DNA from: Herbiconiux ginsengi
GTDB taxonomy: Bacteria; Actinomycetota; Actinomycetes; Actinomycetales; Microbacteriaceae
Direction: 5' to 3'
NCBI RefSeq assembly: GCF_900107435.1
Contig: NZ_FNPZ01000001.1
Location: forward strand, 778,960 to 842,959
DNA length: 64,000 nt
Shown here: positions 1-64,000 of the stretch, piece by piece
Position numbering within the stretch: the stretch's first letter is position 1
Layout of the letters: the number at the start of each line of letters is the position of its first letter
Made by a program: the position numbers and the translations under genes
Notes under the pieces: generated by a model
Told to the model about the DNA's origin: nothing
The model's input: the letters and a program-made list of their open reading frames with translations, nothing else
Database searches by the model: none

Positions 1-265
1 TCAGCTGGCCTTCGCGCATCCGGCTGTATTCCGGGGCGATCGGCTCCTTGACCTTCACGATCATCTCCGCGGTCCACACGGTGTCGAGGTCGACGACGGA
101 TGCGCCGGCCGCTTCGTACTCCGCGTCGGCGATCGCGGCGCCGAGGCCCGCGCCCTCCTGCACCATCACACGGTGACCGTGCTTGACGAGTTCGAAGACC
201 CCCGACGGCGTCATCGCCACACGGAACTCGTTGTTCTTGATCTCTTTCGGAACACCGATGATCAC
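1..265 (-). CDS. ald: Alanine dehydrogenase, N-terminal part (cut by left edge)
   Basis: The reading frame begins with GTG at 265 and runs off the left edge, giving the first 88 residues. It starts [20 protein letters not shown], the hallmark N-terminus of alanine dehydrogenase/transhydrogenase proteins, and continues with the [12 protein letters not shown] and EYEAAGA segments typical of Ald. The enzyme interconverts L-alanine and pyruvate plus ammonia with NAD. A purine-rich ribosome site (GGAGAAGGAGAA) sits just upstream of the GTG. It is divergent from an Lrp/AsnC regulator, the usual arrangement in which AldR controls ald. The C-terminal NAD-binding part is outside the window. Confidence 0.93.
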
Positions 266-349
266 GGTCGTTCTCCTTCTCCACGCGGGACGGCTTCTTC
301 GCTTTCTGCATCGAAATTATCGAACCGATTTGTATGGTTGTCACTATCT

Positions 350-386
350 CCGAATATAATTCGGTGCGCGGGAAATATTGCCCGCG
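350..386. promoter_or_regulatory. ald-aldR intergenic operator region with two palindromes
   Basis: The ald/aldR gap (266-407) is AT-rich against its surroundings. It holds a perfect 6-3-6 inverted repeat CCGAAT-ATA-ATTCGG (350-364) and, 2 bases later, a 20-base near-palindrome CGCGGG-A-AATATT-G-CCCGCG (367-386). A further TCGA-AATTA-TCGA sits around 311-323. Lrp/AsnC proteins bind arrays of such AT-centred palindromes, so these are probable AldR sites. Their use is inferred. Confidence 0.6.
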
Positions 387-407
387 TGAGTTCGGAAGAG
401 GAAGCGG

Positions 408-929
408 ATGGCCACCATCGACGAAATCGACGAGCGCATCGTCTGGGAACTCTGCCGCGAGGCCCGGCTTCCGAACAAGGAGCTCGCCGAGCGCGTGGGC
501 ATCGCGCCCTCCACCTGTCTCGTGCGCGTGCGGGCCCTGCAGCAGAGCGGCGTGCTGCGTTCCTTCCACGCCCAGCCCGACTGGGCCTCCCTCGGACTGC
601 CGATCGAGGCGATCGTGGCCGTGCGGCTCAAAGCCCAGGCCCGGGCCCAGATCAAGACCTACGCCCAGCGCGTCATCACGCTGCCGAACGTGCTGAACGT
701 ATTCTTCCTCGGCGGCGCCGACGACTTCCTCATCCACGTGGCCTGCACCTCCACCGGGCAGCTCCGTGACTTCGTGGCGACCGAGCTCAGCATGGACAAC
801 TCGGTCGCGTCGACGCAGACCAACATCGTCTTCGACCACCTGATCGGCGTCGAGCACATGCAGGAGGGGTCGAGCTGGAGCCAGGTGCGCGAAGCCGTCG
901 CCGCTCCGCCGGCCCGCGCGCTGCCCTGA
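408..929 (+). CDS. aldR: Lrp/AsnC family transcriptional regulator (AldR-like)
   Basis: A 173-residue protein. Residues about 5-55 form the AsnC-type helix-turn-helix (IDERIVWELCREARLPNKEL then VGIAPSTCLVRVRALQQSGV). Residues about 70-150 form the alpha/beta RAM ligand-binding domain of Lrp proteins. It starts at ATG 408 behind GAGGAAG. The divergent neighbour is alanine dehydrogenase, so it most likely activates ald in response to alanine, as AldR does in mycobacteria. The neighbour supports the name; the protein alone would only give 'Lrp family'. Confidence 0.9.
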   Translation: MATIDEIDERIVWELCREARLPNKELAERVGIAPSTCLVRVRALQQSGVLRSFHAQPDWASLGLPIEAIVAVRLKAQARAQIKTYAQRVITLPNVLNVFFLGGADDFLIHVACTSTGQLRDFVATELSMDNSVASTQTNIVFDHLIGVEHMQEGSSWSQVREAVAAPPARALP

Positions 930-949
930 GCACGCCCTAGGCTCGACGG

Positions 950-1477
950 GTGAGTACGGATGCGTCGCCCCACCCTTTCCGCGTCGTCGTGATGGGAGTC
1001 TCGGGTTCGGGCAAGTCACTGATCGGATCGGGTCTCGCGGCTCGGCACGGGTGGGTGTTCGTCGACGGCGACGACCTGCATCCGGAGGCCAACGTTGCGA
1101 AGATGGCCGCCGGCATCCCGCTCACCGACGCCGACCGGTGGCCCTGGCTCGATGCCGTGGCCGCGACCCTGGCGGGGTCGCCCGGAGGCATCGTGGTCGC
1201 CTGCTCGGCGCTCCGCCGCGTCTATCGCGACCGCATCCGGGCCGCCGCTCCCGACGCCGTCTTCGTGGAGCTCGCCGGCTCGCGGGAGCTGCTCTGGGAG
1301 CGGATGACCGCGCGCCCCGGCCATTTCATGCCCGCGTCGCTGCTCGACTCCCAACTCGCGACCCTCGAGCCGCTCGCCCCCGACGAAGCGGGCGTCATCG
1401 TGAGCATCGACGGACCGCCGGCGGAGGTGCTGGCTCGTGTCGACGCCGCCGTGACTCCCCGCCCGCCCGTCATCTGA
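950..1477 (+). CDS. gntK: Gluconokinase
   Basis: A 175-residue P-loop kinase that phosphorylates D-gluconate to 6-phosphogluconate. The Walker A motif GVSGSGKS is near residue 17, followed by the family-specific DGDDLHPEANVAKMAAGIPL segment and WPWLDAV. The ACSALRR motif and the HFMPASLLDSQLATLEPL segment are also typical of GntK, and the length matches the family. The start is GTG at 950, with no Shine-Dalgarno; a -10-like TAGGCT (938-943) ends 6 bases before it, suggesting a leaderless transcript. No gnt regulator or permease is adjacent. Confidence 0.94.
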   Translation: MSTDASPHPFRVVVMGVSGSGKSLIGSGLAARHGWVFVDGDDLHPEANVAKMAAGIPLTDADRWPWLDAVAATLAGSPGGIVVACSALRRVYRDRIRAAAPDAVFVELAGSRELLWERMTARPGHFMPASLLDSQLATLEPLAPDEAGVIVSIDGPPAEVLARVDAAVTPRPPVI

Positions 1478-1532
1478 CCGCCGGCCCCTTCGCTCCTGCT
1501 CGGTCGCGTGGGAAGCGCGAGGGCAGTGAGGG

Positions 1533-2057
1533 TCAGACCCAGAAGCCGCGATGCACCTCGGTGGCCTCCGCGAGGGCGACGGGGCCCACCACCTCGACGT
1601 CGCGGCCGCCGTGGGCGAACACCTCGCGGCAAGGCAGCGCCATCGTGGGCACGCCCTCCTGGGCGGCCACGAGTTCGCGCAGCTCCGACTCCGAGAGGGC
1701 GAACACGACGCGCGGGATGCCGGCCCAGTAGATCGCTCCGCTGCACATCGCGCACGGCTCGGTGCTCGTGTAGAGGGTGCTGCCGGCGAGCTCGGCCATC
1801 TCGAGGCGCTGCCCGGAGTCGCGCACGAGGTTCGTCTCGGCGTGCCCGATGGGGTCGTGGCCGGTGTTGACCGTGTTCATCGCCTCGATGACAACGCCGT
1901 CGGCTGTCACGAGCAGGGCGCCGAACGGATGGTCGCCGCGGTCACGGGCGGCCTGAGCGAGCGCCACGGCCCGCTCGAGGTGCGCACGATCGCCCGAGTC
2001 GAGCGCGACGGACTCATCGGCGAAAGGAACGGATGCGGCGGTTTCGGATGCGGCCAT
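1533..2057 (-). CDS. Nucleoside/nucleobase deaminase (CDA superfamily)
   Basis: A 174-residue zinc-dependent deaminase. It has both parts of the signature: HAE (in GHAETNLVRDSG) with the catalytic Glu, and PCAMC (in TEPCAMCSGAIYWAGI) supplying the two zinc-binding cysteines. The spacing and length resemble guanine deaminases and the TadA/CDA group, but TadA itself is usually shorter at the N-terminus and differs in the C-terminal helix. The substrate (guanine, cytosine or another base) cannot be fixed from sequence. A ribosome site GGGAAGG precedes ATG 2057. It converges with gntK. Confidence 0.85.
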   Translation of the reverse strand: MAASETAASVPFADESVALDSGDRAHLERAVALAQAARDRGDHPFGALLVTADGVVIEAMNTVNTGHDPIGHAETNLVRDSGQRLEMAELAGSTLYTSTEPCAMCSGAIYWAGIPRVVFALSESELRELVAAQEGVPTMALPCREVFAHGGRDVEVVGPVALAEATEVHRGFWV

Positions 2058-2097
2058 GCCACCACCTTCCCACGGATGCGCGCCGGGCCGCGCCGGC

Positions 2098-2176
2098 CCG
2101 GTTCAGTTCCGCAAACGTGCGGCCGACCGAGCCGTATACGGGCGCGATCGGCTCCAGAGGTGCGGTTCTGAACCGG
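2098..2176. repeat. Intergenic long imperfect palindrome
   Basis: CCGGTTCAG (2098-2106) and CTGAACCGG (2168-2176) are perfect inverted arms around a second hairpin (GAGCCG...CGGCTC). It lies between the antiporter stop and the deaminase start. It shares GCAAACGT and GAACCGG words with the palindrome at 3481-3543, so the two may be copies of one dispersed element. A terminator role for the antiporter is possible. Confidence 0.5.
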
Positions 2177-2218
2177 CCTCAGCGCATTCGGCCCGTTTGT
2201 GGTGGGTCGGGCGGGCGC

Positions 2219-3439
2219 TCAGCCCTCGACGGGCACGTGCACGCCCTCGTCGGGCGGGAGGGTCTGCCCGTGCAAGGTCTTGCGGCGGCGCGCCAAGGCG
2301 ATCAGCGGGAAGAGCAGCACCGAGAGCATTCCGGCTCCCACGAGCGCCGCGGCCGTGCCGGGCTGCAGTGCACCCTCCTCGAGGCCGATGTCGGTGACCG
2401 CCACGATGATCGGGAGCCCCGTGGCACTGAACAGGGCGATCGCCGCGCGGTCGTCGCCGGATGCGCCGAGCGGTGCTGCCAGCATCCCGGGCAGACCGCG
2501 CACCACGAGGAAGAGGACGAGGAAGACCGGCACGAGGAGCAGCGCGTTCGGGGAGCTGATGAGGGAGGCGAGATCGAAGGTGACGCCGGTGTAGACGAAG
2601 AAGATCGGCACGAGGAACCCGAACGCCACCGCCTCGAGCTTCGACTCGATGACCTCCTTGTCGGCCTCGGGCGCCCCCGAGAGCAGCACCCGGTAGAGCA
2701 CGCCCGCGGCGAACGCGCCGAGCAGCATGTCGAGGCCGAAGGCGATGCTGAGGCAGACCAGCGCCGCGACGAACAGCAGCACCAGGCGCACCGCGAACTG
2801 TCCGCTGGAATGCCGGGTGGCCGTGATGATCGCGTGCAGCCGAGTGTGCGGCCCGCGCGAGGCGAGCCAGATCGCGAGGCCCGTGATCACGACGAACCCG
2901 ATCAGCACCAGTGCCGCGACGAGGGGCTTCCGCCCGCTGAGGAAGAGCGAGATCGCGATCAGCGGGCCGAATTCGCCCGCGGCCCCGATCGCGGTGACGG
3001 CACGGCCGAAGGGCGTCGACAGCTCGCCGGCATCGCGCAGCATCGGCATGATCGTGCCGAGCGCGGTCGACGTCAGGGCGACGCCGATGAAGATGCCCGC
3101 TTCGACCGAGGGCGCGAGCACCAGCCCCACGATGAGCCCGAGGGCCAGCGAGATCACCCAGCCCAGGCTCGACCGCCCGAGCGGGCGCCCTGTGATCGCG
3201 CCGAAATCGATCTCGTTGCCGGCCATGAAGAACAGCATCGCGAGACCCAGGTTGGCGAGCACGGCGATGAACTCGTCGGCCGGCACCCAGCCGAGCACAC
3301 TCGGCCCCACCAGGATGCCGAGCAGGATCTCGAAGACCACGAGCGGCACCTTCGCCACCCGCCCCACCGCGGCCGCGATCAGCGGTGCCAGCACGGCGAG
3401 CAGCGGCACCATCACCAGGGCGACAGGATTGACCTCCAT
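2219..3439 (-). CDS. Cation:proton antiporter (CPA2/KefB-type membrane domain)
   Basis: A 406-residue, almost entirely hydrophobic protein with about 11-13 membrane segments. The pattern (AAAVGRVAKVPLVVFEILLG, ADEFIAVLANLGLAMLFFMA, a GNEIDF acidic motif, later GAAGEFGPLIAI) is that of the Na+/H+ exchanger domain of monovalent cation:proton antiporter-2 proteins. It lacks the C-terminal TrkA-N/RCK regulatory domain of full KefB/KefC, so it is a stand-alone membrane domain. It probably exchanges Na+ or K+ for protons; the ion is not determinable. A -10-like CAGAAT (minus strand, 3446-3451) ends 6 bases before ATG 3439, so it may be leaderless. Confidence 0.88.
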   Translation of the reverse strand: MEVNPVALVMVPLLAVLAPLIAAAVGRVAKVPLVVFEILLGILVGPSVLGWVPADEFIAVLANLGLAMLFFMAGNEIDFGAITGRPLGRSSLGWVISLALGLIVGLVLAPSVEAGIFIGVALTSTALGTIMPMLRDAGELSTPFGRAVTAIGAAGEFGPLIAISLFLSGRKPLVAALVLIGFVVITGLAIWLASRGPHTRLHAIITATRHSSGQFAVRLVLLFVAALVCLSIAFGLDMLLGAFAAGVLYRVLLSGAPEADKEVIESKLEAVAFGFLVPIFFVYTGVTFDLASLISSPNALLLVPVFLVLFLVVRGLPGMLAAPLGASGDDRAAIALFSATGLPIIVAVTDIGLEEGALQPGTAAALVGAGMLSVLLFPLIALARRRKTLHGQTLPPDEGVHVPVEG

Positions 3440-3480
3440 GCCGCCATTCTGGCGTATCGCGGCCGGGTGTCCCTCGTCGA

Positions 3481-3543
3481 AAATCGCAAACGTCGCGGCA
3501 TCCGGCCTCTCAGGGGCGGCGAGCGCCGCGACGTTTGCGGTTT
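3481..3543 (-). terminator. Inverted repeat downstream of prpC
   Basis: Arms 3481-3499 and 3525-3543 (AAATCGCAAACGTCGCGGC against its complement) pair at 18 of 19 positions with a 25-base loop. The repeat lies 14 bases past the prpC stop and before the antiporter, so it is a likely terminator of the prp operon. There is no T-run, as is common in actinobacteria. Confidence 0.6.
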
Positions 3544-3556
3544 GGAACCGGCGCGG

Positions 3557-4675
3557 TCAGGCGGTGAGGTGCCGTTCGTCGGGGCCGTTGTACTCCGAGA
3601 GCGGACGGATGAGCGCGTTCGACGCGAGCTGCTCCATGATGTGCGCCGTCCAGCCCGTGATGCGGGCGGCGACGAACAGCGGCGTGAACATCTCGGTGTC
3701 GAAGCCCATGAGGTGGTAGGCCGGTCCTGAGGGGTAGTCGAGGTTGGGCTTGATGTTCTTGCGCGCCTGCATCGCGTCGTCGAGCGCGGTGTAGAGGTCG
3801 AGCAGATCCTGCCGGTCGTATTCCTCGATGAGGGTGTCGAGCGCCGCCTTCATGGTGGGCACACGCGAGTCGCCGTTCTTGTAGACCCGATGCCCGAAGC
3901 CCATGATCTTGCGCTTTCCGGCGAGCGCCTCGTCGAGCCAGGCCTCGGCCCGGTCGGCCGATCCGATCTCGTCGAAGATGTGCATCACGGCCTCGTTGGC
4001 GCCGCCGTGCAGCGGGCCCTTCAGCGCACCGATCGCCGCGACCACCGCCGAGTAGAGATCGGCGAGCGTCGAGGTCACCACGCGCGCGGTGAAGGTGGAG
4101 GCGTTGAAGGAGTGCTCGGCGTAGAGGATCATCGACACGTCGAACGCGTCGACGACGACATCCGAGGGCACCGAACCGAACGTCATCTTCAGGAAGTTCG
4201 CCGAGAAGCCGAGCGAGGCATCCGGCTCCACCAGCTCCTGCCCGCGCCGCCGCCGCTGGTCGTAGGCCACCATCGCCGGGATCTTCGCCAGCAGCGTCAC
4301 CGACTTGGCGAGGTTGCCGGCCGGCGACGCGTCGTCCCACGAGGGGTCGAGGGCGCCGACGACGCTCACGGCCGTGCGCAGCACGTCCATCGGATGCGCC
4401 GTGACCGGCAACTCGTCGATCACGCGCTTCACCGCCGGGTCGAGCGCCCGCTGCGACCGTTCCGACTGCTCGAAGGCGGCCAGCTCCTCGTCGCTCGGCA
4501 GCTCCCCGTTCCACAGCAGATAGGCCACCTGCTCGAAGGTGCAGTTCGCCGCGAGTTCCTGCACCGGATAGCCCCGGTAGAGCAGCGAGTTGGTCTCGGG
4601 ATTGACCTTCGAGATCGCGGTGTAGTCCACGACTACGCCGGCGAGCCCCTTGCGGATGTCGGATGGATCGGTCAT
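3557..4675 (-). CDS. prpC: 2-methylcitrate synthase
   Basis: A 372-residue citrate-synthase-fold enzyme that condenses propionyl-CoA with oxaloacetate to 2-methylcitrate. It begins with IRKGLAGVVVDYTAISKVNP and LLYRGYPVQELA, typical of the short methylcitrate synthase class. The conserved GGANEAVM and MGFGHRVYKNGDSR segments carry active-site histidines. The start ATG 4675 follows AAGGAG. It is the last gene of a gntR-prpD-prpB-prpC operon, 51 bases after prpB. Context separates it from the housekeeping citrate synthase, although such enzymes often have residual citrate synthase activity. Confidence 0.94.
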   Translation of the reverse strand: MTDPSDIRKGLAGVVVDYTAISKVNPETNSLLYRGYPVQELAANCTFEQVAYLLWNGELPSDEELAAFEQSERSQRALDPAVKRVIDELPVTAHPMDVLRTAVSVVGALDPSWDDASPAGNLAKSVTLLAKIPAMVAYDQRRRRGQELVEPDASLGFSANFLKMTFGSVPSDVVVDAFDVSMILYAEHSFNASTFTARVVTSTLADLYSAVVAAIGALKGPLHGGANEAVMHIFDEIGSADRAEAWLDEALAGKRKIMGFGHRVYKNGDSRVPTMKAALDTLIEEYDRQDLLDLYTALDDAMQARKNIKPNLDYPSGPAYHLMGFDTEMFTPLFVAARITGWTAHIMEQLASNALIRPLSEYNGPDERHLTA

Positions 4676-4726
4676 CTCACTCCTTCGTGCTTCGGTTCAG
4701 TGCGCGCGTTGTCCAGGATGCGCCGT

Positions 4727-5632
4727 TCAGCGCGCATCCGGAACATCGAAATCGAAAATGGACGTGTCGAAGGCGTTGTAGGCGGCGTAGTCGAGCAGTT
4801 CGTAGAGCCGCGCGCGAGTCTGCATCGCCGGCACCTCGCTCTTCAACGACCCCTCGGCCACCAGCGTGTCGAGACCGCGCTCGGCCGCGCCCATGGCGAT
4901 GCGCAACAGCGAAACGGGGTAGATCACGAGGTTCACACCCACGTCTTTCAGCTGCTGCGTCGAGAAGAGCTCGCTCTTGCCGAACTCGGTCATGTTGGCC
5001 AGGATCGGCACCGGCACGGCGGCGCGCATCGCCTCGAACTCGCCCAGGTCGGCCATCGCCTCGGGGAAGATCGCGTCGGCGCCGGCATCCACCAGCTGCT
5101 TCGCACGGTCGATGGCCGCACCGAGTCCGTCGACCCCGCGCACGTCGGTGCGGGCCATGATCAGCAGGTTCGGATCGCGCCGGGCGTCGGCGGCGGCACG
5201 GATGCGCTTCACCGCGGTGTCGGCGTCGACCACGGCCTTGCCGTCGAGGTGCCCGCAGCGCTTCGGGTTCACCTGGTCTTCGATGTGCAGGCCCGCGATG
5301 CCCGCGTCTTCGAGCGTCTGCACCGTGCGCGCCACGTTCATCGGCTCGCCGAATCCGGTGTCGGCGTCGATCAGGGTGGGCAGGTTCGTCATCCGCGCGA
5401 TCTGCGCGCCGCGGCCGGCGACCTCGCTGAGCGTGGTGAGCCCGATGTCGGGGAATCCCAGGTCGGCCGCGATCACGGCGCCCGAGATGTAGACGCCCTC
5501 GAAGCCCTTCTCCTCGATCAGGCGGGCCGACAGCGGGTTGAAGGCGCCGGGCATCCGGAGCAGCTCACCGGAGTTCAGCGCGGCCCGGAAGGCGGCGCGC
5601 TTCTCGGCGGCCGGAACGGTGGAGTACAGCAT
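4727..5632 (-). CDS. prpB: 2-methylisocitrate lyase
   Basis: A 301-residue isocitrate-lyase-superfamily enzyme that cleaves 2-methylisocitrate to pyruvate and succinate. Visible hallmarks are the N-terminal PGAFNPLSARLIEEKGFEGV segment, DADTGFGEPMNV (metal site) and the KRCGHLDGK motif with the catalytic Cys. The length matches PrpB rather than the longer isocitrate lyase. ATG 5632 overlaps the prpD stop (TGATG), so the two are translationally coupled. It sits between prpD and prpC. Confidence 0.95.
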   Translation of the reverse strand: MLYSTVPAAEKRAAFRAALNSGELLRMPGAFNPLSARLIEEKGFEGVYISGAVIAADLGFPDIGLTTLSEVAGRGAQIARMTNLPTLIDADTGFGEPMNVARTVQTLEDAGIAGLHIEDQVNPKRCGHLDGKAVVDADTAVKRIRAAADARRDPNLLIMARTDVRGVDGLGAAIDRAKQLVDAGADAIFPEAMADLGEFEAMRAAVPVPILANMTEFGKSELFSTQQLKDVGVNLVIYPVSLLRIAMGAAERGLDTLVAEGSLKSEVPAMQTRARLYELLDYAAYNAFDTSIFDFDVPDAR

Positions 5633-7140
5633 CAGAACAGTCCCTTCGGGAGCGGGATCGACTCGAGCAGCCCGGGTCGAGCGGTCACGGTGAGGCCCGG
5701 CAGCTCGGTGGCGTCGAGCTCGGGCAGGCGCTCGACCAGAGCGAGGAAGCGCGCGATCTCGGCGTCCTCCACGACGCCGTCGGCGAGCGTCTCGAACTTG
5801 CGGACGTAGTCGGCCCGGGCGAACGGCCGGGCGCCGAGCGGATGCGCATCCGCCACCGCGATCTCGTCGGTGACGGTCGATCCGTCGGTCAGGATGATCT
5901 CCACCCGGCCACCGAACGCCTTCTCGGCGGGGTCGGTGGAGTGGTAGCGGCGGGTCCACTCCGGGTCTTCGACGGTGCGCACCTTCTGCCACAGCTCGAC
6001 CGTGTCGGGGCGGCCGGCCCGCTCGGGCGCGTAGGAGTCGACGTGGTGCCACGCGCCGTCCTGCAGCGCCACCGTGAAGATGTAGGGGATCGAGTGGTCG
6101 AGTGTCTCGCGGCTCGCCGTGGGGTCGTACTTCTGCGGGTCGTTCGCGCCCGATCCGATCACGTAGTGCGTGTGGTGGCTGGTGTGGATCGTGACCCTGC
6201 CGATGGCCGACGGGTCGAGGAGCTCCGGATGCTCGTTGTGCAGCTTGCGGGCCAGGTCGATCCAGGCCTGCGCCTGGTATTCGGCCGAGTGCTCCTTGGT
6301 GTAGCTGTCGAGGATGGCGCGCTTGGCTTCGCCCTTGGCGGGCAGCGGCACCTGGTAGCGCGCCTCCGGGCCGTCGAGGAGCCAGGCGATCACGCCGTCC
6401 TCCCCCTCGTAGATCGGCGTGGGGCTGGTCTGGCCGCGCATCGCCCGGTCGACCGCTTCGACGGCCATCTTGCCGGCGAACGCGGGGGCGTACGCCTTCC
6501 AGGTCGAGATCTCGCCCTTGCGCGACTGGCGCGTGGCCGTGGTGGTGTGCAGAGCCTGGCCGATGGCCTGGAAGATCGTCTCGGTCGACAGGCCGAGCAG
6601 GGTGCCGATGCCGGCTGCTGCCGACGGCCCGAGGTGGGCGACGTGGTCGATCTTGTGGGCGTGCAGGCTGATCGCCTTCACCAGGTCGACCTGGATCTCG
6701 TAGCCCGTGGCGATGCCGCGCACCAGCTCGGCGCCGGTGCGCCCGGCGTGCTGCGCCACCGCCAGGATGGGCGGGATGTTGTCGCCCGGATGCGAGTACT
6801 CGGCCGCGAGGAAGGTGTCGTGGTAGTCGAGTTCGCGCACGGCGACCCCGTTCGCCCATGCGGCCCACTCGGGGCCGAAGCGGCCGTCGACGCCGAAGAC
6901 GGTCGATCCGGGCGCGTAGGGGTGATCGAGGGCCTGCGCTCGAGCGGCGACGGCGGGCGCGCGGGTGATGGACGCGGTGGCCACGGCGGCGTTGTCGATC
7001 ATCCGGTTGATCACCATCTCGGTGACCTCGGGCGTGACCTCGACGGGATCGGTGGCGACCTCGGCGATCTTCCATGCCAGCTGCTCCTCGCGCGGGAGGT
7101 TCTCGTCGCTCGGGTGAACTCGTACCTCGTGCAGATTCAT
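5632..7140 (-). CDS. prpD: 2-methylcitrate dehydratase (MmgE/PrpD family)
   Basis: A 502-residue MmgE/PrpD protein that dehydrates 2-methylcitrate towards 2-methylisocitrate. Typical segments are [50 protein letters not shown] and [18 protein letters not shown]. The start is ATG 7140; the frame stays open upstream but that stretch is occupied by gntR. The gene overlaps the gntR stop by ATGA and the prpB start by one base, so the operon is tightly coupled. No separate aconitase-type AcnD or PrpF is present, which fits the PrpD route. Confidence 0.95.
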
Positions 7141-7844
7141 CGCGGTGTCGCATCCTTTTCTCGCACTGCCGTGCTGTCTATCAGGGTCGGGTTGCCGCCG
7201 AGTGAACGGTCGAGCGAGCCCAGGGTGGAGCGGAGGCTCCGGTACAGGTGCACCCGTGTCGCGTCGGCGGCGAGCCGGGCGTCGCCGTCGACGATGGCGT
7301 CGACGATGAGCAGGTGCTCCCGCGCGGCTTCGAGCAGGCGGGCCGGGTTGTCGCGCGAGAGCCGGCGCAGGCGCGCCAGATGCGTGCGCACCGCGGAGAG
7401 GGCCGAGACGAGGAACGGATTCTGCACCGCCTCGTCGACCGCGTCGTCGAATCGAGCGACGAGGTCGTAGTAGGCGTGTCGGCCGGGATCGGGGTCGGTC
7501 AGGAGCGCAGGCACTTCGCGCAACTGATCCTGCAGCGCGCGGAACGGGGCCAGCTCGCGCCGCTCGGCAGCCAGCGAGGCCGCCTGCGCCTCGAGAGCCT
7601 GGCGCAATTCGAACAGCTCGGTGACGTTCTCGGCTTCGACCGGGCTGACCACCAGGCCACGGCCACCCTGCGGTTCGGCGAGACCATCGGCCACGAGCCG
7701 GGCGAGGGCTTCGCGCACGGGGGTGCGGGAGATGCCGAAGCGGCCGGAGAGCTCGACCTCGGCGAGCACGGTGCCGGGCGCGAGATCCCACGACAGGATC
7801 TCCTCGCGAAGCGCGGCGTAGGCCGTCTCGCTCGCCCGCGCCAT
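7137..7844 (-). CDS. GntR-family (FadR subfamily) regulator of the methylcitrate operon
   Basis: A 235-residue protein. Residues about 5-70 are the GntR winged helix ([20 protein letters not shown], then [20 protein letters not shown]). The rest is the helical FCD ligand-binding domain with its conserved R, D and H residues. I chose ATG 7844 rather than GTG 7853 because AGAAGG lies 10 bases from the ATG but 1 base from the GTG. It is the first gene of the prp operon and so is autoregulated. Two TGTATACA palindromes flank the promoter. The ligand is presumably a methylcitrate-cycle metabolite (inference). Confidence 0.93.
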
Positions 7845-7859
7845 CAGGGGCACACCTTC

Positions 7860-7923
7860 TGTGTATACATTGAGGCCACTCTACGCCGCAAGAACCGCTC
7901 GCACAAGAAACTGTGTATACACA
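7860..7923 (-). promoter_or_regulatory. prp operon promoter flanked by two GntR operators
   Basis: On the minus strand, -35 TTGTGC (7901-7906) and -10 TAGAGT (7878-7883) are 17 bases apart and point at gntR-prpDBC. A perfect palindrome TGTGTATACACA lies just upstream (7912-7923), and TGTGTATACA lies just downstream of the predicted start (7860-7869). The TGTATACA cores are 52 bases apart, about five helical turns, so both face the same side of the DNA. This matches FadR-type GntR half-site rules (T-GT...AC-A). Confidence 0.75.
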
Positions 7924-7970
7924 AGATAGTCGTGCGTTCCCACGTGTCGGCGCGATGCCGGTCGCCCGTG

Positions 7971-8040
7971 CGTTTCGGGAGGAGGAGAGCCGAACCGAGG
8001 CCGGATACGGGGTCACTTCTCTTCTCCTCCTCCCGAAACG
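7971..8040 (-). terminator. 18-bp perfect inverted repeat after the HerA-like gene
   Basis: Arms 7971-7988 (CGTTTCGGGAGGAGGAGA) and 8023-8040 are perfectly complementary with a 34-base loop. They lie 23 bases beyond the stop of the HerA-like ATPase gene and before the prp promoter. The position suggests a terminator or boundary. The long purine/pyrimidine-biased arms are unusual for a simple terminator. Confidence 0.5.
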
Positions 8041-8063
8041 TCATGGAGGCGGGTGCGGACTCG

Positions 8064-9443
8064 TCAGCGCAGCGGCACCCGCACGTCGACGCCGCCCTCT
8101 TCCGTGAGGCGGGTGCGCAGACGGGCCACCGTGGGTGCGGGCACGAATCCGCCCGCGAACAGGGCCTCTCCTTGGCGGAAGGCCGGCGAGCGCTCGAGCA
8201 GAGCGGCCGGCGCGAAGCCGAAGACGGTGGCGAGCTCGGCCAGGTCGACGGGCGAGCTCATCTTCATCAACGCCAGGTTGTCGCACTGCGACAGGATGCT
8301 CGGATGCACTTTCGACGGCCGTTGCGTCGACAGCAGCAACCAGAGCCCGAATTTGCGCCCCTCGGCGGCGATCTGCACGATGCGGTCGCGCACGGCGCGG
8401 GCGAGCGGGCTCTCCGCATCCGGTGAGCAGAGGTTGTGCGCCTCGTCGATCACGATCAGGATCGGGCGTCGGCTCTCCCGTTTGGCCCAGAGGTCGTCGA
8501 GCACCGACAGCGCCACCACGAGGTGCTCGTCGGGGAAGGTGAAGCCGCCGATGTCGAGCACGGTGGCGTCGGGGCGCTCCTCGAGCGCATCCGTCACCGC
8601 CTCGGTCTCGCCCGACCAGAGGTCCCAGTCGAGCAGGCGCAGGTTCTCGATGCGCAGAGCCAGCGCGACCGCAGCCGGCTCGCCGGTGGCGCGCAGTCGC
8701 GGGATGATCTGGTCCTGCTCCTCGATGCCGTACTCGCGTTCGAGGTGCATGAGTGCGTTGTACTCGGCGCGGTCGGTCAGCGGATCGATGCCGAGCACCG
8801 CGGCGCGGGAGCGCATGCCCAGTTCGGTGAAGCGCACCCGGAGCGGATCTCCGCCGGCGTGCTCGGGGCGCAGCACCCGGATGCGCCGGCTCGCGAGGGC
8901 GGCCTGTTCGTCGGTGGCCGTCTCGGTGCTCTCCCGCAGCTCCTGCAGACGCACGAAGTCGGCGTTGGGATCGAACACCACGATCGGCAGCCGGGTCGAC
9001 ACCAGCAATTGCTCGAGCACGACGCCGAGCGCGTAGGTCTTGCCCGATCCGCTCTGCCCGCACCAGAAGGTGTGCCGGTTGAAGCGGCCCGGGACGAGTC
9101 GCGCGGCCACCTCGGGCGACTCGTTCAGGCGGCCGATCGCCAGGGTGGCGCCGGCGTCGGCGAAGATGCGGTCGATCGCGTCGTCGTCGGCTTCGGCCAT
9201 CTCGGCGCTGCGGAACGGGGCGCCGACCCGGCTGACCATCCCGCCGTCGGCGCTCAGTCGGCCGAGCAGACGACCGGTGCCGGAGTGCCCGCCGTCGGCC
9301 GTGACCTCGACCGCGTCGACCTGCCCGAGCTGAACGCCCTCACCGGGCTCGGTGAACGCGACGAAGCTGCCGGCCACGAACGGCGTCCCGTCCGGATCGT
9401 CGAAGTAAAACGAACGTCCATCCAGCGACGATCCCTGTGTCAT
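8064..9443 (-). CDS. HerA-like/DUF87 P-loop ATPase
   Basis: A 459-residue ATPase of the HerA/FtsK superfamily. Walker A is GQSGSGKT at residues 129-136. Walker B is ILIVIDEAHNL, followed by an RKFGLWLLLSTQRPSKV segment with the arginine and glutamine motifs of HerA-type translocases. Residues 1-100 form a beta-rich HAS-barrel-like domain. It starts at ATG 9443. No NurA nuclease or Mre11 is adjacent, so it is a lone copy. It may act in DNA processing, export or defence; the sequence does not decide which. Confidence 0.85.
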   Translation of the reverse strand: MTQGSSLDGRSFYFDDPDGTPFVAGSFVAFTEPGEGVQLGQVDAVEVTADGGHSGTGRLLGRLSADGGMVSRVGAPFRSAEMAEADDDAIDRIFADAGATLAIGRLNESPEVAARLVPGRFNRHTFWCGQSGSGKTYALGVVLEQLLVSTRLPIVVFDPNADFVRLQELRESTETATDEQAALASRRIRVLRPEHAGGDPLRVRFTELGMRSRAAVLGIDPLTDRAEYNALMHLEREYGIEEQDQIIPRLRATGEPAAVALALRIENLRLLDWDLWSGETEAVTDALEERPDATVLDIGGFTFPDEHLVVALSVLDDLWAKRESRRPILIVIDEAHNLCSPDAESPLARAVRDRIVQIAAEGRKFGLWLLLSTQRPSKVHPSILSQCDNLALMKMSSPVDLAELATVFGFAPAALLERSPAFRQGEALFAGGFVPAPTVARLRTRLTEEGGVDVRVPLR

Positions 9444-9666
9444 TCGGTGCTCCTCAGCGTGGCACCGATGCCGGTGCGGGCAGGAAATCAGGGTACCGCT
9501 TCGCACTTTCCCTCGCCCGACCCGCGGTGAGGCCGAGGCCGGAGGGTCCGACCGCAGGCCGGGCTCTCCGACCTCAGCCGAACATGTCGCCCGGCGCCGC
9601 AGTGGCGGCGGCGCCGGCAATAAGCGCGCGACTGACCGCAGGCCAGCCGCGCGCGAGAATGTACCC

Positions 9667-10797
9667 ATGCAGTGCTCCTACTTCGACGCCGGGCTCTGCC
9701 GCTCGTGCACGCAGATGGGGCAGCCCTACACCGAGCAGCTCGCCGCCAAAGACCACCGCTGCCGAGAGCTGCTGGCCGGGTTCGGGCCCATCGAATGGCT
9801 GCCCCCCGTGGCGAGCCACGAGAGCGGCTATCGCAACAAGGCCAAGATGGTCGTCGGCGGCTCCGTCGAGCAACCCACGTTGGGCATCCTCGACGGCCGC
9901 GGCCGCGGGGTCGACCTGCAGGGTTGCGGCATCCTGGAGCCGGGGATCCAGGATGCGCTGCCGACGCTCGCTGCGTTCGTCACGAGGAGCGGTCTCGTGC
10001 CCTACGACGTGCCGAACCGGCATGGCGAGCTGAAGTTCGTGCTCGTCACGGAGGCGCCCAGCGGGGAGCTGATGGTGCGGTTCGTGGTGCGCAGCGAGGA
10101 GTCGGTCGCGCGCATCCGTCAGCACCTCCCGTGGCTGCAGGAGCGGCTGCCGCGGGCCGTGGTGGTCTCGGTGAACCTCCTGCCCGAGCACAAGGCGGTG
10201 GTGGAGGGCGACCGCGAGATCGTACTGACCGAGCGCGCCACCCTCACGATGCGCCTCGGCGATGTGGCGCTGCACCTGCGCCCGCAGAGCTTCTTCCAGA
10301 CCAACACCGCCGTGGCCGAGCAGCTCTACGCACAGGCGCGGGAGTGGGTCGACGAGAAGGCACCCGCGTCGGTCTGGGACCTGTACTGCGGGGTCGGCGG
10401 CTTCGCGCTGCACGTGGCGGCGCCCGGTCGGCGAGTGCTCGGCATCGAGACGAGCGCCGATGCGGTGGCGAGCGCACGGCTGAGCGCCGAGGAGGCGGGA
10501 CTGACCGACGTGCGCTTCGAGGTGGGCGATGCGACGGCCGACCTGGGTGAGCCCGACGTCCACCGGTCCCCCGACCTCGTGATCGTGAACCCGCCCCGCC
10601 GCGGCATCGGGCCCGACCTGGCCGCCCGGCTCGACGCATCCGGAGCCCGCACCGTGATCTATTCGAGCTGCAACCCCGTCTCGCTCGCGAAAGACCTCGC
10701 GGCCATGCCGTCGTTCGCGGTGCGGCGGGCGCGGGTGCTCGACATGTTCCCGCAGACCGCGCACCTCGAGGTGGTCACGCTGCTCGAGCGCCGTTGA
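9667..10797 (+). CDS. rlmC: 23S rRNA (uracil-C5)-methyltransferase, RlmC type
   Basis: A 376-residue SAM-dependent methylase. The N-terminus has the CSYFDAGLCRSC iron-sulfur cysteines with a later GCGIL cysteine. There is no N-terminal TRAM domain, which distinguishes RlmC (U747 in E. coli) from RlmD. The C-terminal half has WDLYCGVGGFALHVA (SAM binding), VNPPRRG and the catalytic-cysteine motif YSSCNPVSLAKD. The start is ATG 9667. GAGAAT (9655-9660) ends 6 bases before it and there is no Shine-Dalgarno, so it is probably leaderless. Confidence 0.9.
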   Translation: MQCSYFDAGLCRSCTQMGQPYTEQLAAKDHRCRELLAGFGPIEWLPPVASHESGYRNKAKMVVGGSVEQPTLGILDGRGRGVDLQGCGILEPGIQDALPTLAAFVTRSGLVPYDVPNRHGELKFVLVTEAPSGELMVRFVVRSEESVARIRQHLPWLQERLPRAVVVSVNLLPEHKAVVEGDREIVLTERATLTMRLGDVALHLRPQSFFQTNTAVAEQLYAQAREWVDEKAPASVWDLYCGVGGFALHVAAPGRRVLGIETSADAVASARLSAEEAGLTDVRFEVGDATADLGEPDVHRSPDLVIVNPPRRGIGPDLAARLDASGARTVIYSSCNPVSLAKDLAAMPSFAVRRARVLDMFPQTAHLEVVTLLERR

Positions 10798-10837
10798 ACC
10801 CCTTTCCGGCGCGCGCCGATCGCAGTAGCGTCAGGCC

Positions 10838-11710
10838 ATGACCTTCAACGACGACTCGAAGCTCGACTCGCGCAAGGTCTCCAAGCGCGGGCGCAACGTG
10901 GCCATCGGCGGCGGGAGCGCGATCGTGGTGGTGGGGTTGTTCATCCTGTCGCAGGTGCTCGGCGTCGACCTCACGGGGTTCGCGGGCGGCGCGGGCAGCG
11001 GCACGCAGACCGAGGAGACCCTCGACTGCGAGAGTGGCGCAGACGCCAACGCCAGCACCGACTGCCTCATGGTGGGCGCCGCCAACTCGCTCGACGTCTA
11101 CTGGGCCGACACTGCGCCTGCCCTCGGCGTGCAGTACCGCTCGCCCGCCGACTTCGTGCTCTTCGAGCAGGCCACGAGCACCGGATGCGGCCAGGCCTCG
11201 AGCGCGACCGGCCCCTTCTACTGCCCGCCCGACGAGACGATCTACGTCGACACCTCCTTCTTCGACGAGCTGCGCAGCCGGTTCGGAGCGTCGGGCGGAA
11301 CCCTCTCGCAGATGTACGTCGTGGCGCACGAGTGGGGGCATCACATCCAGCAGCTCGCGGGCATCCTGAGCAGCACCGATCACTCGCTCACCGGACCGGC
11401 CTCCGATTCGGTGCGCACCGAGCTGCAGGCCGACTGCTTCGCGGGCGCCTGGACCGGGGCCGCCTCGACGATCGAAGACGAGAACGGCGTCACCTTCCTC
11501 GAACCGGTGACCCGCGAGCAGATCGCGGATGCGCTGAACGCCGCCTCCGTGATCGGCGACGACCGCATCCAGCAGCAGAGCAGCGGTCAGGTCGACCCGG
11601 AGAGCTGGACCCACGGATCGAGCGCGTCGCGGCAGCACTGGTTCGAGACGGGTCTCACCGGCGGACCCGGCGCCTGCGACACCTTCAGCGTGCCCGCCGC
11701 GCAGCTCTGA
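10838..11710 (+). CDS. Neutral zinc metallopeptidase (YpfJ family), membrane-anchored
   Basis: A 290-residue protein with a short cytoplasmic N-terminus, one membrane segment at about residues 25-47 (AIVVVGLFILSQVLGV) and an extracellular peptidase domain. The zinc motif HEWGHH lies near residue 165, followed by the ELQADCFAG segment of the putative neutral zinc metallopeptidase family (PF04228). The substrate is unknown. The start is ATG 10838, with TAGCGT (10826-10831) ending 6 bases upstream and no ribosome site, so it is likely leaderless. Confidence 0.88.
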   Translation: MTFNDDSKLDSRKVSKRGRNVAIGGGSAIVVVGLFILSQVLGVDLTGFAGGAGSGTQTEETLDCESGADANASTDCLMVGAANSLDVYWADTAPALGVQYRSPADFVLFEQATSTGCGQASSATGPFYCPPDETIYVDTSFFDELRSRFGASGGTLSQMYVVAHEWGHHIQQLAGILSSTDHSLTGPASDSVRTELQADCFAGAWTGAASTIEDENGVTFLEPVTREQIADALNAASVIGDDRIQQQSSGQVDPESWTHGSSASRQHWFETGLTGGPGACDTFSVPAAQL

Positions 11711-11776
11711 CCCCGCCCGGAATCGTGAGGCGCGCTCGATTGGCGGGCGGCCCGGCGCGTGCTTAGGCTCGATGGG

Positions 11777-12142
11777 GTGAGCACGAACGAGCACCTTCCC
11801 CGCGGGCGGGCGAGCCTCGAGGTGCTGCGCGCCGAGGCGGCCGACGAACTCGACACGATCGTGCACGAGCGGTTGCTGGCGGGTGAGGATCCGTGGGACT
11901 TCATGGACGACCTGCCCACCGTCGACGAACTGGTGGTCTACCTGCTGCGCGCCGACAACATCAACGAGAACGGCGGCCGTCGACCCGGATCGGCCCGCGA
12001 CTACCGCGTGCTGCGCCAGATCGCGCTCGACCACCCGGGCCTCACCCGCGCGGTGTGGCGGCTGATCGGCACGCAGGGCGCGCATCCGGAGGGCTCGGCC
12101 GCGTCAGCCGGGCGCCGCACCGGGGGCACCGGCGCCGCCTGA
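11777..12142 (+). CDS. Conserved actinobacterial protein of unknown function
   Basis: A 121-residue, probably helical soluble protein. It has a central acidic stretch (DPWDFMDDLPTVDELVVYLL) and a conserved-looking RADNINENGGRRPGSARDY segment, then a low-complexity Gly/Ala tail. I do not recognise a catalytic motif; no function is proposed. The start is GTG 11777. TAGGCT (11764-11769) ends 7 bases before it, the same -10/start arrangement as gntK, indicating a leaderless message. Confidence 0.75.
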   Translation: MSTNEHLPRGRASLEVLRAEAADELDTIVHERLLAGEDPWDFMDDLPTVDELVVYLLRADNINENGGRRPGSARDYRVLRQIALDHPGLTRAVWRLIGTQGAHPEGSAASAGRRTGGTGAA

Positions 12143-12275
12143 TCCACCCCGCCCGCCGCCGTGGTCGGCGGGTATCCGAGTTCGGTGTGAATCGCCGCAG
12201 AGCTCCCTGATTCGGGGTGGTGGTGGGCGCCCGTTCTCGGAAGGGTGGGGAGCTCCCAACCGGAAGGAGAGCCCG

Positions 12276-12572
12276 ATGCTCACCCTCACCGAGAACGCCG
12301 GCGCCGTGGTCAAGAACCTCGCCGACCGCACGCTCGCCGCATCCGGCGACGTCGACACCGCGACCGAAGGTGGACTGCGCATCTCCACCGCCGAGCGCGA
12401 GAACTTCGAGGTGGCCGTCGCGCCGCGTCCGCATCCGACCGATCAGGTCGTGGAGAGTTCCGGCGCCCGGGTCTATCTCGAACCGGAGGCGGCGGATGCG
12501 CTGAGCGACAAAGTGCTCGACGCCCAGGTCGACGCCAACGGATCGGTGCACTTCACCCTCGGCGTGCAGTAG
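12276..12572 (+). CDS. HesB/IscA-like protein lacking the cluster cysteines
   Basis: A 98-residue protein with the A-type carrier fold signature (LTLTENAGAVVKNL at the start, GLRIS, then VYLEPEAADALSD and a short C-terminal strand). True IscA/HesB proteins ligate iron-sulfur clusters through one Cys near residue 35-40 and a C-terminal Cys-Gly-Cys; this protein contains no cysteine at all. It therefore cannot be a conventional Fe-S carrier, and any 'iron-sulfur assembly' name should be treated with care. The ribosome site GGAAGGAGAG precedes ATG 12276. Confidence 0.8.
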   Translation: MLTLTENAGAVVKNLADRTLAASGDVDTATEGGLRISTAERENFEVAVAPRPHPTDQVVESSGARVYLEPEAADALSDKVLDAQVDANGSVHFTLGVQ

Positions 12573-12590
12573 CCCACCCCGCCACACCCC

Positions 12591-12653
12591 TCGCGACCCG
12601 CCATAATCCGCCCCCTTCCACACCATTTCGGGGCAGATTTTGGCGGGTCGCGA
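12591..12653. terminator. 24-bp inverted repeat between convergent genes
   Basis: Arms 12591-12614 and 12630-12653 (TCGCGACCCGCCA...GCCCC against its complement) match at 22 of 24 positions with a 15-base loop. It separates the HesB-like gene (+) from the small gene at 12667 (-), so it can serve as a bidirectional terminator. Confidence 0.65.
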
Positions 12654-12666
12654 TGCGTGAGGCAGG

Positions 12667-12930
12667 TCAGCGACGGAAGGCGCCGACGAGGCGCTGCCAG
12701 GGGGAAGGCTTCTCGGGTGCCGGGAGCAGGCCCGAGAGCTCCTGCACCTGCACGTGCTCGGTGAGGAGCACCGTTCCGGCCTCGGGGCGCACCGCTGCCG
12801 CGCCGCCGCCGCTCAACGAAGGCTTGCCGCGCTCGACCCAACTGAGATACGCGGCATACGGATCGGACGAGTCCTGTTCGGCGACCACGGCAGGCTGAGA
12901 CGAAACGCTACGTCGGTAGTGTCTGCCCAT
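12667..12930 (-). CDS. Small hypothetical protein
   Basis: An 87-residue basic protein with an Arg-rich N-terminus (MGRHYRRSVSSQ), a DSSDPYAAYLSWVERGKPSL segment and a C-terminal PWQRLVGAFRR. No known domain is recognised. The start is well supported: AGGAGG lies 7 bases before ATG 12930. It ends next to the bidirectional terminator at 12591-12653. Function unknown. Confidence 0.7.
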   Translation of the reverse strand: MGRHYRRSVSSQPAVVAEQDSSDPYAAYLSWVERGKPSLSGGGAAAVRPEAGTVLLTEHVQVQELSGLLPAPEKPSPWQRLVGAFRR

Positions 12931-13072
12931 CCCAATCCTCCTACGAGAATCGTCCCGCGTTCGGGGGCATTTCGCACCACACGCTTCGATTCGTTACCAG
13001 TTCGTTTCATGTGTACAGCACGAAACGCCGCGCGCCATCGCCCGACGAGCACCGCAGCTCAGCGCGACGGCA

Positions 13073-13237
13073 TCACGCGGAGAGGCGCAGCAACTCCTCG
13101 TGCTCGATGACGTCGAAACCGACCACGACGCCGTCTCCACGGCACTCGATGCACAGCTCGACCAGATCGTCGACGAGGGCCTGCATCGGGTCGGCTCCTG
13201 ACCCCTCACAGCGTTCGCAGATCTCCATGTTGTTCAT
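13073..13237 (-). CDS. Small double CxxCxGxG zinc-ribbon-like protein
   Basis: A 54-residue protein with two DnaJ-type CxxCxGxG knuckles: CERCEGSG (residues 7-14) and CIECRGDG (29-36), separated by an acidic helix. Four cysteines in this spacing usually bind one zinc. The C-terminus is an acidic helix (VIEHEELLRL). The start is taken as ATG 13237; ATG 13246 is possible. On the minus strand CACAAT (13245-13250) ends 7 bases before ATG 13237, which favours this start and a leaderless message. Function unknown. Confidence 0.65.
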   Translation of the reverse strand: MNNMEICERCEGSGADPMQALVDDLVELCIECRGDGVVVGFDVIEHEELLRLSA

Positions 13238-13444
13238 GTGGCCCATTGTGCGCCGCACCACCGACATTGGAAGCGCCCACGCCGCAAGACCCCGTTTCCA
13301 CGGGCGCGCCCATCCGATGCCGCGCCCACGGCCGTGCGCCCATGACTCTCGCTCGAGGCGAGTCGCGACTGGTTCGCCGCGCTGTTGCGGGTGGGGTCGG
13401 GGGAGGGCGCGGCCGGCCCGTGATCCGGATGCGACACTGGTCGG

Positions 13445-13948
13445 ATGGAACCGATCACCCCCGAATGGGCGACCCGCGTCGAACGGCTCTGGGAACGCTT
13501 CGACGAGTTCGACGAGCAGGCCTTCGTAGCGGCCGTCGACGAACTGGCTGCAGAATTGCCCGACGACAGCACCGTCGCGGCCTTCGAACGGGCCGGTGCC
13601 CGCGATTCGACGGGGCGCACCGCCGAGGCGATACCGCTCTACCGAGCCGCCCTCGCAACGGGTCCGGATGCCGCAGCGCTCGACCCTTCGCGTCGCCGGC
13701 AGGCCACCATCCAGCTCGCCAGCTCGTTGCGCGCCCTCGGCCACGCGGAGGAGAGCGTCGAGCTGCTGGCTGCGGAGAGCCGCCAGCCGTCCGACGAGCT
13801 GGACGACGCGGTGACCGGCTTCCTCGCCCTCGCACTGGCGGATGCCGGCCGCGAGCGGGAGGCGCTCGCGGTGGCGCTCACCGCACTCTCCGGCCACCTC
13901 ACCCGGTATCGCCGATCGCTCACGGCCTACGCCTCCGAGCTCGCCTGA
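13445..13948 (+). CDS. Tetratricopeptide-repeat protein
   Basis: A 167-residue all-helical protein. Helix pairs such as DSTGRTAEAIPLYRAALATG (about 54-73), RRRQATIQLASSLRALGHAE and FLALALADAGREREALAV (about 122-139) fit TPR repeats of the small TPR_5 type common in actinobacteria. It is probably a cytoplasmic protein-interaction module. The start is ATG 13445; GACACT (13433-13438) lies 6 bases upstream and there is no Shine-Dalgarno. Confidence 0.8.
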   Translation: MEPITPEWATRVERLWERFDEFDEQAFVAAVDELAAELPDDSTVAAFERAGARDSTGRTAEAIPLYRAALATGPDAAALDPSRRRQATIQLASSLRALGHAEESVELLAAESRQPSDELDDAVTGFLALALADAGREREALAVALTALSGHLTRYRRSLTAYASELA

Positions 13949-14133
13949 TCACCGCGTCGGATGCGCCGCACGGGCCTCCCGCACCGCTGCGACCGCCGAT
14001 GGGGAGACCTCCCCATCGCGGCCCGCACGCAGCTCGCCTACTCTCGACAAGCGCCACATCATGACGAACGAGGACTCCATGCGACACCCACGCCGACGAG
14101 CCGACACTCGACGACCTCCTCTGGGAGCTCGAC

Positions 14134-14409
14134 GTGACCACGGCGCGCCTGGACTCGCAGGAGTCGTCGGCCTCGGCACGTCTGGTGGCCGAGGTGCCCC
14201 GGGCCCAAGCGCCGCAGGACAAGGCACCCCGGACCGGGGGCGCCCGCAGCCGCAAGCCCGCGAAGCCTCCGAGGCGCGGCCGATTCCACCGCCCCGAGCT
14301 CGAGTCCCGCTGGGAGCGCCTATCGCGCAACCGCATGGTGCAGGCCGCGTCGGGCACGACCCTTCTCGCGGGCACGGCTGTGCTCGTCGTGGTGGCGCTC
14401 GGCCGCTGA
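14134..14409 (+). CDS. Small protein with C-terminal membrane anchor (start uncertain)
   Basis: A 91-residue protein if GTG 14134 is the start: a charged, Pro/Arg-rich N-terminal part and a single membrane segment at the end (GTTLLAGTAVLVVVALG). The frame is open back to 14065 and its translation (ADEPTLDDLLWELDVTTA) looks coding, but it has no start codon before 14134. Good ATGs exist at 14061 and 14079 in another frame. Either the start really is GTG 14134 or a one-base shift separates the true start from the body. No function is recognised. Confidence 0.55.
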   Translation: MTTARLDSQESSASARLVAEVPRAQAPQDKAPRTGGARSRKPAKPPRRGRFHRPELESRWERLSRNRMVQAASGTTLLAGTAVLVVVALGR

Positions 14410-14548
14410 GCCGGCGGCATCCGTCGGCGACACACGTCGACATCTGACATGCTCAGCAAACGCCCAGCCGATAGGGTCGGAGACAACCGGCCGTTCGAGC
14501 CGCGCCCCGGCGGCTTCGAGTCGCCCTCTTTCACCGTCGAAGAATCGG

Positions 14549-15331
14549 ATGGAACCAATGTCATATCCTGCTGCCCCCGAGCCCACAGAGCCCTCCCTCG
14601 CCGCGAAACTGATCGCCGAGGTCGCGGGAACCTTCCTGCTAGTGTTCGCCCTGGTCGGCGCCGCGACCTTCTCGGCCGTCTTCGGCGGCGACTCCAACCC
14701 GCTCGGTATCGGCTTCCTCGGTGTGGCGCTCACGCTCGGCCTCACCGTGATGATCGGCGCCTACGCCTTCGGCCCCATCTCGGGCGGCCACTTCAACCCG
14801 GCGGTGACGCTCGGCCTCGCCGCCGGCGGCCGCTTCGCCTGGAAGGACACGATCGGCTACATCGTGGCCCAGCTCGTGGGCGGCATCCTCGGCGCCACCG
14901 CGGTCTTCGCGCTCGCGTCGGGCGGCCCCGACGGCTTCCTCGACAAGGCCGTCGCCGGCGGATTCGTGTCCAACGGATTCGGCGAGCACTCCCCCGGCGG
15001 CTTCGGCCTCGGCTCCGCCATCGCGGCCGAGATCATCATCACCTTCGTGTTCCTGCTGGTGATCCTGAGCGTCACCCACGTGCGCGCGGTGCACGGCTTC
15101 GCCCCCATCGCCATCGGCCTGACGCTCACCATCATGCTGCTCGTGACCATCCCGATCGACAACGCCTCGCTCAACCCGGCGCGCTCGATCGCCACCGCGA
15201 TCTATGGCGGCGGCGACTGGCTCGCGCAGCTCTGGGTGTTCATCGTGTTCCCGATCGTGGGTGCGCTGATCGCCGGTTTCACCTACAAGTTCCTGTTCGA
15301 CAGCGTGAAGAAGCTGCCGGCGCAGAACTGA
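14549..15331 (+). CDS. Aquaporin (MIP family, AqpZ-like)
   Basis: A 260-residue channel with six membrane segments and the two half-helix NPA boxes: SGGHFNPAVTLG (about residue 77) and ASLNPARSIATA (about 212). The selectivity-filter pattern is closer to water-selective AqpZ than to glycerol facilitators, but the insertion GFLDKAVAGGFVSNGFG is longer than in E. coli AqpZ. Two in-frame starts are possible, ATG 14549 and ATG 14558 (MSYPAAPEP). It lies alone, with no glycerol genes nearby. Confidence 0.92.
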   Translation: MEPMSYPAAPEPTEPSLAAKLIAEVAGTFLLVFALVGAATFSAVFGGDSNPLGIGFLGVALTLGLTVMIGAYAFGPISGGHFNPAVTLGLAAGGRFAWKDTIGYIVAQLVGGILGATAVFALASGGPDGFLDKAVAGGFVSNGFGEHSPGGFGLGSAIAAEIIITFVFLLVILSVTHVRAVHGFAPIAIGLTLTIMLLVTIPIDNASLNPARSIATAIYGGGDWLAQLWVFIVFPIVGALIAGFTYKFLFDSVKKLPAQN

Positions 15332-15395
15332 CGCGATCCGTCCGGCAGGCCATCGGGCCCGGTCTGCCGGACGGATGCGGCACGTCGATCGGTCG

Positions 15396-15827
15396 TCAGA
15401 ACCGGTCGGTCAGCCGCTCCTGCAACTCCGCCATGAGCGCGCGGGAGAAATACGGGCAGGAGAGCCGGACGGATTCACCGAAGCTCTCGACCGTGATGGT
15501 GCGGCGCTCCGGCGACACTGTGAAGCGCACCTGCCCGCGGTGCCAGAGGAAGGTCTGGTGCCAGCCCATCGTGGCGTAGACCCAGACATCGCTGATCTCG
15601 AGCCGCGTGATGGTCTCGCGTTCATCGCGGAAGAGACCCGCCAGCGCCGAGGGCAGCAACCGCAGCGGGCTCGCCGCGAACACCCGCGTGGAGGTGGTGC
15701 CGCCGCGGGAGCTCCCGCTCGCCCCCGTTCCCGCCCCGGTGCTCGCCTCGAGCCAGGGCTCGGGTTCGCGTTCGGGCTCGGGGTCGCACGGGGTGTTCTC
15801 GGGGTTCTGATCTCGGGTGTTCACCAT
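15396..15827 (-). CDS. Hypothetical protein
   Basis: A 143-residue protein. The first 45 residues are Pro/Glu/Gly/Ser-rich and probably disordered. The rest reads as a compact alpha/beta domain (ETITRLEISDVWVYATMGWH, then GQVRFTVSPERRTITVESFG and a final amphipathic helix). No known family is recognised. It starts at ATG 15827 (or GTG 15824) and converges with the aquaporin gene. Function unknown. Confidence 0.6.
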   Translation of the reverse strand: MVNTRDQNPENTPCDPEPEREPEPWLEASTGAGTGASGSSRGGTTSTRVFAASPLRLLPSALAGLFRDERETITRLEISDVWVYATMGWHQTFLWHRGQVRFTVSPERRTITVESFGESVRLSCPYFSRALMAELQERLTDRF

Positions 15828-16122
15828 CGCCGCCCATCGCCATCATCGAATCTCGTCGGTTCGCTCGCTCGTCAGCTCGCGGAGAGGCGCAGCGCGTCGG
15901 GTGGGGGGATGGGGTACACGCCGTGCCGCGCCTCTCACCCGAAGAGACGCAGCCTTGGCCGATTCATGACGCGACTTCTCGAAAACGGCCGATCGCGGGC
16001 GTCGGAGCGCCGACCCGGGTGAAACCGCGCTGCGTGTCGCCGGCAGCTCTCACCCGTCGCCTGCCCCGCGGGAGCGATTCCACCCCTAGCCAGGGACGGG
16101 CCACCGGGCGTACAGTCACGCC

Positions 16123-16467
16123 ATGGTCACCGACGACCCCGTGCAGACGAACCCCGAGCACTACCGCACCCTCTGGGAGAACGAATTCGTGCGCGTGCTC
16201 GAATACCGCGACGAGGCCGGCGACAGCACGACGCCGCACGAGCATCCGAACAGCGTGATGGTGACTCTCAGCGCGTTCGCCCGGACCCTCTCGGCCGGCG
16301 GGCGGGAGTTCACCACGGAGCTCCCCGCGGGGCAGGCCGTGTGGCTGCCCGCGCAGAGACACTCGGGCGAGAACACCGGCTCCACGCCGACGCACACCAT
16401 CCTCGTCGAACTCAAGGGCGCGGCCGCCGGCGACCCCTCGGGCGGGAGTCTCGGTCCGGAGGTTTGA
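16123..16467 (+). CDS. Small cupin-domain protein
   Basis: A 114-residue single-domain cupin. Residues about 26-40 hold the metal-binding motif (DSTTPHEHPNSVMV, His-x-His) and about 70-85 the second motif (LPAGQAVWLPAQRHSGENTG). Such small cupins bind a metal and often act as sensors, isomerases or dioxygenase-like proteins; none can be chosen here. The start is ATG 16123, and TACAGT (16111-16116) ends 6 bases before it, so it is probably leaderless. The aldo/keto reductase follows after 70 bases with its own promoter-like element. Confidence 0.75.
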   Translation: MVTDDPVQTNPEHYRTLWENEFVRVLEYRDEAGDSTTPHEHPNSVMVTLSAFARTLSAGGREFTTELPAGQAVWLPAQRHSGENTGSTPTHTILVELKGAAAGDPSGGSLGPEV

Positions 16468-16537
16468 GACGGCTGGTGCCAGCCGCTCCGTTCGGATGCC
16501 TGGGCGGCCCGAGGGCGACGGCGATACAGTCGGAAGC

Positions 16538-17521
16538 GTGAGCGACGCACAGGAACACCACGACGAAGGCGCGAGCGATCTGGCCTCGCGGCTGGGGCTG
16601 GGACTCGCGGCGGTCGGCCGCCCCGCATACATCACGGTGGGCCGCGACGGTGACCTCGGGGCGGGCGAGGAGCGCAGCGTCGACGCCCTGCGCGAGCGCG
16701 CCCACGCGCTGCTCGACGCCGCCTGGTGGCTCGGCATCCGGTATGTGGACGCGGCACGCTCGTACGGCCTGGCCGAGCAGTTCCTCGGATCCTGGCTCGC
16801 CGCGCATCCGGGTCGCCGCGACGAACTCACCATCGGCTCGAAATGGGGTTACGCCTACGTCGGGGACTGGCGGATGGATGCTCCGGTGCACGAGCGCAAG
16901 GAGCACAGTCTCGCGATGCTCGACCGGCAGTGGCCCGAAACGCAGGAGGCGCTCGGCACGGTGCCCGACGTCTACCTCGTGCACTCGCTCACCCCCGACA
17001 GCCCGGTGCTCGGCGACCAGGCGCTGCTCGACCGCCTGCGCGAGCTCGCGGCCGGCGGGGTGCGCATCGGATTCTCCACCAGCGGCCCCGAGCAGGGCGC
17101 CGTGATCGACGCCGCGCTCGCCCTGCGCGACTCCCCGTTCTCGGCCGTGCAGAGCACCTGGAACCTGCTCGAGCAGTCGGCCGCTCCTGCCCTCGAGCGG
17201 GCCAACGACGCGCGCTGGCTCGTCGTGGTGAAAGAGGTGCTGGCCAACGGCCGGCTGAGCACGGAGGGTACGGAAAGCGGAGGCGAACCCGATGCCGCCG
17301 CTCTCGCCGCGCGCGACGAGCAGCCGCTCGAGGGCCTCGCCATCGGCGCCGCGGTGGCGCATCCGTGGGCCGACATCGTGTTGAGCGGGGCCGTCACTCG
17401 CAAGCAGTTGCGCGAGAACCTCGCCGCGAAGGCCCCGGCCGTCTCCGAGGAGCAGCTCGGGACCCTCGCTGAGCCGCCCGAGCGGTACTGGGCGGAGCGC
17501 GCCGCGCGCGAGTGGGCCTGA
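16538..17521 (+). CDS. Aldo/keto reductase
   Basis: A 327-residue NAD(P)H-dependent reductase of the AKR superfamily (galactose dehydrogenase/pyridoxal reductase-like branch). The catalytic tetrad is visible: Asp and Tyr in RYVDAARSYGLAEQFLG, Lys in TIGSKWGYAY, His in YLVHSLTPDSP. The substrate is unknown. I chose GTG 16538 because TACAGT (16525-16530) lies 7 bases upstream and the residues before it do not look coding. It ends before a bidirectional hairpin at 17530-17588. Confidence 0.85.
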   Translation: MSDAQEHHDEGASDLASRLGLGLAAVGRPAYITVGRDGDLGAGEERSVDALRERAHALLDAAWWLGIRYVDAARSYGLAEQFLGSWLAAHPGRRDELTIGSKWGYAYVGDWRMDAPVHERKEHSLAMLDRQWPETQEALGTVPDVYLVHSLTPDSPVLGDQALLDRLRELAAGGVRIGFSTSGPEQGAVIDAALALRDSPFSAVQSTWNLLEQSAAPALERANDARWLVVVKEVLANGRLSTEGTESGGEPDAAALAARDEQPLEGLAIGAAVAHPWADIVLSGAVTRKQLRENLAAKAPAVSEEQLGTLAEPPERYWAERAAREWA

Positions 17522-17529
17522 GGCGCGAT

Positions 17530-17588
17530 GCGGGGTAGCCGGTTTGGGCTACCCAGCAGGCCTTCAGGTCTCTTTTGCGCTACCCCGC
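17530..17588. terminator. Hairpin with two mutually exclusive folds between convergent genes
   Basis: GCGGGGTAGC (17530-17539) pairs with GCTACCCCGC (17579-17588), a perfect 10-bp stem. The same left arm can instead form a short hairpin GGGTAGCC (17533-17540) with GGCTACCC (17547-17554). The element lies between the aldo/keto reductase (+) and alcohol dehydrogenase (-) and includes a T-rich stretch TCTTTTG. Confidence 0.6.
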
Positions 17589-17604
17589 GGTCCCCCGAAG
17601 GGGC

Positions 17605-18654
17605 TCAGCGCAGGGTGGTGATGTCGATCACGAAGCGGTAGCGCACGTCGGAGGCCAGCACGCGCTCATAGGCCGCGTTGATGTCGTCGGCGCCGATGAG
17701 CTCGGTCTCGGGGGCGATGCCGTGCTCGGCGCAGAAGTCGAGCATCTCCTGGGTCTCGCCGATGCTGCCGATGCCCGATCCGGCGAACGAGCGACGGTTG
17801 CCGAACAGCGTGAAGACGTGGATCGGCAGCGCCTCGGGCGGCGCGCCGACGTTCACCAGGGTGCCGTCGAGGGCGAGCAGCGAGAGATAGGCGTCGAGGT
17901 CGATGACCGCGCTCACCGTGTTGATGATGAGGTCGAAGTTGTTCGCGAGCTGCTCGAAGGTGGCCGGGTCGCTGGTGGCGAAGTAGTGGTCGGCGCCGAG
18001 GCGCAGGCCGTCGTCCTTCTTGCTGAGCGTCTGCGAGAGCACGGTGACCTCGGCCCCCATCGCGTGGGCGATCTTCACGGCCATGTGGCCCAGGCCGCCG
18101 AGGCCGACGACGGCGACCTTCTTGCCGGGGCCTGCGTTCCAGTGGGCGAGCGGCGAGTAGGTGGTGATGCCGGCGCACAGCAGCGGCGCGGCGGCCTCGA
18201 AGGGGATGTTCTCGGGCACCCGCAGCACGAAGTCCTCATCGACCACCACGTGGGTGGAGTAGCCGCCCTGCGTGATGGTGCCGTCGCGGTCGACCGAGCC
18301 GTAGGTTCCGGTGTTGCCCTTCAGGCAGTACTGCTCCTGGCCGGCGAGACAGTTCACGCACTCCCGGCAGGAGTTCACCATGCAGCCCACGCCCACGCGG
18401 TCGCCGACCTCGTGGCCGGCGACCTCGGAGCCGACCTCGGTGACGAAGCCCACGATCTCGTGGCCGACGGTCAGAGGGTACTGCTGAGGCCCCCAGTCGC
18501 CACGCACCGTGTGGATGTCGGAGTGGCAGATCCCGGCGTAGGCGATCTCGATCAGCACGTCCTTCGGACCGAGGTCGCGGCGCTGGATGGTGGTGCGGAT
18601 GAGGGGTTCGGTGGCAGAGGGCGCGGCGTAGGCGTTCACAGTAAGCATCGACAT
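17605..18654 (-). CDS. Zinc-dependent NAD(P) alcohol dehydrogenase
   Basis: A 349-residue medium-chain dehydrogenase. The catalytic zinc residues lie in [13 protein letters not shown] and VGHEIVGFV; the structural zinc is bound by the four Cys of the [20 protein letters not shown] loop; the Rossmann motif is [13 protein letters not shown]. The pattern is that of the cinnamyl-alcohol-dehydrogenase-like (YahK/AdhC) branch, which reduces a broad range of aldehydes with NADPH. The start is ATG 18654 (ATG 18648 is also possible). The divergent Xre regulator probably controls it. Confidence 0.9.
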
Positions 18655-18750
18655 CCATTCAACCGTGTCGAGAAGGATGCTGGGAGACACTGTCGTGACG
18701 GTTAACGGCAGTACCTCCCTGCGCCCGGGCCACGGGCGTACCGTGGTGCG

Positions 18751-19671
18751 GTGACCAATCAGCAGGACGTGCGCGAGTTCCTCGGGTCGCGCCGCGCGCG
18801 GATCACGCCCGAGCAGGCGGGGCTGCCGACCTTCGGCGGCACGCGCCGGGTGCCGGGCCTCCGCCGCACCGAGGTGGCGATGCTCGCCGGAGTGAGCCCC
18901 GAGTACTACACGCGACTCGAGCGCGGCAATCTCGCCGGAGTCTCCGAGAACGTGCTCGAAGGCGTGGCGCGAGCCCTCTCGCTCGACGAGGCCGAGCGAG
19001 CGCACCTGTTCGATCTGGCGAGAGCCGCGAGCGCCGGGCCGATGCGCGCGCGACGCAAGCCGCAGCCGCACGTGCGGCCGAGCATCCAGCGCATCCTCGA
19101 CGCCATCACCGAAGCGCCCGCGTTCATCCGCAACGGGCGATTCGACGTGCTGGCCGAGAACGCGCTCGGCAGTGCGCTCTACGCCCCGCTCAACGAGAGC
19201 CCGGAGCGGCCGGTGAACCACGCGCGCTACATCTTCCTCGACCCGAACGCGCCCTCCTTCTGGGGCGACTGGGAGCGGGTGACCCGCGACACGGTCGCCG
19301 TCCTGCGGGCCGAGGCGGGGCGCGACCCCTACGACCGCGGGCTCACCGACCTGATCGGCGAGTTGTCGACGCGCAGCGAGCTGTTCCGCATGCTGTGGGC
19401 GGCGCACGATGTGCAGTTCCACCGGAGCGGCACCAAGGTGTTCCACCATCCGGTCGTCGGAGAGCTCGAACTCGCCTACGAGGGGTTCGACCTGACCGCC
19501 GACCCGGGGCTGACCCTGCTCACCTACAGCGCCGAGCCGGGAACACCGTCGGCGGACGCGCTGAACCTGCTCGCGACCTGGGCGGCGACGCAGCGCAGCG
19601 AGCGGTCGTCGTCATCAGTGTCGTCGTCGGCGGGCACGGATGCCTCGACCGCTGCCGAGACCCAGGCCTGA
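18751..19671 (+). CDS. Xre-family regulator with MmyB-like ligand-binding domain
   Basis: A 306-residue regulator. Residues about 8-75 form a helix-turn-helix ([20 protein letters not shown] followed by [20 protein letters not shown]). The remainder matches the MmyB-like PAS-fold domain ([17 protein letters not shown], then [20 protein letters not shown]), which binds small or fatty ligands. Such genes usually sit divergent from an oxidoreductase they repress, as here. The start is GTG 18751, with TACCGT (18739-18744) 6 bases upstream and no ribosome site. Confidence 0.9.
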
Positions 19672-19917
19672 GCGGCGCCCGGCCGCACCACGCCGCGAAC
19701 CCCGCACTGGAGGTTGCCGAACGGGGGTGGCCGTTTTCGGCGACCGGAGCACACGGCCAAGTACCGCGATCGGCGGTTTCGAGCCGGCGAGAACGTCAAA
19801 GACGCGTTCAAGCACTGAGCCGGTCGGATGAGGGACACGACTGCGGCTGCTGGCCGACACGCACGTTCCTGACCCTGACCGCCGAGGCCGGGTCACTCCA
19901 CGACATCCCCCTCGTCG
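19672..19917. other. Intergenic stretch with a likely terminator hairpin
   Basis: No convincing gene lies in this 246-base stretch. A hairpin (GGTTGCCGAACGG at 19712-19724 against CCGTTTTCGGCGACC at 19731-19745, with a two-T bulge) lies 40 bases past the Xre regulator stop and is a plausible terminator. Beyond that I see nothing. Confidence 0.5.
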
Positions 19918-20043
19918 ATGCGGTCGACGGCGGGCCGAACGTCGGCAGGATTCATCGTGGGCGTGATGCTCGCCGTCGGCGGCGCGGTTCTGAGCCTCGC
20001 CCACCTCTTCTTGTTCCGCCGCGACTCTCCGGGGCGCCAGTAG
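19918..20043 (+). CDS. Possible 41-residue membrane peptide
   Basis: ATG 19918 opens a short frame ending at TAG 20041-20043. The product has a basic N-terminus (MRSTAGRTSA), one membrane segment (GFIVGVMLAVGGAVLSLAHL) and a basic tail (RRDSPGRQ), the layout of many actinobacterial small membrane proteins. There is no clear ribosome site. It could be chance, but GC-rich random frames seldom give so clean a topology. Confidence 0.4.
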   Translation: MRSTAGRTSAGFIVGVMLAVGGAVLSLAHLFLFRRDSPGRQ

Positions 20044-20127
20044 TCCGAGGTTCGCGCGACTCGCGAATCCGCCACCGATCCTCGTTCAGCCGATGCGGTG
20101 GGGGCCGGAGAGGCCGATGCTGGAACG

Positions 20128-20874
20128 ATGACACGTCCTGACGCCACCGAGGCAGTCGTGCACGCCGGCCGCGAGCACGGCAACGACGCGCCGTTCGTGA
20201 TCGTTCCGGGCATCGGGATGTCGCATCGCTACAGCATCCGGCTGCACGACGAGCTCGCGCGCACGGCGACCGTGCTCTCGCTCGATCTGCCCGGATTCGG
20301 CGACCGGCCGAAGCCGGCCGGCCCGATGTCGGTGCCCGACTACGCCCGCGTCGTCGCACAAGCCCTCGACGACCGGCAGACCGGCCGCGTGGTACTCATC
20401 GGCCATTCGATGGGAGCACAGTTCTCCGTCGAGCTGGCACGCCGGCGGCCGGGTCTCGTGGAACGGCTCGTGCTCGTGGCACCGGTCGCCGATCCGCACC
20501 GCCGCACCACACTGCAGCAGAGCCTCGATCTGCTGCACGACCTCGTGCTCGAGACGCCGTCGGCCGCCGCGATCGTCACGGCCGACTACCTGCGCACCGG
20601 CCCGCGCTGGTTCTTCGCCGAGGTGCGGGCGCTCCTCGCCTACCGCACCGAGGAGGCCATCGCCGGGGTCGCTTGCCCGGTGCTCGTGATGCGCGGCGAG
20701 AACGATCCGATCGCCCGCCGCGGCTGGTGCTACGACCTGGCCCACCGGGCCGCCGACGGCCGCCTGGTCGAGATCGACAAGGCCGCGCACGTGCCGCAAC
20801 ACACCGCGACGCACCACGTCGCCCGCGCCATCCTGGCGTTCACCGCTCGAGACGCGTACAGCGCACCGCGATGA
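20128..20874 (+). CDS. Alpha/beta-fold hydrolase
   Basis: A 248-residue hydrolase. The oxyanion/N-terminal loop is VIVPGIGMSHRY, the nucleophile elbow is IGHSMGAQF (Ser), the acid is in VMRGENDPIA and the catalytic His is in DKAAHVPQHTATH. The substrate is unknown. GATGCT (20116-20121) lies 6 bases before ATG 20128, suggesting leaderless expression. The stop overlaps the start of the next hydrolase (ATGA), so the pair forms an operon. Confidence 0.85.
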   Translation: MTRPDATEAVVHAGREHGNDAPFVIVPGIGMSHRYSIRLHDELARTATVLSLDLPGFGDRPKPAGPMSVPDYARVVAQALDDRQTGRVVLIGHSMGAQFSVELARRRPGLVERLVLVAPVADPHRRTTLQQSLDLLHDLVLETPSAAAIVTADYLRTGPRWFFAEVRALLAYRTEEAIAGVACPVLVMRGENDPIARRGWCYDLAHRAADGRLVEIDKAAHVPQHTATHHVARAILAFTARDAYSAPR

Positions 20875-21551
20875 CGATCCGCTGGCGGGATCGCGCCGGA
20901 TGGTGGATGAGGGACTACCTCACCGCGACCGGCCTCCTCCTCGGCGGTATCACCTCGCGCGACGACCCGCGCGACTACCGTTCCGGCACGGGGCGGCCAT
21001 GCGTCGTCATCCCCGGCGTGTACGAGACCTGGCATTTCATGCGGCCGATCGTCGAGGCGTTGCACGACCGCGGGCATCCGGTCTTCGTGGTCACCGATCT
21101 CGGTCACAACCGCCGTCCGGTGCTCGACAGCGCCGAACTCGTGACCCGGTTCGTGACCGAGCGCGGGCTCGACGACGTGTTCGTCGCCGCCCACAGCAAG
21201 GGCGGCCTGATCGGCAAGTACGCGATGCTGAAGCTCGATCCCGATCGCCGGCTCGTGCGGATGGTCGCGATCGCCACCCCCTTCTCGGGCAGTCGCTACG
21301 CCGAGTGGGCCCCGAACCGCACGTTGCGCGCGTTCCGGGCGAGCGACCCGATCACGTCGGCACTGGCGGCCGAAGACGCGGTGAACGACCGCATCACCTC
21401 GGTCTACGGCGTGTTCGACCCGATCATCCCGGAGAGCAGCGTGCTGCCGGGCGCTCGGAACATCGAGCTGCCGAGCGGAGGCCACTTCCAGGTGCTCCGC
21501 CACCCGCGCACGATCGCGATCGCCGTCGCCGCTGCGGCGGCCCCCGCGTGA
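20871..21551 (+). CDS. Esterase/lipase-like alpha/beta hydrolase
   Basis: A 226-residue protein that resembles the triacylglycerol-lipase/PGAP1-like branch: CVVIPGVYETWHFMRPIVEA near the N-terminus, the nucleophile elbow AAHSKGGLIGKYAML (Ser), then VAIATPFSGS and a C-terminal His in LPSGGHFQVLRHP. No signal peptide is visible, so it is probably cytoplasmic. ATG 20871 overlaps the stop of the preceding hydrolase, indicating coupled translation and perhaps successive steps on one ester. Confidence 0.82.
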   Translation: MTIRWRDRAGWWMRDYLTATGLLLGGITSRDDPRDYRSGTGRPCVVIPGVYETWHFMRPIVEALHDRGHPVFVVTDLGHNRRPVLDSAELVTRFVTERGLDDVFVAAHSKGGLIGKYAMLKLDPDRRLVRMVAIATPFSGSRYAEWAPNRTLRAFRASDPITSALAAEDAVNDRITSVYGVFDPIIPESSVLPGARNIELPSGGHFQVLRHPRTIAIAVAAAAAPA

Positions 21552-21565
21552 TCGGTGCGGCGCCG

Positions 21566-24103
21566 TCAGTCGTTCCGCAGCGACGCCGGCTGCAGCGCGG
21601 TCTCGAGTTCTGACCGCATCCTGATTCCGAGCTTCTTGTACACCCGCTGGAGGTGCGTCTCCACCGTGCGAACGGAGAGCACGAGCCGCTCCGCGATGCC
21701 GCGATTGGAGAGGCCGGATGCGGCGAGCCGAGCGATCTCGGCCTCCCGCTCCGACAACGGCTCCTCCGGCGACTCCTCCTGCCACGACAGATGCGGCAGA
21801 CGGTCGATGCCGAAGAGCGCGAGCTGATCGTCTCTCAACCGCGCCGAGGCCGCCGCGCGCCGCAGCTCGCCCGTCGCGGCGTCGATCCGCGCGGCACGGG
21901 CGAACGCCTCCGCCGCGACCATGTGCATGTCGATGCCGGCGGCGGCCAGGGCGATCTCGTCGAACTCTGCCGCCAGCTGCCGCGCCACCGCCGATCCTTC
22001 GGTCCAGCCGGCCGCTTCGAGGTCTTCGAGATCGGCGACGGCGTGAGCGTTCCGCGCGAGGAGCGAGAAGTAGACGCCCTCGACGCGCTCGGCGAGCTCG
22101 TCGATCCTCGGCACGATGGCCCTGGCGTTGCCGGCACGAGCGGCTTCGACCAGCATGCCGAGCGAGGCCGTGACGTATCCGGTGGCGTCGAATTCCTCGA
22201 CCGCCCTCCGGAAGCTCTCGGCGGCCTCCTCCGTGCGCCCCGACGAGATGTGTATCCAGCCCTCGGCCTGCCGGACCTTGCCGGTCAGCCCGATCATGGA
22301 GACGGATGCGTCGAGTGCGGGCGCGAGCGCCGCCCAGGCGGCGGCCTCGTCGCCCTGGTGCGCCAGAGCCGTCGCGAGGTCGGTGTGGATGACCAGGGCC
22401 GACCGGGTGCGCCCGATCCGCCGCATGATCTCGATCGCGTTCTGCAATTCCGCGATGGCCTCCGGCACATGGCCGGCCGTGATCTGCAAGCCCCCGATCG
22501 TCCACCCGCAGATCGCCTGCGCCTCCCACTGCCCGAACGATCCCGCCGCGTCTTTGAAGGCTCTGATGAGGGCTATTCCGTCCATCACCCGACCGTCCCA
22601 CTCGCAGAGGTAGGCCCGGGCGTGCTGGATGCGGGACGTGTCCGCTCCGAGCCCGACCAGGATGCGCTCCGCCGAGTCCAATCCCTCCCGCGCCTCGCTG
22701 AGGCGGCCCTCCAACATCACCGCCCCGGCGATCACGCACTCCGCCTGGGCGCGTTCTTCGCCGTCGAGCACGTCCAGCGCCGGCCGCAGGAGATGCGCGG
22801 CACCGACCAGGTCGTTCAGGGCGAAGAGCAGGAAGCCGCGCCGCGCCGATGCCCAGGCCGTGTCGGCACGGACGATCGACGCGAGGAGATCCGGCACGTC
22901 GTCGACGTGGCCGACCGCGTGCCAGAGCAGACCCGCGAGCATCTCCCCCCGCTGGAGGTCGTCTTCTGCCATCACGGCGATCCGCTGAAGCCGCGCCCGG
23001 GCCGCCTCGGTGTCGCCGATCTGCATCTCGGCCGCGGCCAGCGCGGTCTCCGCGTCGAAGCCACCGCCTCGCTCGACGGCGGCGGTCGCGATCCGGTGCG
23101 AGAGGGCGATGTCGGGCGAGCGGAGGGATGCACGGGCCGCGCGCGTGAGCACCTCGCCATCGAGCGGCCGGCCGAGGGCGAGCGAATGTTTCGCGAACGT
23201 GACGCACTCGGCCGGCCGCAGCCTCGCCGGCGGCACCGCGCCCAAGACGTCGACGATGCCCGTGGTCAGCCGACGCCGCCGCATGACTCCGAGCGACGCA
23301 GGAAGGAGGAGTTCGAGCAGTCCGTCGCGCAACCGGATGCGCACTCCGTCGTCGTCGCGCCCCTCCACCGTGCCCGCGTCTTCGAGCGCTTCGAGTTCGA
23401 GCTCGACGGAACCCTCCACGTCGAGCGACCGCAGGATCTCCGCCAGAGTCTGCTGCGTACTGTCCGGGGTCAGGGCGATGACGTCGGTCAAGGTCTCGGC
23501 GACCGAAGAGCGCTCGTCACCCCTCCTCACGCGACTCACGAGGGCGCGGTGGACGTGCACGCTCGGCTGCCACGCGCGCGCGGCGGTGCGCCACGGCCGG
23601 CCGGGATCCGGCCGTTCGAGATACCCGTCGCGACGCGCGTCGTCGAGCGAGAGGAGCAACGCGACCAGGTCCGATCCTCCGCGGCTCGGGATGAACTGCG
23701 CGACGGCCTCGACGTCCAAGGGGCCACCCAGGTGGTTCTCGGCGATGCTCAGCAGGTCGACAGCCGTGCGCTCGGGCAGATCGATGAGCACCACGGAGCC
23801 GTCGTTCCACAGGGCTTCCACGGGGCGAGTGAGCGGGGCGTGGGCGGTGACGGCGGCGAGGGGCACCATCGACCCGCTCGCGATGGCGCGAGCCAGGCGC
23901 TCGGCCTGATCATCGTCCAGTTCGTCGATCGCGCCGCCGACGCGCACCCGCTGCCGCGTCTTCTCGTCGAGGCGGGCCAGCACGGCGCGCATGAGCGTGG
24001 TGCGACCCGAGCCGCGGGCGCCCCGGATGAACACCCCCACCCCGCTCTCGAGCGCCCTCTGGGCGATCGCCAGACTGTCGTCGGCCTCGCGACGGCCGCT
24101 CAC
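21566..24103 (-). CDS. Large LuxR-family regulator with degenerate P-loop (LAL-like)
   Basis: An 845-residue regulator. Residues 27-36 are a Walker-A-like loop, GARGSGRTT, in which Arg replaces the usual Lys. The middle 500 residues are helical repeats of the MalT/LAL type. Residues about 775-840 form the LuxR helix-turn-helix (LSEREAEIARLAASGLSNRG, then SVRTVETHLQRVYKKLGI). It converges with the hydrolase pair and may regulate it. The Lys-to-Arg change makes ATP hydrolysis uncertain. The start is ATG 24103; GTG starts a little inside are possible. Confidence 0.88.
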   Translation of the reverse strand: MSGRREADDSLAIAQRALESGVGVFIRGARGSGRTTLMRAVLARLDEKTRQRVRVGGAIDELDDDQAERLARAIASGSMVPLAAVTAHAPLTRPVEALWNDGSVVLIDLPERTAVDLLSIAENHLGGPLDVEAVAQFIPSRGGSDLVALLLSLDDARRDGYLERPDPGRPWRTAARAWQPSVHVHRALVSRVRRGDERSSVAETLTDVIALTPDSTQQTLAEILRSLDVEGSVELELEALEDAGTVEGRDDDGVRIRLRDGLLELLLPASLGVMRRRRLTTGIVDVLGAVPPARLRPAECVTFAKHSLALGRPLDGEVLTRAARASLRSPDIALSHRIATAAVERGGGFDAETALAAAEMQIGDTEAARARLQRIAVMAEDDLQRGEMLAGLLWHAVGHVDDVPDLLASIVRADTAWASARRGFLLFALNDLVGAAHLLRPALDVLDGEERAQAECVIAGAVMLEGRLSEAREGLDSAERILVGLGADTSRIQHARAYLCEWDGRVMDGIALIRAFKDAAGSFGQWEAQAICGWTIGGLQITAGHVPEAIAELQNAIEIMRRIGRTRSALVIHTDLATALAHQGDEAAAWAALAPALDASVSMIGLTGKVRQAEGWIHISSGRTEEAAESFRRAVEEFDATGYVTASLGMLVEAARAGNARAIVPRIDELAERVEGVYFSLLARNAHAVADLEDLEAAGWTEGSAVARQLAAEFDEIALAAAGIDMHMVAAEAFARAARIDAATGELRRAAASARLRDDQLALFGIDRLPHLSWQEESPEEPLSEREAEIARLAASGLSNRGIAERLVLSVRTVETHLQRVYKKLGIRMRSELETALQPASLRND

Positions 24104-24194
24104 CTAGGCGCTCCTTGCGGTCATCCCCGTCACAAGTCCTCTTTCTACTACGGATCAGAGGCCGTTTCCACTACCGCTCGGCGCGCGAGGAGGC

Positions 24195-24380
24195 TCAGGC
24201 CGCCTGGGTGCTTCCCCACCGCGCCCGGAGGAAGGAGCCCACGAAGACGTTGACGATGAGCGGCACCACCAAGAAGATCGCGAGTCCGACCGATCCGTCG
24301 TCGGTGGTGCGGAACAACAGCAGTGCCGCGGCCGCCAGCACCCCGCCGCCGATCGAGGTGAGTGTCGCGCGACGCCGCAC
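24195..24380 (-). CDS. Small two-segment membrane protein (start uncertain)
   Basis: If GTG 24380 is the start, the product has 61 residues: a basic N-terminus (MRRRATLTS) and two membrane helices (IGGGVLAAAALLLF and GLAIFLVVPLIVNVFVGSFL). It follows the PadR gene, the usual place for a small membrane target gene. Upstream in the same frame the sequence (TREERHDAAVRRR) still looks coding. The best ribosome site (AGAAG) and ATG (24391) are in another frame, so a one-base shift near the start is possible. Confidence 0.6.
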   Translation of the reverse strand: MRRRATLTSIGGGVLAAAALLLFRTTDDGSVGLAIFLVVPLIVNVFVGSFLRARWGSTQAA

Positions 24381-24440
24381 CGCCGCGTCATGTCGTTCTT
24401 CTCTCGTCGAGACGGTTCGGTGGGTGATTCCTGCCGCTCG

Positions 24441-24755
24441 TCAGTCGGGGCCGGTGACACGGTCGACGGCCGACGCGAACGGCTCCCACTGGCGGCGGAA
24501 CTGGTCGAGTTGATCGCGGCCCGCCTCGGTGAGCGTGTAGTACTTGCGCGGCCGCGCGGAGTCGGACTCGTCGGCGTGCGCGACGATCAGGCGTTGATCG
24601 CGCAGCCGCCCGAGCAAGGGGTAGAGGGTGCCGATGCTGCCGATCAGCCCCTGTTCGACCAGGTGCTCGGAGATCTTCCAGCCGTAGGCGGGTGCCCGGC
24701 GCAGGATGCCGAGCACGCAGTACTCGACGACACCCTTCCGCAACTGGGCACCCAC
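24441..24755 (-). CDS. PadR-family transcriptional regulator
   Basis: A 104-residue winged-helix regulator of the short PadR class: QLRKGVVEYCVLGILRRAPA, YGWKISEHL, GTLYPLLGRLRDQRLI (recognition helix and wing), then PRKYYTLTEAGRDQLDQF. I place the start at GTG 24755. The frame extends to 24830, but that part runs through a palindromic operator (24758-24806) and would be longer than the family. The small membrane protein downstream is the likely target; the methyltransferase upstream may share control. Confidence 0.88.
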   Translation of the reverse strand: MGAQLRKGVVEYCVLGILRRAPAYGWKISEHLVEQGLIGSIGTLYPLLGRLRDQRLIVAHADESDSARPRKYYTLTEAGRDQLDQFRRQWEPFASAVDRVTGPD

Positions 24756-24757
24756 AT

Positions 24758-24806
24758 CGCTTGTCGTGCATTGCAGCAGATGCTGTCGTGCACGATACGA
24801 CAAGCG
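24758..24806. promoter_or_regulatory. Nested palindromes upstream of padR (probable PadR operator)
   Basis: CGCTTGTCGT (24758-24767) and ACGACAAGCG (24797-24806) are perfect inverted arms. Between them lie a perfect TCGTGCACGA palindrome (24786-24795) and a second TGTCGTGCA copy in direct orientation. The cluster sits directly before the padR start in the gap after the methyltransferase gene, where a self-regulating PadR would bind. Confidence 0.6.
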
Positions 24807-24813
24807 CCGCACC

Positions 24814-25494
24814 TCACACCCGAGCGACACCCGCGATCTGGGTGTTGAACGGGAGGAACGGCGTGTGCACGCGATAGCGTTCGATCGCGACGCGCCCGAA
24901 TCCGGCGGAACGGATGGCGCCCTCGAGGTCGCGTTCGCACGAGCAGCCCTCGAAGGTCCAGGCCCATGGCCGGCGCAGCAGGCGTTGCGCGAGCCGGGTC
25001 GGCGTGCCGGCCGCGGCCGCCACGTGCTCGACGAAGCGGAAGGTTCCGCCGGGTCGCAGGATGCGGCGGATCTCGGCGAGCACGACGTCCGGATCGCCCA
25101 CGGAGCAGAGCACGAGCGAGGAGATGACGGTGTCGACGCTGTGATCGGGCAGCCCCGTGCTCTCGGCCATCCGCTCCCGCAGGTCGAGGCGCACGCCGTG
25201 CCCGCGCGCCGAGTCCTGAAGCCGCCCGTGCATGTAGCGATTCGGTTCGATGGCGACCAGCACGCCGCCCCGCGGCAGGTAGCGGAGGTTGGCGCCGACC
25301 CCGGGGCCGATCTCGACGACCTCGCGGGGGAGCCCGGCGAACACCCGCCGCTTCTGCCCGCGGAGGCTCCGCTCCAGGTACGGGCCGACCGCGCGGAAGA
25401 ACGCGGCGTTGAAAGGGCCTCGGCCGCTGTGCAGCTCGAATCCGGCCGCCGAGCCTCCGCTCGGTGTGGAGGTGGTTTCTGTCGTGTCGCTCAT
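24814..25494 (-). CDS. Class I SAM-dependent methyltransferase
   Basis: A 226-residue methyltransferase. Motif I is REVVEIGPGVGANLRYLP (about residues 58-75), motif II acidic end is VAIEPNRYM, and the later ILRPGGTFRFVEHV is motif IV/V of the UbiE/phosphatidylethanolamine-methylase-like group. The C-terminus FNTQIAGVARV is also typical of that group. The acceptor is unknown. It starts at ATG 25494 and lies upstream of padR on the same strand. Confidence 0.85.
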   Translation of the reverse strand: MSDTTETTSTPSGGSAAGFELHSGRGPFNAAFFRAVGPYLERSLRGQKRRVFAGLPREVVEIGPGVGANLRYLPRGGVLVAIEPNRYMHGRLQDSARGHGVRLDLRERMAESTGLPDHSVDTVISSLVLCSVGDPDVVLAEIRRILRPGGTFRFVEHVAAAAGTPTRLAQRLLRRPWAWTFEGCSCERDLEGAIRSAGFGRVAIERYRVHTPFLPFNTQIAGVARV

Positions 25495-25564
25495 GGTCGC
25501 TCCAGCAGGGGGTCGTGGATCTCCCCAGCGTGCGGCAGAGCGGCCGGTCGTGTCAGGCGGGGAA

Positions 25565-26620
25565 CTACCTCAGTTCGCGCCGTCGCGCATCGGCGTCGCC
25601 ACTCGCGCGACCCGCTTGCGCGACGTACCAGGCCGCGATCTGAGCCCGGGAACGGAAGCCGAGCCGCAGCCGGATGCGTTCCACGTGGCCCTCCGCCGAC
25701 CGCTCGTCGATGCCCAACCGGGCGGCGATCTCGCGGTTCGAGCATCCGCGGCTGACGAGCGCGGCGACCTCCTTCTGCCGAGCGGTCAGCACTCCGGTGG
25801 AGGCCCGGGCCGCGCGCAGGCCGAGGAAACGGCGGATCGTCGCCACGAGCGCTGCCGTGTCGCCGAACGACGGCAGGTGGGAGCGCCCGGGAAGCACCAC
25901 CAGCTGGGCGCCCTGGATCGCCTCCGCGAGAGCCGTCCCCTGGGCGAGAGGGGTCGCGCGGTCGCGATCGCGATGCACGACCAGCGTCGGCGTGCGCACC
26001 CGGGCGAGCAGGTCACCGACGTCGAGCTGGTAGCCCATCGCCAGAAGGGCGCGGGCCGTCGCAGCACTCGAGCTGGCCCGCTGGTAGCGCGCGAATGCCT
26101 GCCGGGAGGCGGCGTCGGCGTCGGGCGCGAAGATGTCGGTGAGCACATCCGATCCGATCCCCCAGTGCGATTCGACGAGTCCGAGGATGTGCTCCTGGGC
26201 ACTGCGCGGCGAGAGGGCGGCACCCGACACCCAGCCCCCGTAGAGCACCAGCCGCCGCACCCGGTCGGGGTGCTCGGCGGCCCACGCCACCGCGACCACA
26301 GCCCCCAGCGAGGCCCCCACCAGATCGAAGGGCTCCGAGCCGAGGGTGTCGGCGACCGCCGAGACCTGCTCGAGCTCGAAGGCCAGCGACGGCGGGCGAT
26401 CGGATGGCGCCGAGAGCCCGCATCCGGCCCGGTCGTAGCGCACCAGCCGACAGCCCCGGCCGAGCATGTCGATGAAGGCCCGCTCCTCGGGCACCTCCGC
26501 GCTCAGCTGGAGATGGCCCAGCCATCCGGAGACGTAGAGCAGGGGCCGGCCCGCGCCGATCTCGGCGACCGCGAGCTCGGTGCCGTCGCCCGTCGTCACC
26601 CGACCGATGCGCTGCTGCAT
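25565..26620 (-). CDS. Alpha/beta hydrolase fused to a LuxR-type DNA-binding domain
   Basis: A 351-residue fusion. Residues 1-268 are a complete alpha/beta hydrolase with nucleophile Ser104 (VGASLGA), acid Asp218 or Asp220 (VVHRDRDRA) and His248 (GRSHLP). Residues about 276-335 are a LuxR/NarL helix-turn-helix ([20 protein letters not shown], then [14 protein letters not shown]). All three catalytic positions look intact, so the hydrolase domain may sense and perhaps cleave its own ligand. It starts at ATG 26620. Targets are unknown; the neighbouring methyltransferase is a candidate. Confidence 0.9.
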
Positions 26621-26681
26621 ACCCCCATTGTCGTCGCGTTCTCCTGCCTCACGACGCGTTCACCTGAAGCAGGCGTCATGG

Positions 26682-26739
26682 TTGGCACTCCACTGAGCCG
26701 AGTGCTAAATTATTGGTAGTTGAGTCGAAGCCGCTCAAC
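26682..26739 (+). promoter_or_regulatory. hsp20 promoter with CIRCE and HAIR-like elements
   Basis: A CIRCE element, TTGGCACTC-N9-GAGTGCTAA (26682-26708), differs from the consensus TTAGCACTC-N9-GAGTGCTAA at one base. It overlays a promoter with -35 TTGGCA (26682-26687), 17 bases, -10 TAAATT (26705-26710). Ten bases further lies GTTGAGT-N7-GCTCAAC (26719-26739), close to the HAIR consensus CTTGAGT-N7-ACTCAAG. HrcA binds CIRCE and HspR binds HAIR, so both repressors may act on this gene. Confidence 0.85.
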
Positions 26740-26769
26740 TCTCATGATTCGGAAGGAGATTGATTCATT

Positions 26770-27198
26770 ATGGCGATGTCTTTTGATCCTTTCAGCGAGT
26801 TCGACCGACTCGCGAGCACCATGCTGCAGTCCCGTCCGGGGCCGCGGCTGATGCCGGTGGATCTCTATCGCGAAGGCGACCGCTACGTATTGACGGCCGA
26901 TCTCCCCGGGGCCGACCCGGGTTCGATCGACATCGATGTCGACGGGCAGTTGCTCACCATCCGCGCTCAACGCACCACCGCATCCGCGGAGGGTGTGAAG
27001 TGGCTCAGCCAGGAACGGCCGGCGGGCAGCTATCTCCGGCAGTTCAGCGTGGGTGAGGGCATCGATTCGGAGAAGATCACCGCCAGCTACGACAACGGCG
27101 TGCTGAGCGTGGTGCTGCCGGTGAGCGAACGCGCCAAGCCGCGCAAGATCGCGATCGGCTCCGCGAAAGCCGACGAACAGAGAACCATCAGCGCCTGA
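26770..27198 (+). CDS. Hsp20/alpha-crystallin small heat-shock protein
   Basis: A 142-residue ATP-independent holdase chaperone. The N-terminal arm has DPFSEFDRLASTML; the alpha-crystallin domain spans about 35-130 (MPVDLYREGDRYVLTADLPG, GSIDIDVDGQLLTIRAQR, YDNGVLSVVLPVSERAKPRK). The C-terminal IxI-like motif is KIAIG. The ribosome site GGAAGGAGA precedes ATG 26770. The CIRCE- and HAIR-bearing promoter shows it is part of the heat-shock response, and a perfect hairpin follows. It stands alone. Confidence 0.95.
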   Translation: MAMSFDPFSEFDRLASTMLQSRPGPRLMPVDLYREGDRYVLTADLPGADPGSIDIDVDGQLLTIRAQRTTASAEGVKWLSQERPAGSYLRQFSVGEGIDSEKITASYDNGVLSVVLPVSERAKPRKIAIGSAKADEQRTISA

Positions 27199-27210
27199 CG
27201 CCCGAGACCC

Positions 27211-27243
27211 CGTCGGCCGCCTGGCTCGAGCGGGCGGCCGACG
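27211..27243 (+). terminator. hsp20 terminator
   Basis: CGTCGGCCGCC (27211-27221) and GGCGGCCGACG (27233-27243) form a perfect 11-bp GC stem with an 11-base loop, starting 13 bases after the hsp20 stop codon. There is no T-run. The following bases up to 27421 contain no gene I can support. Confidence 0.75.
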
Positions 27244-27421
27244 GCGTCTCCCGGGCGGGGTGAGGGCACGCGTACAGGCGACACTCCCCACGAGGAGAGC
27301 CGGTGGATGGCGGATGCCGACCGACGGCTGCCGCGCCCTGCGCGGCCCCCAGTAGTGACAACCGGCTGCGCGCGCCCTCCCCGCCCGACGACGGGAGCCC
27401 GAGCGCGCGCGAGGAGCATCG

Positions 27422-27847
27422 TCACTCCTTGTTATCGTGGTCATGCGGGCGGTCGTCGGCCGCGAAGACCTCGCCGGCGACGCGGAAGGCGGCATTGGCG
27501 GCCGGCACGCCGGAGTAGATCGCCGACTGGAGGATGACCTCGCCGATCTCGTCGACGGTGAGCCCGTTCCGCACGGCAGCTCGCAGGTGCATCGCCAGCT
27601 CCTCGAGATGCCCGTGGGCGATGAGGGAGGTCAGCACGGCGATCGAGCGCGAACGGCGGTCGAGGCCGGGTCGCGACCACACGTCTCCCCACGCCGTGCG
27701 GGTGATGAAGTCCTGCCAGTCGGCGGTCAGCGCGGTAGTGGAGCGGATGGCGCGGTCGACGTGCTCGTCGGAGAGCACAGCTCGGCGCACGCGGAACCCC
27801 TGTTCCCGCCGGTCGGCGTCGGTCAGGTCGTCCTGAGGCTCTGTCAT
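27422..27847 (-). CDS. pcaC: 4-carboxymuconolactone decarboxylase
   Basis: A 141-residue CMD-family protein that decarboxylates 4-carboxymuconolactone to beta-ketoadipate enol-lactone. Typical segments are REQGFRVRRAVLSDEHVDRA, WGDVWSRPGLDRRSRSIAVL, GHLEELAMHLRAAVRNGLT and EIGEVILQSAIYSGVPAANA. The length fits a stand-alone PcaC; many actinobacteria instead carry a PcaD-PcaC fusion (PcaL). ATG 27847 overlaps the pcaD stop. It is the last gene of the pcaHGBDC operon. Confidence 0.95.
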   Translation of the reverse strand: MTEPQDDLTDADRREQGFRVRRAVLSDEHVDRAIRSTTALTADWQDFITRTAWGDVWSRPGLDRRSRSIAVLTSLIAHGHLEELAMHLRAAVRNGLTVDEIGEVILQSAIYSGVPAANAAFRVAGEVFAADDRPHDHDNKE

Positions 27848-28623
27848 GGGCTGGTCCTTTCGAGCCGGGTGAAGAAGTCCCGTACTGCGGCCGCCGTCGC
27901 CTCGGGCTGCTCGGCCGGCGGAAGGTGCGCGGCGCCCTCGATGACACCGATCGAACCGTGCCTGACCGCTGCCGCCACCTCATCGGCCTTCGACTCGGGG
28001 GCCACCGTGTCGTGTCGGCCCCACAGCGCCAGCACGGGCGGCTCGACGCCGCCGAGCTGATCGCGCGCGTCGAACCGGGCGAGCGCCTCGCAGCAGAGGG
28101 CGTAGGACTCGTCGTCGGCGTCCTGCAGGGCATGCAGCAGGCGACCGGAGAGATCCGGATGCCGCGCCATCGAGTCGGGGGCGAACCAGCGTTGCGCCGA
28201 TCCGATGATCACGCTCGACGTGCTCTCGGCCCGCACCTGAGCGGCTCGGTCACGCCAGGCGTCGGGATCGCCGAGCTGCGCTCCCGAGGCGAGGATCGCC
28301 GCGGCCCGCACCCGGGCGGGATGCCTCAACAGGAGCTCGAGTCCGGTCGCTCCGCCGAGGGAGACGCCGGCGTAGAAGAAGGAGGAAGCGTCGACGGCGT
28401 CGGCGACGGCGTCGGCGAGTTCCGCCACCCCGAACGGCTCCGTTGCCGGCGCCGATGCGCCATGTCCGGGCAGATCCCAGGCCAGCATCCGGAAGCGGTC
28501 GGCGAGGAGGGGAGCCGTGCTCTCCCACAGGATGCTCGACGTGCCGAGGGACGGCCCGAGCACGAGAAGCGGGAGGCCCTCGGCCCCGCCCAGAGCACGC
28601 ACGGCGACGGGAGGGACGGTCAT
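27844..28623 (-). CDS. pcaD: 3-oxoadipate enol-lactonase
   Basis: A 259-residue alpha/beta hydrolase that opens beta-ketoadipate enol-lactone. The nucleophile is in YAGVSLGGATGLEL (Ser), the acid in LWGRHDTVAPESKAD (Asp), and the catalytic His in EGAAHLPPAEQPE. ARYIG-type lid features are hard to judge. It overlaps pcaC by ATGA at its 3' end and the pcaB stop at its 5' end, in the pcaHGBDC operon, which makes the assignment firm. Confidence 0.94.
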   Translation of the reverse strand: MTVPPVAVRALGGAEGLPLLVLGPSLGTSSILWESTAPLLADRFRMLAWDLPGHGASAPATEPFGVAELADAVADAVDASSFFYAGVSLGGATGLELLLRHPARVRAAAILASGAQLGDPDAWRDRAAQVRAESTSSVIIGSAQRWFAPDSMARHPDLSGRLLHALQDADDESYALCCEALARFDARDQLGGVEPPVLALWGRHDTVAPESKADEVAAAVRHGSIGVIEGAAHLPPAEQPEATAAAVRDFFTRLERTSP

Positions 28624-29936
28624 GCCGGATCCTCACGCGTGAGCCGGTCGACGATCGCACCGGATTCGCCGATGTACGCGGCAGGATCGAGCAGCGCATC
28701 GACGTCGAGCGAGCGCGCTTCCGGGAGCGCTCGCACGAGCTCGCCCAGATCGGCGCCCGCCGCCGCAGCGGCGACCAGCTGCGACACCCGGTCACCGCCG
28801 ATCAGCGGGGTGAGCACGAGCGACAGCCGCTCGGCCAGGATCAGCCCGCGCGACAGAGCGAGATTGCGCTTCACGGCCTGCTTGTCGACGCGCAACGACG
28901 ACGCGAGCCGTTCCGCGTGGGCACTGGCGCCCAGAGCGAGCCGGAGCAGGTCGAGCAGGGTCGGCCACTCGGTATGCCAGGCACCCCCGGCCCGCTCGTC
29001 GGCGGCATCGGTTGCGGCCAGATGGAGCGTGGCCGCAAGCTGGGGCGCCCGCAATGCTGCGGAGCGGATCAGCACCGCCCGCACGGGGTTCTGCTTCTGC
29101 GGCATCGCCGACGATCCTCCGCCGTCACTCACCGCGAGTTCGGCGATCTCCGTGCGCGTGAGCGTCACGACGTCGGTCGCGAACACGCCCAGAGCATCCG
29201 TCGCCTGGGTGAGGGCGTCACCGAGCTCGGTGACGGGCCAGCGAGTGGTGTGCCACGGGGCTCCGGCGTCGTCGAGCCCCAACACCTGGGCGTAGCGGGC
29301 GGGAAGCTCTGCAGCGGCGTCGCCGCCGCCGAGTTCATGGAAGGAGGCGCGTGTTCCCGCCGCGCCGCCGAGCTGGGCCGGGAGCACGAGCCCGCGGAGC
29401 CGGGCACTCGCGCGGCGCAGTCCCGCCAGCCACACGGCCGCACGCAGCCCGACGGTGGTGGGCACCGCGTGCTGGCCGAGCGTGCGGGCCGCGCCGACGA
29501 GATCGCGGTGTTCGCGCGCGAAGGCGCCGAGCACCGCTTCGGTGGCCTCGACGCGGGCCAGCACCTGATCGACGGCGGCGCGTGCCAGGAGCATGAGGGC
29601 CGTGTCGACGATGTCCTGGCTCGTGGCGCCGCGATGCACCCAGCTCCGCTGCTCCGGCGGAAGTCTCCTCTTCAGCAGAGGCACGAGCGGGATGACGGGG
29701 TTGCCGCCTGCGACGCTGTCCTCGGCGAGCGCGGCGGCATCGATCCCGTGGTCGCCGGCTCGCCCGGCACCCGCGTTCCAGCCCAAGGCGACGGCGATCG
29801 AGGCGGCGGCGTCGTCGTTCAAGGCGCCGACCTCGGCCCACGCCCGCACCAGGCCGATCTCGGCGCGCACGAGTGCTTCGAGCACGGCCTCCTCGGAGAC
29901 CGCGTCCACCTGCCCCACCGTGAGCGGCGACAGCAA
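28620..29936 (-). CDS. pcaB: 3-carboxy-cis,cis-muconate cycloisomerase
   Basis: A 438-residue member of the fumarase/aspartase superfamily that lactonises 3-carboxymuconate. The superfamily signature GGGSSAMPQKQNPVRA is present at about residues 270-285. The N-terminus LLSPLTVGQVDAVSEEAVLE is typical. The best start is TTG 29936, 4 bases beyond the pcaG stop; the frame is open further upstream but that region is pcaG. A rare TTG start without a clear ribosome site suggests coupling to pcaG translation. The 3' end overlaps pcaD. Confidence 0.93.
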   Translation of the reverse strand: MLSPLTVGQVDAVSEEAVLEALVRAEIGLVRAWAEVGALNDDAAASIAVALGWNAGAGRAGDHGIDAAALAEDSVAGGNPVIPLVPLLKRRLPPEQRSWVHRGATSQDIVDTALMLLARAAVDQVLARVEATEAVLGAFAREHRDLVGAARTLGQHAVPTTVGLRAAVWLAGLRRASARLRGLVLPAQLGGAAGTRASFHELGGGDAAAELPARYAQVLGLDDAGAPWHTTRWPVTELGDALTQATDALGVFATDVVTLTRTEIAELAVSDGGGSSAMPQKQNPVRAVLIRSAALRAPQLAATLHLAATDAADERAGGAWHTEWPTLLDLLRLALGASAHAERLASSLRVDKQAVKRNLALSRGLILAERLSLVLTPLIGGDRVSQLVAAAAAGADLGELVRALPEARSLDVDALLDPAAYIGESGAIVDRLTREDPA

Positions 29937-29940
29937 TGCG

Positions 29941-30501
29941 TCAGAAGACAAGGAACACCGTTTCCTTCTCCCCCTGCAGCCGGATGTCGTGCCGGAGAGA
30001 GCCGTCGGGCATCCGTTCCGCGACGAGGGTGGCCCGGTCGTCGGCCGCGAGGTCGCGCAGGAGCGGGTCGGCGGCGAGCGCTGCGGCGTCGTCGGGCAGG
30101 TAGATGCGGGTGTGGAGGCGATCGGGCAGCCCTCGGGCGTAGACGATGGCGGCGAAGAAGGCTGCACGCCCGGGCCGCGCTCCGGGGTCGCGGGTGAAGA
30201 ACTCGAAGTGTCCGTCGTCGTTCGTGAACGCCCGCCCGAAGCCGGTGAACGTGTGGTCGTCGCGCCGGAACGATCCGCGTCGCCGCGGCACGACCCCGTC
30301 GGCATCCGCGCCGAAGATCTCCACGAAGGCATCGGGCACCGGCGCTCCCACGCCGTCGTACACGGTTCCGCCGAGCAATACGGTGCCGGGGGCGTGCGGG
30401 TGCGCGACCTGGTGCATCCGGTCGTAGCCGACGCCGTAGGCGAAGAACGGCCCGACGGTCTGCCCGGGTGTCGCGCGCAGGGTGCGCGGGGGAACGGCCA
30501 T
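29941..30501 (-). CDS. pcaG: Protocatechuate 3,4-dioxygenase alpha subunit
   Basis: A 186-residue intradiol dioxygenase subunit. It starts PRTLRATPGQTVGPFFAYGV, the hallmark PcaG N-terminus, and has FTGFGRAFTNDDGHFEFFT and the ending GEKETVFLVF. The alpha subunit keeps the fold but lacks the iron ligands, which are in PcaH. ATG 30501 is used here; a GTG 6 bases upstream would overlap the pcaH stop as GTGA. With PcaH it cleaves protocatechuate to 3-carboxymuconate. Confidence 0.95.
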   Translation of the reverse strand: MAVPPRTLRATPGQTVGPFFAYGVGYDRMHQVAHPHAPGTVLLGGTVYDGVGAPVPDAFVEIFGADADGVVPRRRGSFRRDDHTFTGFGRAFTNDDGHFEFFTRDPGARPGRAAFFAAIVYARGLPDRLHTRIYLPDDAAALAADPLLRDLAADDRATLVAERMPDGSLRHDIRLQGEKETVFLVF

Positions 30502-30503
30502 GG

Positions 30504-31313
30504 TCACTCGCTCTCGTTCTCGAACCAGGTGGCGTCGGGGCCGTCGACCACGATGTCGAAACGGTAGCCGGTGGCCCACTCGGGCGCGGTGAGCTCGTGG
30601 TCGTAGACGCCGATGAGGCTCTGGCGGTCTTTCTGGCGCCAGATCGTGTTGAAGATCGGGTCGAGCGCGAACAGCGGATCGCCGGGGAAATACATCTGCG
30701 TCACGAGGCGCTGCGTGAACGAACTGCCGAAGACCGAGAAATGGATGTGCGCGGGCCGCCAGGCGTTCAGGTGGTTCTTCCACGGGTAGGGGCCGGGCTT
30801 GATGGTGGTGAAGGCGTACTCACCCGCCTCGTTCGTGATCGCTCGTCCGGCCCCGGTGAAGTTGGGGTCGAGGGGAGCGGGATGCTGGTCGCGCTGGTGG
30901 ATGTAGCGTCCGGCCGAGTTGGCCTGCCAGATCTCGATCAGCTGGTTCGCCACCGGGCGGCCCCAGGAGTCGGTGAGTCGCCCCTGCACCGTGATCCGCT
31001 CGCCGAGCGGCTCACCGGCATGCTGGATGGTGAGGTCGGATTCGACGGCCGCCACGTCGCGCTGCCCGAACGCGGGCGAGAGCAGTTCGATGGTCTCCGG
31101 GTCGACGAGCTTCGGGCTCTTCGTCGGATGCCGCAGGATGCTGGAGCGGTAGGGCGGGAAATCGTGAACCGTGGCCGGCAGGTCCTCGCCGGCGCGCTCG
31201 CGACGCGCGAGCTCGGCGTGCAGGGACTCGATCTCGCCGGTGATCTGTCGCTGACTCGCCTGATCGGGCGCGGCGAGCAGCGTCTCCGGCGCCGTAGCGG
31301 TCGGTACTGTCAC
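30504..31313 (-). CDS. pcaH: Protocatechuate 3,4-dioxygenase beta subunit
   Basis: A 269-residue catalytic subunit. The non-haem Fe(III) ligands are visible: Tyr in NSAGRYIHQRD, Tyr in KPGPYPWKNHL and the His-x-His of RPAHIHFSVFG. The N-terminal FPPYRSSILRHPTKSPKLVD segment is typical of PcaH. The start is GTG 31313 behind GAAGGAG. It is the first gene of pcaHGBDC and is divergent from the IclR regulator; the shared gap holds the TCCCGTT-C-AACGGGA operator. Confidence 0.96.
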   Translation of the reverse strand: MTVPTATAPETLLAAPDQASQRQITGEIESLHAELARRERAGEDLPATVHDFPPYRSSILRHPTKSPKLVDPETIELLSPAFGQRDVAAVESDLTIQHAGEPLGERITVQGRLTDSWGRPVANQLIEIWQANSAGRYIHQRDQHPAPLDPNFTGAGRAITNEAGEYAFTTIKPGPYPWKNHLNAWRPAHIHFSVFGSSFTQRLVTQMYFPGDPLFALDPIFNTIWRQKDRQSLIGVYDHELTAPEWATGYRFDIVVDGPDATWFENESE

Positions 31314-31377
31314 GGTGTCTCCTTCGACGGGGCCTGTCCTCCATGCTGCGAGATGAGAACCGACCGTGGTGCAGTGC

Positions 31378-31392
31378 TCCCGTTCAACGGGA
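31378..31392. promoter_or_regulatory. IclR operator between pcaH and pcaR
   Basis: TCCCGTT-C-AACGGGA is a perfect 7-1-7 inverted repeat in the divergent pcaH/pcaR gap. A second copy (14 of 15 bases the same) lies upstream of pobA at 32180-32196. Shared sites at the three genes of one pathway mark them as targets of the adjacent IclR regulator. Confidence 0.8.
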
Positions 31393-31421
31393 ATCCGATC
31401 GGCGGAGTGGGATGATGGGTC

Positions 31422-32174
31422 ATGGCCAACTCCCCCACCGGCGACTCCGCGACCGACCGGCTGGTGCGCATCCTGGACACCTTCACCCCCACCCGAACCG
31501 TGCAGACGGCCACCGAGATCGGCCGTCGCTCCGGGTTGCCGAGCTCCACGGCGCATCGCATCGTCACCGAGCTGGTCGAGGCCGGTCTGCTGGAGCGCGA
31601 CGAGGACCGCCGGGTGCGGATCGGCATGCGACTGTGGGAGCTCGCCACGCGGTCGTCGCACGCGCTCCGCCTGCGGCAGGCGGCGATGCCGTTCATGGAG
31701 CGGGTGCAGTCGCGAGTGCGCGAGCACACGCAACTGGCCATCCTGGAGCAAGACGAGGCGCTCTTCCTCGAGCGTCTGAGCAGCCCCGACTCCGGGGCCA
31801 ACATCACCCGGGTCGCGGGCAGGCTGCCGTTGCACGCCTCGAGCTCCGGCCTCGTCCTGCTCGCCTTCGGCGACGTCGATCTGCAGGAGCGCGTGCTGTC
31901 GTCTCCGCTCGCGCCGCTCACCCGCGCCACGCTCTCCGACCCCGCGGCCGTGCGGCGCAAACTCGCCGAGGTGCGAGCGATCGGGCATGCCATCGCGCCG
32001 GGTTACATCGAGGAGGTCTCGACGGGCATCGCGGTTCCGGTGCGCGACGAGACCAGCCGCGTGGTGGCGGCGCTCTCGGTCGTGCTCCCCCGGGACGCCG
32101 AGACCGATTTCGCCGTCGTGGAGTTGCATCGCGCCGCCCAGGACATCGCGCGTTCTCTCGGCTTCCGGCACTGA
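31422..32174 (+). CDS. pcaR: IclR-family regulator of protocatechuate/4-hydroxybenzoate genes
   Basis: A 250-residue IclR protein. The winged helix is in residues 8-70 (RLVRILDTFTPTRTVQTATE, GLPSSTAHRIVTELVEAGLL) and the effector domain in about 80-245 (QLAILEQDEALFLERLSS, GRLPLHASSSGLVLLAFGD, PGYIEEVSTGIAVPVRDETS). It lies between pcaHGBDC (divergent) and pobA (downstream), each preceded by the same palindrome. It is therefore the local PcaR/PobR-type regulator; whether it activates or represses is not visible. The start is ATG 31422. Confidence 0.9.
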   Translation: MANSPTGDSATDRLVRILDTFTPTRTVQTATEIGRRSGLPSSTAHRIVTELVEAGLLERDEDRRVRIGMRLWELATRSSHALRLRQAAMPFMERVQSRVREHTQLAILEQDEALFLERLSSPDSGANITRVAGRLPLHASSSGLVLLAFGDVDLQERVLSSPLAPLTRATLSDPAAVRRKLAEVRAIGHAIAPGYIEEVSTGIAVPVRDETSRVVAALSVVLPRDAETDFAVVELHRAAQDIARSLGFRH

Positions 32175-32179
32175 GAAGA

Positions 32180-32196
32180 TTCCCGTTCATCGGGAA
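32180..32196 (+). promoter_or_regulatory. IclR operator upstream of pobA
   Basis: TTCCCG-TTCAT-CGGGAA is an inverted repeat lying 5 bases after the pcaR stop and 92 bases before pobA. It matches the pcaH/pcaR site (31378-31392) at 14 of 15 central positions, giving a local consensus TCCCGTTCAWCGGGA. Confidence 0.75.
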
Positions 32197-32238
32197 CCTC
32201 GGCCGTGCAGGGCCCGCTGCACCGCACACTGGCGGCGT

Positions 32239-32274
32239 ACCGACGCACCGATGCACCGATGCACCGATGCACCG
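32239..32274 (+). repeat. 8-base tandem repeat in the pobA leader
   Basis: Three exact ACCGATGC units (32247-32270) are preceded by one variant (ACCGACGC, 32239-32246) and followed by a partial ACCG. The array ends 14 bases before the pobA start and touches the CCGTCGAAGGAGAC leader motif shared with pcaH. It could change copy number by slippage; an effect on pobA translation is only inferred. Confidence 0.7.
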
Positions 32275-32288
32275 TCGAAGGAGACGCC

Positions 32289-33473
32289 ATGAGCACCACC
32301 GTCCACACCCAGGTCGCCATCGTGGGCGCCGGACCCGCGGGCCTCGTACTCTCCCATCTGCTGGCAGAAGCGGGCATCGAGTCGATCGTGATCGACCGGC
32401 GCACCCGTGAGGAGATCGAGTCCACCATCCGGGCCGGCATCCTGGAGCAGAACACCGTCGAGCTGCTGCGACGCATCGATCCCGCCACCCGGGTCGACAC
32501 GGTGGGTCAGCGCCATGACGGCATCGAGTTGCGCTTCGACGGAGAAGGGCATCGCATCGACTTCTCCGCACTGGTCGGCCGCAGCGTCTGGCTCCACCCG
32601 CAGCACGAAGTGCTGAAGGACCTGCTGGCGCTCCGCCTCTCGCTCGGGCAGGACATCCGTTTCGGAGTCACGGCCGATCGGGTCGACGACGCCGAGAGCG
32701 AGTCGCCGCGGGTGCTCGCGACGGATGCGGAGGGCGAGCCCCTCGAGATCGTCGCAGGGTTCGTGGTGGGCGCCGACGGATCGCGCAGCGTCGTGCGCGC
32801 GACGGTGAGCGGAGCGCGCGACGGCGGGTATTTCCGCGAGTACCCGTTCGCCTGGTTCGGCATCCTCTGCGAAGCTCCCCCGAGTGCCGACGAGCTCATC
32901 TACAGCAACTCGGCCGAGGGTTTCGCTCTGATCAGCCAGCGCAGCCCCGAGGTGCAGCGGATGTACTTCCAGTGCGATCCCGACACCGATCCGGCGGCCC
33001 TCGACGACGCGGAGATCTGGCGCACCCTGCAGTCCCGCGTGCCGGGCACGGAGCTGCACGAGGGCCCGATCTTCCAACGCGACGTGTTGCGCTTCCGCAG
33101 CTCCGTGGCGCGTCGGCTGCGGGCCGGCCGCACCGCACTCGTGGGCGATGCCGCGCACACCGTGCCTCCCACAGGGGCGAAGGGCATGAATCTCGCCATC
33201 GCCGACGTCGTGCTGCTCGCCGATGCGCTCGAAGCACTGTTCGGCGTCTCCGACGAACGTCCGCTCGACAGCTTCGAGGAGCGCGCCCTGTCGCGCATCT
33301 GGAAGGCGCAGCACTTCTCGTGGTGGATGACGAACATGCTCCACGTCGCGCCGGGTGCGAGCGACTTCGACCGCCGCCGCCAGCTCGGCGAGCTGCGGTC
33401 GGTGGTGGAGTCGGAGGCGGGGCGGGCCTACCTCGCCGAGGGCTACACCGGGTGGCCGATGCCCGGGCGGTAG
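32289..33473 (+). CDS. pobA: 4-hydroxybenzoate 3-monooxygenase
   Basis: A 394-residue FAD monooxygenase, exactly the usual PobA length, which hydroxylates 4-hydroxybenzoate to protocatechuate with NAD(P)H. The FAD motif VAIVGAGPAGLVLSHLLAEA is at residues 8-27; GADGSRSVVR is the DG motif; VGDAAHTVPPTGAKGMNLAI is the GD motif. The PobA-specific RAGILEQNTVELL and YFREYPFAWFGIL segments are present. ATG 32289 follows AAGGAG. It is downstream of pcaR with its own operator. Confidence 0.96.
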   Translation: MSTTVHTQVAIVGAGPAGLVLSHLLAEAGIESIVIDRRTREEIESTIRAGILEQNTVELLRRIDPATRVDTVGQRHDGIELRFDGEGHRIDFSALVGRSVWLHPQHEVLKDLLALRLSLGQDIRFGVTADRVDDAESESPRVLATDAEGEPLEIVAGFVVGADGSRSVVRATVSGARDGGYFREYPFAWFGILCEAPPSADELIYSNSAEGFALISQRSPEVQRMYFQCDPDTDPAALDDAEIWRTLQSRVPGTELHEGPIFQRDVLRFRSSVARRLRAGRTALVGDAAHTVPPTGAKGMNLAIADVVLLADALEALFGVSDERPLDSFEERALSRIWKAQHFSWWMTNMLHVAPGASDFDRRRQLGELRSVVESEAGRAYLAEGYTGWPMPGR

Positions 33474-33607
33474 CGCAGCACGGCAGACCGCGAGCTGAGA
33501 CGGCCGAACCGAACCGATTGCGCAGCTGGGCGCAGCAGGGCCCGGTCGATACCCGACACCCATTGGATACCATGTCTGATGGTTCGTCGATCGGGAGGTG
33601 AGTGCGG

Positions 33608-34105
33608 ATGTCCGAGAAACTCGATTCCACGGAGCTCGCGCTCTTCGAGAGGCTGATCGATGTGGGAAAGCTCCTCGAGCGACGCGCCGACCGTGCCACA
33701 CGAGAGCACACCGGAATCAAGTACACGCAATACGAGGTGCTGATCCGATTGCGCAACGCCGGGGGCGAGATTCGCATGACGGAGCTCGCCAACAAACTCG
33801 TCAGCACTCCGAGCGCCCTGACCTATCAGGTGGCACAGCTGGAGAAGGCGTCTCTGGTGGAGCGCGTCGTCGCCCCGGGCGACGAGCGTGGAGTCCTGGC
33901 TCGCATCACCGACGCCGGCCGGCAACTCCTCCGCGACGTGTCACAGGCCCAGAACGACATGATCCGCGCTGCGACGATCGAACCCCTCACACGCAGTCAG
34001 GTCGAGGCCACCCACCGAGCCCTCGGCGCTCTACAGCTGCACCTCCGGGGCGAGGAGACCGGCGGGATCCTTCCCGACCATGCACCGGGCGGGATCGATC
34101 CCTGA
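33608..34105 (+). CDS. MarR-family transcriptional regulator
   Basis: A 165-residue winged-helix regulator. The fold is clear: IKYTQYEVLIRLRNAGGEIR, MTELANKLVSTPSALTYQVA (recognition helix), QLEKASLVERVVAPGDERG (wing), ARITDAGRQLLRDV. ATG 33608 follows GGGAGG. It precedes the VOC protein and MFS transporter genes, with a pair of AT-rich inverted sites in between (34128-34191), so it probably represses them in response to an aromatic or acidic ligand. Confidence 0.88.
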   Translation: MSEKLDSTELALFERLIDVGKLLERRADRATREHTGIKYTQYEVLIRLRNAGGEIRMTELANKLVSTPSALTYQVAQLEKASLVERVVAPGDERGVLARITDAGRQLLRDVSQAQNDMIRAATIEPLTRSQVEATHRALGALQLHLRGEETGGILPDHAPGGIDP

Positions 34106-34127
34106 TCGATCGACCTCCTCTCGAGTT

Positions 34128-34191
34128 TTACAAATTTGAAACAAATAGCGCCCTTGCTGGTAATGTGCCCGATATAACTTCGAATTTGTAA
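34128..34191 (+). promoter_or_regulatory. Paired AT-rich inverted sites upstream of the VOC-MFS genes
   Basis: TTACAAATTTGAA (34128-34140) and TTCGAATTTGTAA (34179-34191) are inverted copies matching at 12 of 13 positions, with centres 51 bases apart. Each has a near-palindromic CAAATTTG core. They sit in an unusually AT-rich island in a GC-rich genome, between marR and the VOC gene: probable MarR operators around the promoter. Confidence 0.65.
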
Positions 34192-34283
34192 TAAGTCCGA
34201 GGTTCCGGGCGACGGCGCCCTCGAGTGCTCGAGGTCGGCCACGTGCCGGAATCCCGCGACTTCCGCTGCCGTGAGGAGCATGG

Positions 34284-35024
34284 ATGATCGCACTCGACCA
34301 CATCGCCATCTGGTCCGGAAATCTCTACCGGACCACCATCGAGCTCAGCCGGCTGACCGGCATCGGCAGCGCCGACGGCGGCTACTTCCCGGGGCTGGGA
34401 CTCGGACAGAAGATCATCTCGCTCGGCGGGGGCGTGTACCTCGAGATCGAGAGCATCGTCGATCACCGGATGATCCTCGAGCGCGATCCGGTCGCGCTCG
34501 AACTCGAGCGGCAGACCGACTCCGGCGACTGCTTTGCCGGACTGTGCCTGCGCAGCGATGAACTCACCGAGATCGAAGCCTTCGCCGCGCACCGCGGCGT
34601 CGAGGTCTCGGCGGAGATCGCGGGCGGCAAAGCACTCATGGTGCCCGGCCAGAAGCGAGGCCGGGCCGCGCACGCCCCCGACTTCCTCAACTCGTGGCTG
34701 AAAGGCAAGCCGAACATCTACTACGTCGAGGGTCTCGAGAACCACTCGAGCATCCTTCCTCCTCAGCCCGGAACCGGCGACGTCGTCGGCCTCGGCGTGA
34801 CCTCGATCGAGCTCGGCGGCTCGGAGGCATCGCTGCGCTCCTGGCTCGGCGAACTCGATCCGGCCGAACTCGGTCTCGACATCCGCTACAACGGGCTCGC
34901 CGACGGGCTCTACGCCGTGGGCTTCGACTCGACAGCGGGCCCGCAGGAGATCCGCCTCCCTCCCATCACCCTTCCGGCCGCGCGCTCTCGAGCGGCGCAG
35001 ACCCTTCTCTCGGAGACCTCATGA
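34284..35024 (+). CDS. VOC-superfamily (glyoxalase-like) protein
   Basis: A 246-residue protein of the vicinal-oxygen-chelate superfamily. The first betaalphabeta-beta-beta unit is IALDHIAIWSGNLYRTTIEL with GQKIISLGGGVYLEIESIV, and the second half has GLGVTSIELGGSEASLR. The length and the ALDHI start fit the Glyoxalase_3-like group, whose members have unassigned activities. It is not obviously an extradiol dioxygenase. GAGGAG precedes ATG 34284. Its stop overlaps the MFS start (ATGA), tying it to transport of an unknown substrate. Confidence 0.78.
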   Translation: MIALDHIAIWSGNLYRTTIELSRLTGIGSADGGYFPGLGLGQKIISLGGGVYLEIESIVDHRMILERDPVALELERQTDSGDCFAGLCLRSDELTEIEAFAAHRGVEVSAEIAGGKALMVPGQKRGRAAHAPDFLNSWLKGKPNIYYVEGLENHSSILPPQPGTGDVVGLGVTSIELGGSEASLRSWLGELDPAELGLDIRYNGLADGLYAVGFDSTAGPQEIRLPPITLPAARSRAAQTLLSETS

Positions 35025-36346
35025 CCACCATCGCCACCACCCAGGCCGGCACCGATTCGGCTTCGCGCCGCCGCGTGCGGCGTGCCGCCGTCTCGGGCTT
35101 CTTCGGCAGCGCACTCGAGTACTACGACTTCCTCATCTACGGCTCCGCCTCGGCCCTCATCTTCGGCCAGCTCTTCTTCGCGGAGACGGGCGCTGCCGGC
35201 ACACTGCTCTCCATCGCGACCTTCGGCGTCGCCTACGTGGTGCGCCCGCTCGGAGCCGTGCTCTGGGGCCACATCGGTGACCGATTCGGCCGCCGGCTCG
35301 CCCTCGTGCTCACCATCGCCCTGATGGGTGTGGCGACGTTCTGCATCGGATTGCTGCCGACCTTCGCGACCATCGGCTGGGTGGCACCCGTTCTGCTGGT
35401 GCTGCTGCGACTGCTGCAGGGGCTCTCTGCGGGTGGCGAGTCGCCGGGCTCGACCTCCCTCACCGTCGAGCACGCCCCGGATCGCCATCGCGCCTGGTAC
35501 ACGAGTTTCACGATGAGCGGGATGCAGTTCGGCATCGCACTCGGCAGTCTCGTGTTCATACCGGTGGCCCTGCTGCCGGAGGAGGCGCTGTTCAGCTGGG
35601 GCTGGCGCATCCCGTTCCTCGCCAGCGGCGTTCTGACGATCATCGCCTACCTGCTCCGTCGCAAGCTCGACGAGCCCGACACCTTCACCGAGATGCAAGC
35701 AGAAGGCACCCGCGCGAAGCTTCCCATCGCGGTCCTGCTGAAGGATCACTGGCGCACGACGATCCGGGTGCTGTTCCTCAGCACCATCAACATCGTCGGC
35801 ACCATCTTCAACGTGTTCGCCCTGGCCTACGGCACGCAGAACGGCGTTCCGAGCGCCGTGATGCTCGCCGTCGTCTCATTGGGGAACCTCGTCGCCGTCG
35901 TGATGGCGCCGGTCTCCGGCCGGCTCTCCGACCGATTCGGCCGGCGCCCGCTGTTCATCATCGGATCGCTCGGGGCGAGCGTGTTCATCACCCTTCTCTT
36001 CATCGCAATCGATGCCGGCGACATCCCGATGATCTATCTCAGCGGAATCGTCGGAATCGGCGTCTTCTACTGCATCCCGATCACGGTGGGGGCGACCTGG
36101 TACCCCGAGCAGTTCCCGGCCCGGTGCCGCTACACGGGAATGGCCGTGGGGTTGATGCTCGGAATCCTGCTCGCGGGATTCGCGCCGGCGGTGGCCCAGG
36201 GGCTGGGGGCCGGCGGCACGAACTGGCTGCCCGCCATCGTGCTCTGCGGGGCGGCATCGCTGATCTCCTCCGCGGTAGCCGTGTTCGCACCCGAGACCTT
36301 CCGCGTCTCGAAGCAGCTGCTCGGCGAGCGGCGCCTCCAGGGCTGA
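35021..36346 (+). CDS. MFS transporter, metabolite:H+ symporter (MHS) family
   Basis: A 441-residue protein with 12 membrane segments. It opens RRAAVSGFFGSALEYYDFLI, typical of the MHS/ProP-ShiA group, followed by VVRPLGAVLWGHIGDRFGRR and later SDRFGRRPLFIIGSLG loop motifs. This family imports carboxylates, betaines and aromatic acids with protons. The start is ATG 35021, overlapping the VOC gene stop. Together with the upstream MarR regulator it forms a three-gene uptake unit; the substrate is not known. Confidence 0.88.
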   Translation: MTTIATTQAGTDSASRRRVRRAAVSGFFGSALEYYDFLIYGSASALIFGQLFFAETGAAGTLLSIATFGVAYVVRPLGAVLWGHIGDRFGRRLALVLTIALMGVATFCIGLLPTFATIGWVAPVLLVLLRLLQGLSAGGESPGSTSLTVEHAPDRHRAWYTSFTMSGMQFGIALGSLVFIPVALLPEEALFSWGWRIPFLASGVLTIIAYLLRRKLDEPDTFTEMQAEGTRAKLPIAVLLKDHWRTTIRVLFLSTINIVGTIFNVFALAYGTQNGVPSAVMLAVVSLGNLVAVVMAPVSGRLSDRFGRRPLFIIGSLGASVFITLLFIAIDAGDIPMIYLSGIVGIGVFYCIPITVGATWYPEQFPARCRYTGMAVGLMLGILLAGFAPAVAQGLGAGGTNWLPAIVLCGAASLISSAVAVFAPETFRVSKQLLGERRLQG

Positions 36347-36430
36347 ACGGGGTGCGAGAGGTGGATCGTGGGAGCCTGAGGCGTGACCGTCCCGGTGTCA
36401 CGGCGCTCGGACCGTGCACCGGCCCGAGCG

Positions 36431-36593
36431 GACCGATTCCCCCACGATCCTCGCTGCTACGACGACGTAGCCTCTCTGCTCGCGGCAAGCGGAACCGATG
36501 TGGTTGTTCCCGATCTGCGCGGATTCGGCCTACGACGTTTCTCGCTCCTCAGACCATTCGGTCCGGCCAGCAGGCCGCGCTCGCCTCAGATCA
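36431..36593 (+). pseudogene. Alpha/beta hydrolase (epoxide-hydrolase-like) remnant, frameshifted
   Basis: A short stretch translates in one frame as RFPHDPRCYDDVASLLAASG then TDVVVPDLRGFG (36431-36525), the lid-proximal part of alpha/beta hydrolases. It continues in another frame as TTFLAPQTIRSGQQAALASD (about 36530-36593), the next segment of the same family. Both ends, including the nucleophile and His regions, are missing. It is thus a decayed fragment with at least one frameshift between the MFS gene and the amidohydrolase gene. Confidence 0.7.
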
Positions 36594-36620
36594 CAACACC
36601 CACACCGAGACCATTGGCGG

Positions 36621-37616
36621 CTAGGCGGCATCCTGGTGGGGTGCGTCGAGTCCGAGAAAGCCGCGCGCGTCGTGGTCGAGGCTCTCAGCGCTCAGGCCCC
36701 GCTCGATCGCGTGCACCACGGGGTCGGGGTCAGCCATGTCGAAGGGGTAGTCGCTGCCGAGCAGCACACGACCCGCACCGGCCTTCTTCGCAAGGAGGTC
36801 GAAAGCATCGGCGTCGTGCGTCACGGTGTCGAGCCAGAGCGAGCGGAAAGCCTCCTCGGGAGGCACGCCGGAACCTGCCGAGACGTCGGGGCGGGCATGC
36901 CAGGCGTGACTCCAGCGACCGAGCAGGTCGGGCGCGCAGCCGCCGCCGTGAACGAAGCAGATGCGCAATTCCGGGATGCGCTCGAGCACACCGCCGAGCA
37001 GCACCGATGCGATCGCCGTCGCCGACTCGACAGGGTTGCCGATGAGGTTGACCAGGTAGTGCTTCGCGAGCGAAGGCGACGGCAGCTGCATCGGGTGCAC
37101 GAGCACCGCGAGCCCGAGCGCGGAGGCCCGGCGCAGCACGCCCTCGAGCGGCTCCGAATCGAGCGAGCCGGCCCCGAGCAGCGGTGGGATGGCGACGCCC
37201 AGGATGCCCGGAGTGGCCGCGAGCTCCTGCAGCTGCCGGCCCGCGGCATCCGGATCGGCGAGGCTGACACAGCCGAAACCGGCGAACCATCCCTCGCCGT
37301 CGGCGACGACCTGCGTGAGTTGGGCGTTGAACGATTCGACGTAGTCGGTCGTTCCCTCCGCGGTGCCGAGCGCGAACGCGAACGGCGGTGCCGAGAGCAC
37401 CCGTGCGCCGACTCCGGCCCGCTCCATGTCGGCGCGGATGGCGCCGACATCGCTCATCAGACGGGTGTCGATCGAGAGAGGCGTGTCGCCGATGAACATC
37501 CGCCCGTCGCGGTCGGCGATTCCGCCGAACGGAGCGCCCGGCGGCAACCCGAAGAGTTCGCGCGGCAGCCAGTGGGCGTGCACGTCGATCGGACCGCGGC
37601 GCAGTTCCCAGCTCAC
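36621..37616 (-). CDS. Amidohydrolase-family decarboxylase (ACMSD-like)
   Basis: A 331-residue metal-dependent amidohydrolase of the ACMSD/resorcylate-decarboxylase group. The metal motif is IDVHAHWLP near residue 10; the later His is in CFVHGGGCAPDLLGRW, and the conserved Asp in RVLLGSDYPFDM. Members decarboxylate (semi)aldehydes or hydroxybenzoates, or hydrolyse lactones. The start is GTG 37616, overlapping the cupin stop as GTGA. It is the last gene of a five-gene catabolic operon and could act on a ring-cleavage product or remove an aromatic carboxyl. Confidence 0.83.
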   Translation of the reverse strand: MSWELRRGPIDVHAHWLPRELFGLPPGAPFGGIADRDGRMFIGDTPLSIDTRLMSDVGAIRADMERAGVGARVLSAPPFAFALGTAEGTTDYVESFNAQLTQVVADGEGWFAGFGCVSLADPDAAGRQLQELAATPGILGVAIPPLLGAGSLDSEPLEGVLRRASALGLAVLVHPMQLPSPSLAKHYLVNLIGNPVESATAIASVLLGGVLERIPELRICFVHGGGCAPDLLGRWSHAWHARPDVSAGSGVPPEEAFRSLWLDTVTHDADAFDLLAKKAGAGRVLLGSDYPFDMADPDPVVHAIERGLSAESLDHDARGFLGLDAPHQDAA

Positions 37617-38038
37617 AGCGGCAACGCGCCGTTGTCGCTGTCGAGGTGCTCGACGGTGGTGAACACCAGGTCGGTCTCGCCGACGTTCTCGATGTCGTGC
37701 AAAAGGTATTCTCCCGGTCCGAAGTGGAAGTGGCGGGTCTCCCCCGCATCGTACGCGACGTCGCGGGTGGTGCCGTCGAAGGTGTGCTGCCGGCTCGTAC
37801 CGGCGTTGACCGCCGTCCAGAAGTAGTCCAGCACGTGACGGTGCGCGTGCCAGCGCTCTCCCGGTGCGAGCCGGATCTCCCACACCCGCACGCGGTCGTT
37901 CTCGCTGAGCAGACGTGAGCCCACCGCGCCGTCGAAGGCGTGATCGGCGAACTCCTGCTTGAGTGCATCGCTCCAGCCTTCGAAATCGGTTCCGACCAAG
38001 GCGCCGGCGAGGGGCAGGTCGGCGAGGAAGTTGCTCAT
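37613..38038 (-). CDS. Small cupin protein of a catabolic operon
   Basis: A 141-residue cupin. Motif 1 is LAPGERWHAHRHVLDYFW and motif 2 GETRHFHFGPGEYLLHDIEN, with potential metal-binding His residues. It could be a small ring-cleaving or isomerising enzyme or an accessory protein; the sequence does not settle it. GGAGAA precedes ATG 38038. It lies between the FAD monooxygenase gene (49 bases away) and the amidohydrolase (overlapping GTGA). Confidence 0.75.
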   Translation of the reverse strand: MSNFLADLPLAGALVGTDFEGWSDALKQEFADHAFDGAVGSRLLSENDRVRVWEIRLAPGERWHAHRHVLDYFWTAVNAGTSRQHTFDGTTRDVAYDAGETRHFHFGPGEYLLHDIENVGETDLVFTTVEHLDSDNGALPL

Positions 38039-38087
38039 GGTGATTCTCCGTTCGTTCGGAATGGTGTCGGGGTGCGGATCGGGCGCC

Positions 38088-39323
38088 TCAGGCGACAACC
38101 GGCCGCCGGTCTTCGGGATACAGCACGCCGGGACCGTACAGCCCGAAGCGCAACGACGGGTCGCCCGGCAGCCAGGTGTTGAGGAATTGCGAACGGTCCC
38201 CCATCTCCATCACCCGGTCGAGTAGCTGACGGCTGAGTTCGAGCTGACCCGGCTCCCACGCGGTGAGTGCGGCCGGGATGTCGCCGTCGGCCGCGAGGAG
38301 CGCGTCTCGGAGGGCCCAGGCGTCGGCCGCGGCCTTCGCGGTTCCGGCGGCCGCGTGCGGGCGCGCGCTGCAAGCCGCATCGCCGATCAGGGCTGCTCGG
38401 TGCAGCGCCATTCTGTCCGACCGCACGTCGAGCACGACCTGGAGGTACGGCTCCTCGGTGGCCAGGACCACCTCGGCGGCGGCCGGCGCGAGCGTGGCGA
38501 CGGCGGTCTCGCGCATCTCGGCGACGAAGCGGTCCTGCACCTGGCCGGGGTGAAGCGACACTGCACCCACGAACCCGTTCTTTCCGGTGAGGAGTTCGGT
38601 GAGCTCGGGGCCTTTGGGCACGTTTCGGTACCAGACGTAGTTCATCAGCTGGTGCTCCGCATCCACCCCCTCTTCGCCCGGGATCGGGTAGAGGGTGATG
38701 TGCGAGTTCGGCGCCACCGAGTAGGTGATCGAGTCGCCCATCATCCGGCGCGTGACCGGGCTCAGGTCGCGGAGCGGCACCGTGCCGCGCCATCCCACGT
38801 AGCCGGAGTACGACGGCACGGCATCCGGGTCGAAGCGCTCACGCGCCGGCGAGTTGATGCCGTCGGCGAACACCACGAGATCGGCGGTCTCGGTGCTGCC
38901 GTCGGCGAAGCGCACGGTCGCGCGTTCGCCGGAGTCGTCGAAGCCGCAGGCGTACGCCCCCAGGTGGTAGTGCTCGGTGCCGAAGTCGTGGAGCAGCGCC
39001 CGGTAGAAGGTGCCCCACGAGGTGTAGCCCCAACGTCGTTCGTCTCGCGAGACGACGCGATTCTCGCGGTCGAGGTACTGCACCCACGAGGTCGAGGTCG
39101 AGAGGCCTGTGGGGTCGGTGTCACTGCGCTCGACGAACCAGCGAAGGGTGTCGGGTTGCAGCACGATTCCGCTGCCGCGCCCGTGCAACGGGGTGGCGGT
39201 GCGCTCGTAGACGTCGACCTCGAAGCCCAGGTCCTTCAGCACCAGGGCCGCCGTGAGGCCGCCGATCGAGCCGCCGATCACCAGGGCGCGCGAGCCTCGG
39301 TAGCGGGAGGAGGAGTCGTTCAT
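38088..39323 (-). CDS. FAD-dependent aromatic monooxygenase (2,6-dihydroxypyridine 3-monooxygenase-like)
   Basis: A 411-residue class A flavoprotein hydroxylase. The FAD motif is RALVIGGSIGGLTAALVLKD; the DG motif is VVFADGINSPAR; the GD motif is ALIGDAACSARPHAAAGTAK. The N-terminal PLHGRGSGIVLQPDTLRWF and the ending (WEPGQLELSRQLLDRVM, then WLPGDPSLRFGLYGPG) resemble 2,6-dihydroxypyridine hydroxylases of nicotine degradation more than PobA or salicylate hydroxylases. The substrate is probably a hydroxylated pyridine or phenol. ATG 39323 is 3 bases from the transporter stop. Confidence 0.85.
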   Translation of the reverse strand: MNDSSSRYRGSRALVIGGSIGGLTAALVLKDLGFEVDVYERTATPLHGRGSGIVLQPDTLRWFVERSDTDPTGLSTSTSWVQYLDRENRVVSRDERRWGYTSWGTFYRALLHDFGTEHYHLGAYACGFDDSGERATVRFADGSTETADLVVFADGINSPARERFDPDAVPSYSGYVGWRGTVPLRDLSPVTRRMMGDSITYSVAPNSHITLYPIPGEEGVDAEHQLMNYVWYRNVPKGPELTELLTGKNGFVGAVSLHPGQVQDRFVAEMRETAVATLAPAAAEVVLATEEPYLQVVLDVRSDRMALHRAALIGDAACSARPHAAAGTAKAAADAWALRDALLAADGDIPAALTAWEPGQLELSRQLLDRVMEMGDRSQFLNTWLPGDPSLRFGLYGPGVLYPEDRRPVVA

Positions 39324-39326
39324 GGA

Positions 39327-40697
39327 TCAGGCCTTTCCGGTGGATGCGGCGAGGGATTCGTCGGTCGGCAGCGCCCGGCCGTTGGTTTCGCGGGCGAAGG
39401 CGACGCCGACGAGACCGATCAGGCCGATCGCCGAGATCACCGCGGTGGCGATGCCGAGGTCGCCGCCGAACGCCGAGGCCGCGATCACGCCGGCCACGAG
39501 CGGCCCGGCGGCCGTGATGAAGCGGCCGACGCTGTTGCAGAACGCGATCGCCGAGGCACGGACGCTGGTCGGGAAGACCTCGGGGCTGTAGATGAACGCC
39601 CCCGAGAGCGAGCCGAACAGCGCGAAGCCGAGCACCGGCATCACGATCATGTAGGTGGTGAAGTCGCGTTGGAAGGGGAAGAGGAATGCGATCGCCACCG
39701 CCGCGACGCCGAAGGTGATGAGAAAGGTGGGGCGCCGGCCGATCTTGTCGGCGATGAAGCCCCAGGCCGCGTAGCCCACGATCCCGCCGGCGTTGAACAG
39801 GATGGAGGCGAGGGCCACGCGTGAGGCGATGAGATCCGGTGCCCAGTCCTCGGCGGCGCCCATCTGGCGGATGATCTGCGGGTACCAGGTGGTCACGCTC
39901 CAGAAGGCGATCAGGGCCCCCGTCGCGATCGCGGTGCAGACCAGGGTGGGTCGCAGCAGGGGCTTGCGGAACAGGCGCTTCAACACGAAGTCGTCGTGGG
40001 CGAGGGCTCGGCCCTCCCGCTTGCGTTCCCGGCGGGCGCGGATGGCCTCGGCCGACTCCGGGGGCTCCTTCACGAACCGGCGGATGAACCAGACCAGTAT
40101 GGCCGGGATGACCGCGAGGAACATCATGAACCGCCAACCCAAACCGCCGGCGAGCGCGAACACGATCGCGGCCACGAAGAATCCCGCCGCATAGCCCGAC
40201 ATCATCACACCGCCCGCGCGGGCCCGGTACCGGTTCTTCCAGCTCTCGGCGATGAGAGCGGCCCCCACGGGCGCCTCGACGCCCGAGCCGAGGCCGGCGA
40301 TGAAGCGCAGGATGCCGAGCTGCCACCAGGTGTCCGCGAACGCGGCGGCCGCTGTGAACACGGCGTAGGTCAGGATGCCGATGGCCAAGATGCGGGTGCG
40401 CCCGAGATAGTCGGCGAGCACGCCGAACACGATGCCGCCGAGCGCCCAGCCACCGAGGAACAGGGCGACGGTCAGGCCGCCGTAGAGCCCGATCGCGGCC
40501 GGGCTCACCTCGATGCCGCTGTGCGGAAGCAATTCGGTCATGGCCGGCCCGAGCACGAGGGTGTAGAGGCTGCCGGCGAAGCCGTCGAGTCCCCAGCCGA
40601 GCATGGTGCCGGTGAGCACGAGCCACTGCGCCTTCGTGATCTCCTGGCGCCAACCCGAACGGAGTTCGTTGCGCGTGTTACGAGTCTGCGTCACCAT
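39327..40697 (-). CDS. MFS transporter, aromatic acid:H+ symporter-like
   Basis: A 456-residue, 12-segment transporter. The loop motif GVLADYLGRTRILAIG, the acidic TM1 region (LTGTMLGWGLDGFAGSLYTL) and WGFIADKIGRRPTFLITFG fit the AAHS/sugar-porter-like group that imports aromatic acids such as 4-hydroxybenzoate (PcaK/BenK). It lies between the FAD monooxygenase and aldehyde dehydrogenase genes and presumably brings in the operon's substrate. The start is ATG 40697, with AAGGAG a few bases upstream. Confidence 0.88.
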   Translation of the reverse strand: MVTQTRNTRNELRSGWRQEITKAQWLVLTGTMLGWGLDGFAGSLYTLVLGPAMTELLPHSGIEVSPAAIGLYGGLTVALFLGGWALGGIVFGVLADYLGRTRILAIGILTYAVFTAAAAFADTWWQLGILRFIAGLGSGVEAPVGAALIAESWKNRYRARAGGVMMSGYAAGFFVAAIVFALAGGLGWRFMMFLAVIPAILVWFIRRFVKEPPESAEAIRARRERKREGRALAHDDFVLKRLFRKPLLRPTLVCTAIATGALIAFWSVTTWYPQIIRQMGAAEDWAPDLIASRVALASILFNAGGIVGYAAWGFIADKIGRRPTFLITFGVAAVAIAFLFPFQRDFTTYMIVMPVLGFALFGSLSGAFIYSPEVFPTSVRASAIAFCNSVGRFITAAGPLVAGVIAASAFGGDLGIATAVISAIGLIGLVGVAFARETNGRALPTDESLAASTGKA

Positions 40698-40733
40698 CGA
40701 CGTACTCTCCTTCGTTTAGGTGGTGCGGGTTTC

Positions 40734-42281
40734 TCAGTTGAGGCGTTCCGTGCCCGCGCCGCCGTACCAGTCGACGGAGTCGGGCGCGATGCGGGTGACC
40801 ACGGTCTTCAGCCAGGAGAACTCGTCGAACGACTCGACCCCGGCATCCTTCCCGATGCCCGACTCCTTGATTCCGCCCCAGGGGAGTGAGGGCTCGAGGC
40901 GGTGGTGGTCGTTGATCCAGACCATTCCGGCCTTGATGCGGTCGGCGACGCGATGAGCGCGGGCGACATCCCGTGTCCAGACGCCGGCGCCGAGGCCGTA
41001 GGGGTTGTCATTGGCCATCGCGATGCCGTGCTCCTCGTCGTCGAAGGGGATGACGACGGCGACGGGGCCGAAGATCTCCTCGCGGGCGACGCGCATGTCC
41101 ATGCTCGCGTCGGCGAGCACGGTGGGCTCGTAGAAGTAGCCACCGCGGAGGGCGTCGCTGCCTGCGGCATCCGGCGTGCCCGTCGCGGCGTCGGAGCCGA
41201 ACTCGGGCACGCCGCCGCCGGCCGTGACCGTTGCACCCTCCTCGCGACCTGACTCCACCAGGGCCGAGACCTTGTCGCGTTGCCGGGCGCTGATCAGCGG
41301 GCCCATCTGCGTCTCGGGATGCGTCGGGTCGCCGACCCGGATCGCCTTCGCCCGCGCGGTGAGGTGTTCGACGAATTCGTCGTAGATGCCGCGCTGCACG
41401 AGGAAGCGAGAGCCGGCCACGCAGGACTGGCCCGCGGCGACGAAGGCGGAGAACGCGGCACCCTCGGCCGCTTCCTTGGCCTCGACGTCGTCGAAGACGA
41501 TCACGGGTGTCTTGCCGCCGAGCTCGGCCGTCATGCGGGCGAATCGGCGGGCCGTGGCGACGGCGGCCGATCGGCCGGTTTCCGTGCCGCCGGTGAGGGT
41601 GATCTTCGCGATGTCGGGGTGCTCGGTGAGGCGCCGACCGGCCTCGGCGGCACCGGTGACGACCTGGACGACGCCATCCGGAACCCCGGCCTTCGCGAGG
41701 ATCGGCAGGAGCGCGAGCGTGGTGAGCGGCGTGAGTTCGGAGGGTTTCACGACCACGACGTTGCCGTTCGCCAACGCCGCGGAGAGGCTCCGGGCGAGGA
41801 TGAGCATCGGGTGATTGAACGGGGTGATGATGCCGCAGACGCCCAGCGGGGCACGGCGCTGGTAGGTGAGGTAGGGGCCGTCGGAAGGCAGCACCGCGGT
41901 GCGTTGGGCGGCGAGGAGGCCGGCGTTGTAGCGGAACCATTCCGGCACCCGGGACAGCTGGGCGCGGGTCTCGGTGACCGGGCGGCCGTTGTTGAGGGCC
42001 TCGAGGCGATAGAGCTCCTCGGTCGAGGCCTCGATCTCGTCGGCGATCCGGAGCAGGATGCGCGAGCGCTCGCTCGCGTGCAGGGCCGGCCATGGTCCGT
42101 TCTCGAAAGCCTCGACGGCGGTGGCGACCGCGCGGTCGACGTCTGCGGCCGAATGCTCCGGCACGGTCTGGATGACGAGCCCGGTCGACGGGTTGAGGAT
42201 CTCGCGGGTGGCGGATTCCTGGGATCCTGCGACATCAGGCGCCTGGTCGGCGGCCGGGGTCCGGACGGCGGTGTCGGTCAT
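40734..42281 (-). CDS. Aldehyde dehydrogenase
   Basis: A 515-residue NAD(P)-dependent aldehyde dehydrogenase. The general-base Glu is in TAELGGKTPVIVFDD and the nucleophilic Cys in FVAAGQSCVAGSRF; NHPMLILARSLSAALANGN and the GGTETGRSAA cofactor segment are present. It resembles the betaine/hydroxymuconic-semialdehyde dehydrogenase branch. GAGGAGC precedes ATG 42281. As first gene of the operon it may oxidise the semialdehyde left after ring cleavage or an aromatic aldehyde. The PucR regulator gene is divergent. Confidence 0.9.
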   Translation of the reverse strand: MTDTAVRTPAADQAPDVAGSQESATREILNPSTGLVIQTVPEHSAADVDRAVATAVEAFENGPWPALHASERSRILLRIADEIEASTEELYRLEALNNGRPVTETRAQLSRVPEWFRYNAGLLAAQRTAVLPSDGPYLTYQRRAPLGVCGIITPFNHPMLILARSLSAALANGNVVVVKPSELTPLTTLALLPILAKAGVPDGVVQVVTGAAEAGRRLTEHPDIAKITLTGGTETGRSAAVATARRFARMTAELGGKTPVIVFDDVEAKEAAEGAAFSAFVAAGQSCVAGSRFLVQRGIYDEFVEHLTARAKAIRVGDPTHPETQMGPLISARQRDKVSALVESGREEGATVTAGGGVPEFGSDAATGTPDAAGSDALRGGYFYEPTVLADASMDMRVAREEIFGPVAVVIPFDDEEHGIAMANDNPYGLGAGVWTRDVARAHRVADRIKAGMVWINDHHRLEPSLPWGGIKESGIGKDAGVESFDEFSWLKTVVTRIAPDSVDWYGGAGTERLN

Positions 42282-42402
42282 TTCGTGCTCCTCAGGTCTC
42301 GTGCATGATCCCGAGAGACGCTCTGCAAGGCCGCAGCGCCCCACTCAGGTTTCAACAGTGTGCCAAGCCCACTTCCATCCGACAATGTTCAAGATCACAC
42401 AC

Positions 42403-42431
42403 TTGACATGCATCCATGTGCGTGCTGACAT
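42403..42431 (+). promoter_or_regulatory. Leaderless promoter of the PucR-type regulator gene
   Basis: TTGACA (42403-42408), a 17-base spacer and TGACAT (42426-42431) end 6 bases before GTG 42438, so transcription should begin at the start codon. A perfect ACATG-CATC-CATGT palindrome (42406-42419) overlaps the -35 and spacer, where a repressor or the regulator itself could bind. Confidence 0.7.
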
Positions 42432-42437
42432 TGCCGC

Positions 42438-44132
42438 GTGGATTCCGAACTCGTGACATGGCTGAGCCGACTCCGCGAGCTGAGTGGGGTGGCCATCGAC
42501 GGGCGATCGGTCGACGAGGCCTTGACCCTCGTCGCCGAGACCGCACGCGAACTCCTCGGCTTCGATTTCTGCGGCCTGCTGGTTCCGAACGCGCAGGAGA
42601 CTGCGCTGGTGATCAAAGGGTGGAGCGGGCTCTCCCGTGAGTACGTCGACGGGGTGAACCGCTCGAGCCCTGTCACGGTGGGCTCGACGGCTCCGTCGAG
42701 CCGTGCGTATTCCTCGGGCCAGTCGGTCACCGTGGCCGACATCCAGGTCGAGCGCGGATTCGAGCCATGGGGCGGAGTCGCGCAGGAACAGGGTTACCGG
42801 TCGATGATCAGCGTGCCCCTGGTCGGGCCGGAGCGGGTGCTCGGCACCTTGAACGGATACCATTCCCGCACCCACGTCTACAGCGCTCAGGAGGTCGAGC
42901 GCCTGAGCTTGCTGGCCAATCACGCCGCAGCTGCGCTGACCAGCGCTTCACTCGTCGATGAGCTCCGTGGAGTGAACGCGTCGCTGCTTCAGCAGCGCGA
43001 CCTGCTGGCCAAGTCGGAGGAGATCCACCGGCGGCTGCTCCGGGTGTCTCTCGAGTCGGGAGGGATAGACGGAGTCGTGCGCACGCTCGCCGATCTCATC
43101 GGCAGGCCGGTCGCACTCGACGACCCGACCGGCCGGCCGCTCTCCGCAGGCCCCGGCCTCCCTCCGGACGTCGTCGGACTCGAGTTTCCGGTGACCCTGG
43201 GGAACGAGGAGGTCGGCAGGCTCCGAATCGCCGACGCGGAACACGGCCTCGACCCCATCGACGCGCGCGCGGTCGATCACGCGCGCGTCGTCATCGCGCT
43301 CGAGGTGCTGCGCATCCGCGCCGCCCTGGAGGCCGAGCACCGCATCCAGGGCGAAGTCCTCACCGATGTCCTGCTGTTCGGGATGACGGAACGGTCCCTG
43401 CGCCGGGCGGCCGCTCTGGGCTACGACCTCGATGCGCTGCGGGTGGCGACCGTTGCACGTGTTTCCGGACTCGACAGCGCGGTCGACACCTCGGCTGCGC
43501 AGACTCGCCGAACAGTGGCTGCGCTCTCGGCTGCTGCCGCGATCGCGCTGCCCTCGGCGGGTTCGGGGGGTGTGCTCATCCGGCCATTGGTGGCGGCGGT
43601 GCAAGGCCTGATCGTCGCGGTGTGGCCGGTATCCGCACGGGAGTCCGCGGGTGCGGCGATGCTGCACTCGTTGCGTTCCGCCTTTCCCACCGAGCACGTG
43701 CTCGTCGCGACATCGGGAACCAGGGATCGACCTCTCCCCGAGGCGTTCCGCGTGGCCAAGGGGGCGTTGGCGCTCGCCGGTTCGGCTGGTCGCAGCGACG
43801 AATGCGTCACTCCTGCGGGCCTCGGGATCGTAGGCGTGCTGCTGCAGTCCGACCAGCCCACGGTGCTCCGCGAGTTCGCTCTCGACACCCTCGGTCCTGT
43901 GATGGACTACGACGAAGCACGGGGCTCTGACCTGCTCGGCACCCTTCGCACCTATATCGACCACGCGCAGGATCGGATCGCGACGGCGGGAGAACTGCGC
44001 GTGCACCCCAACACGGTGAATCAGCGAATACGACGGATCGAATCCCTCACCGGAGCAGATCTCCACCTTTCGGCGGACGTCGTCTCCTTCGCGTCGGCGT
44101 TCGCGGTCTGGGACGTCGTGCAGACGCTCTAG
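42438..44132 (+). CDS. GAF-domain PucR/CdaR-family regulator
   Basis: A 564-residue regulator. Residues about 20-170 form a GAF domain (ALTLVAETARELLGFDFCGL, QGYRSMISVPLVGPERVLGT). A linker coiled coil follows. Residues about 180-470 are the PucR-type middle region, and the C-terminus is the PucR helix-turn-helix (LGTLRTYIDHAQDRIATAGE, RVHPNTVNQRIRRIESLTG). GAF-PucR proteins commonly activate adjacent catabolic genes in response to an aromatic ligand; the divergent aldehyde dehydrogenase operon is the evident target. The gene ends 1 base from the convergent thiolase stop. Confidence 0.9.
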   Translation: MDSELVTWLSRLRELSGVAIDGRSVDEALTLVAETARELLGFDFCGLLVPNAQETALVIKGWSGLSREYVDGVNRSSPVTVGSTAPSSRAYSSGQSVTVADIQVERGFEPWGGVAQEQGYRSMISVPLVGPERVLGTLNGYHSRTHVYSAQEVERLSLLANHAAAALTSASLVDELRGVNASLLQQRDLLAKSEEIHRRLLRVSLESGGIDGVVRTLADLIGRPVALDDPTGRPLSAGPGLPPDVVGLEFPVTLGNEEVGRLRIADAEHGLDPIDARAVDHARVVIALEVLRIRAALEAEHRIQGEVLTDVLLFGMTERSLRRAAALGYDLDALRVATVARVSGLDSAVDTSAAQTRRTVAALSAAAAIALPSAGSGGVLIRPLVAAVQGLIVAVWPVSARESAGAAMLHSLRSAFPTEHVLVATSGTRDRPLPEAFRVAKGALALAGSAGRSDECVTPAGLGIVGVLLQSDQPTVLREFALDTLGPVMDYDEARGSDLLGTLRTYIDHAQDRIATAGELRVHPNTVNQRIRRIESLTGADLHLSADVVSFASAFAVWDVVQTL

Positions 44133-44133
44133 C

Positions 44134-45315
44134 TCAGACAGGACGGCATGAATCGAGGATGACGGCGGCACCCTGCCCGCCTCCCCCGCAGATGCCGGCG
44201 GCCCCGAGCGCGCCCGGGCCCACACTGGCGAGGCGGCGGGCGAGGTGGCCGACGATGCGGGTGCCGGAGGCGCCGATCGGGTGGCCGAGCGCGATCGCGC
44301 CGCCGTGGGGGTTCACGATCGCCGGGTCGACGCCGAGCTGACGGGTGGAGTGCACCGCGACGGCGGCGAAGGCCTCGTTGATCTCGACCGCGGCGAGGTC
44401 GCCGACCGCGCGGCCCGCGCGAGCGAGCGCGGCCGCGATCGCGTTCGCGGGCTGGGCGTGGAGGGACACGTCGGGGCCCGCGACGAAGGCGTGGGCGAGG
44501 ATGCGCGCGAGGGCCGGGATTCCGCGGGACGCGGCGGCGGTCTCGCTCATCAGCACGACGGCGGCGGCGCCATCCGTGAGCTGCGAGGAATTGCCGGCGG
44601 TGATGGTGCCGGAGCCGCCGAAAGCCGGGCGGAGGGCGCCGAGCGATTCGACGGTGGTGTCGGCGCGGAGGCCGTCGTCGACGGACACGATCGTGGGGCC
44701 TTTGCGGCCGGGCACCGCGAAGGGCTCGATCTCGCCGGCGAGGAATTCCGTGGAGGCGTCGAGGCGCTGGTGCGAGGCGGCCGCCCACGCGTCCTGATCG
44801 GCACGCGTCAACCCGAGCGCGGCATTCCGGTCCTCGGTGGAGGAGCCCATGGAGCGGTGCTCGAACGCGTCGGTGAGGCCGTCGTGGTCCATGGTGTCGA
44901 CGAGCTCGATCGCGCCGTAGCGCTTGCCGGCCCGGGAGCCCGACCAGGCGTGCGGGGCGAGGGTCATCGATTCCTGACCGACGGCCACGACGACATCCGC
45001 GTCACCGGCGTCGATGAGGCGCGCCCCCGAGATGATCGCCTCGGTGCCGGAGAGGCACACGGCGTTGAGGGTGAGCGCCGGTGTGGCGAGCGGGATGCCG
45101 GCCACGACGGCGGACTGCCGTGCCGGGTTCTGTCCGGCCCCGCCCTGCAGCACCTGGCCGCCGTAGACGAAGCCGACCTCGCCGGGCGTGATGCCGGCCC
45201 GGGCGAGGGCGGCGCGGATGGCGGCGGCCCCGAGCTCGGTGGCGGGCACCGAGGCGAACTGTCCGCAGTACTTGACGAACGGCGTGCGGGCATATCCCAC
45301 GATCACCGCGCTCAT
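44134..45315 (-). CDS. pcaF: Beta-ketoadipyl-CoA thiolase (acetyl-CoA acetyltransferase family)
   Basis: A 393-residue thiolase. The acylated Cys is in [13 protein letters not shown], with the conserved His in [16 protein letters not shown] and the second Cys in [23 protein letters not shown] is also conserved. Sequence alone would give acetyl-CoA C-acyltransferase. Its ATGA overlap with the pcaJ-like gene marks it as PcaF, which splits beta-ketoadipyl-CoA to succinyl-CoA and acetyl-CoA. Confidence 0.88.
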
Positions 45316-45983
45316 GCGGAGGCCTCGACAGCGCCGGCGACGCTCTCGTCGAGATCGACGGAGAACTCGGCCCCCGTCTTCGCCCGCACCTCGTCGAGGG
45401 AAACGCCGGGCGCCAGCGAACGCAGCACCAGGCCGCCGTCGACCACGTCGAACACGGCGAGATCGCTGATGATGCGGTCCACCACCCCCGCACCGGTGAG
45501 CGGCAGGTCGCAGCGGGCGACGATCTTCGGCGTGCCGTCTTTGGAGACGTGGTCGGTGAGCACGATGACGCGGGGGGTGCCGGCGACCAGATCCATCGCG
45601 CCACCCATGCCCTTGACGAGTTTGCCGGGGATGGTCCAGTTCGCGAGGTCGCCGTTGCCCGCCACCTGCAGGGCGCCGAGCACCGCTTTGCCGACGTGAC
45701 CGCCGCGGATCATGCCGAAGCTCGTGGCCGAGTCGAAGATGCTCGCGCCGGGCAGCAGGGTGACGGTCTGCTTGCCCGCGTTGATGAGGTCGGCGTCTTC
45801 CTCGCCTTCAAAGGGGAAGGGGCCCATGCCGAGCAGTCCGTTCTCGCTCTGCAGCGTCACGCTCACGCCCGGCGGCAAGTGATTCGCGACCAGGGTCGGG
45901 ATGCCGATGCCGAGGTTCACGTACTCGCCGTCGCGGAGTTCGGAGGCGGCGATCGCGGCCATCTCGTCGCGGGTCCAGGCCAT
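45312..45983 (-). CDS. pcaJ: 3-oxoadipate CoA-transferase subunit B
   Basis: A 223-residue CoA-transferase beta subunit. The catalytic Glu lies in [32 protein letters not shown] and [12 protein letters not shown] are standard for the SCOT/PcaJ/AtoA family. With PcaI it moves CoA from succinyl-CoA to beta-ketoadipate. ATG 45983; its stop overlaps the thiolase start. Acetoacetate CoA-transferase is an alternative, but the pca context favours PcaJ. Confidence 0.9.
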
Positions 45984-45999
45984 GGGGTTCTCCTTCGGT

Positions 46000-46710
46000 T
46001 CAGGCGACCGCGGCGGTGCGGGGCCGGGTGGTGCGCTGCTCGATGTCCTTCTCGCGGGCGGTCGCGGTGACGAGGCGCTGCACGTAGATGCCGGGGGTGA
46101 CGATGGTGTTGGGGTCGAGCCATCCGTCGACCACCGCTTCGGCCTCGGCGATGGTGAGGTGGCTCGCGGTCGCGACCAGAGGGTTGAAGTTGCGGGCGGT
46201 GTGCCGGTAGACGAGGTTGCCTTCGGCATCGGCGCGCCAGGCGTGCACGAGCGCCAGGTCGGCGAGGATGCCGCGTTCGAGCACGTAGGTCTCGCCGTCG
46301 AATTCGGCCGACGGCTTGCCCTCGGCCACCGGGGTGCCGACCCCGGTCTTCGTGTAGAAGCCGGCGATGCCTGCCCCGCCGGCCCGGAGACGCTCGGCGA
46401 GCGTGCCCTGAGGGGCGAACTCGACCTCGAGGGTGCCGTTCAGGTACTGCTCGGCGAAGAGCTTGTTCTCGCCCACGTACGAGGCGATCACCTTCGCCAC
46501 CTGCTTGTTCTCGAGCAGGATGCCGAGACCCTTGCCGTCGACGCCCATGTTGTTCGAGACGATGGTGAGGTCGCGCGCGCCGGTGTCGCGGAGCGCCTCG
46601 ATCAGATCGGTCGGATTGCCGGAGAGCCCGAAGCCGCCCACCGCGATCACCGAGCCGTCGGTGACGGTTCCGTGGATGGCTTCGGCCGCGCTGGCCCACT
46701 GCTTCGACAT
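46000..46710 (-). CDS. pcaI: 3-oxoadipate CoA-transferase subunit A
   Basis: A 236-residue alpha subunit. The oxyanion-hole motif [16 protein letters not shown] is near residue 24; [30 protein letters not shown] and the [20 protein letters not shown] segment are typical. It starts at ATG 46710 (GAGGGAG upstream) and is followed by pcaJ after 16 bases. A sigma-70-like promoter (TTGACA-17-TAGCGT) lies upstream, and the divergent IclR gene is the probable regulator. Confidence 0.92.
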
Positions 46711-46769
46711 GTCACTCCCTCGTGCTCGGCGCCGTGTCCACGTGGTGGTCACCAGGTGCCCTGAAGGTG

Positions 46770-46798
46770 ACGCTACGAGGGCCGTGCGAGCCTGTCAA
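46770..46798 (-). promoter_or_regulatory. pcaIJF promoter
   Basis: On the minus strand TTGACA (46793-46798) and TAGCGT (46770-46775) are 17 bases apart and lie 60 bases upstream of pcaI. The -35 is perfect and the -10 fits the TANNNT pattern. The gap to the divergent IclR gene would hold its operator; I see no copy of the TCCCGTTCAWCGGGA site here, so this regulator probably reads a different sequence. Confidence 0.7.
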
Positions 46799-46887
46799 AG
46801 CAGGGAAGCGTGCTGCTGGTCGAGAAGCTCGCAGTCTGGTCGCGACATCCGGCTATGCTCACAATATGGACAAGTGGATGCGTCGAC

Positions 46888-47670
46888 ATGGCTGATCCGA
46901 CACCGGGAGCGCAGGTGGTCTCCCGGGTGAGTCGCGTGCTCAAGGTGGTGGCCGAGCATCCGGGCGGCGTGTCCGCGGCCGCCGTCGCGCACGCGACCGG
47001 GCTCACCCGGCCCACGGCCCACCGCCTGCTCACCTCGCTCGCGGCCGAGGGATTCGTCGACCACGACCCGGGTGCCGCGCGCTGGTTCCTCGGGCCGGAA
47101 CTCTATTTGCTCGGCTCCCTCGCCGCCGACCGGTACGACGTCACCGAGGCCGCCCGCGAGAGCGTGCGGGCCCTGGCCGCCGAGACCGGGGAGAGCGCCT
47201 TCTTCTCCGCCCGCCGCGGTTCCGAGACCGTGTGCCTCGTGCGCGAGGAGGGCAGCTTTCCCATCCGGTCGTTCGTGCTCTACGAAGGCGTGCGATTCCC
47301 GCTCGGCGTGGCCTCGGCCGGGCTCGCCCTCCTCTCCTACCTCCCCGACGACGAGATTGACGCCTATCTCGCGGGTTCGCCACTCGAGGAGCGCTGGGGC
47401 CTGCAGCACTCCGCCTCCGCCGTGCGCGAGCGGATCGCCCTCACTCGCGAGACCGGCTATGCGGTGAACCCGGCCCTCGTCCTCGAAGGCAGCTGGGGCA
47501 TGGGCGCCGCCGTGTTCGACGCCGCCGGCCGGCCCGGGTGGGCGCTCAGCCTCACCGGGGTGGAGTCGCGCTTCCGCCCCGACCGTCAGGCCGAACTGGG
47601 CCGCCTCCTCCTCGAGCACGCCCACCGCGTGACGGCGCGGCTTCGCGGCGGCTCTCCCTCGCACCGGTAG
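46888..47670 (+). CDS. IclR-family regulator of pcaIJF
   Basis: A 260-residue IclR protein. The winged helix is in residues 10-75 (RVSRVLKVVAEHPGGVSAAA, ATGLTRPTAHRLLTSLAAEG) and the effector domain in the rest (ESAFFSARRGSETVCLVREE, FPLGVASAGLALLSYLPDDE, SWGMGAAVFDAAGRP). The start is ATG 46888. A 9-codon frame (46866-46895) with its own -10-like TATGCT overlaps this start. It is divergent from pcaIJF and differs from pcaR, so the two pca clusters have separate regulators. Confidence 0.88.
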   Translation: MADPTPGAQVVSRVSRVLKVVAEHPGGVSAAAVAHATGLTRPTAHRLLTSLAAEGFVDHDPGAARWFLGPELYLLGSLAADRYDVTEAARESVRALAAETGESAFFSARRGSETVCLVREEGSFPIRSFVLYEGVRFPLGVASAGLALLSYLPDDEIDAYLAGSPLEERWGLQHSASAVRERIALTRETGYAVNPALVLEGSWGMGAAVFDAAGRPGWALSLTGVESRFRPDRQAELGRLLLEHAHRVTARLRGGSPSHR

Positions 47671-47711
47671 CCGGGCCTGGGCGAGCGAGCCCGCCGTGAC
47701 CGCGCTGACGG

Positions 47712-48167
47712 TCAGGCGTCGGCGATCGCGCCGAGTATCGAACAGGCGTGTGCGATGGCGCGCTGATCCTCGGGGCTGAGAGCATTGAGCCGAGCCTCCA
47801 ACCAGGCGTCGCGTTGAGCCCGCGTCGCCTGGGCGAGGCGTGCGCCCTCGGCGGTCGTGCGAAATAGCACCTTGCGGCGATCGCTCGGGTCGGGGGTGCG
47901 GACGGCATAGCCCGCCGAGGTGAGCCGATTCACGCTCTGACTCATCGACGCGGGAGCGACTTGACCGTACTCGCTGAGCTGGGTCAAGGTCTGCGGGCCG
48001 TTCTTGTACAGCCAGTTGAGCACATCCAAGGGCGCGTCTCCGAGGGCCCCCTCCGGACGTTCGCTCCGGAATCGCCGATACAGCCGCCCGACCGTCGAGC
48101 GCACCTGAGCGCCGAGACCGGAACCCGCTGCGGCATCAGACGGATCGCGACTTGCCCTGGCTTCCAT
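47712..48167 (-). CDS. MarR-family transcriptional regulator
   Basis: A 151-residue winged-helix protein: DAPLDVLNWLYKNGPQTLTQ, LSEYGQVAPASMSQSVNRLT (recognition helix), AGYAVRTPDPSDRRKVLF (wing) and a C-terminal dimerisation helix. It is divergent from a drug-exporter-like MFS gene, and the gap carries two TTAG-N5-CTAA sites, so it is probably the pump's repressor. ATG 48167 is preceded by a -10-like TAGACT only 8 bases away on the minus strand. Confidence 0.88.
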   Translation of the reverse strand: MEARASRDPSDAAAGSGLGAQVRSTVGRLYRRFRSERPEGALGDAPLDVLNWLYKNGPQTLTQLSEYGQVAPASMSQSVNRLTSAGYAVRTPDPSDRRKVLFRTTAEGARLAQATRAQRDAWLEARLNALSPEDQRAIAHACSILGAIADA

Positions 48168-48173
48168 AGTTGA

Positions 48174-48209
48174 TTAGTCTACCTAAAAGAAAGTCTTTAG
48201 TACACCTAA
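48174..48209. promoter_or_regulatory. Two MarR operators between marR and the MFS pump gene
   Basis: TTAG-TCTAC-CTAA (48174-48186) and TTAG-TACAC-CTAA (48197-48209) are two copies of one 13-base palindrome, 23 bases apart (about two helical turns). The region is markedly AT-rich. Binding here would block both divergent promoters. Confidence 0.75.
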
Positions 48210-48254
48210 ATATCGATCCATCCGGTCGACGAAGCATCTTCTTCGGAGCAGCTC

Positions 48255-49670
48255 ATGTCATCAGCCACCACCGCCGACGCGCCGGGCGTGACGGGCAAAC
48301 CGTTCTCGTGGCGGTTCACCGCACCGCTGTACATCGGATCGGCGCTGAACCCGATCAACAGTTCCCTGATCGCGACCGCGCTCGTACCGATCGCCACGGG
48401 CCTCGGGGTGCCGATCGGCCAGACGGCATCCCTTGTGACGGCGTTGTATCTCGCCAGTGCGATCGCGCAGCCCACGGCGGGAAAGGTGGCCGCCGTCGTC
48501 GGCGCGCGGCGGGTGTTCCTCGTCGGGATCATGCTGGTGCTCCTCGGCGGCGCGCTCGGCGGTGTGGCACAGAACCTCTCGATGGTGTTGATCGCGCGTG
48601 TGTTGATCGGCTTGGGCACCTCCTGCGCCTACCCCTCGGCGATGATGCTCATCCAGCGACGAGCAGCGGCATCCGGAATGGCGAAACCGCCCGGGAGCGT
48701 ACTCGGCGGCCTTCAGATCGCCGGCCTCGCCACAGCCGCCCTGGGTCTTCCGATGGGCGGGGTCCTTGTCGAGACCGCCGGGTGGCGATGGGTCTTCCTC
48801 ATCAATGTTCCGGTGGCTCTGATCGCGCTGGCCGCCGCGCTCATCGGGATTCCCCGCGACCCCGCCGCCCAGACGCCTGGCACCATCAAAGGAGTGCTCA
48901 CCGGCATCGACTTGATCGGCATCGCCGGCTTCGGCCTCGCGATGACTGCACTCCTCGGTTTTCTGTTCTCGCTCCAGGCTCCGAATTGGCTCCTGCTCGC
49001 CGCGGCCGTTCTCCTCTTCGCCGCATTGACCTTGTGGGAACTGCGCGCGACGTCACCCTTCCTCGACGTGCGTCTGCTCGTGCGCAACGGCGCCCTCACC
49101 CGCACCTACCTGCGCTACGCGCTGATCGCGCTGTGCGTCTACGTGGTCATGTACGGCATCACCCAATGGATGGAAGCGGCCCGCGGGATGTCCGCCCTCA
49201 GCGCGGGATTGCTCCTCTTGCCGATGAGCGTGATCTCCGGGATCGTCATCGTGCCGATCTCGCGCCGCAACCTCATTCGTGGTCCGGTGATCGTCGCCGC
49301 TGTCGCCAGCCTCGCCGGCTCCGTAGGAGTGCTCTTCCTCACATCCGACACCGGTGTCGCGTGGATCGTGCTGATCACGGTGATCTTCGGCGTCGTGCTC
49401 GGCACGGCCTCCAGCGGCAACCAACTCGCCCTCTACACCCAGGCGCCACCCGAACAGCTCGGGGTCGCATCCGGCCTCTTCCGCACCTTCGGATACCTCG
49501 GCTCGATCGCCTCCTCCGCCATCACCGGCATCGTCTTCCACACCGATGCCACCGACGGAGGCGTCCACACCATCGGCCTGATCATGATCGGCGTCAGTCT
49601 CGTAGCGATCGCCTTCACGGTCTTCGACCGCACCCTCCGCACCCCCACCCGCACGGCATCCCCGGCCTAG
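48255..49670 (+). CDS. MFS exporter (DHA2/EmrB-QacA-like)
   Basis: A 471-residue transporter with about 14 membrane segments. It has INSSLIATALVPIATGLGVP, ALYLASAIAQPTAGKVAAVV (motif A region) and LGLPMGGVLVETAGWRWVFL, the motif C/D area typical of 14-TMS drug:H+ antiporters. The substrates are unknown. GGAGCAG precedes ATG 48255. The divergent MarR gene and the paired operators indicate an inducible efflux pump. The PEBP-like gene follows after 18 bases and is probably co-transcribed. Confidence 0.87.
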   Translation: MSSATTADAPGVTGKPFSWRFTAPLYIGSALNPINSSLIATALVPIATGLGVPIGQTASLVTALYLASAIAQPTAGKVAAVVGARRVFLVGIMLVLLGGALGGVAQNLSMVLIARVLIGLGTSCAYPSAMMLIQRRAAASGMAKPPGSVLGGLQIAGLATAALGLPMGGVLVETAGWRWVFLINVPVALIALAAALIGIPRDPAAQTPGTIKGVLTGIDLIGIAGFGLAMTALLGFLFSLQAPNWLLLAAAVLLFAALTLWELRATSPFLDVRLLVRNGALTRTYLRYALIALCVYVVMYGITQWMEAARGMSALSAGLLLLPMSVISGIVIVPISRRNLIRGPVIVAAVASLAGSVGVLFLTSDTGVAWIVLITVIFGVVLGTASSGNQLALYTQAPPEQLGVASGLFRTFGYLGSIASSAITGIVFHTDATDGGVHTIGLIMIGVSLVAIAFTVFDRTLRTPTRTASPA

Positions 49671-49688
49671 AAAGAAGCGAACACGACC

Positions 49689-50255
49689 ATGCCCGCCAAT
49701 CCCCTCGGTCTCCTCCTCCGCACTCGACGCGCCGGACACCACACGCTGGCCTGGGCGAACCCCGACCTCCGGGCACCGGAGACCTTCACTCTCACCAGCC
49801 CGGCATTCGGCCCCGGCGAACCGATTCCCGAACGACACCGCGGCCGGCTGCGCGGGCCGAACATCTCACCCGCCCTGGAATGGACGGCACCGCCGTCGGA
49901 AACGCGAGAGCTGGTGCTCATCGCGCAAGACCCCGACGTGCCCTTCTCCCGGCCCGCCACCCACGCCCTCGCCCTCGGCATCGACCCGGCGTCACACAGC
50001 ATCCCGGAGCACGGGCTCACCGATCCCAGCCCCATCCCCGGAATCAGACACGGCAAAGGCGGGCTCGGCCGCCGCGGCTACTCAGGGCCTCTCCCCATCC
50101 GCTCGCACGGCCCCCACACCTATGCCTTCCAACTCTTCGCCCTCGACCAGCCGATCGACCTCCCCGACACCTTCACCCTCGATGACACCATTCGCGCCAT
50201 GACCGGACACGTCGTCGCCCGAAGCCGCCTCGACGGAACCTACGAGATCCGCTAG
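49689..50255 (+). CDS. YbhB/YbcL-type PEBP (Raf-kinase-inhibitor-like) protein
   Basis: A 188-residue phosphatidylethanolamine-binding-protein-family member. The ligand-pocket motif appears in LVLIAQDPDVPFSRPATHAL (DPD..) and the second in GYSGPLPIRSHGPHTYAFQL (GP..HGPHxY). The first 30 residues are basic and show no signal peptide. The bacterial family has no settled role; ligand binding or protease inhibition has been suggested. It follows the MFS pump gene and overlaps the convergent TetR gene by 4 bases. Confidence 0.88.
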   Translation: MPANPLGLLLRTRRAGHHTLAWANPDLRAPETFTLTSPAFGPGEPIPERHRGRLRGPNISPALEWTAPPSETRELVLIAQDPDVPFSRPATHALALGIDPASHSIPEHGLTDPSPIPGIRHGKGGLGRRGYSGPLPIRSHGPHTYAFQLFALDQPIDLPDTFTLDDTIRAMTGHVVARSRLDGTYEIR

Positions 50256-50824
50256 CGCCCACTCGGGTCCGGAACCGGGCCGCACTGCAGTGAGCCGACG
50301 ATCATCTCCAGCAATCGGTCGGCTTGGATCAGGCCCGCCTCCCCGGCGGGGACGCGCCAGAGACAGCTGAGCAGCAGGATCACGTCGTTCGGGTCGATAC
50401 CGGCACGGATGTCACCCCGGGTGGCAGCCGCCTCGAGCAAGGTCGCGATGGCGCGGCTGACCGGCCCCCAGGTCGCCCCGATCACGGCCTGGGCGGCATC
50501 GCTGGTGAGCGCCTCGCCCAATCCGTGCTTCATGCGGGCGTGCACGGCGAGCGCGCGCGCCCAGGACCGGAAGGCGTCGAGCGGCTCGTTCTCCCGGAGC
50601 AGGTCGTCGACGGATGCGACGAGGTTCGCCACCTCCTCCTGATACACCGCGAGCACCAGCGCCTCCCGCGTCGGGAAGTGCCGGTAGAGGGTGCCCGGGC
50701 CGACGCCGGCGAGCTTGGCGATCGCGTTCAGCGACACCTCGGGATCGTCGGCGAAAGCCGGGTACGCGACCTCGAGGATGCGCGCCCGATTGCGCTGCGC
50801 ATCCGCTCGTCGAATGTCGGCCAT
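50252..50824 (-). CDS. TetR-family transcriptional regulator
   Basis: A 190-residue repressor. The N-terminal helix-turn-helix is RARILEVAYPAFADDPEVSL, then AKLAGVGPGTLYRHFPTREA. The rest is an all-helical ligand domain. ATG 50824 (5 bases after AAGGAG) is preferred over ATG 50827. It is divergent from the aldo/keto reductase operon; two CGGAGA-type palindromes lie in between, so it is probably their repressor and autoregulated. Confidence 0.9.
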   Translation of the reverse strand: MADIRRADAQRNRARILEVAYPAFADDPEVSLNAIAKLAGVGPGTLYRHFPTREALVLAVYQEEVANLVASVDDLLRENEPLDAFRSWARALAVHARMKHGLGEALTSDAAQAVIGATWGPVSRAIATLLEAAATRGDIRAGIDPNDVILLLSCLWRVPAGEAGLIQADRLLEMIVGSLQCGPVPDPSGR

Positions 50825-50841
50825 CATCTCTCCTTGCTAAC

Positions 50842-50889
50842 CGGAGAATTCTCCGTTACAGTCGATCGCATCAACCGGAGAAGTCTCCA
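50842..50889. promoter_or_regulatory. Two TetR operators upstream of the aldo/keto reductase operon
   Basis: CGGAGAATTCTCCG (50842-50855) is a perfect 14-base palindrome. CGGAGAAGTCTCCA (50876-50889) is a second copy with three differences, 34 bases further. Both lie between tetR and the reductase gene; AACCGGAGAA is shared by the two sites. Confidence 0.8.
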
Positions 50890-50912
50890 CCTGATCCATC
50901 TAAGGAGTTTTC

Positions 50913-51962
50913 ATGCAGTACCGCAAGCTCGGCACGACGGGACTCGACGTGTCACCCATCGCGATCGGCGCGATGACCTACGGCGAACCCGACCGCGGCC
51001 ACCCTGTCTGGTCCAAGGGCGAGGAGGAGGCGCGGCCCCTCATCAAGCACGCACTGGATGCCGGCATCAACTTCTTCGACACCGCGAACATGTACTCGAA
51101 CGGGTCGAGCGAGGAGATCCTCGGCCGTGCGCTCAAGGACTTCGCAAACCGCGACGACGTGGTGATCGCCACGAAGCTCCGCCACCCGATGCGCCCCGGC
51201 CCCAACGGAAAGGGACTCTCGCGCAAGGCGATCATGACCGAGGTCGACCACTCGCTCGAACGCCTCGGCACCGACTACATCGACCTCTACCAGGTGCACC
51301 GCAACGACCACGACACGCCGCTCGAGGAGACGCTCGAAGCGCTGAGCGACCTGGTGAAGGCCGGGAAGGTGCGCTACCTCGGCGCCTCGTCGATGTTCGC
51401 GTGGGAGTTCGCGAAGGCCCTGAACCTGCAGAAGCAGCACGGCTGGGCCCGATTCGTGTCGATGCAGGATCACTACAACCTGCTCGCCCGCGAAGAGGAA
51501 CGCGAGATGATCCCGCTCTGCCTCGACGAAGGCGTGGGCACCGTCATCTGGAGCCCGCTGGCTCGGGGCCGCTTGTCCCGCGGCTGGGACGACGCGCGTT
51601 CGACCGCCCGCTCGGAGAGCGACGGCGCCTACGCCGACCTGCTCTACTCGCCCGCTGAGGAAGAGTCCAACCACGCGATCATCGACGCCGTCGGCGAGGT
51701 CGCGGCCGCACACGGCGTGAGCCGGGCGACCATCGCGCTCGCCTGGCTGCACCGGCAGCCGGTGGTCACCGCACCGCTCGTCGGAGCCAACTCCACTCAG
51801 CAGATCGACGACGCGATCGCCTCGCTCGCTGTCGAGCTCACCGACGACGAGGTGACCTCGCTGATCGCTCCCTACACTCCGCGGTACGACTTCCAGGGCG
51901 TCTCCGACGAGGCGACCATGGCCGCGATCCGCGCCCGCGTTCCCGGGATGGCCCTCAGATGA
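50913..51962 (+). CDS. Aldo/keto reductase
   Basis: A 349-residue NADPH-dependent AKR of the YghZ/Kvbeta-like branch. The tetrad is Asp/Tyr in NFFDTANMYSNGSSEEILGR, Lys in VVIATKLRHPM and His in DLYQVHRNDHDTP. NADP-binding residues are in the C-terminal AGANSTQQIDDAI-like segment. AAGGAG precedes ATG 50913. It is first of a three-gene unit with a 39-residue membrane peptide (ATGA overlap) and an SDR reductase, under the divergent TetR. Probably detoxifies or reduces a carbonyl compound. Confidence 0.9.
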   Translation: MQYRKLGTTGLDVSPIAIGAMTYGEPDRGHPVWSKGEEEARPLIKHALDAGINFFDTANMYSNGSSEEILGRALKDFANRDDVVIATKLRHPMRPGPNGKGLSRKAIMTEVDHSLERLGTDYIDLYQVHRNDHDTPLEETLEALSDLVKAGKVRYLGASSMFAWEFAKALNLQKQHGWARFVSMQDHYNLLAREEEREMIPLCLDEGVGTVIWSPLARGRLSRGWDDARSTARSESDGAYADLLYSPAEEESNHAIIDAVGEVAAAHGVSRATIALAWLHRQPVVTAPLVGANSTQQIDDAIASLAVELTDDEVTSLIAPYTPRYDFQGVSDEATMAAIRARVPGMALR

Positions 51963-52078
51963 AGACCATCCTCCGCACCGGCGCCGGCGCCCGCATCGGC
52001 GCTCTGCTCCTCCTCCTCGGCACCGGCCTTCTCGCCGCCCGCCGCACACCTCACCTCAGCCCACGAAAGGCGGCCTGA
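51959..52078 (+). CDS. 39-residue membrane peptide
   Basis: ATG 51959 overlaps the reductase stop (ATGA) and the frame ends at TGA 52076-52078, 5 bases before the next gene. The product has a basic N-terminus (MKTILRTGAGAR), one membrane helix (IGALLLLLGTGLLAA) and a basic tail (RRTPHLSPRKAA). The next gene's ribosome site (AAAGG) lies inside it. Overlap on one side and tight spacing on the other argue that it is translated. Function unknown. Confidence 0.6.
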   Translation: MKTILRTGAGARIGALLLLLGTGLLAARRTPHLSPRKAA

Positions 52079-52083
52079 TCACC

Positions 52084-53109
52084 ATGGCCAACGTTCTCGT
52101 CACCGGCGGCTCCGGCTTCATCGCCAGCTGGTGCACCTTGTATCTGCTCGACGCCGGCCACGACGTGCGTGTCACCGTCCGCAGTACCGCACGCGGCGCC
52201 GCTCTGCGTGGGCATCTCCATTCCGCCGCCGACTTCGACGACTCCCGGCTGAGCATCGTCGAGGCCGACCTGAACGGCGACTCGGGATGGGATGACGCCG
52301 TGGCCGAAATGGATTACGTGCTCCACGTCGCCTCTCCCACCCTGCGCGAAGCCGACATCACCGAAGCCCAGATGATCGCCGCCGCTCGCGACGGCGTGCT
52401 GCGTGTGCTCCGCCGTGCCCGCGACGCCGGCGTGAAACGCGTCGTGCTCACCAGCGCCTACGGCGCGGTCGGCTACGGCCACAAGCCGCAAGAGGCACCG
52501 TTCACCGAGGAGGACTGGACCGACGTCGACGCGAACATCGCGCCGTACCAGCGATCCAAGACTCTCGCCGAACGCGCCGCCTGGACGTTCATCGCCGAGG
52601 AGGGAGACGGCCTCGAGCTCGCCGCCGTGAACCCGACCACCGTCATCGGCCCCCTCGTCGGCCCCGACGACCCGCCCACGCTCCGGATGATCCGGGGCAT
52701 GCTCGACGGCGTGATGCCGGCCTGCCCGCCGTTCGCCACCGGATGGGTCGATGTGCGCGATGTCGCCGACCTCCACCTGCGCGCGATGACCGATCCGGCC
52801 GCCGCCGGCGAACGCTTCCTCGCGATCTCGGGCCACAGCCTGCGCATCGTCGACATCGCCCACCTGCTGCGCGACCGCCTCGGCGAACGCGCCGCCAAGG
52901 CGCCCACCCGCGAGCTGCCCCTCTTCGTCGCCCGCGCCCTCAGCGTCGTCAACCCCCAGCTACGGGCCCTGCGCCCCCAACTCGGGCAGAACTTCACCGC
53001 GACCAGCGCCAAGGCCGAGCGGCTCTTGGGCTGGCACGCCCGCCCTGTTGCCGACACCGTGGCCGACACCGGCGAGAGCCTGCTGGCCCACCCCGGTCGC
53101 GACGCCTGA
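52084..53109 (+). CDS. NAD(P)-dependent aldehyde/ketone reductase (extended SDR, DFR-like)
   Basis: A 341-residue extended short-chain dehydrogenase of the dihydroflavonol/cinnamoyl-CoA reductase-like group. The Rossmann motif is NVLVTGGSGFIASWCTLYLL, then DVRVTVRSTARG (NADP site) and VLHVASPT. The catalytic YxxxK is APYQRSKTLAE; NPTTVIGPLVGPDD is typical. Likely reduces an aldehyde or ketone. It follows the membrane peptide by 5 bases in the TetR-controlled unit. Confidence 0.88.
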   Translation: MANVLVTGGSGFIASWCTLYLLDAGHDVRVTVRSTARGAALRGHLHSAADFDDSRLSIVEADLNGDSGWDDAVAEMDYVLHVASPTLREADITEAQMIAAARDGVLRVLRRARDAGVKRVVLTSAYGAVGYGHKPQEAPFTEEDWTDVDANIAPYQRSKTLAERAAWTFIAEEGDGLELAAVNPTTVIGPLVGPDDPPTLRMIRGMLDGVMPACPPFATGWVDVRDVADLHLRAMTDPAAAGERFLAISGHSLRIVDIAHLLRDRLGERAAKAPTRELPLFVARALSVVNPQLRALRPQLGQNFTATSAKAERLLGWHARPVADTVADTGESLLAHPGRDA

Positions 53110-53165
53110 CCGCGATCGCTCGGGTGTTGGTCGTGTGACACGTTGAACGAGGCTGAGGGCCTCCT

Positions 53166-53936
53166 TCACATCTCGCCGATTGCAGTGGTGGGAGCATCGC
53201 GACCGGGGACGAGGCGTTCGTGAAGGAGCTCGTCGAGACGGTCCCATGCAGCGCTTTCGATGCCGACGTGCCCGCTGAGGAGATCGATGGTCTCGGGCGA
53301 CACCTGGTCGAAGTCGGGGAGATCGGAGACCATCGTCATGCGCTCGGCGATTCGCGCCGCCGCGTCTGCGATCTTCTCGAGGCGAGGATCGTCAGGTGCC
53401 CATTCGATCGCGTCGTCATATGCCCGAAGCACCGCGACATACTCGGTGTCGTCCAGCAACGCGGTTCGTGCAGGAAGGATGATGCGGGTGATGTCGGGAG
53501 CGAGGGCGTAGCTGAGGATGAAGCCATCTCGGATGGCATGCTCGTGACGTTCGGACAGGCCGATGACTCGCACCCGCTCCATGTACTCGATGGCTTCAGG
53601 GGGCAAGCAGAGCCGATGGGGCTGGTCGAGATGACGCAGTCGTGCCCGTCGTTGCTCGAGCTCGCGGATGCGGGTGCGCAGCTCACTCTCGATCTGCGCA
53701 ATCTCTTGTCCAAATCGATCGGCATCGGCATCGAGTGTGCCGGGGATGCGAGCCAGTGGGACGCCTGCTTGGGCGAGGGTCACGATGCGAGTCAGGTCGA
53801 TGATCGCTTGGGCACCGTAGCGCCGGTATCCGGAGGCATCACGCTCGGGCTCGGGCAAGATGCCTTTGGCGTGGTAGACACGGATGGCCTTGGCTGTGAC
53901 TCCCGCGTGGGCGGCGAGCTGCCCGATGGTCAACAT
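53166..53936 (-). CDS. MerR-family regulator
   Basis: A 256-residue MerR protein. The winged helix is residues 1-70 (LTIGQLAAHAGVTAKAIRVY, HAKGILPEPERDASGYRRYG), followed by the dimer coiled coil (FGQEIAQIESELRTRIRELE). The C-terminal 130 residues form an extra helical domain without the Cys of metal sensors, so it more likely senses an organic ligand. I chose ATG 53936. A MerR-type operator lies in the spacer of the divergent promoter for the small gene at 53990. Confidence 0.88.
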   Translation of the reverse strand: MLTIGQLAAHAGVTAKAIRVYHAKGILPEPERDASGYRRYGAQAIIDLTRIVTLAQAGVPLARIPGTLDADADRFGQEIAQIESELRTRIRELEQRRARLRHLDQPHRLCLPPEAIEYMERVRVIGLSERHEHAIRDGFILSYALAPDITRIILPARTALLDDTEYVAVLRAYDDAIEWAPDDPRLEKIADAAARIAERMTMVSDLPDFDQVSPETIDLLSGHVGIESAAWDRLDELLHERLVPGRDAPTTAIGEM

Positions 53937-53951
53937 CTCCCCATACTGGGC

Positions 53952-53983
53952 TTGATCTTGCCCTTGGGGCAAGGCTGCACGCT
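53952..53983 (+). promoter_or_regulatory. MerR-type promoter with operator inside a 20-base spacer
   Basis: TTGATC (53952-53957) and CACGCT (53978-53983) are 20 bases apart, longer than the normal 17. The spacer holds a perfect CTTGCCC-TTG-GGGCAAG inverted repeat (53957-53973). This is the standard layout of promoters that a MerR protein activates by untwisting. The -10 ends 6 bases before ATG 53990, so the message would be leaderless. Confidence 0.75.
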
Positions 53984-53989
53984 GATGTC

Positions 53990-54262
53990 ATGACCGATCA
54001 CGACTTCGAAGAAGACACTCTCCGTGCACTCGCGGATGAGGGAAACGAGACAGCGCTGGACCGGCTCGCCGACCTTTACAACGCTCGCGACGATTGGGAC
54101 GCGCTCGCTGCACTGCTCGACGAGGGCAGCGAGCACGCCGGGCGGCTGTTGACGCGCCGCGCCGTCGCGAATCGCGACCTACGAGAACTGCAACGACTCT
54201 CCGACGCGGGAAGCAGTGAGGCCGGGGTGGAGCTGGAACGACTTCTCAGGCAAGGGGAATGA
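53990..54262 (+). CDS. Small helical acidic protein, target of the MerR regulator
   Basis: A 90-residue, Glu/Asp/Leu-rich, probably all-helical protein (FEEDTLRALADEGNETALDR, then LADLYNARDDWDALAALLDE). The repeating ALxxLA pattern resembles TPR/Sel1-like hairpins but is too short to assign. The start is ATG 53990, exactly at the predicted transcription start of the MerR-type promoter. It is the only gene that promoter can serve before the convergent galactosidase operon end. Function unknown. Confidence 0.65.
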   Translation: MTDHDFEEDTLRALADEGNETALDRLADLYNARDDWDALAALLDEGSEHAGRLLTRRAVANRDLRELQRLSDAGSSEAGVELERLLRQGE

Positions 54263-54339
54263 ACACCACGATGACCGGCCGAGCGACGTCGCAAGGCCGC
54301 CGCCGCGTACCTGCGAGAACCCGCCGGCCACTTGCCAGC

Positions 54340-56469
54340 TTAGGGGCCCTCGCCGACGTGCACCGCCTCGAACGTGATGGCTGATTGTGGATTGAGCAAG
54401 GGCATGTGCAGACCGACCGTGGTGAGAAACCGGCCGCTCGCAATGATGCCCTCGACCATCCACGAGGGAGGGGCCTGCTCCGCCCTCTGCTGGACATCGT
54501 CGAGCAGCATCCGCACTCGATACCACCATTCGTCGCGTAACCCCGCGAGCCTCAGAGGCGTCGGGCCATCCGAGGTCGCCAGCTGCAGTGCCACGTATTG
54601 GTAGATTGCCCTGTCCTTCTCCGCGGACACGATTCCGTGGAAGAGGTGGTTCGCATCCGGACCGTCGTCGCGGATGAGAACGCCGGAATGAAGCAGTGAG
54701 CGGCTGGCTTTGTGAAGACGAATGGCACCGGAGAGCACGGCCTCCTCGTCGGCACTCATCCCTCGTATGTCCCATTCGATCCCCATGTGCTGCATCCAGC
54801 TGGCGCTGATCCGGAAGGAGAGGTCAGTGACTCGGCCTGTGGTGTGAGACCGAGGTCCCCCTACGTGGCTTCCGATACGTTCGGGCGGCAGGAGTTGTGA
54901 CGCCCACCGTTGAATGGGATGACGTTCGACGGGATCGTTGGTGTCGGATATCCACACCCGGTCGGTGCGACTGCCCAGACCGAGGTCGACGCGGCCTCCT
55001 CCGGACGAGCAGTTCTCGATCTCCACCGTGGGATGCGCTTCCCGGATGGCGTCGATCAGCCGATATGCGGCGAGCACCTGGGCATGGGAGCGTGGAATTC
55101 CGCCGCGGCCGATCTCGTTGCTGTCGCGGTTGTAGTCCCATTTGAGATAGTCGATGCGGTGATCCGCCAACAAGCGGTGCAGCTGGTCGTAGACGTACCG
55201 CCACGCCTTTTCGTTGGTGAGATCGAGCAGTTGTTGATGCCGCCAGGGCAGCGGAAGGTCCTCGCCGAGGCGACTGATCCACTCCGGGTGAGCACGTGCA
55301 GCGTCGGAGTCGGGGCTGATCATCTCGGGCTCCACCCAGAGCCCGAATTGCATGCCGAGGTCGTGCACACGGTCGATGAGAGGAGCGAGCCCTCCCGCCC
55401 AGACGATCGGGTCGACCGACCAGTCCCCGAGACCTGCGCGGTCGTTCCGTCGTCCCTTGTACCACCCGTCGTCGAGCACGAACCGTTCCACGCCCATCCG
55501 CGAGCCGGCCGCAGCAAGATCGATCAGCGCGTCGAGGTCATGGTCGAAGTAGATGGCTTCCCAACTGTTGAGGGTGACGGGTCGAGGTGTGACCGCGGTG
55601 CGGTTGGACCGGTCCCATCGATGAAACTGTGCCGCATTCGCGTCCAAGCCCATCCTGCTGTAGGACGCGAAGAGCCAAGGAGACGTGTAACTTCCGCCCT
55701 CCTCGAGAACGACGTCTCCTTGCTCGAGAACCTCACCGGCACCGATCACGAAAGCTCCGGAGGGCAGTTTTTCGATGTAGTGCTCGGAGTTCCCGCTCCA
55801 CGCGAGGTGGATGTTCCAGATCTCCCCGTTTCGGAATCCGAAGCCCTCCGTTCCCGCCGCGAAGACCAGCGGGGCGTCGTGTCCCGTTCGCCCGTGATGT
55901 GTCGGGCGGGACCACTTGCCGAATCCGATGGTCCGGCGCTGCGGTTGCACTTCTCGGCACCATCGGCCTGTGCTGTCGAGGATCTCCTTCGCTCGATCGG
56001 GCAAGGGGAGGGTTGCGAACAGGTGGTGGACGGCGAGGTGCCGAGTGCTGGTGTTCGTGAGGGTGTGACGGAGGCGAGCCAGACCGGTGTCCTCGATGTG
56101 GATCTCGGTGGCCAGGTCGATCTCATTGCGGTCGTCATGTTGCCTGAGCACTGCGGTGGCGTGCTCGTCGACCACGATGTCGCGGATGGCGAACGATGCG
56201 TGGAGCTCATTGCCCTCTCGCCCGATGCGCAGTCCTGGCGTTGCCAGCCATCCCGCTGCGGCCTCCGGCACCAGGTGCTGAGGTACGGGTGCGTTGAATG
56301 ACGACTGCGGTACCGCGCCCTCGATCTGCGCCGGATCGGGGAGCTGTTCGCCGAGGTAGGCACCCCAATGCACGAACTCCGGCTTACGGCTCGAGGTTCG
56401 GAGCAGAATACTCACCTCCCCGTTGTGGATGTGGGCATACGGCGGCACGACCACAGCCGGTTCAGTCAT
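54340..56469 (-). CDS. Alpha-galactosidase, GH36 family
   Basis: A 709-residue glycoside hydrolase. The GH36 nucleophile is Asp445 in YLKWDYNRD and the acid/base is Asp509 in RVWISDTND; VLDDGW (331-336) and NCSSGGGRVDLGLG (486-499) are also family hallmarks. It has an N-terminal beta-sandwich (1-290), then a (beta/alpha)8 barrel. No signal peptide is seen, so it acts on imported alpha-galactosides such as melibiose or raffinose fragments. ATG 56469 overlaps the aldolase stop by 8 bases; it is the last gene of the operon. Confidence 0.95.
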   Translation of the reverse strand: MTEPAVVVPPYAHIHNGEVSILLRTSSRKPEFVHWGAYLGEQLPDPAQIEGAVPQSSFNAPVPQHLVPEAAAGWLATPGLRIGREGNELHASFAIRDIVVDEHATAVLRQHDDRNEIDLATEIHIEDTGLARLRHTLTNTSTRHLAVHHLFATLPLPDRAKEILDSTGRWCREVQPQRRTIGFGKWSRPTHHGRTGHDAPLVFAAGTEGFGFRNGEIWNIHLAWSGNSEHYIEKLPSGAFVIGAGEVLEQGDVVLEEGGSYTSPWLFASYSRMGLDANAAQFHRWDRSNRTAVTPRPVTLNSWEAIYFDHDLDALIDLAAAGSRMGVERFVLDDGWYKGRRNDRAGLGDWSVDPIVWAGGLAPLIDRVHDLGMQFGLWVEPEMISPDSDAARAHPEWISRLGEDLPLPWRHQQLLDLTNEKAWRYVYDQLHRLLADHRIDYLKWDYNRDSNEIGRGGIPRSHAQVLAAYRLIDAIREAHPTVEIENCSSGGGRVDLGLGSRTDRVWISDTNDPVERHPIQRWASQLLPPERIGSHVGGPRSHTTGRVTDLSFRISASWMQHMGIEWDIRGMSADEEAVLSGAIRLHKASRSLLHSGVLIRDDGPDANHLFHGIVSAEKDRAIYQYVALQLATSDGPTPLRLAGLRDEWWYRVRMLLDDVQQRAEQAPPSWMVEGIIASGRFLTTVGLHMPLLNPQSAITFEAVHVGEGP

Positions 56470-57088
56470 CAATCGTCTCGACAAGGTCGAAGAGGGCGTC
56501 GGCCGCGCGCTGTGATCGCAAGGCGGACCCGATTCCGACGGCGGCGGCCCCTGCGGCGAGGAAGTCCTTCACGTTCGACGTGTCGATTCCGCCGGTGGCG
56601 ATGAAAGTCGCGGCAGGGAACGGCCCCCGCATTTCTCGGAACCAACTCGGGGAAAGGCTGGAAGCGGGAAAGGCCTTCACGTGATCGCACCCCGCCAGCA
56701 AGGCCTTCTGCACCTCCGTCGCGGTTCCGACCCCGGGCAGATGAGGAACTCCTGCTTCCGCACTCGCCTCCACGACAGCAAGATCGAATCCCGGAGCCAC
56801 GGTGAAGTCAGCACCCGCGTCGATCACCCGTTCGAGGAGCTCGAGACGGGTGACGGTGCCGACCCCGACGGGTTCTCCCCTGTCAAGTCCGCGGAGTCTC
56901 ACGGCCTGGAAAGTCTCGAACGAGGCTTCATCCTGCACAGGTACTTCGACGACTCCGATCCCCCTGTCCCAGACACGGTGGGCGACGTCCAGAGCGACCG
57001 ACAGATCCATCCCACGGAGGATGGCGATGACCGGACGCCCCCTCAGAACTGCAGAGAAGTCGTTTCGCGATGTCGACACCACGATCAC
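56462..57088 (-). CDS. dgoA: KDPG/KDPGal aldolase
   Basis: A 208-residue class I aldolase that splits 2-keto-3-deoxy-6-phospho(galact/glu)onate to pyruvate and glyceraldehyde-3-phosphate. The Schiff-base Lys is in GCDHVKAFPASSLSP; the Glu/phosphate-binding parts are in GVVEVPVQDEA and GVGTVTRLELLERV, and FIATGGIDTSNVKDFLAAGA ends the barrel. GTG 57088 overlaps the kinase stop (GTGA). Neighbouring DgoD-like dehydratase favours the galacto form; KDPG itself may also be accepted. Confidence 0.88.
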   Translation of the reverse strand: MIVVSTSRNDFSAVLRGRPVIAILRGMDLSVALDVAHRVWDRGIGVVEVPVQDEASFETFQAVRLRGLDRGEPVGVGTVTRLELLERVIDAGADFTVAPGFDLAVVEASAEAGVPHLPGVGTATEVQKALLAGCDHVKAFPASSLSPSWFREMRGPFPAATFIATGGIDTSNVKDFLAAGAAAVGIGSALRSQRAADALFDLVETIDD

Positions 57089-58044
57089 ACCTCGATCCGG
57101 TCGGATTCACCGACGGGAGAGAGGGCTCCGGCGAAGCCGTCCGGCATCGCACCGACATCTCCGGTGCTCACCAACGCTGAAGCGGCGAGGCGGTGGCCGT
57201 GTCGCAGGCTCGACGGAACGCCCGCATCGGTCAGCAGCCCATGCAGGAAGCCGGCTGCGAACGCATCGCCGGCGCCCACGGGCTCGATCACATCCACGAC
57301 GAGCGCCGGTTCATCCGTCTGCGCGCCGCCGTGGAAAGCGGTCGCACGCACCGGGCCGTCCTTGACCACGAGGATGTCGGGGCGGGGAACCCGATCTCGT
57401 ATGGAAGCGGGAGTCTCGGTGCCCCAGATCTCCTGTGCTTCGTCGAGCCCGACGAAGACCACGTCAGCCGTGTCGGCGAGGGCGCGCAGGATCGGGCCGG
57501 CGATTCCGGGCTCCCACAGCGCCGGCCGGTAGTTCACGTCGAAGGAGACTCGGGCGCCGGCGCGGTGAGCTCTGTCGATGGTCGTTTCGATGAGCTCGTG
57601 ACAGCCCGTCGAGAGTGCGGGCGTGATCCCGCTCACGTGCACCAGGTCGTCTCCGGAGAAGGCGAAGTCATCGAGAAAGGCCCCGGTCATGCGCGATGCC
57701 GCAGACCCGCTCCGGTAATAGTGCACCGAGGTTGCCCCGCCGAGCTGCGCGTCTTTGAAGTACACCGCGCTCGGGGCGGTCGAGTCCCGCACGACCAAGT
57801 CGGTGCGAACGCCCGCCGCGCGGATGTCGGAGACGATGCGTTCACCGATCGGATCGTCACCGACGGCGCTGAGCCAGAAGACGGTGTGACCGAGCCTCGA
57901 CAGATAGCTGGCGACGTTCGATTCGGCTCCGGCGACGCTCAGGCTCGCACGGGTCGCGTTCGCGAGTCGCCCGATCGGCGAGGGCGTGATCTGCAACATC
58001 GACTCACCGATCGTCACGACCCGCCGTCTCGTGTCAGCGCGCAT
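57085..58044 (-). CDS. PfkB-family sugar kinase (2-keto-3-deoxy-sugar acid kinase)
   Basis: A 319-residue ribokinase-fold kinase. The N-terminal motif is VVTIGESMLQITPS, the substrate segment GAESNVASYLSRLGH, and the catalytic motif VIEPVGAGDAFAAGFLHGLL with the base Asp. It resembles KdgK, which phosphorylates KDG/KDGal at C6. Between dgoD-like and aldolase genes this is the expected DgoK step, although classical DgoK is of another fold, so the symbol is left open. ATG 58044 overlaps the sialidase-like gene stop by 11 bases. Confidence 0.87.
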   Translation of the reverse strand: MRADTRRRVVTIGESMLQITPSPIGRLANATRASLSVAGAESNVASYLSRLGHTVFWLSAVGDDPIGERIVSDIRAAGVRTDLVVRDSTAPSAVYFKDAQLGGATSVHYYRSGSAASRMTGAFLDDFAFSGDDLVHVSGITPALSTGCHELIETTIDRAHRAGARVSFDVNYRPALWEPGIAGPILRALADTADVVFVGLDEAQEIWGTETPASIRDRVPRPDILVVKDGPVRATAFHGGAQTDEPALVVDVIEPVGAGDAFAAGFLHGLLTDAGVPSSLRHGHRLAASALVSTGDVGAMPDGFAGALSPVGESDRIEV

Positions 58045-59824
58045 GGCGACGCCTCGCATCCTCGGCGAGTTCTCCGACCTCCGCCACTCGAAGGGCGCGG
58101 TCGAAGACCGTGAGAGCACCGACTTCGTGGTTCGCGAGCCCGTGCACGTCGAGGCCGTGGTCGGAATTCACGTCCCGCAGATCATCGCTGAAGCGACCCC
58201 ATCCGTAAGGGCGTTCGTCGCCCCCGTCCTGCAGCACGCCGTCGACCACGAACAGGATGATCTTCGGGCCGCCATCGACCACCACGCCGACATGGGTCGG
58301 CTTGTTCGCGACGATCGTGTCGGCATCGGAGGTCCACGAGCACTCTCGGCGTCCGTCGCTCATGGTGAATCGCAGACGACCGCGCGACGCGATTTCGACG
58401 GCGAATCCGCGACCGGAGGCATCGCGATCGTCGACGATGGTTCGTCCCGGACTGGTGTCGACGACGGTCAGGTCAACGGAGAGCGTGAACCCTGCACGGG
58501 CCTCTTCGATCCGCCAGTTCCCACGCCGGAGCTGGAAGGGCGTGAGACGGAAGGGACTCACCGGCGTCTCGTCGCCGTGCCGATACTGGGCCACGATGCC
58601 TTCGCCGAGGTGGGGAGAGGGTTCTCCCCACAGACGGGCGAGCAGGTCCCGGTCGATCTCGTGCACGCGGGCCACCTTCTTCTGCGTCTCCGTCAGCCAG
58701 AACGCGCCGTCGTGCTGAACCAGGTCGGGGTAGCTCATGCTGACCTGAGGATCGTCGGCGTAGAGCACGATCTCCGGTTCGGACCAGGCGATCGTGCCGT
58801 CCACCTCGATCCCGCCGGAAAGCCACACCGGATTCCGGTAGGTGCCGAACCAGGTGTTGCTGTTGTTGTGGAACCAGAGCAGATGACGACCCTCGCCACA
58901 CGACCAGGCGAACGTCGCCGCACGCGGATTCTTGATCGGACGTCCGCTCGCGAAAGTCGCCCAGGCGGGTGCCGACCAGGTGTGGCCGCCGTCCCGACTG
59001 GAGCTGCTGGCCACGTAGCCCTTCTCGCTGCGGTAGACGCAATAGAGGCTGCCGTCGCGTAGGCCGACGACTTTGTGCTCCTCGGCCACCTCGCCCTCCG
59101 GGGCGCGGAGCCCCACGTCTCCGTCGGGAAGCGTCTGCCAGGTGATCGTCGCCGGGTCGGACGCGAACAGGATGTCGTCGCTGCGGAGCAGGAATCCCTC
59201 GCTCGTCTTCTGGAATCCCTGGGATTCCTCGCGGAACTCGCCGACTTTCGAAGCAGCGATGAACACGCTCGATCCGACGACTTCGGGCTTCCCCACCGAC
59301 CACCAGAACTGCACCTCACCGCCGAACGGGTTGCGCTTGTCGATGTCGAACGCCCGGATCGGGACGGTGTGCCGATCCGACCAGGATTCGCCCTCGTCGT
59401 CGGAGTACCGGAAGACCATGTCGCCGAGCGTGTCCACGCGCGGGCTGGTTCCCGTGTCGGTGGGCACCTCTCGGATGTTCAGGGTGTTGTAGGTGTAGAA
59501 GACGTAGACCCGCCCAGCAGGTGTGATCAGCGGAACCGCCCACGAGGCTTCCGGGCCGTCCGCGGGCTCGATGTCAACCGGAGCGGTCCAGGTCTGCCCC
59601 CGATCGGTGCTCGTTCGAGCGACGATGCGCTGTGAGGAATCACCCTCGTGAGCGTCGGAGCTGGTGACGACGCACAACCACGTCCCGCTCCCGGTCACCA
59701 CGACGTACGGCTGGTCGCTGTATCCGCTGGCTTGGATCACGCTGCCGTTCTCGAGCAGGCGTGGATCGTGCCGCGCTCGCTCGAGATCGTCAGGCTGCTG
59801 CGGCCCTCGGTTGTCGATCACCAT
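58034..59824 (-). CDS. Sialidase-fold (BNR/Asp-box) protein with C-terminal LamG-like domain
   Basis: A 596-residue protein. Three Asp-boxes are visible: STDRGQTW (72-79), SDDEGESW (141-148) and SRDGGHTW (276-283), marking a six-bladed sialidase propeller over about residues 30-400. Residues about 430-590 resemble a concanavalin-like (LamG) jelly roll. No signal peptide is present, so it is apparently cytoplasmic. A true sialidase is unlikely without sialic-acid genes; another exo-glycosidase activity on a galactose-type sugar is more plausible. ATG 59824 overlaps the dgoD-like stop by 7 bases. Confidence 0.8.
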   Translation of the reverse strand: MVIDNRGPQQPDDLERARHDPRLLENGSVIQASGYSDQPYVVVTGSGTWLCVVTSSDAHEGDSSQRIVARTSTDRGQTWTAPVDIEPADGPEASWAVPLITPAGRVYVFYTYNTLNIREVPTDTGTSPRVDTLGDMVFRYSDDEGESWSDRHTVPIRAFDIDKRNPFGGEVQFWWSVGKPEVVGSSVFIAASKVGEFREESQGFQKTSEGFLLRSDDILFASDPATITWQTLPDGDVGLRAPEGEVAEEHKVVGLRDGSLYCVYRSEKGYVASSSSRDGGHTWSAPAWATFASGRPIKNPRAATFAWSCGEGRHLLWFHNNSNTWFGTYRNPVWLSGGIEVDGTIAWSEPEIVLYADDPQVSMSYPDLVQHDGAFWLTETQKKVARVHEIDRDLLARLWGEPSPHLGEGIVAQYRHGDETPVSPFRLTPFQLRRGNWRIEEARAGFTLSVDLTVVDTSPGRTIVDDRDASGRGFAVEIASRGRLRFTMSDGRRECSWTSDADTIVANKPTHVGVVVDGGPKIILFVVDGVLQDGGDERPYGWGRFSDDLRDVNSDHGLDVHGLANHEVGALTVFDRALRVAEVGELAEDARRRHAR

Positions 59825-60963
59825 TCTGCAAAGCTCCCGTCGGCGTGTCGCCAGATGTCGTTGTGCCAGTTGTGAGGTGCGGCCGCGGCGCGACGGACCT
59901 CTTTCTCGTCGATCTCGATCCCGAGCCCCGGCCCGAGCGGTCGTTCGATGTATCCGTCGTTCGCGGTGAAGACGGATCGGTCGAGCAGGTAGTCGAGCAG
60001 GTCGGTCTGCACGTTGTAATGGATGCCGAGGCTCTGTTCCTGGATGAGGAAATTGGGTGTGGCGAAGTCCACCTGGAGGCACGAGGCCAGCGCGATCGGT
60101 CCGAGGGGACAGTGCGGCGCGAGCGACACCCCGTAGGTCTCGGCCGCCGACGCGATCCGCCGCACCTCGGAGATCCCTCCGGCGTGCGAGAGGTCGGGCT
60201 GGGCGACGGCGATTCCGCTCGCGAGCACCTCGCGGAACTCCCACCGCGAGTAGAGCCGCTCACCCGTGGCGATCGGGATCGGTGTCGCGCGGGCGATCTC
60301 GCCCAGCTGGAAGGACAGCTCCGGCACCACGGGTTCTTCGACGAAGAGGGGGAAGTACGGCTCCAGGAGCGGGAGAGCACGGCGAGCCATCGCGGGCGAA
60401 TAGCGGCCGTGGAAATCGATGGCGATGTCACGCGAGTCGCCGAGAACACCTCGCACTTCGGCGACCCGGTCGACGAGATGCGCGAGGCTGGCCGGCACGT
60501 CGATGGCCGTCAGCTCCTCCGACCCGTTCATCTTCACAGCCGTGAGGCCGGCGGCGACCTGGCGCTCGGCGTCGGCCGCGAGCTCGCTCGGACGGTCGCC
60601 GCCGATCCAGCCGTAGATCCGCACCCGGTCACGAACCGCTCCGCCGAGCAGATCGTAGATCGGCACGCCCAGCCGCTTTCCGGCGATGTCCCACAGCGCC
60701 TGATCGATGCCCGCCACCGCGCTCGCGAACACCGGTCCACCGCGGTAGAAGCCGCCTTTGGTGAGCACCTGCCAGGTGTCTTCGATCCTCGACGGATCCG
60801 ATCCGATGAGGTAGTCGCTCAGCTCGGCGACCGCGGTGGCGACGGTAGCCGCTCGGCCTTCGACGACCGGCTCTCCCCACCCGGTTATGCCGTCGTCGGT
60901 GGTGATGGCCACGAAGAGCCAGCGCGGTGCGACTTGAAAGGTCTCTACTCGTTCGATTCTCAC
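59818..60963 (-). CDS. dgoD: D-galactonate dehydratase-like enolase-superfamily enzyme
   Basis: A 381-residue mandelate-racemase-group dehydratase. Typical DgoD features are GWGEPVVEGRAATVATAV, GFYRGGPVFASAVAGIDQAL, the metal ligands in IAIDFHGRYSP (Asp), LFVEEPVVPE (Glu) and ATGERLYSRWEFR (Glu), and the catalytic His in SLAPHCPLGPIALA. Length and pattern match D-galactonate dehydratase (galactonate to KDGal). ATG 60963 follows the beta-helix gene by 22 bases. It is the key evidence for a De Ley-Doudoroff-type pathway here. Confidence 0.9.
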   Translation of the reverse strand: MRIERVETFQVAPRWLFVAITTDDGITGWGEPVVEGRAATVATAVAELSDYLIGSDPSRIEDTWQVLTKGGFYRGGPVFASAVAGIDQALWDIAGKRLGVPIYDLLGGAVRDRVRIYGWIGGDRPSELAADAERQVAAGLTAVKMNGSEELTAIDVPASLAHLVDRVAEVRGVLGDSRDIAIDFHGRYSPAMARRALPLLEPYFPLFVEEPVVPELSFQLGEIARATPIPIATGERLYSRWEFREVLASGIAVAQPDLSHAGGISEVRRIASAAETYGVSLAPHCPLGPIALASCLQVDFATPNFLIQEQSLGIHYNVQTDLLDYLLDRSVFTANDGYIERPLGPGLGIEIDEKEVRRAAAAPHNWHNDIWRHADGSFAEW

Positions 60964-60985
60964 TCTGAGTTGCCTGCGTATCCTT

Positions 60986-63649
60986 CTAGATGATGGTGAG
61001 GTTGGTGATCTTCGCCTGCTGATCTGCCGCGATCAGCACACTGCTTCCGCCGACTCCGGAGTACGTGTTGCCCGAGATCGTGAGGGTGTTCATCTGGCAG
61101 AGCATCGAGCCGATGGGCGACTTCCCTCCGACCCAGATGCCGGAGAAGGGGGTGGTGTCGATGGTGTTGCCCGAGATGGTGAACGTGCCCGTCGTCATTC
61201 CCGCGGATTCCCGGATGGAATGGATGGCGATCGCGCCCGGCGTGTAGGTGTAGTCGCCGATGCAGGCGTTGACGATGGTGTTGTTGGTGATGTCGGCCGA
61301 GTACATCGGGTATTCCGGGGCGCGGCCCCAGAGGTAGATGCCGGCCTGGCACGTGTTGCTCACCGAGTTGCCGTCGATGAGGAGGTCTGCACCGCTGCTG
61401 GCGAGGATGCCGGCGCCTTCGCTCGAACCGTCGACGGTGTTCGCATCGACGTGCACGAACTGCGCCTCGCGGAAGACTGCGCCGACCCATCCGATCTGGA
61501 TGCCGCCGTCACGGTTGTCGTTCGCGCTGCAGCCCGTCACCCGCACCTGGCGCGACCCCTCGACGTCGATGCCGTACATGTTGGCGTTCTCACTGGTCAC
61601 GTTGTCCAGGTAGACCCCGGTGCACGTGTCGATGAGGAGGTTGGAACCGCTCGCACCCGAGAGCGAGACGTCGGTGACCGAGACGTCTTTCGCTCCGGTG
61701 ATCTCCAGCAGGGCCCGGTTGCGACGGAAGTCTGGACGGTCCGGGAGGGAGAACGCGATGTTCGAGACCGAGCATCCTTGGCCTCCGATGATGCGGACTC
61801 CTTGGTCTTCTGCGCTGGCGCAGACGATGACCGAGCTGGCGCCGACTCCGACGATGTGCACGTTGTCGCGCTCCGTGATGGCGAAGTGATGCGTGATCTT
61901 CGTGTCGCGGAACGTGGAGTAGGCCGGGTCGACCTGCAGGAGGAAGTTTCCGGCCGGCACGGCGATGACCCCTCCGGTTGCCGGCAGAGCCGCCAACGCC
62001 GCGCGGAATGCCGGGGTGTCGTCGTGAACGCCGTTTCCCAGTGCTCCGTAGCTCGTGACGTTGACCGTGGTGAGGCCCGATGTGCTCTGCGGTTGCGGGT
62101 CGGCCCAGCTGGTCTCGCTGGGTTCAGCCCGCCGCGGGGCGTAGGGATCGCTGTACGGGGTCGAGAGCGACGTCGTGAATCCGGTCATGTCTCCCGAGAC
62201 CGAGCCGGTGACGCTCGGAAGGGTGGTGACGTAGTTGCCTCCCGACGTCACCCCGGTGGCCGTCCCCGCCAGCGCCACTGACGGTCCCGTGTTCTCGAGG
62301 ATGCGGTTCTGGCTGATGTCGAGTCCGGTCAGCGTGCTGTTCGACGGGATGTTGATGCCGACGCCATCCGCCGCGTAGAGCTCATTGCCGAAGATTTCGA
62401 TGTCGTTTCCCGTGACGCCGAGCCAATTGGTGATGCCGATGGCGATGTCGTTGTCCTCCGACCCGCGGACGCTGTTGTTCTGCACGGTCAACGTGTCGAC
62501 CTTGTTCAGGAAGGCAATCGCTCCGTGGTATCCGCCCCCGCTGGAGAGGTGCCGGTTATCGGGTCGCATCTCCATCGTCGAGCGGATGCATACGTTGTTG
62601 ACCACGGACGCGTCAATGAGCGTCGCAGGGCTGGTCGTGCTGATGTCGCTCAGGATGGCGGCTCCGGCGCTGTTCTCGATCCAGTTCTCGTCGATGATGT
62701 GATGCGAGCCACCGAGCGTCATGCCCCTGCCGTAGCAGGCGCTGATGACGGTGTTTCGGGTGAATCGCACGTTGGGAATGGTGTTGCTGTCAGGGAACAA
62801 GGCGCTGTCCTGGTAGTTCGCGAATCCGTCGTCGCCAATCGACTCCGCCCAGTTGTATGCAGCGACACTGTTCTTGGCCCCGCCGAAGTTGTAGGCGTCG
62901 GACGCACCGTTCCGCAACACGTTGTCGACCATCCAGCAATTGCTCGCGTGCTGCAGCAGAACGCCGGGCTGACAGTTCCCGATCGACATCCGGAGCACCT
63001 GTACCGACTCCGGTGTGCGCACGAGGAGCGCCGTGGCGGTGGTCGAGTGGCGGAGCATGTTCAACGGCAGCCACTCGATGGCGAAGTCGCGGAGCGAGAC
63101 GTCGGTTGCGTTGACGAATTGCCAACCGTTGCCCGATGCGTAGGCAGGAGCCTCCTGTCCGTTGGTGACCATCTTGGGGCGGCGGAAGACCACTACACTG
63201 CCCTCGCCCTCCCCCACGAAGTGGACCCCGGAGATCGTCGCCTGGTACCACCAGTTGGGGCTGCCTCCTGACGGTGGCGTGAACACGTATCGTCCGATGG
63301 GGAGGTAGATGACTCCTCCGCCGAGTGCATTGATCGCGGAGATCGCGCTGTCGAACGCGGCCTTGTCCGACGTCACCCCGTCGCCGACTGCACCGTGATC
63401 CATGATGTTGACCACCGGCATGCTCTCGTAGTCGATGACGGGCATGCCCTCGAGTCCGGGCCGGGAATAGAACGACGGCGGGAGATTCGCGATGAACCCG
63501 CCCGAGGTGAGGTTTCCGAGCGCGAGAGGCGCTGTCGCAGGAATCGCGCCCAACCCGAATGCCGCCCCGGGTTGCGAGGCGAGCAGCGCTGCGGCGCCCG
63601 CCGCGGCGGTTCCTCCGATGAATGCTCGACGAGAGAATGCAGTGGTCAT
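60986..63649 (-). CDS. Tat-exported right-handed parallel beta-helix protein (two pectate-lyase-3-like domains)
   Basis: An 887-residue secreted protein. The Tat signal is at residues 4-30 (FSRRAFIGGTAAAGAAALLA). Two pectate-lyase-superfamily starts are visible: GAVGDGVTSDKAAFDSAISA (about 87-106) with GGGVIYLPIGRYVF, and GALGNGVHDDTPAFRAALAA (about 540) with GVIAVPAGNFLLQV. Each is followed by many NxV/NNTI-type helical coils. Such proteins are polysaccharide lyases, hydrolases or epimerases. Its operon suggests a galactose-containing polymer as substrate. ATG 63649 overlaps the epimerase stop (ATGA). Confidence 0.85.
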   Translation of the reverse strand: MTTAFSRRAFIGGTAAAGAAALLASQPGAAFGLGAIPATAPLALGNLTSGGFIANLPPSFYSRPGLEGMPVIDYESMPVVNIMDHGAVGDGVTSDKAAFDSAISAINALGGGVIYLPIGRYVFTPPSGGSPNWWYQATISGVHFVGEGEGSVVVFRRPKMVTNGQEAPAYASGNGWQFVNATDVSLRDFAIEWLPLNMLRHSTTATALLVRTPESVQVLRMSIGNCQPGVLLQHASNCWMVDNVLRNGASDAYNFGGAKNSVAAYNWAESIGDDGFANYQDSALFPDSNTIPNVRFTRNTVISACYGRGMTLGGSHHIIDENWIENSAGAAILSDISTTSPATLIDASVVNNVCIRSTMEMRPDNRHLSSGGGYHGAIAFLNKVDTLTVQNNSVRGSEDNDIAIGITNWLGVTGNDIEIFGNELYAADGVGINIPSNSTLTGLDISQNRILENTGPSVALAGTATGVTSGGNYVTTLPSVTGSVSGDMTGFTTSLSTPYSDPYAPRRAEPSETSWADPQPQSTSGLTTVNVTSYGALGNGVHDDTPAFRAALAALPATGGVIAVPAGNFLLQVDPAYSTFRDTKITHHFAITERDNVHIVGVGASSVIVCASAEDQGVRIIGGQGCSVSNIAFSLPDRPDFRRNRALLEITGAKDVSVTDVSLSGASGSNLLIDTCTGVYLDNVTSENANMYGIDVEGSRQVRVTGCSANDNRDGGIQIGWVGAVFREAQFVHVDANTVDGSSEGAGILASSGADLLIDGNSVSNTCQAGIYLWGRAPEYPMYSADITNNTIVNACIGDYTYTPGAIAIHSIRESAGMTTGTFTISGNTIDTTPFSGIWVGGKSPIGSMLCQMNTLTISGNTYSGVGGSSVLIAADQQAKITNLTII

Positions 63650-64000
63650 CGTTGACTCCGTTCTTGGTCGTTTCCTTGTGTCTGATCGGTTGCGCGCCAG
63701 GTGCGGGTGGGGGTCCAGCCCAGCAGCTCGCTCGTGGAAGTGGTGTCGATCAAGGCTCGATGCGGGTCGGCCGAGAAGTAGGCGATGAAGTCCGGCCGCC
63801 TCGGGACAGGCCAGTCGGAGACGATCTCGAGGGAGGGCTGAAACGCATCGGTGTCGGCGGCGCTGAGGTAGTAGGGGCCGGGCGGAACATCGACGGCGCG
63901 TGCCGCGTGGATGAGTGCCTCCACACAGTCCCTGATGTCGATGTAGGAGTAGAGCTCGCTTCTCGTTCGTGGAAGCGCGGCGAAATCGCGGCTCTGCCAG
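63646..64000 (-). CDS. NAD-dependent epimerase/dehydratase, C-terminal part (cut by right edge)
   Basis: The frame enters from the right edge and ends at 63646, giving about 117 residues: SELYSYIDIRDCVEALIHAA, then GPYYLSAADTDAFQPSLEIV and SELLGWTPTRTW. These match the C-terminal half of extended SDR sugar epimerases and uronate/galactose-type dehydrogenases (YxDIRD...A...GWxPxxxW). The catalytic YxxxK and the Rossmann part are outside. In this operon an oxidation of galactose to galactonolactone would be the missing first step, but this is inference. Confidence 0.8.
   Translation of the reverse strand, partial: WQSRDFAALPRTRSELYSYIDIRDCVEALIHAARAVDVPPGPYYLSAADTDAFQPSLEIVSDWPVPRRPDFIAYFSADPHRALIDTTSTSELLGWTPTRTWRATDQTQGNDQERSQR

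Follow-up and report, generated by a model that had tools for sequence, protein, structure and literature searches.

The HAO-ACMSD-AMSDH branch is part of kynurenine and 2-nitrobenzoate catabolism. The nicotine pathway of Paenarthrobacter contains dihydroxypyridine hydroxylase (DHPH), a FAD monooxygenase (FMO). This route also uses a pseudooxynicotine hydrolase and is not known to include a cupin step. The cupin AzcA (PDB 9u8n/9u8o) is known here from its entry title, which describes a triazine-forming protein with a 1,3,5-triazine-2-carboxylate-type product; no publication on it was found in literature searches.

In the kpi pathway for 4-hydroxypyridine in Arthrobacter sp. IN13, an FMO hydroxylates the hydroxypyridine and an amidohydrolase-fold protein acts next. 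According to the published report, KpiA is nearest to a quinolone hydroxylase, KpiB is an alpha/beta hydrolase, and KpiC is an amidohydrolase-1 protein and itself the dioxygenase (PMC7356986). The terms ‘cupin’, ‘aldehyde dehydrogenase’ and ‘PucR’ are absent from its text.

Here we describe a locus in a 64,000-nucleotide stretch of the Herbiconiux ginsengi contig NZ_FNPZ01000001.1 (the window). Like the HAO-ACMSD-AMSDH branch, it has a cupin, an ACMSD-like amidohydrolase (AH) and a semialdehyde-type aldehyde dehydrogenase (ALDH) in series. However, its cupin has no HAO match, its AH lacks the PFPLG motif, and no deaminase was recognized in the operon. Its FMO is of the same type as DHPH, at low identity. 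As in the kpi pathway, an FMO predicted to act on the ring is accompanied by an amidohydrolase-fold protein. A kpi-like 4-hydroxypyridine route was nonetheless rejected because the AH belongs to the wrong family, PF04909, whereas KpiC is an amidohydrolase-1 protein (PMC7356986). In agreement with the original prediction, which could name no known pathway with exactly this combination, no characterized pathway with this gene set was found in literature searches that reached few subscription journals.

Organization of the locus

The six-gene set at 36621-44132 consists of five co-directional genes (36621-42281) and a divergent gene for a GAF-PucR regulator. The ALDH, MFS, FMO and cupin genes are separated by 36, 3 and 49 bp, and the cupin and AH genes overlap by 4 bp. 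The coordinates and domain calls agree with those proposed earlier. The labels ALDH, MFS, DHPH-like FMO and ACMSD-like AH hold, while ‘AAHS-like’ for the transporter is weak, as it scores 180.6 bits against TIGR00895 with a cut-off of 418.55. The borders first drawn were too narrow. They overlooked a MarR-VOC-MFS group at 33602-36346 (VOC and MFS at 34284-36346) that is part of the same set.

Table 1. Features of the locus, in window coordinates
Feature	Position	Strand	Description
MarR regulator 5' of VOC-MFS	33602..34105	+	kept with VOC and MFS in L011 and L042
VOC protein, Glyoxalase_3	34284..35024	+	246 aa; in conserved set
Second MFS transporter	35021..36346	+	441 aa; shikimate/metabolite:H+ type; in conserved set
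ACMSD-like amidohydrolase-2 (AH)	36621..37616	-	331 aa; GTG start inside cupin stop overlap
Cupin	37613..38038	-	141 aa; HxHxxDY type, AzcA-related
FAD monooxygenase (FMO)	38088..39323	-	411 aa; PRK07236 subfamily, DHPH-like
MFS importer	39327..40697	-	456 aa; MFS_1; distantly related to aromatic acid:H+ symporters
Aldehyde dehydrogenase (ALDH)	40734..42281	-	515 aa; Aldedh E 7e-161
Putative operator dyad ATGTCAAG-N8-CTTGAACAT	42385..42409	-	PucR/ALDH divergent gap; lead only
GAF-PucR type regulator	42438..44132	+	564 aa; Pfam GAF_2, GGDEF_2, HTH_30

Conservation of the gene set

A search for the same neighborhood, proposed with the original prediction, was run on FMO relatives. It covered 82 loci, the best 80 of 130 genome matches and two plasmids. 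All six genes are found together in 35 of the 82, which is more than chance and bears out the proposal of a coherent PucR-linked peripheral catabolic operon. These counts are conditional on the FMO, because the loci were chosen for holding it; they record presence anywhere in the locus (AH and ene-reductase (OYE) genes are on the opposite strand in L018 and L024) and count related species separately. Genes in related loci were called with a crude GC3 script, one set being rechecked by tblastn, and names such as MoxR-like, SARP-like or ABC type in unannotated loci were assigned by eye.

Many copies of the operon also carry an OYE, a VOC protein and a second MFS. Relatives of the second MFS (61-95% identity) are present in 9 of the 41 AH-bearing loci, as are relatives of the VOC protein (65-88%, with 34% in four more). 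Four alphaproteobacterial plasmids keep the AH, ALDH, FMO and cupin genes with different transporters; in the Bosea and Agrobacterium sets, the ALDHs share 53% identity with that of the window. An FMO, a cupin, an ALDH and an AH relative also occur in L150 and L153, both from distant actinobacterial genomes. Judged by homology, the gene set is common to many actinobacteria and occurs in altered form in some rhizobia. That the enzymes persist in different actinobacterial families, both chromosomal and plasmid-borne, and also in rhizobia, with no matching pathway found here, points to a natural compound with an undescribed fate in bacteria.

Among the operon proteins compared, conservation is highest for the cupin, with a median identity of 80% in AH-bearing loci. 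Of the 82 FMO loci, 49 have a cupin, in 47 cases no more than 350 bp from the FMO, and 33 have none; every one of the 39 genome loci with an AH among the best 80 of 130 FMO matches has it. In a draw across the phylum that gave 11 cupin loci, 7 include the FMO within the short locus, and in one more, L151, it is 1.9 kb away. Fifteen plasmid cupin loci were opened, with an FMO match in six and none in nine (L093, L094, L095, L098, L099, L128, L130, L131 and L132). No FMO was found in the 18 kb of L156, from the same family as the window (cupin 69% identical). Locus L133 holds an FMO relative, a molybdenum hydroxylase and an AH of 50% identity, and no cupin.

The best match in the window genome to the Rhodococcus OYE is 51% identical and on a different contig. 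Most operon OYEs are 58-73% identical to it (48-49% in L044, L046, L047 and L049), so the window-genome protein was rejected as probably not the operon enzyme. A model of the VOC protein (pLDDT 77) has a two-module VOC fold like that of HPPD (Z 11.7), which gives no functional assignment.

Neighboring catabolic genes

The large subunit of a molybdenum hydroxylase is encoded in 19 of 80 FMO loci, compared with about 0.9-1.3 expected from a density estimated from 320 matches and partly extrapolated genome sizes. These 19 loci are confined to a few clades, and the gene is absent beside the window operon and most copies. RidA relatives are found in cupin loci L087, L089, L093, L150 and L152 (raw occurrences). 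On two Methylobacterium plasmids, the FMO and cupin genes adjoin uraD, uraH, a molybdenum dehydrogenase and an NCS1 nucleobase symporter. A hydantoinase reading of f38 and f39, near L036, L053 and L064, was rejected, since f38 proved to be a TPP enzyme whose N-terminus is Rieske-like and f39 looks Rieske-type by eye.

The position of the operon in a beta-ketoadipate region had suggested that its product may feed that route. We abandoned this idea, as conserved pca linkage is absent elsewhere. At a threshold of at least 70 bits, pobA, pcaGH, pcaB and pcaC relatives were found in none of 114 related loci, covering about 10 kb on each side and less in some. Thiolase/CoA-transferase relatives (33-64% identity) are present in five of the 114 and a weak pcaD-like hydrolase in one. 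Within the genus and family, pca genes are on other contigs or at other places than the operon: in one genome of the genus (G155), pobA, pcaI and the operon are on three separate contigs, and in another (G250), pcaI and the operon are on separate contigs.

A candidate pathway

Our tentative reading, to which we give somewhat less than an even chance, is a substrate-induced peripheral operon for catabolism of a hydroxylated N-heteroaromatic acid with a pyridine-, pyrimidine- or purine-type ring. The MFS would import the acid. The FMO would add a hydroxyl adjacent to an existing ring hydroxyl. The three-His cupin, whose gene is linked to that of the FMO, would take the FMO product and open or rearrange the ring. 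The AH, predicted to be metal-dependent, would decarboxylate or hydrolyze the next product, and the ALDH would oxidize the released aldehyde. The VOC protein, plus the OYE in many other hosts, may complete the chain.

We favor this reading because the six-gene set is conserved and the enzymes are kept on the alphaproteobacterial plasmids and in L150 and L153. The wide adjacency of cupin and FMO, the similarity of the FMO to DHPH and of the cupin to AzcA, and the nearby molybdenum hydroxylases, RidA and Methylobacterium uraD/uraH/NCS1 genes also argue for it. As substrate class, the N-heterocycle of the original prediction gained somewhat in support. The reading is weakened by the inconstant pairing of FMO and cupin, the AH without a cupin in L133, the only about 41% identity between the Methylobacterium and window FMOs, and the restriction of the molybdenum hydroxylase to a few clades that do not include the window operon. 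In addition, HAO-ACMSD-AMSDH logic would fit a carbocyclic amino-hydroxy acid too.

The monooxygenase, amidohydrolase and aldehyde dehydrogenase

The FMO is assigned by homology to the DHPH type. It scores 458.6 bits against the PRK07236 model (cut-off 333), its best PDB match is 2,6-dihydroxypyridine hydroxylase (2vou, E 7e-73), and it is 36.6% identical to plasmid dhpH.

In a carbocyclic route, the product of the FMO would be an ortho-dihydroxy or amino-hydroxy benzoate, which the cupin would open like 3-hydroxyanthranilate dioxygenase, the AH would decarboxylate like ACMSD, and the ALDH would oxidize a muconate semialdehyde toward central aromatic catabolism. We consider this rather unlikely. 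The order of steps is that of HAO-ACMSD-AMSDH, and ACMSD is the closest solved sequence to the AH (E about 1e-37). PF04909 (Amidohydro_2) is its only Pfam match at E ≤ 0.001, without amidohydrolase-1 (PF01979). The AH was aligned in 22 chosen rows, which include 19 of 39 AH-bearing genome loci and two of four alphaproteobacterial ones. H174, H223, D289 and R234 are invariant in all 22; with an N-terminal HxH, we take these to be the metal-binding and catalytic residues of ACMSD. The HxH reads HAH or HNH in the three rows spanning that region. However, all 22 rows read PFDM after the last metal ligand, as opposed to PFPLG in the ACMSD structures.

The ALDH reaches the cut-off of none of the 25 NCBIfam models listed. 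Its score is about the same for a gamma-hydroxymuconic semialdehyde dehydrogenase (393.6 bits) as for an unassigned ALDH (394.4 bits), and it is also near HpaE. These matches and the distant AAHS likeness of the MFS are consistent with a carbocyclic substrate, and carbocyclic aldehydes would fit the Mycolicibacterium molybdenum hydroxylase, which is nearest to a periplasmic aldehyde oxidoreductase. The lack of pca linkage in relatives argues against the carbocyclic route, as does the cupin, which matches no Pfam family at E ≤ 0.001 and hence not that of HAO.

The cupin

The label ‘cupin’ comes from PDB and fold matches, not from Pfam. Among solved structures, AzcA (9u8o) is nearest to the AF2 model (pLDDT 90.2), with Z 14.8 and an rmsd of 1.3 over 95 residues. 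The two proteins are 30% identical (profile E 3e-17), with three aligned histidines and HxHxxDY in both, so that the window cupin has the AzcA-type fold and three-His site. H66, H68 and H114 are invariant in 18 and in 25 chosen alignment rows, the alignment taking in 24 of 47 cupin loci. The cupin may open the ring, but its nearest structural relative is titled as triazine-forming and not as a ring-cleaving dioxygenase. This single functional lead makes the cupin chemistry directly testable. Two cupins are also named in a paper on an isoflavone cluster (PMC11069340).

The FMO and HxHxxDY cupin may form a portable cassette that hydroxylates and then opens or rearranges N-heteroaromatic rings, reused here in a new catabolic pathway and in the purine-linked Methylobacterium clusters, with the cupin also used in triazine biosynthesis (AzcA). 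We regard this as doubtful, and it is weakened for the AzcA-like Streptomyces branch because, unlike the window operon, loci L184-L186 show no FMO match. If the cassette reading is true, this family of cupins would represent a new enzyme class that opens or rearranges rings.

In a purine-type route, the FMO would hydroxylate an 8-oxopurine or urate-like compound, the cupin would rearrange it to a triazine carboxylate, and the AH would decarboxylate the latter. The AzcA title, the uraD/uraH and NCS1 genes in Methylobacterium, and an AH match to uracil-5-carboxylate decarboxylase (E 7e-11) are consistent with such a route. Nevertheless, it is improbable: it gives no role to the ALDH, OYE and VOC protein, the AzcA reaction is known here from the entry title, and the Streptomyces loci show no FMO match.

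The AzcA-like Streptomyces cupins adjoin an exporter-like MFS and a SARP-like regulator (names read by eye). This setting, and an FMO superfamily that includes tetracycline destructases and antibiotic hydroxylases, would suit natural-product detoxification or tailoring instead of growth-supporting catabolism, which is very unlikely given importer-type transporters, ALDH, ene-reductase and PucR-type regulator in one set and uptake systems in the alphaproteobacterial versions.

The regulator and the divergent gap

A PucR relative is found in 37 of the 41 AH-bearing loci. Its divergent orientation and conservation suggest that GAF-PucR is the likely activator of the operon. With up to three mismatches, the dyad pattern has two sites in the window compared with 0.6 expected; the pattern was derived from the site in Table 1, so its exact match there is a given. 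The half-site GACAT/ATGTC, picked after inspection of the gaps, occurs 66 times in 36 gaps, compared with a mean of 11.6 and a maximum of 23 in 200 mononucleotide shuffles.

Conservation of the operon and its genomic setting

The window contains a five-gene operon and a divergent PucR regulator gene, at the coordinates originally predicted (table). Its intergenic gaps measure 36, 3 and 49 bp; the cupin and amidohydrolase genes overlap by 4 bp (GTGA). No Rfam family reached its gathering score in the window.

Features of the window and of related loci (L), with median identity (range) to the window protein in amidohydrolase-bearing loci
Feature	Sequence	Position	Strand	Identity
VOC protein and second MFS transporter	window	34284-36346	+	
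Amidohydrolase	window	36621-37616	-	58% (52-88)
Cupin	window	37613-38038	-	80% (75-90)
FAD monooxygenase	window	38088-39323	-	69% (59-88)
MFS transporter	window	39327-40697	-	68% (63-89)
Aldehyde dehydrogenase	window	40734-42281	-	72% (68-84)
Dyad	window	42385-42409		
PucR regulator	window	42438-44132	divergent from operon	
Sugar genes	window	54340-60963		
Rieske-like/TPP protein	L036	6243-8291		
Second Rieske-type protein	L036	8183-9835		
Triple-RidA protein	L089	5629-6918		
Purine-type cluster	L092	4307-16159		
Purine-type cluster	L127	4256-16072		
AzcA-like cupin	L184	9893-10366		
AzcA-like cupin	L185	9363-9962		
AzcA-like cupin	L186	9813-10505		

Conservation was analyzed in 82 monooxygenase loci, the best 80 of 130 genome hits plus two Rhodococcus plasmids. 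All six genes are present in 35 of them. The amidohydrolase is found in 41, always with the cupin; these 41 also contain an ene-reductase (26), a VOC relative (13) or a second MFS transporter (9). Carriers include Nocardia, Mycolicibacterium, Rhodococcus, Arthrobacter, Streptomyces, Kitasatospora, Amycolatopsis, Saccharopolyspora and Herbiconiux. The window VOC and second MFS genes belong to the conserved set, because nine loci have counterparts with 61-95% identity within the operon or next to it.

Of 299 genomes of the window's family, 6, the window genome among them, match the cupin strongly (E <= 2e-65). In five of these the monooxygenase is in the short locus; in the other, G152, no monooxygenase was found in 18 kb (L156). 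Within the genus, 3 of 7 genomes searched have the cupin. In the monooxygenase tree, 40 amidohydrolase-operon rows fall inside one 44-row clade (support 99/90) in which several families and both plasmids are intermixed, a pattern that fits horizontal transfer. Monooxygenase relatives (about 56-60% identical) occur with Cox-type molybdenum hydroxylases and PucR (L051, L055, L059, L060, L062, L065, L069, L073), in some loci with a MoxR-like ATPase (read by eye) and in L051 with the cupin. We read these loci as a sister pathway.

The amidohydrolase, aldehyde dehydrogenase, monooxygenase and cupin also occur in a second phylum, on plasmids of Bosea, Agrobacterium, Rhizobium and Phyllobacterium. 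Identities to the window in Bosea and Agrobacterium are 54-55% (cupin), 53% (dehydrogenase), 34-38% (monooxygenase) and 33-34% (amidohydrolase). All three annotated plasmid sets encode a branched-chain-type ABC importer. VOC and ene-reductase relatives are present in the Agrobacterium, Rhizobium and Phyllobacterium sets, and an alkene reductase in Bosea. The Agrobacterium VOC protein is 36% identical to that of the window, and its ene-reductase 43% identical to the Rhodococcus one.

The operon does lie inside a beta-ketoadipate region, flanked by two pca blocks. To its left are matches to pcaC, pcaD, pcaB and pcaH (- strand; some below equivalog cut-offs) and, on the + strand, an IclR-like gene (by eye), pobA, MarR and the VOC and second MFS genes. 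To its right are pcaF-, pcaJ- and pcaI-type genes, all on the - strand. The related loci do not support the proposal that this position points to a product feeding the route. Across 114 related loci, no match to pobA, pcaGH, pcaB or pcaC reaches 70 bits; a weak pcaD-like hydrolase is found in L071, thiolase relatives in L038, L044, L053 and L064, and CoA-transferase relatives in L038 and L066. The operon, pobA and pcaI are on three separate contigs in genome G155, the operon and pcaI on different contigs in G250, and about 2.9 Mb separates the operon from these genes in G026, from another genus.

The cupin and its association with the monooxygenase

The cupin has no Pfam match. Its AF2 model (pLDDT 90.2) is closest to the solved structure of AzcA (9u8o; Z 14.8, rmsd 1.3, 95 residues, 30% identity), followed by 3lag (Z 12.0) and 2fqp (Z 11.8), with the remaining matches listed at 8.5 or less. 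A profile from 18 family members likewise matches AzcA (E 3e-17), then oxalate decarboxylases (3e-10). H66, H68 and H114 do not vary in either alignment, and each aligns with a histidine in AzcA. According to its PDB title, AzcA forms a 6-amino-4-oxo-4,5-dihydro-1,3,5-triazine-2-carb... compound, which we take to be a plausible 5-azacytosine precursor. No paper on AzcA or this product was found in our literature search. AzcA-like cupins (42-45% identical to the AzcA stretch) occur in a small Streptomyces cluster, beside an exporter-like MFS protein, a SARP-like regulator and short conserved proteins (named by eye); this cluster looks biosynthetic.

The cupin is present in 49 of the 82 monooxygenase loci, within 350 bp of the monooxygenase in 47. 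It was matched in 12 of 396 Actinomycetota genomes drawn, including the window genome. The short locus includes the monooxygenase in 7 of the other 11; in an eighth (L151) it lies at a distance of 1.9 kb, and none was found in the wider regions of L146, L154 and L155. An aldehyde dehydrogenase (54-58%) and an amidohydrolase relative (34-38% to that of Agrobacterium) are also present in the distant genomes of L150 and L153, and a dehydrogenase relative in L149, L151 and L152. From 52 plasmid records with a cupin match, 15 loci were opened; 6 have a monooxygenase match and 9 have none.

Cupins without a monooxygenase match in the fetched stretch (L093-L095, L098, L099, L128, L130-L132, L154-L156) make it slightly less likely that the two enzymes are a portable unit that hydroxylates and then opens or rearranges N-heteroaromatic rings, and we consider this doubtful. 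Alkene reductase, glyoxalase and SDR genes lie near the cupins of L094 and L095.

Proposed pathway and substrate

Residues of the amidohydrolase aligned with the metal-binding and catalytic positions of ACMSD do not vary across 22 rows, among them Agrobacterium and Bosea. However, all 22 have PFDM where ACMSD has PFPLG. We read the protein as a putative ACMSD-like lyase or hydrolase of a separate subfamily.

The most economical order would be uptake, hydroxylation by the monooxygenase, a cupin step, an amidohydrolase step and aldehyde oxidation, with the VOC protein and ene-reductase acting at the end of the chain. The observations behind it are of families, linkage and conservation only. No paper on an operon with the same gene set was found in a literature search that was thin in subscription journals.

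Our tentative first choice of substrate, at somewhat below even chances, is an N-heteroaromatic acid. Several neighbours favour an N-heterocycle. Molybdenum hydroxylase large subunits occur in 19 of 80 loci against about 1 expected from an estimated density, an excess less independent than it appears because the 19 fall in few clades. RidA-type proteins are found in L087, L089, L093, L150 and L152, counts not set against a background rate. On two Methylobacterium plasmids (L092, L127), the cupin-monooxygenase pair is near uraD, two uraH genes, a molybdenum dehydrogenase and an NCS1 nucleobase symporter, together with MFS and racemase genes. This monooxygenase belongs to the same NCBIfam subfamily as that of the window (463 bits; cut-off 333). 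In this purine-type cluster, the DHPH-like monooxygenase takes the place in which one would expect an enzyme that oxidises urate. In L089, a 429-residue protein with three RidA matches adjoins the amidohydrolase, PucR, monooxygenase and cupin genes.

A carbocyclic meta-cleavage route is a less probable, rather unlikely alternative. Against an N-heterocycle, carbocyclic or 2-oxo acid chemistry would suit both the PaoC-like molybdenum enzyme of Mycolicibacterium and the TPP enzymes found in L036 and L151. The L036 enzyme has a Rieske-like N-terminus (by eye) followed by a complete pyruvate-oxidase-type TPP enzyme, and adjoins a second Rieske-type protein.

Regulation and other features

The dyad lies in the gap between the PucR and aldehyde dehydrogenase genes. 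GACAT/ATGTC half-sites number 66 in 36 gaps of this type versus 11.6 in mononucleotide shuffles, about sixfold commoner; this excess is a lead only, because the motif was selected after inspecting the gaps and the gaps are related. The dyad and half-sites are a candidate regulatory signal. Elsewhere in the window, consecutive alpha-galactosidase, aldolase, sugar kinase, sialidase-like and enolase-superfamily genes (ORFs read by eye) are probably an ordinary sugar-acid cluster.
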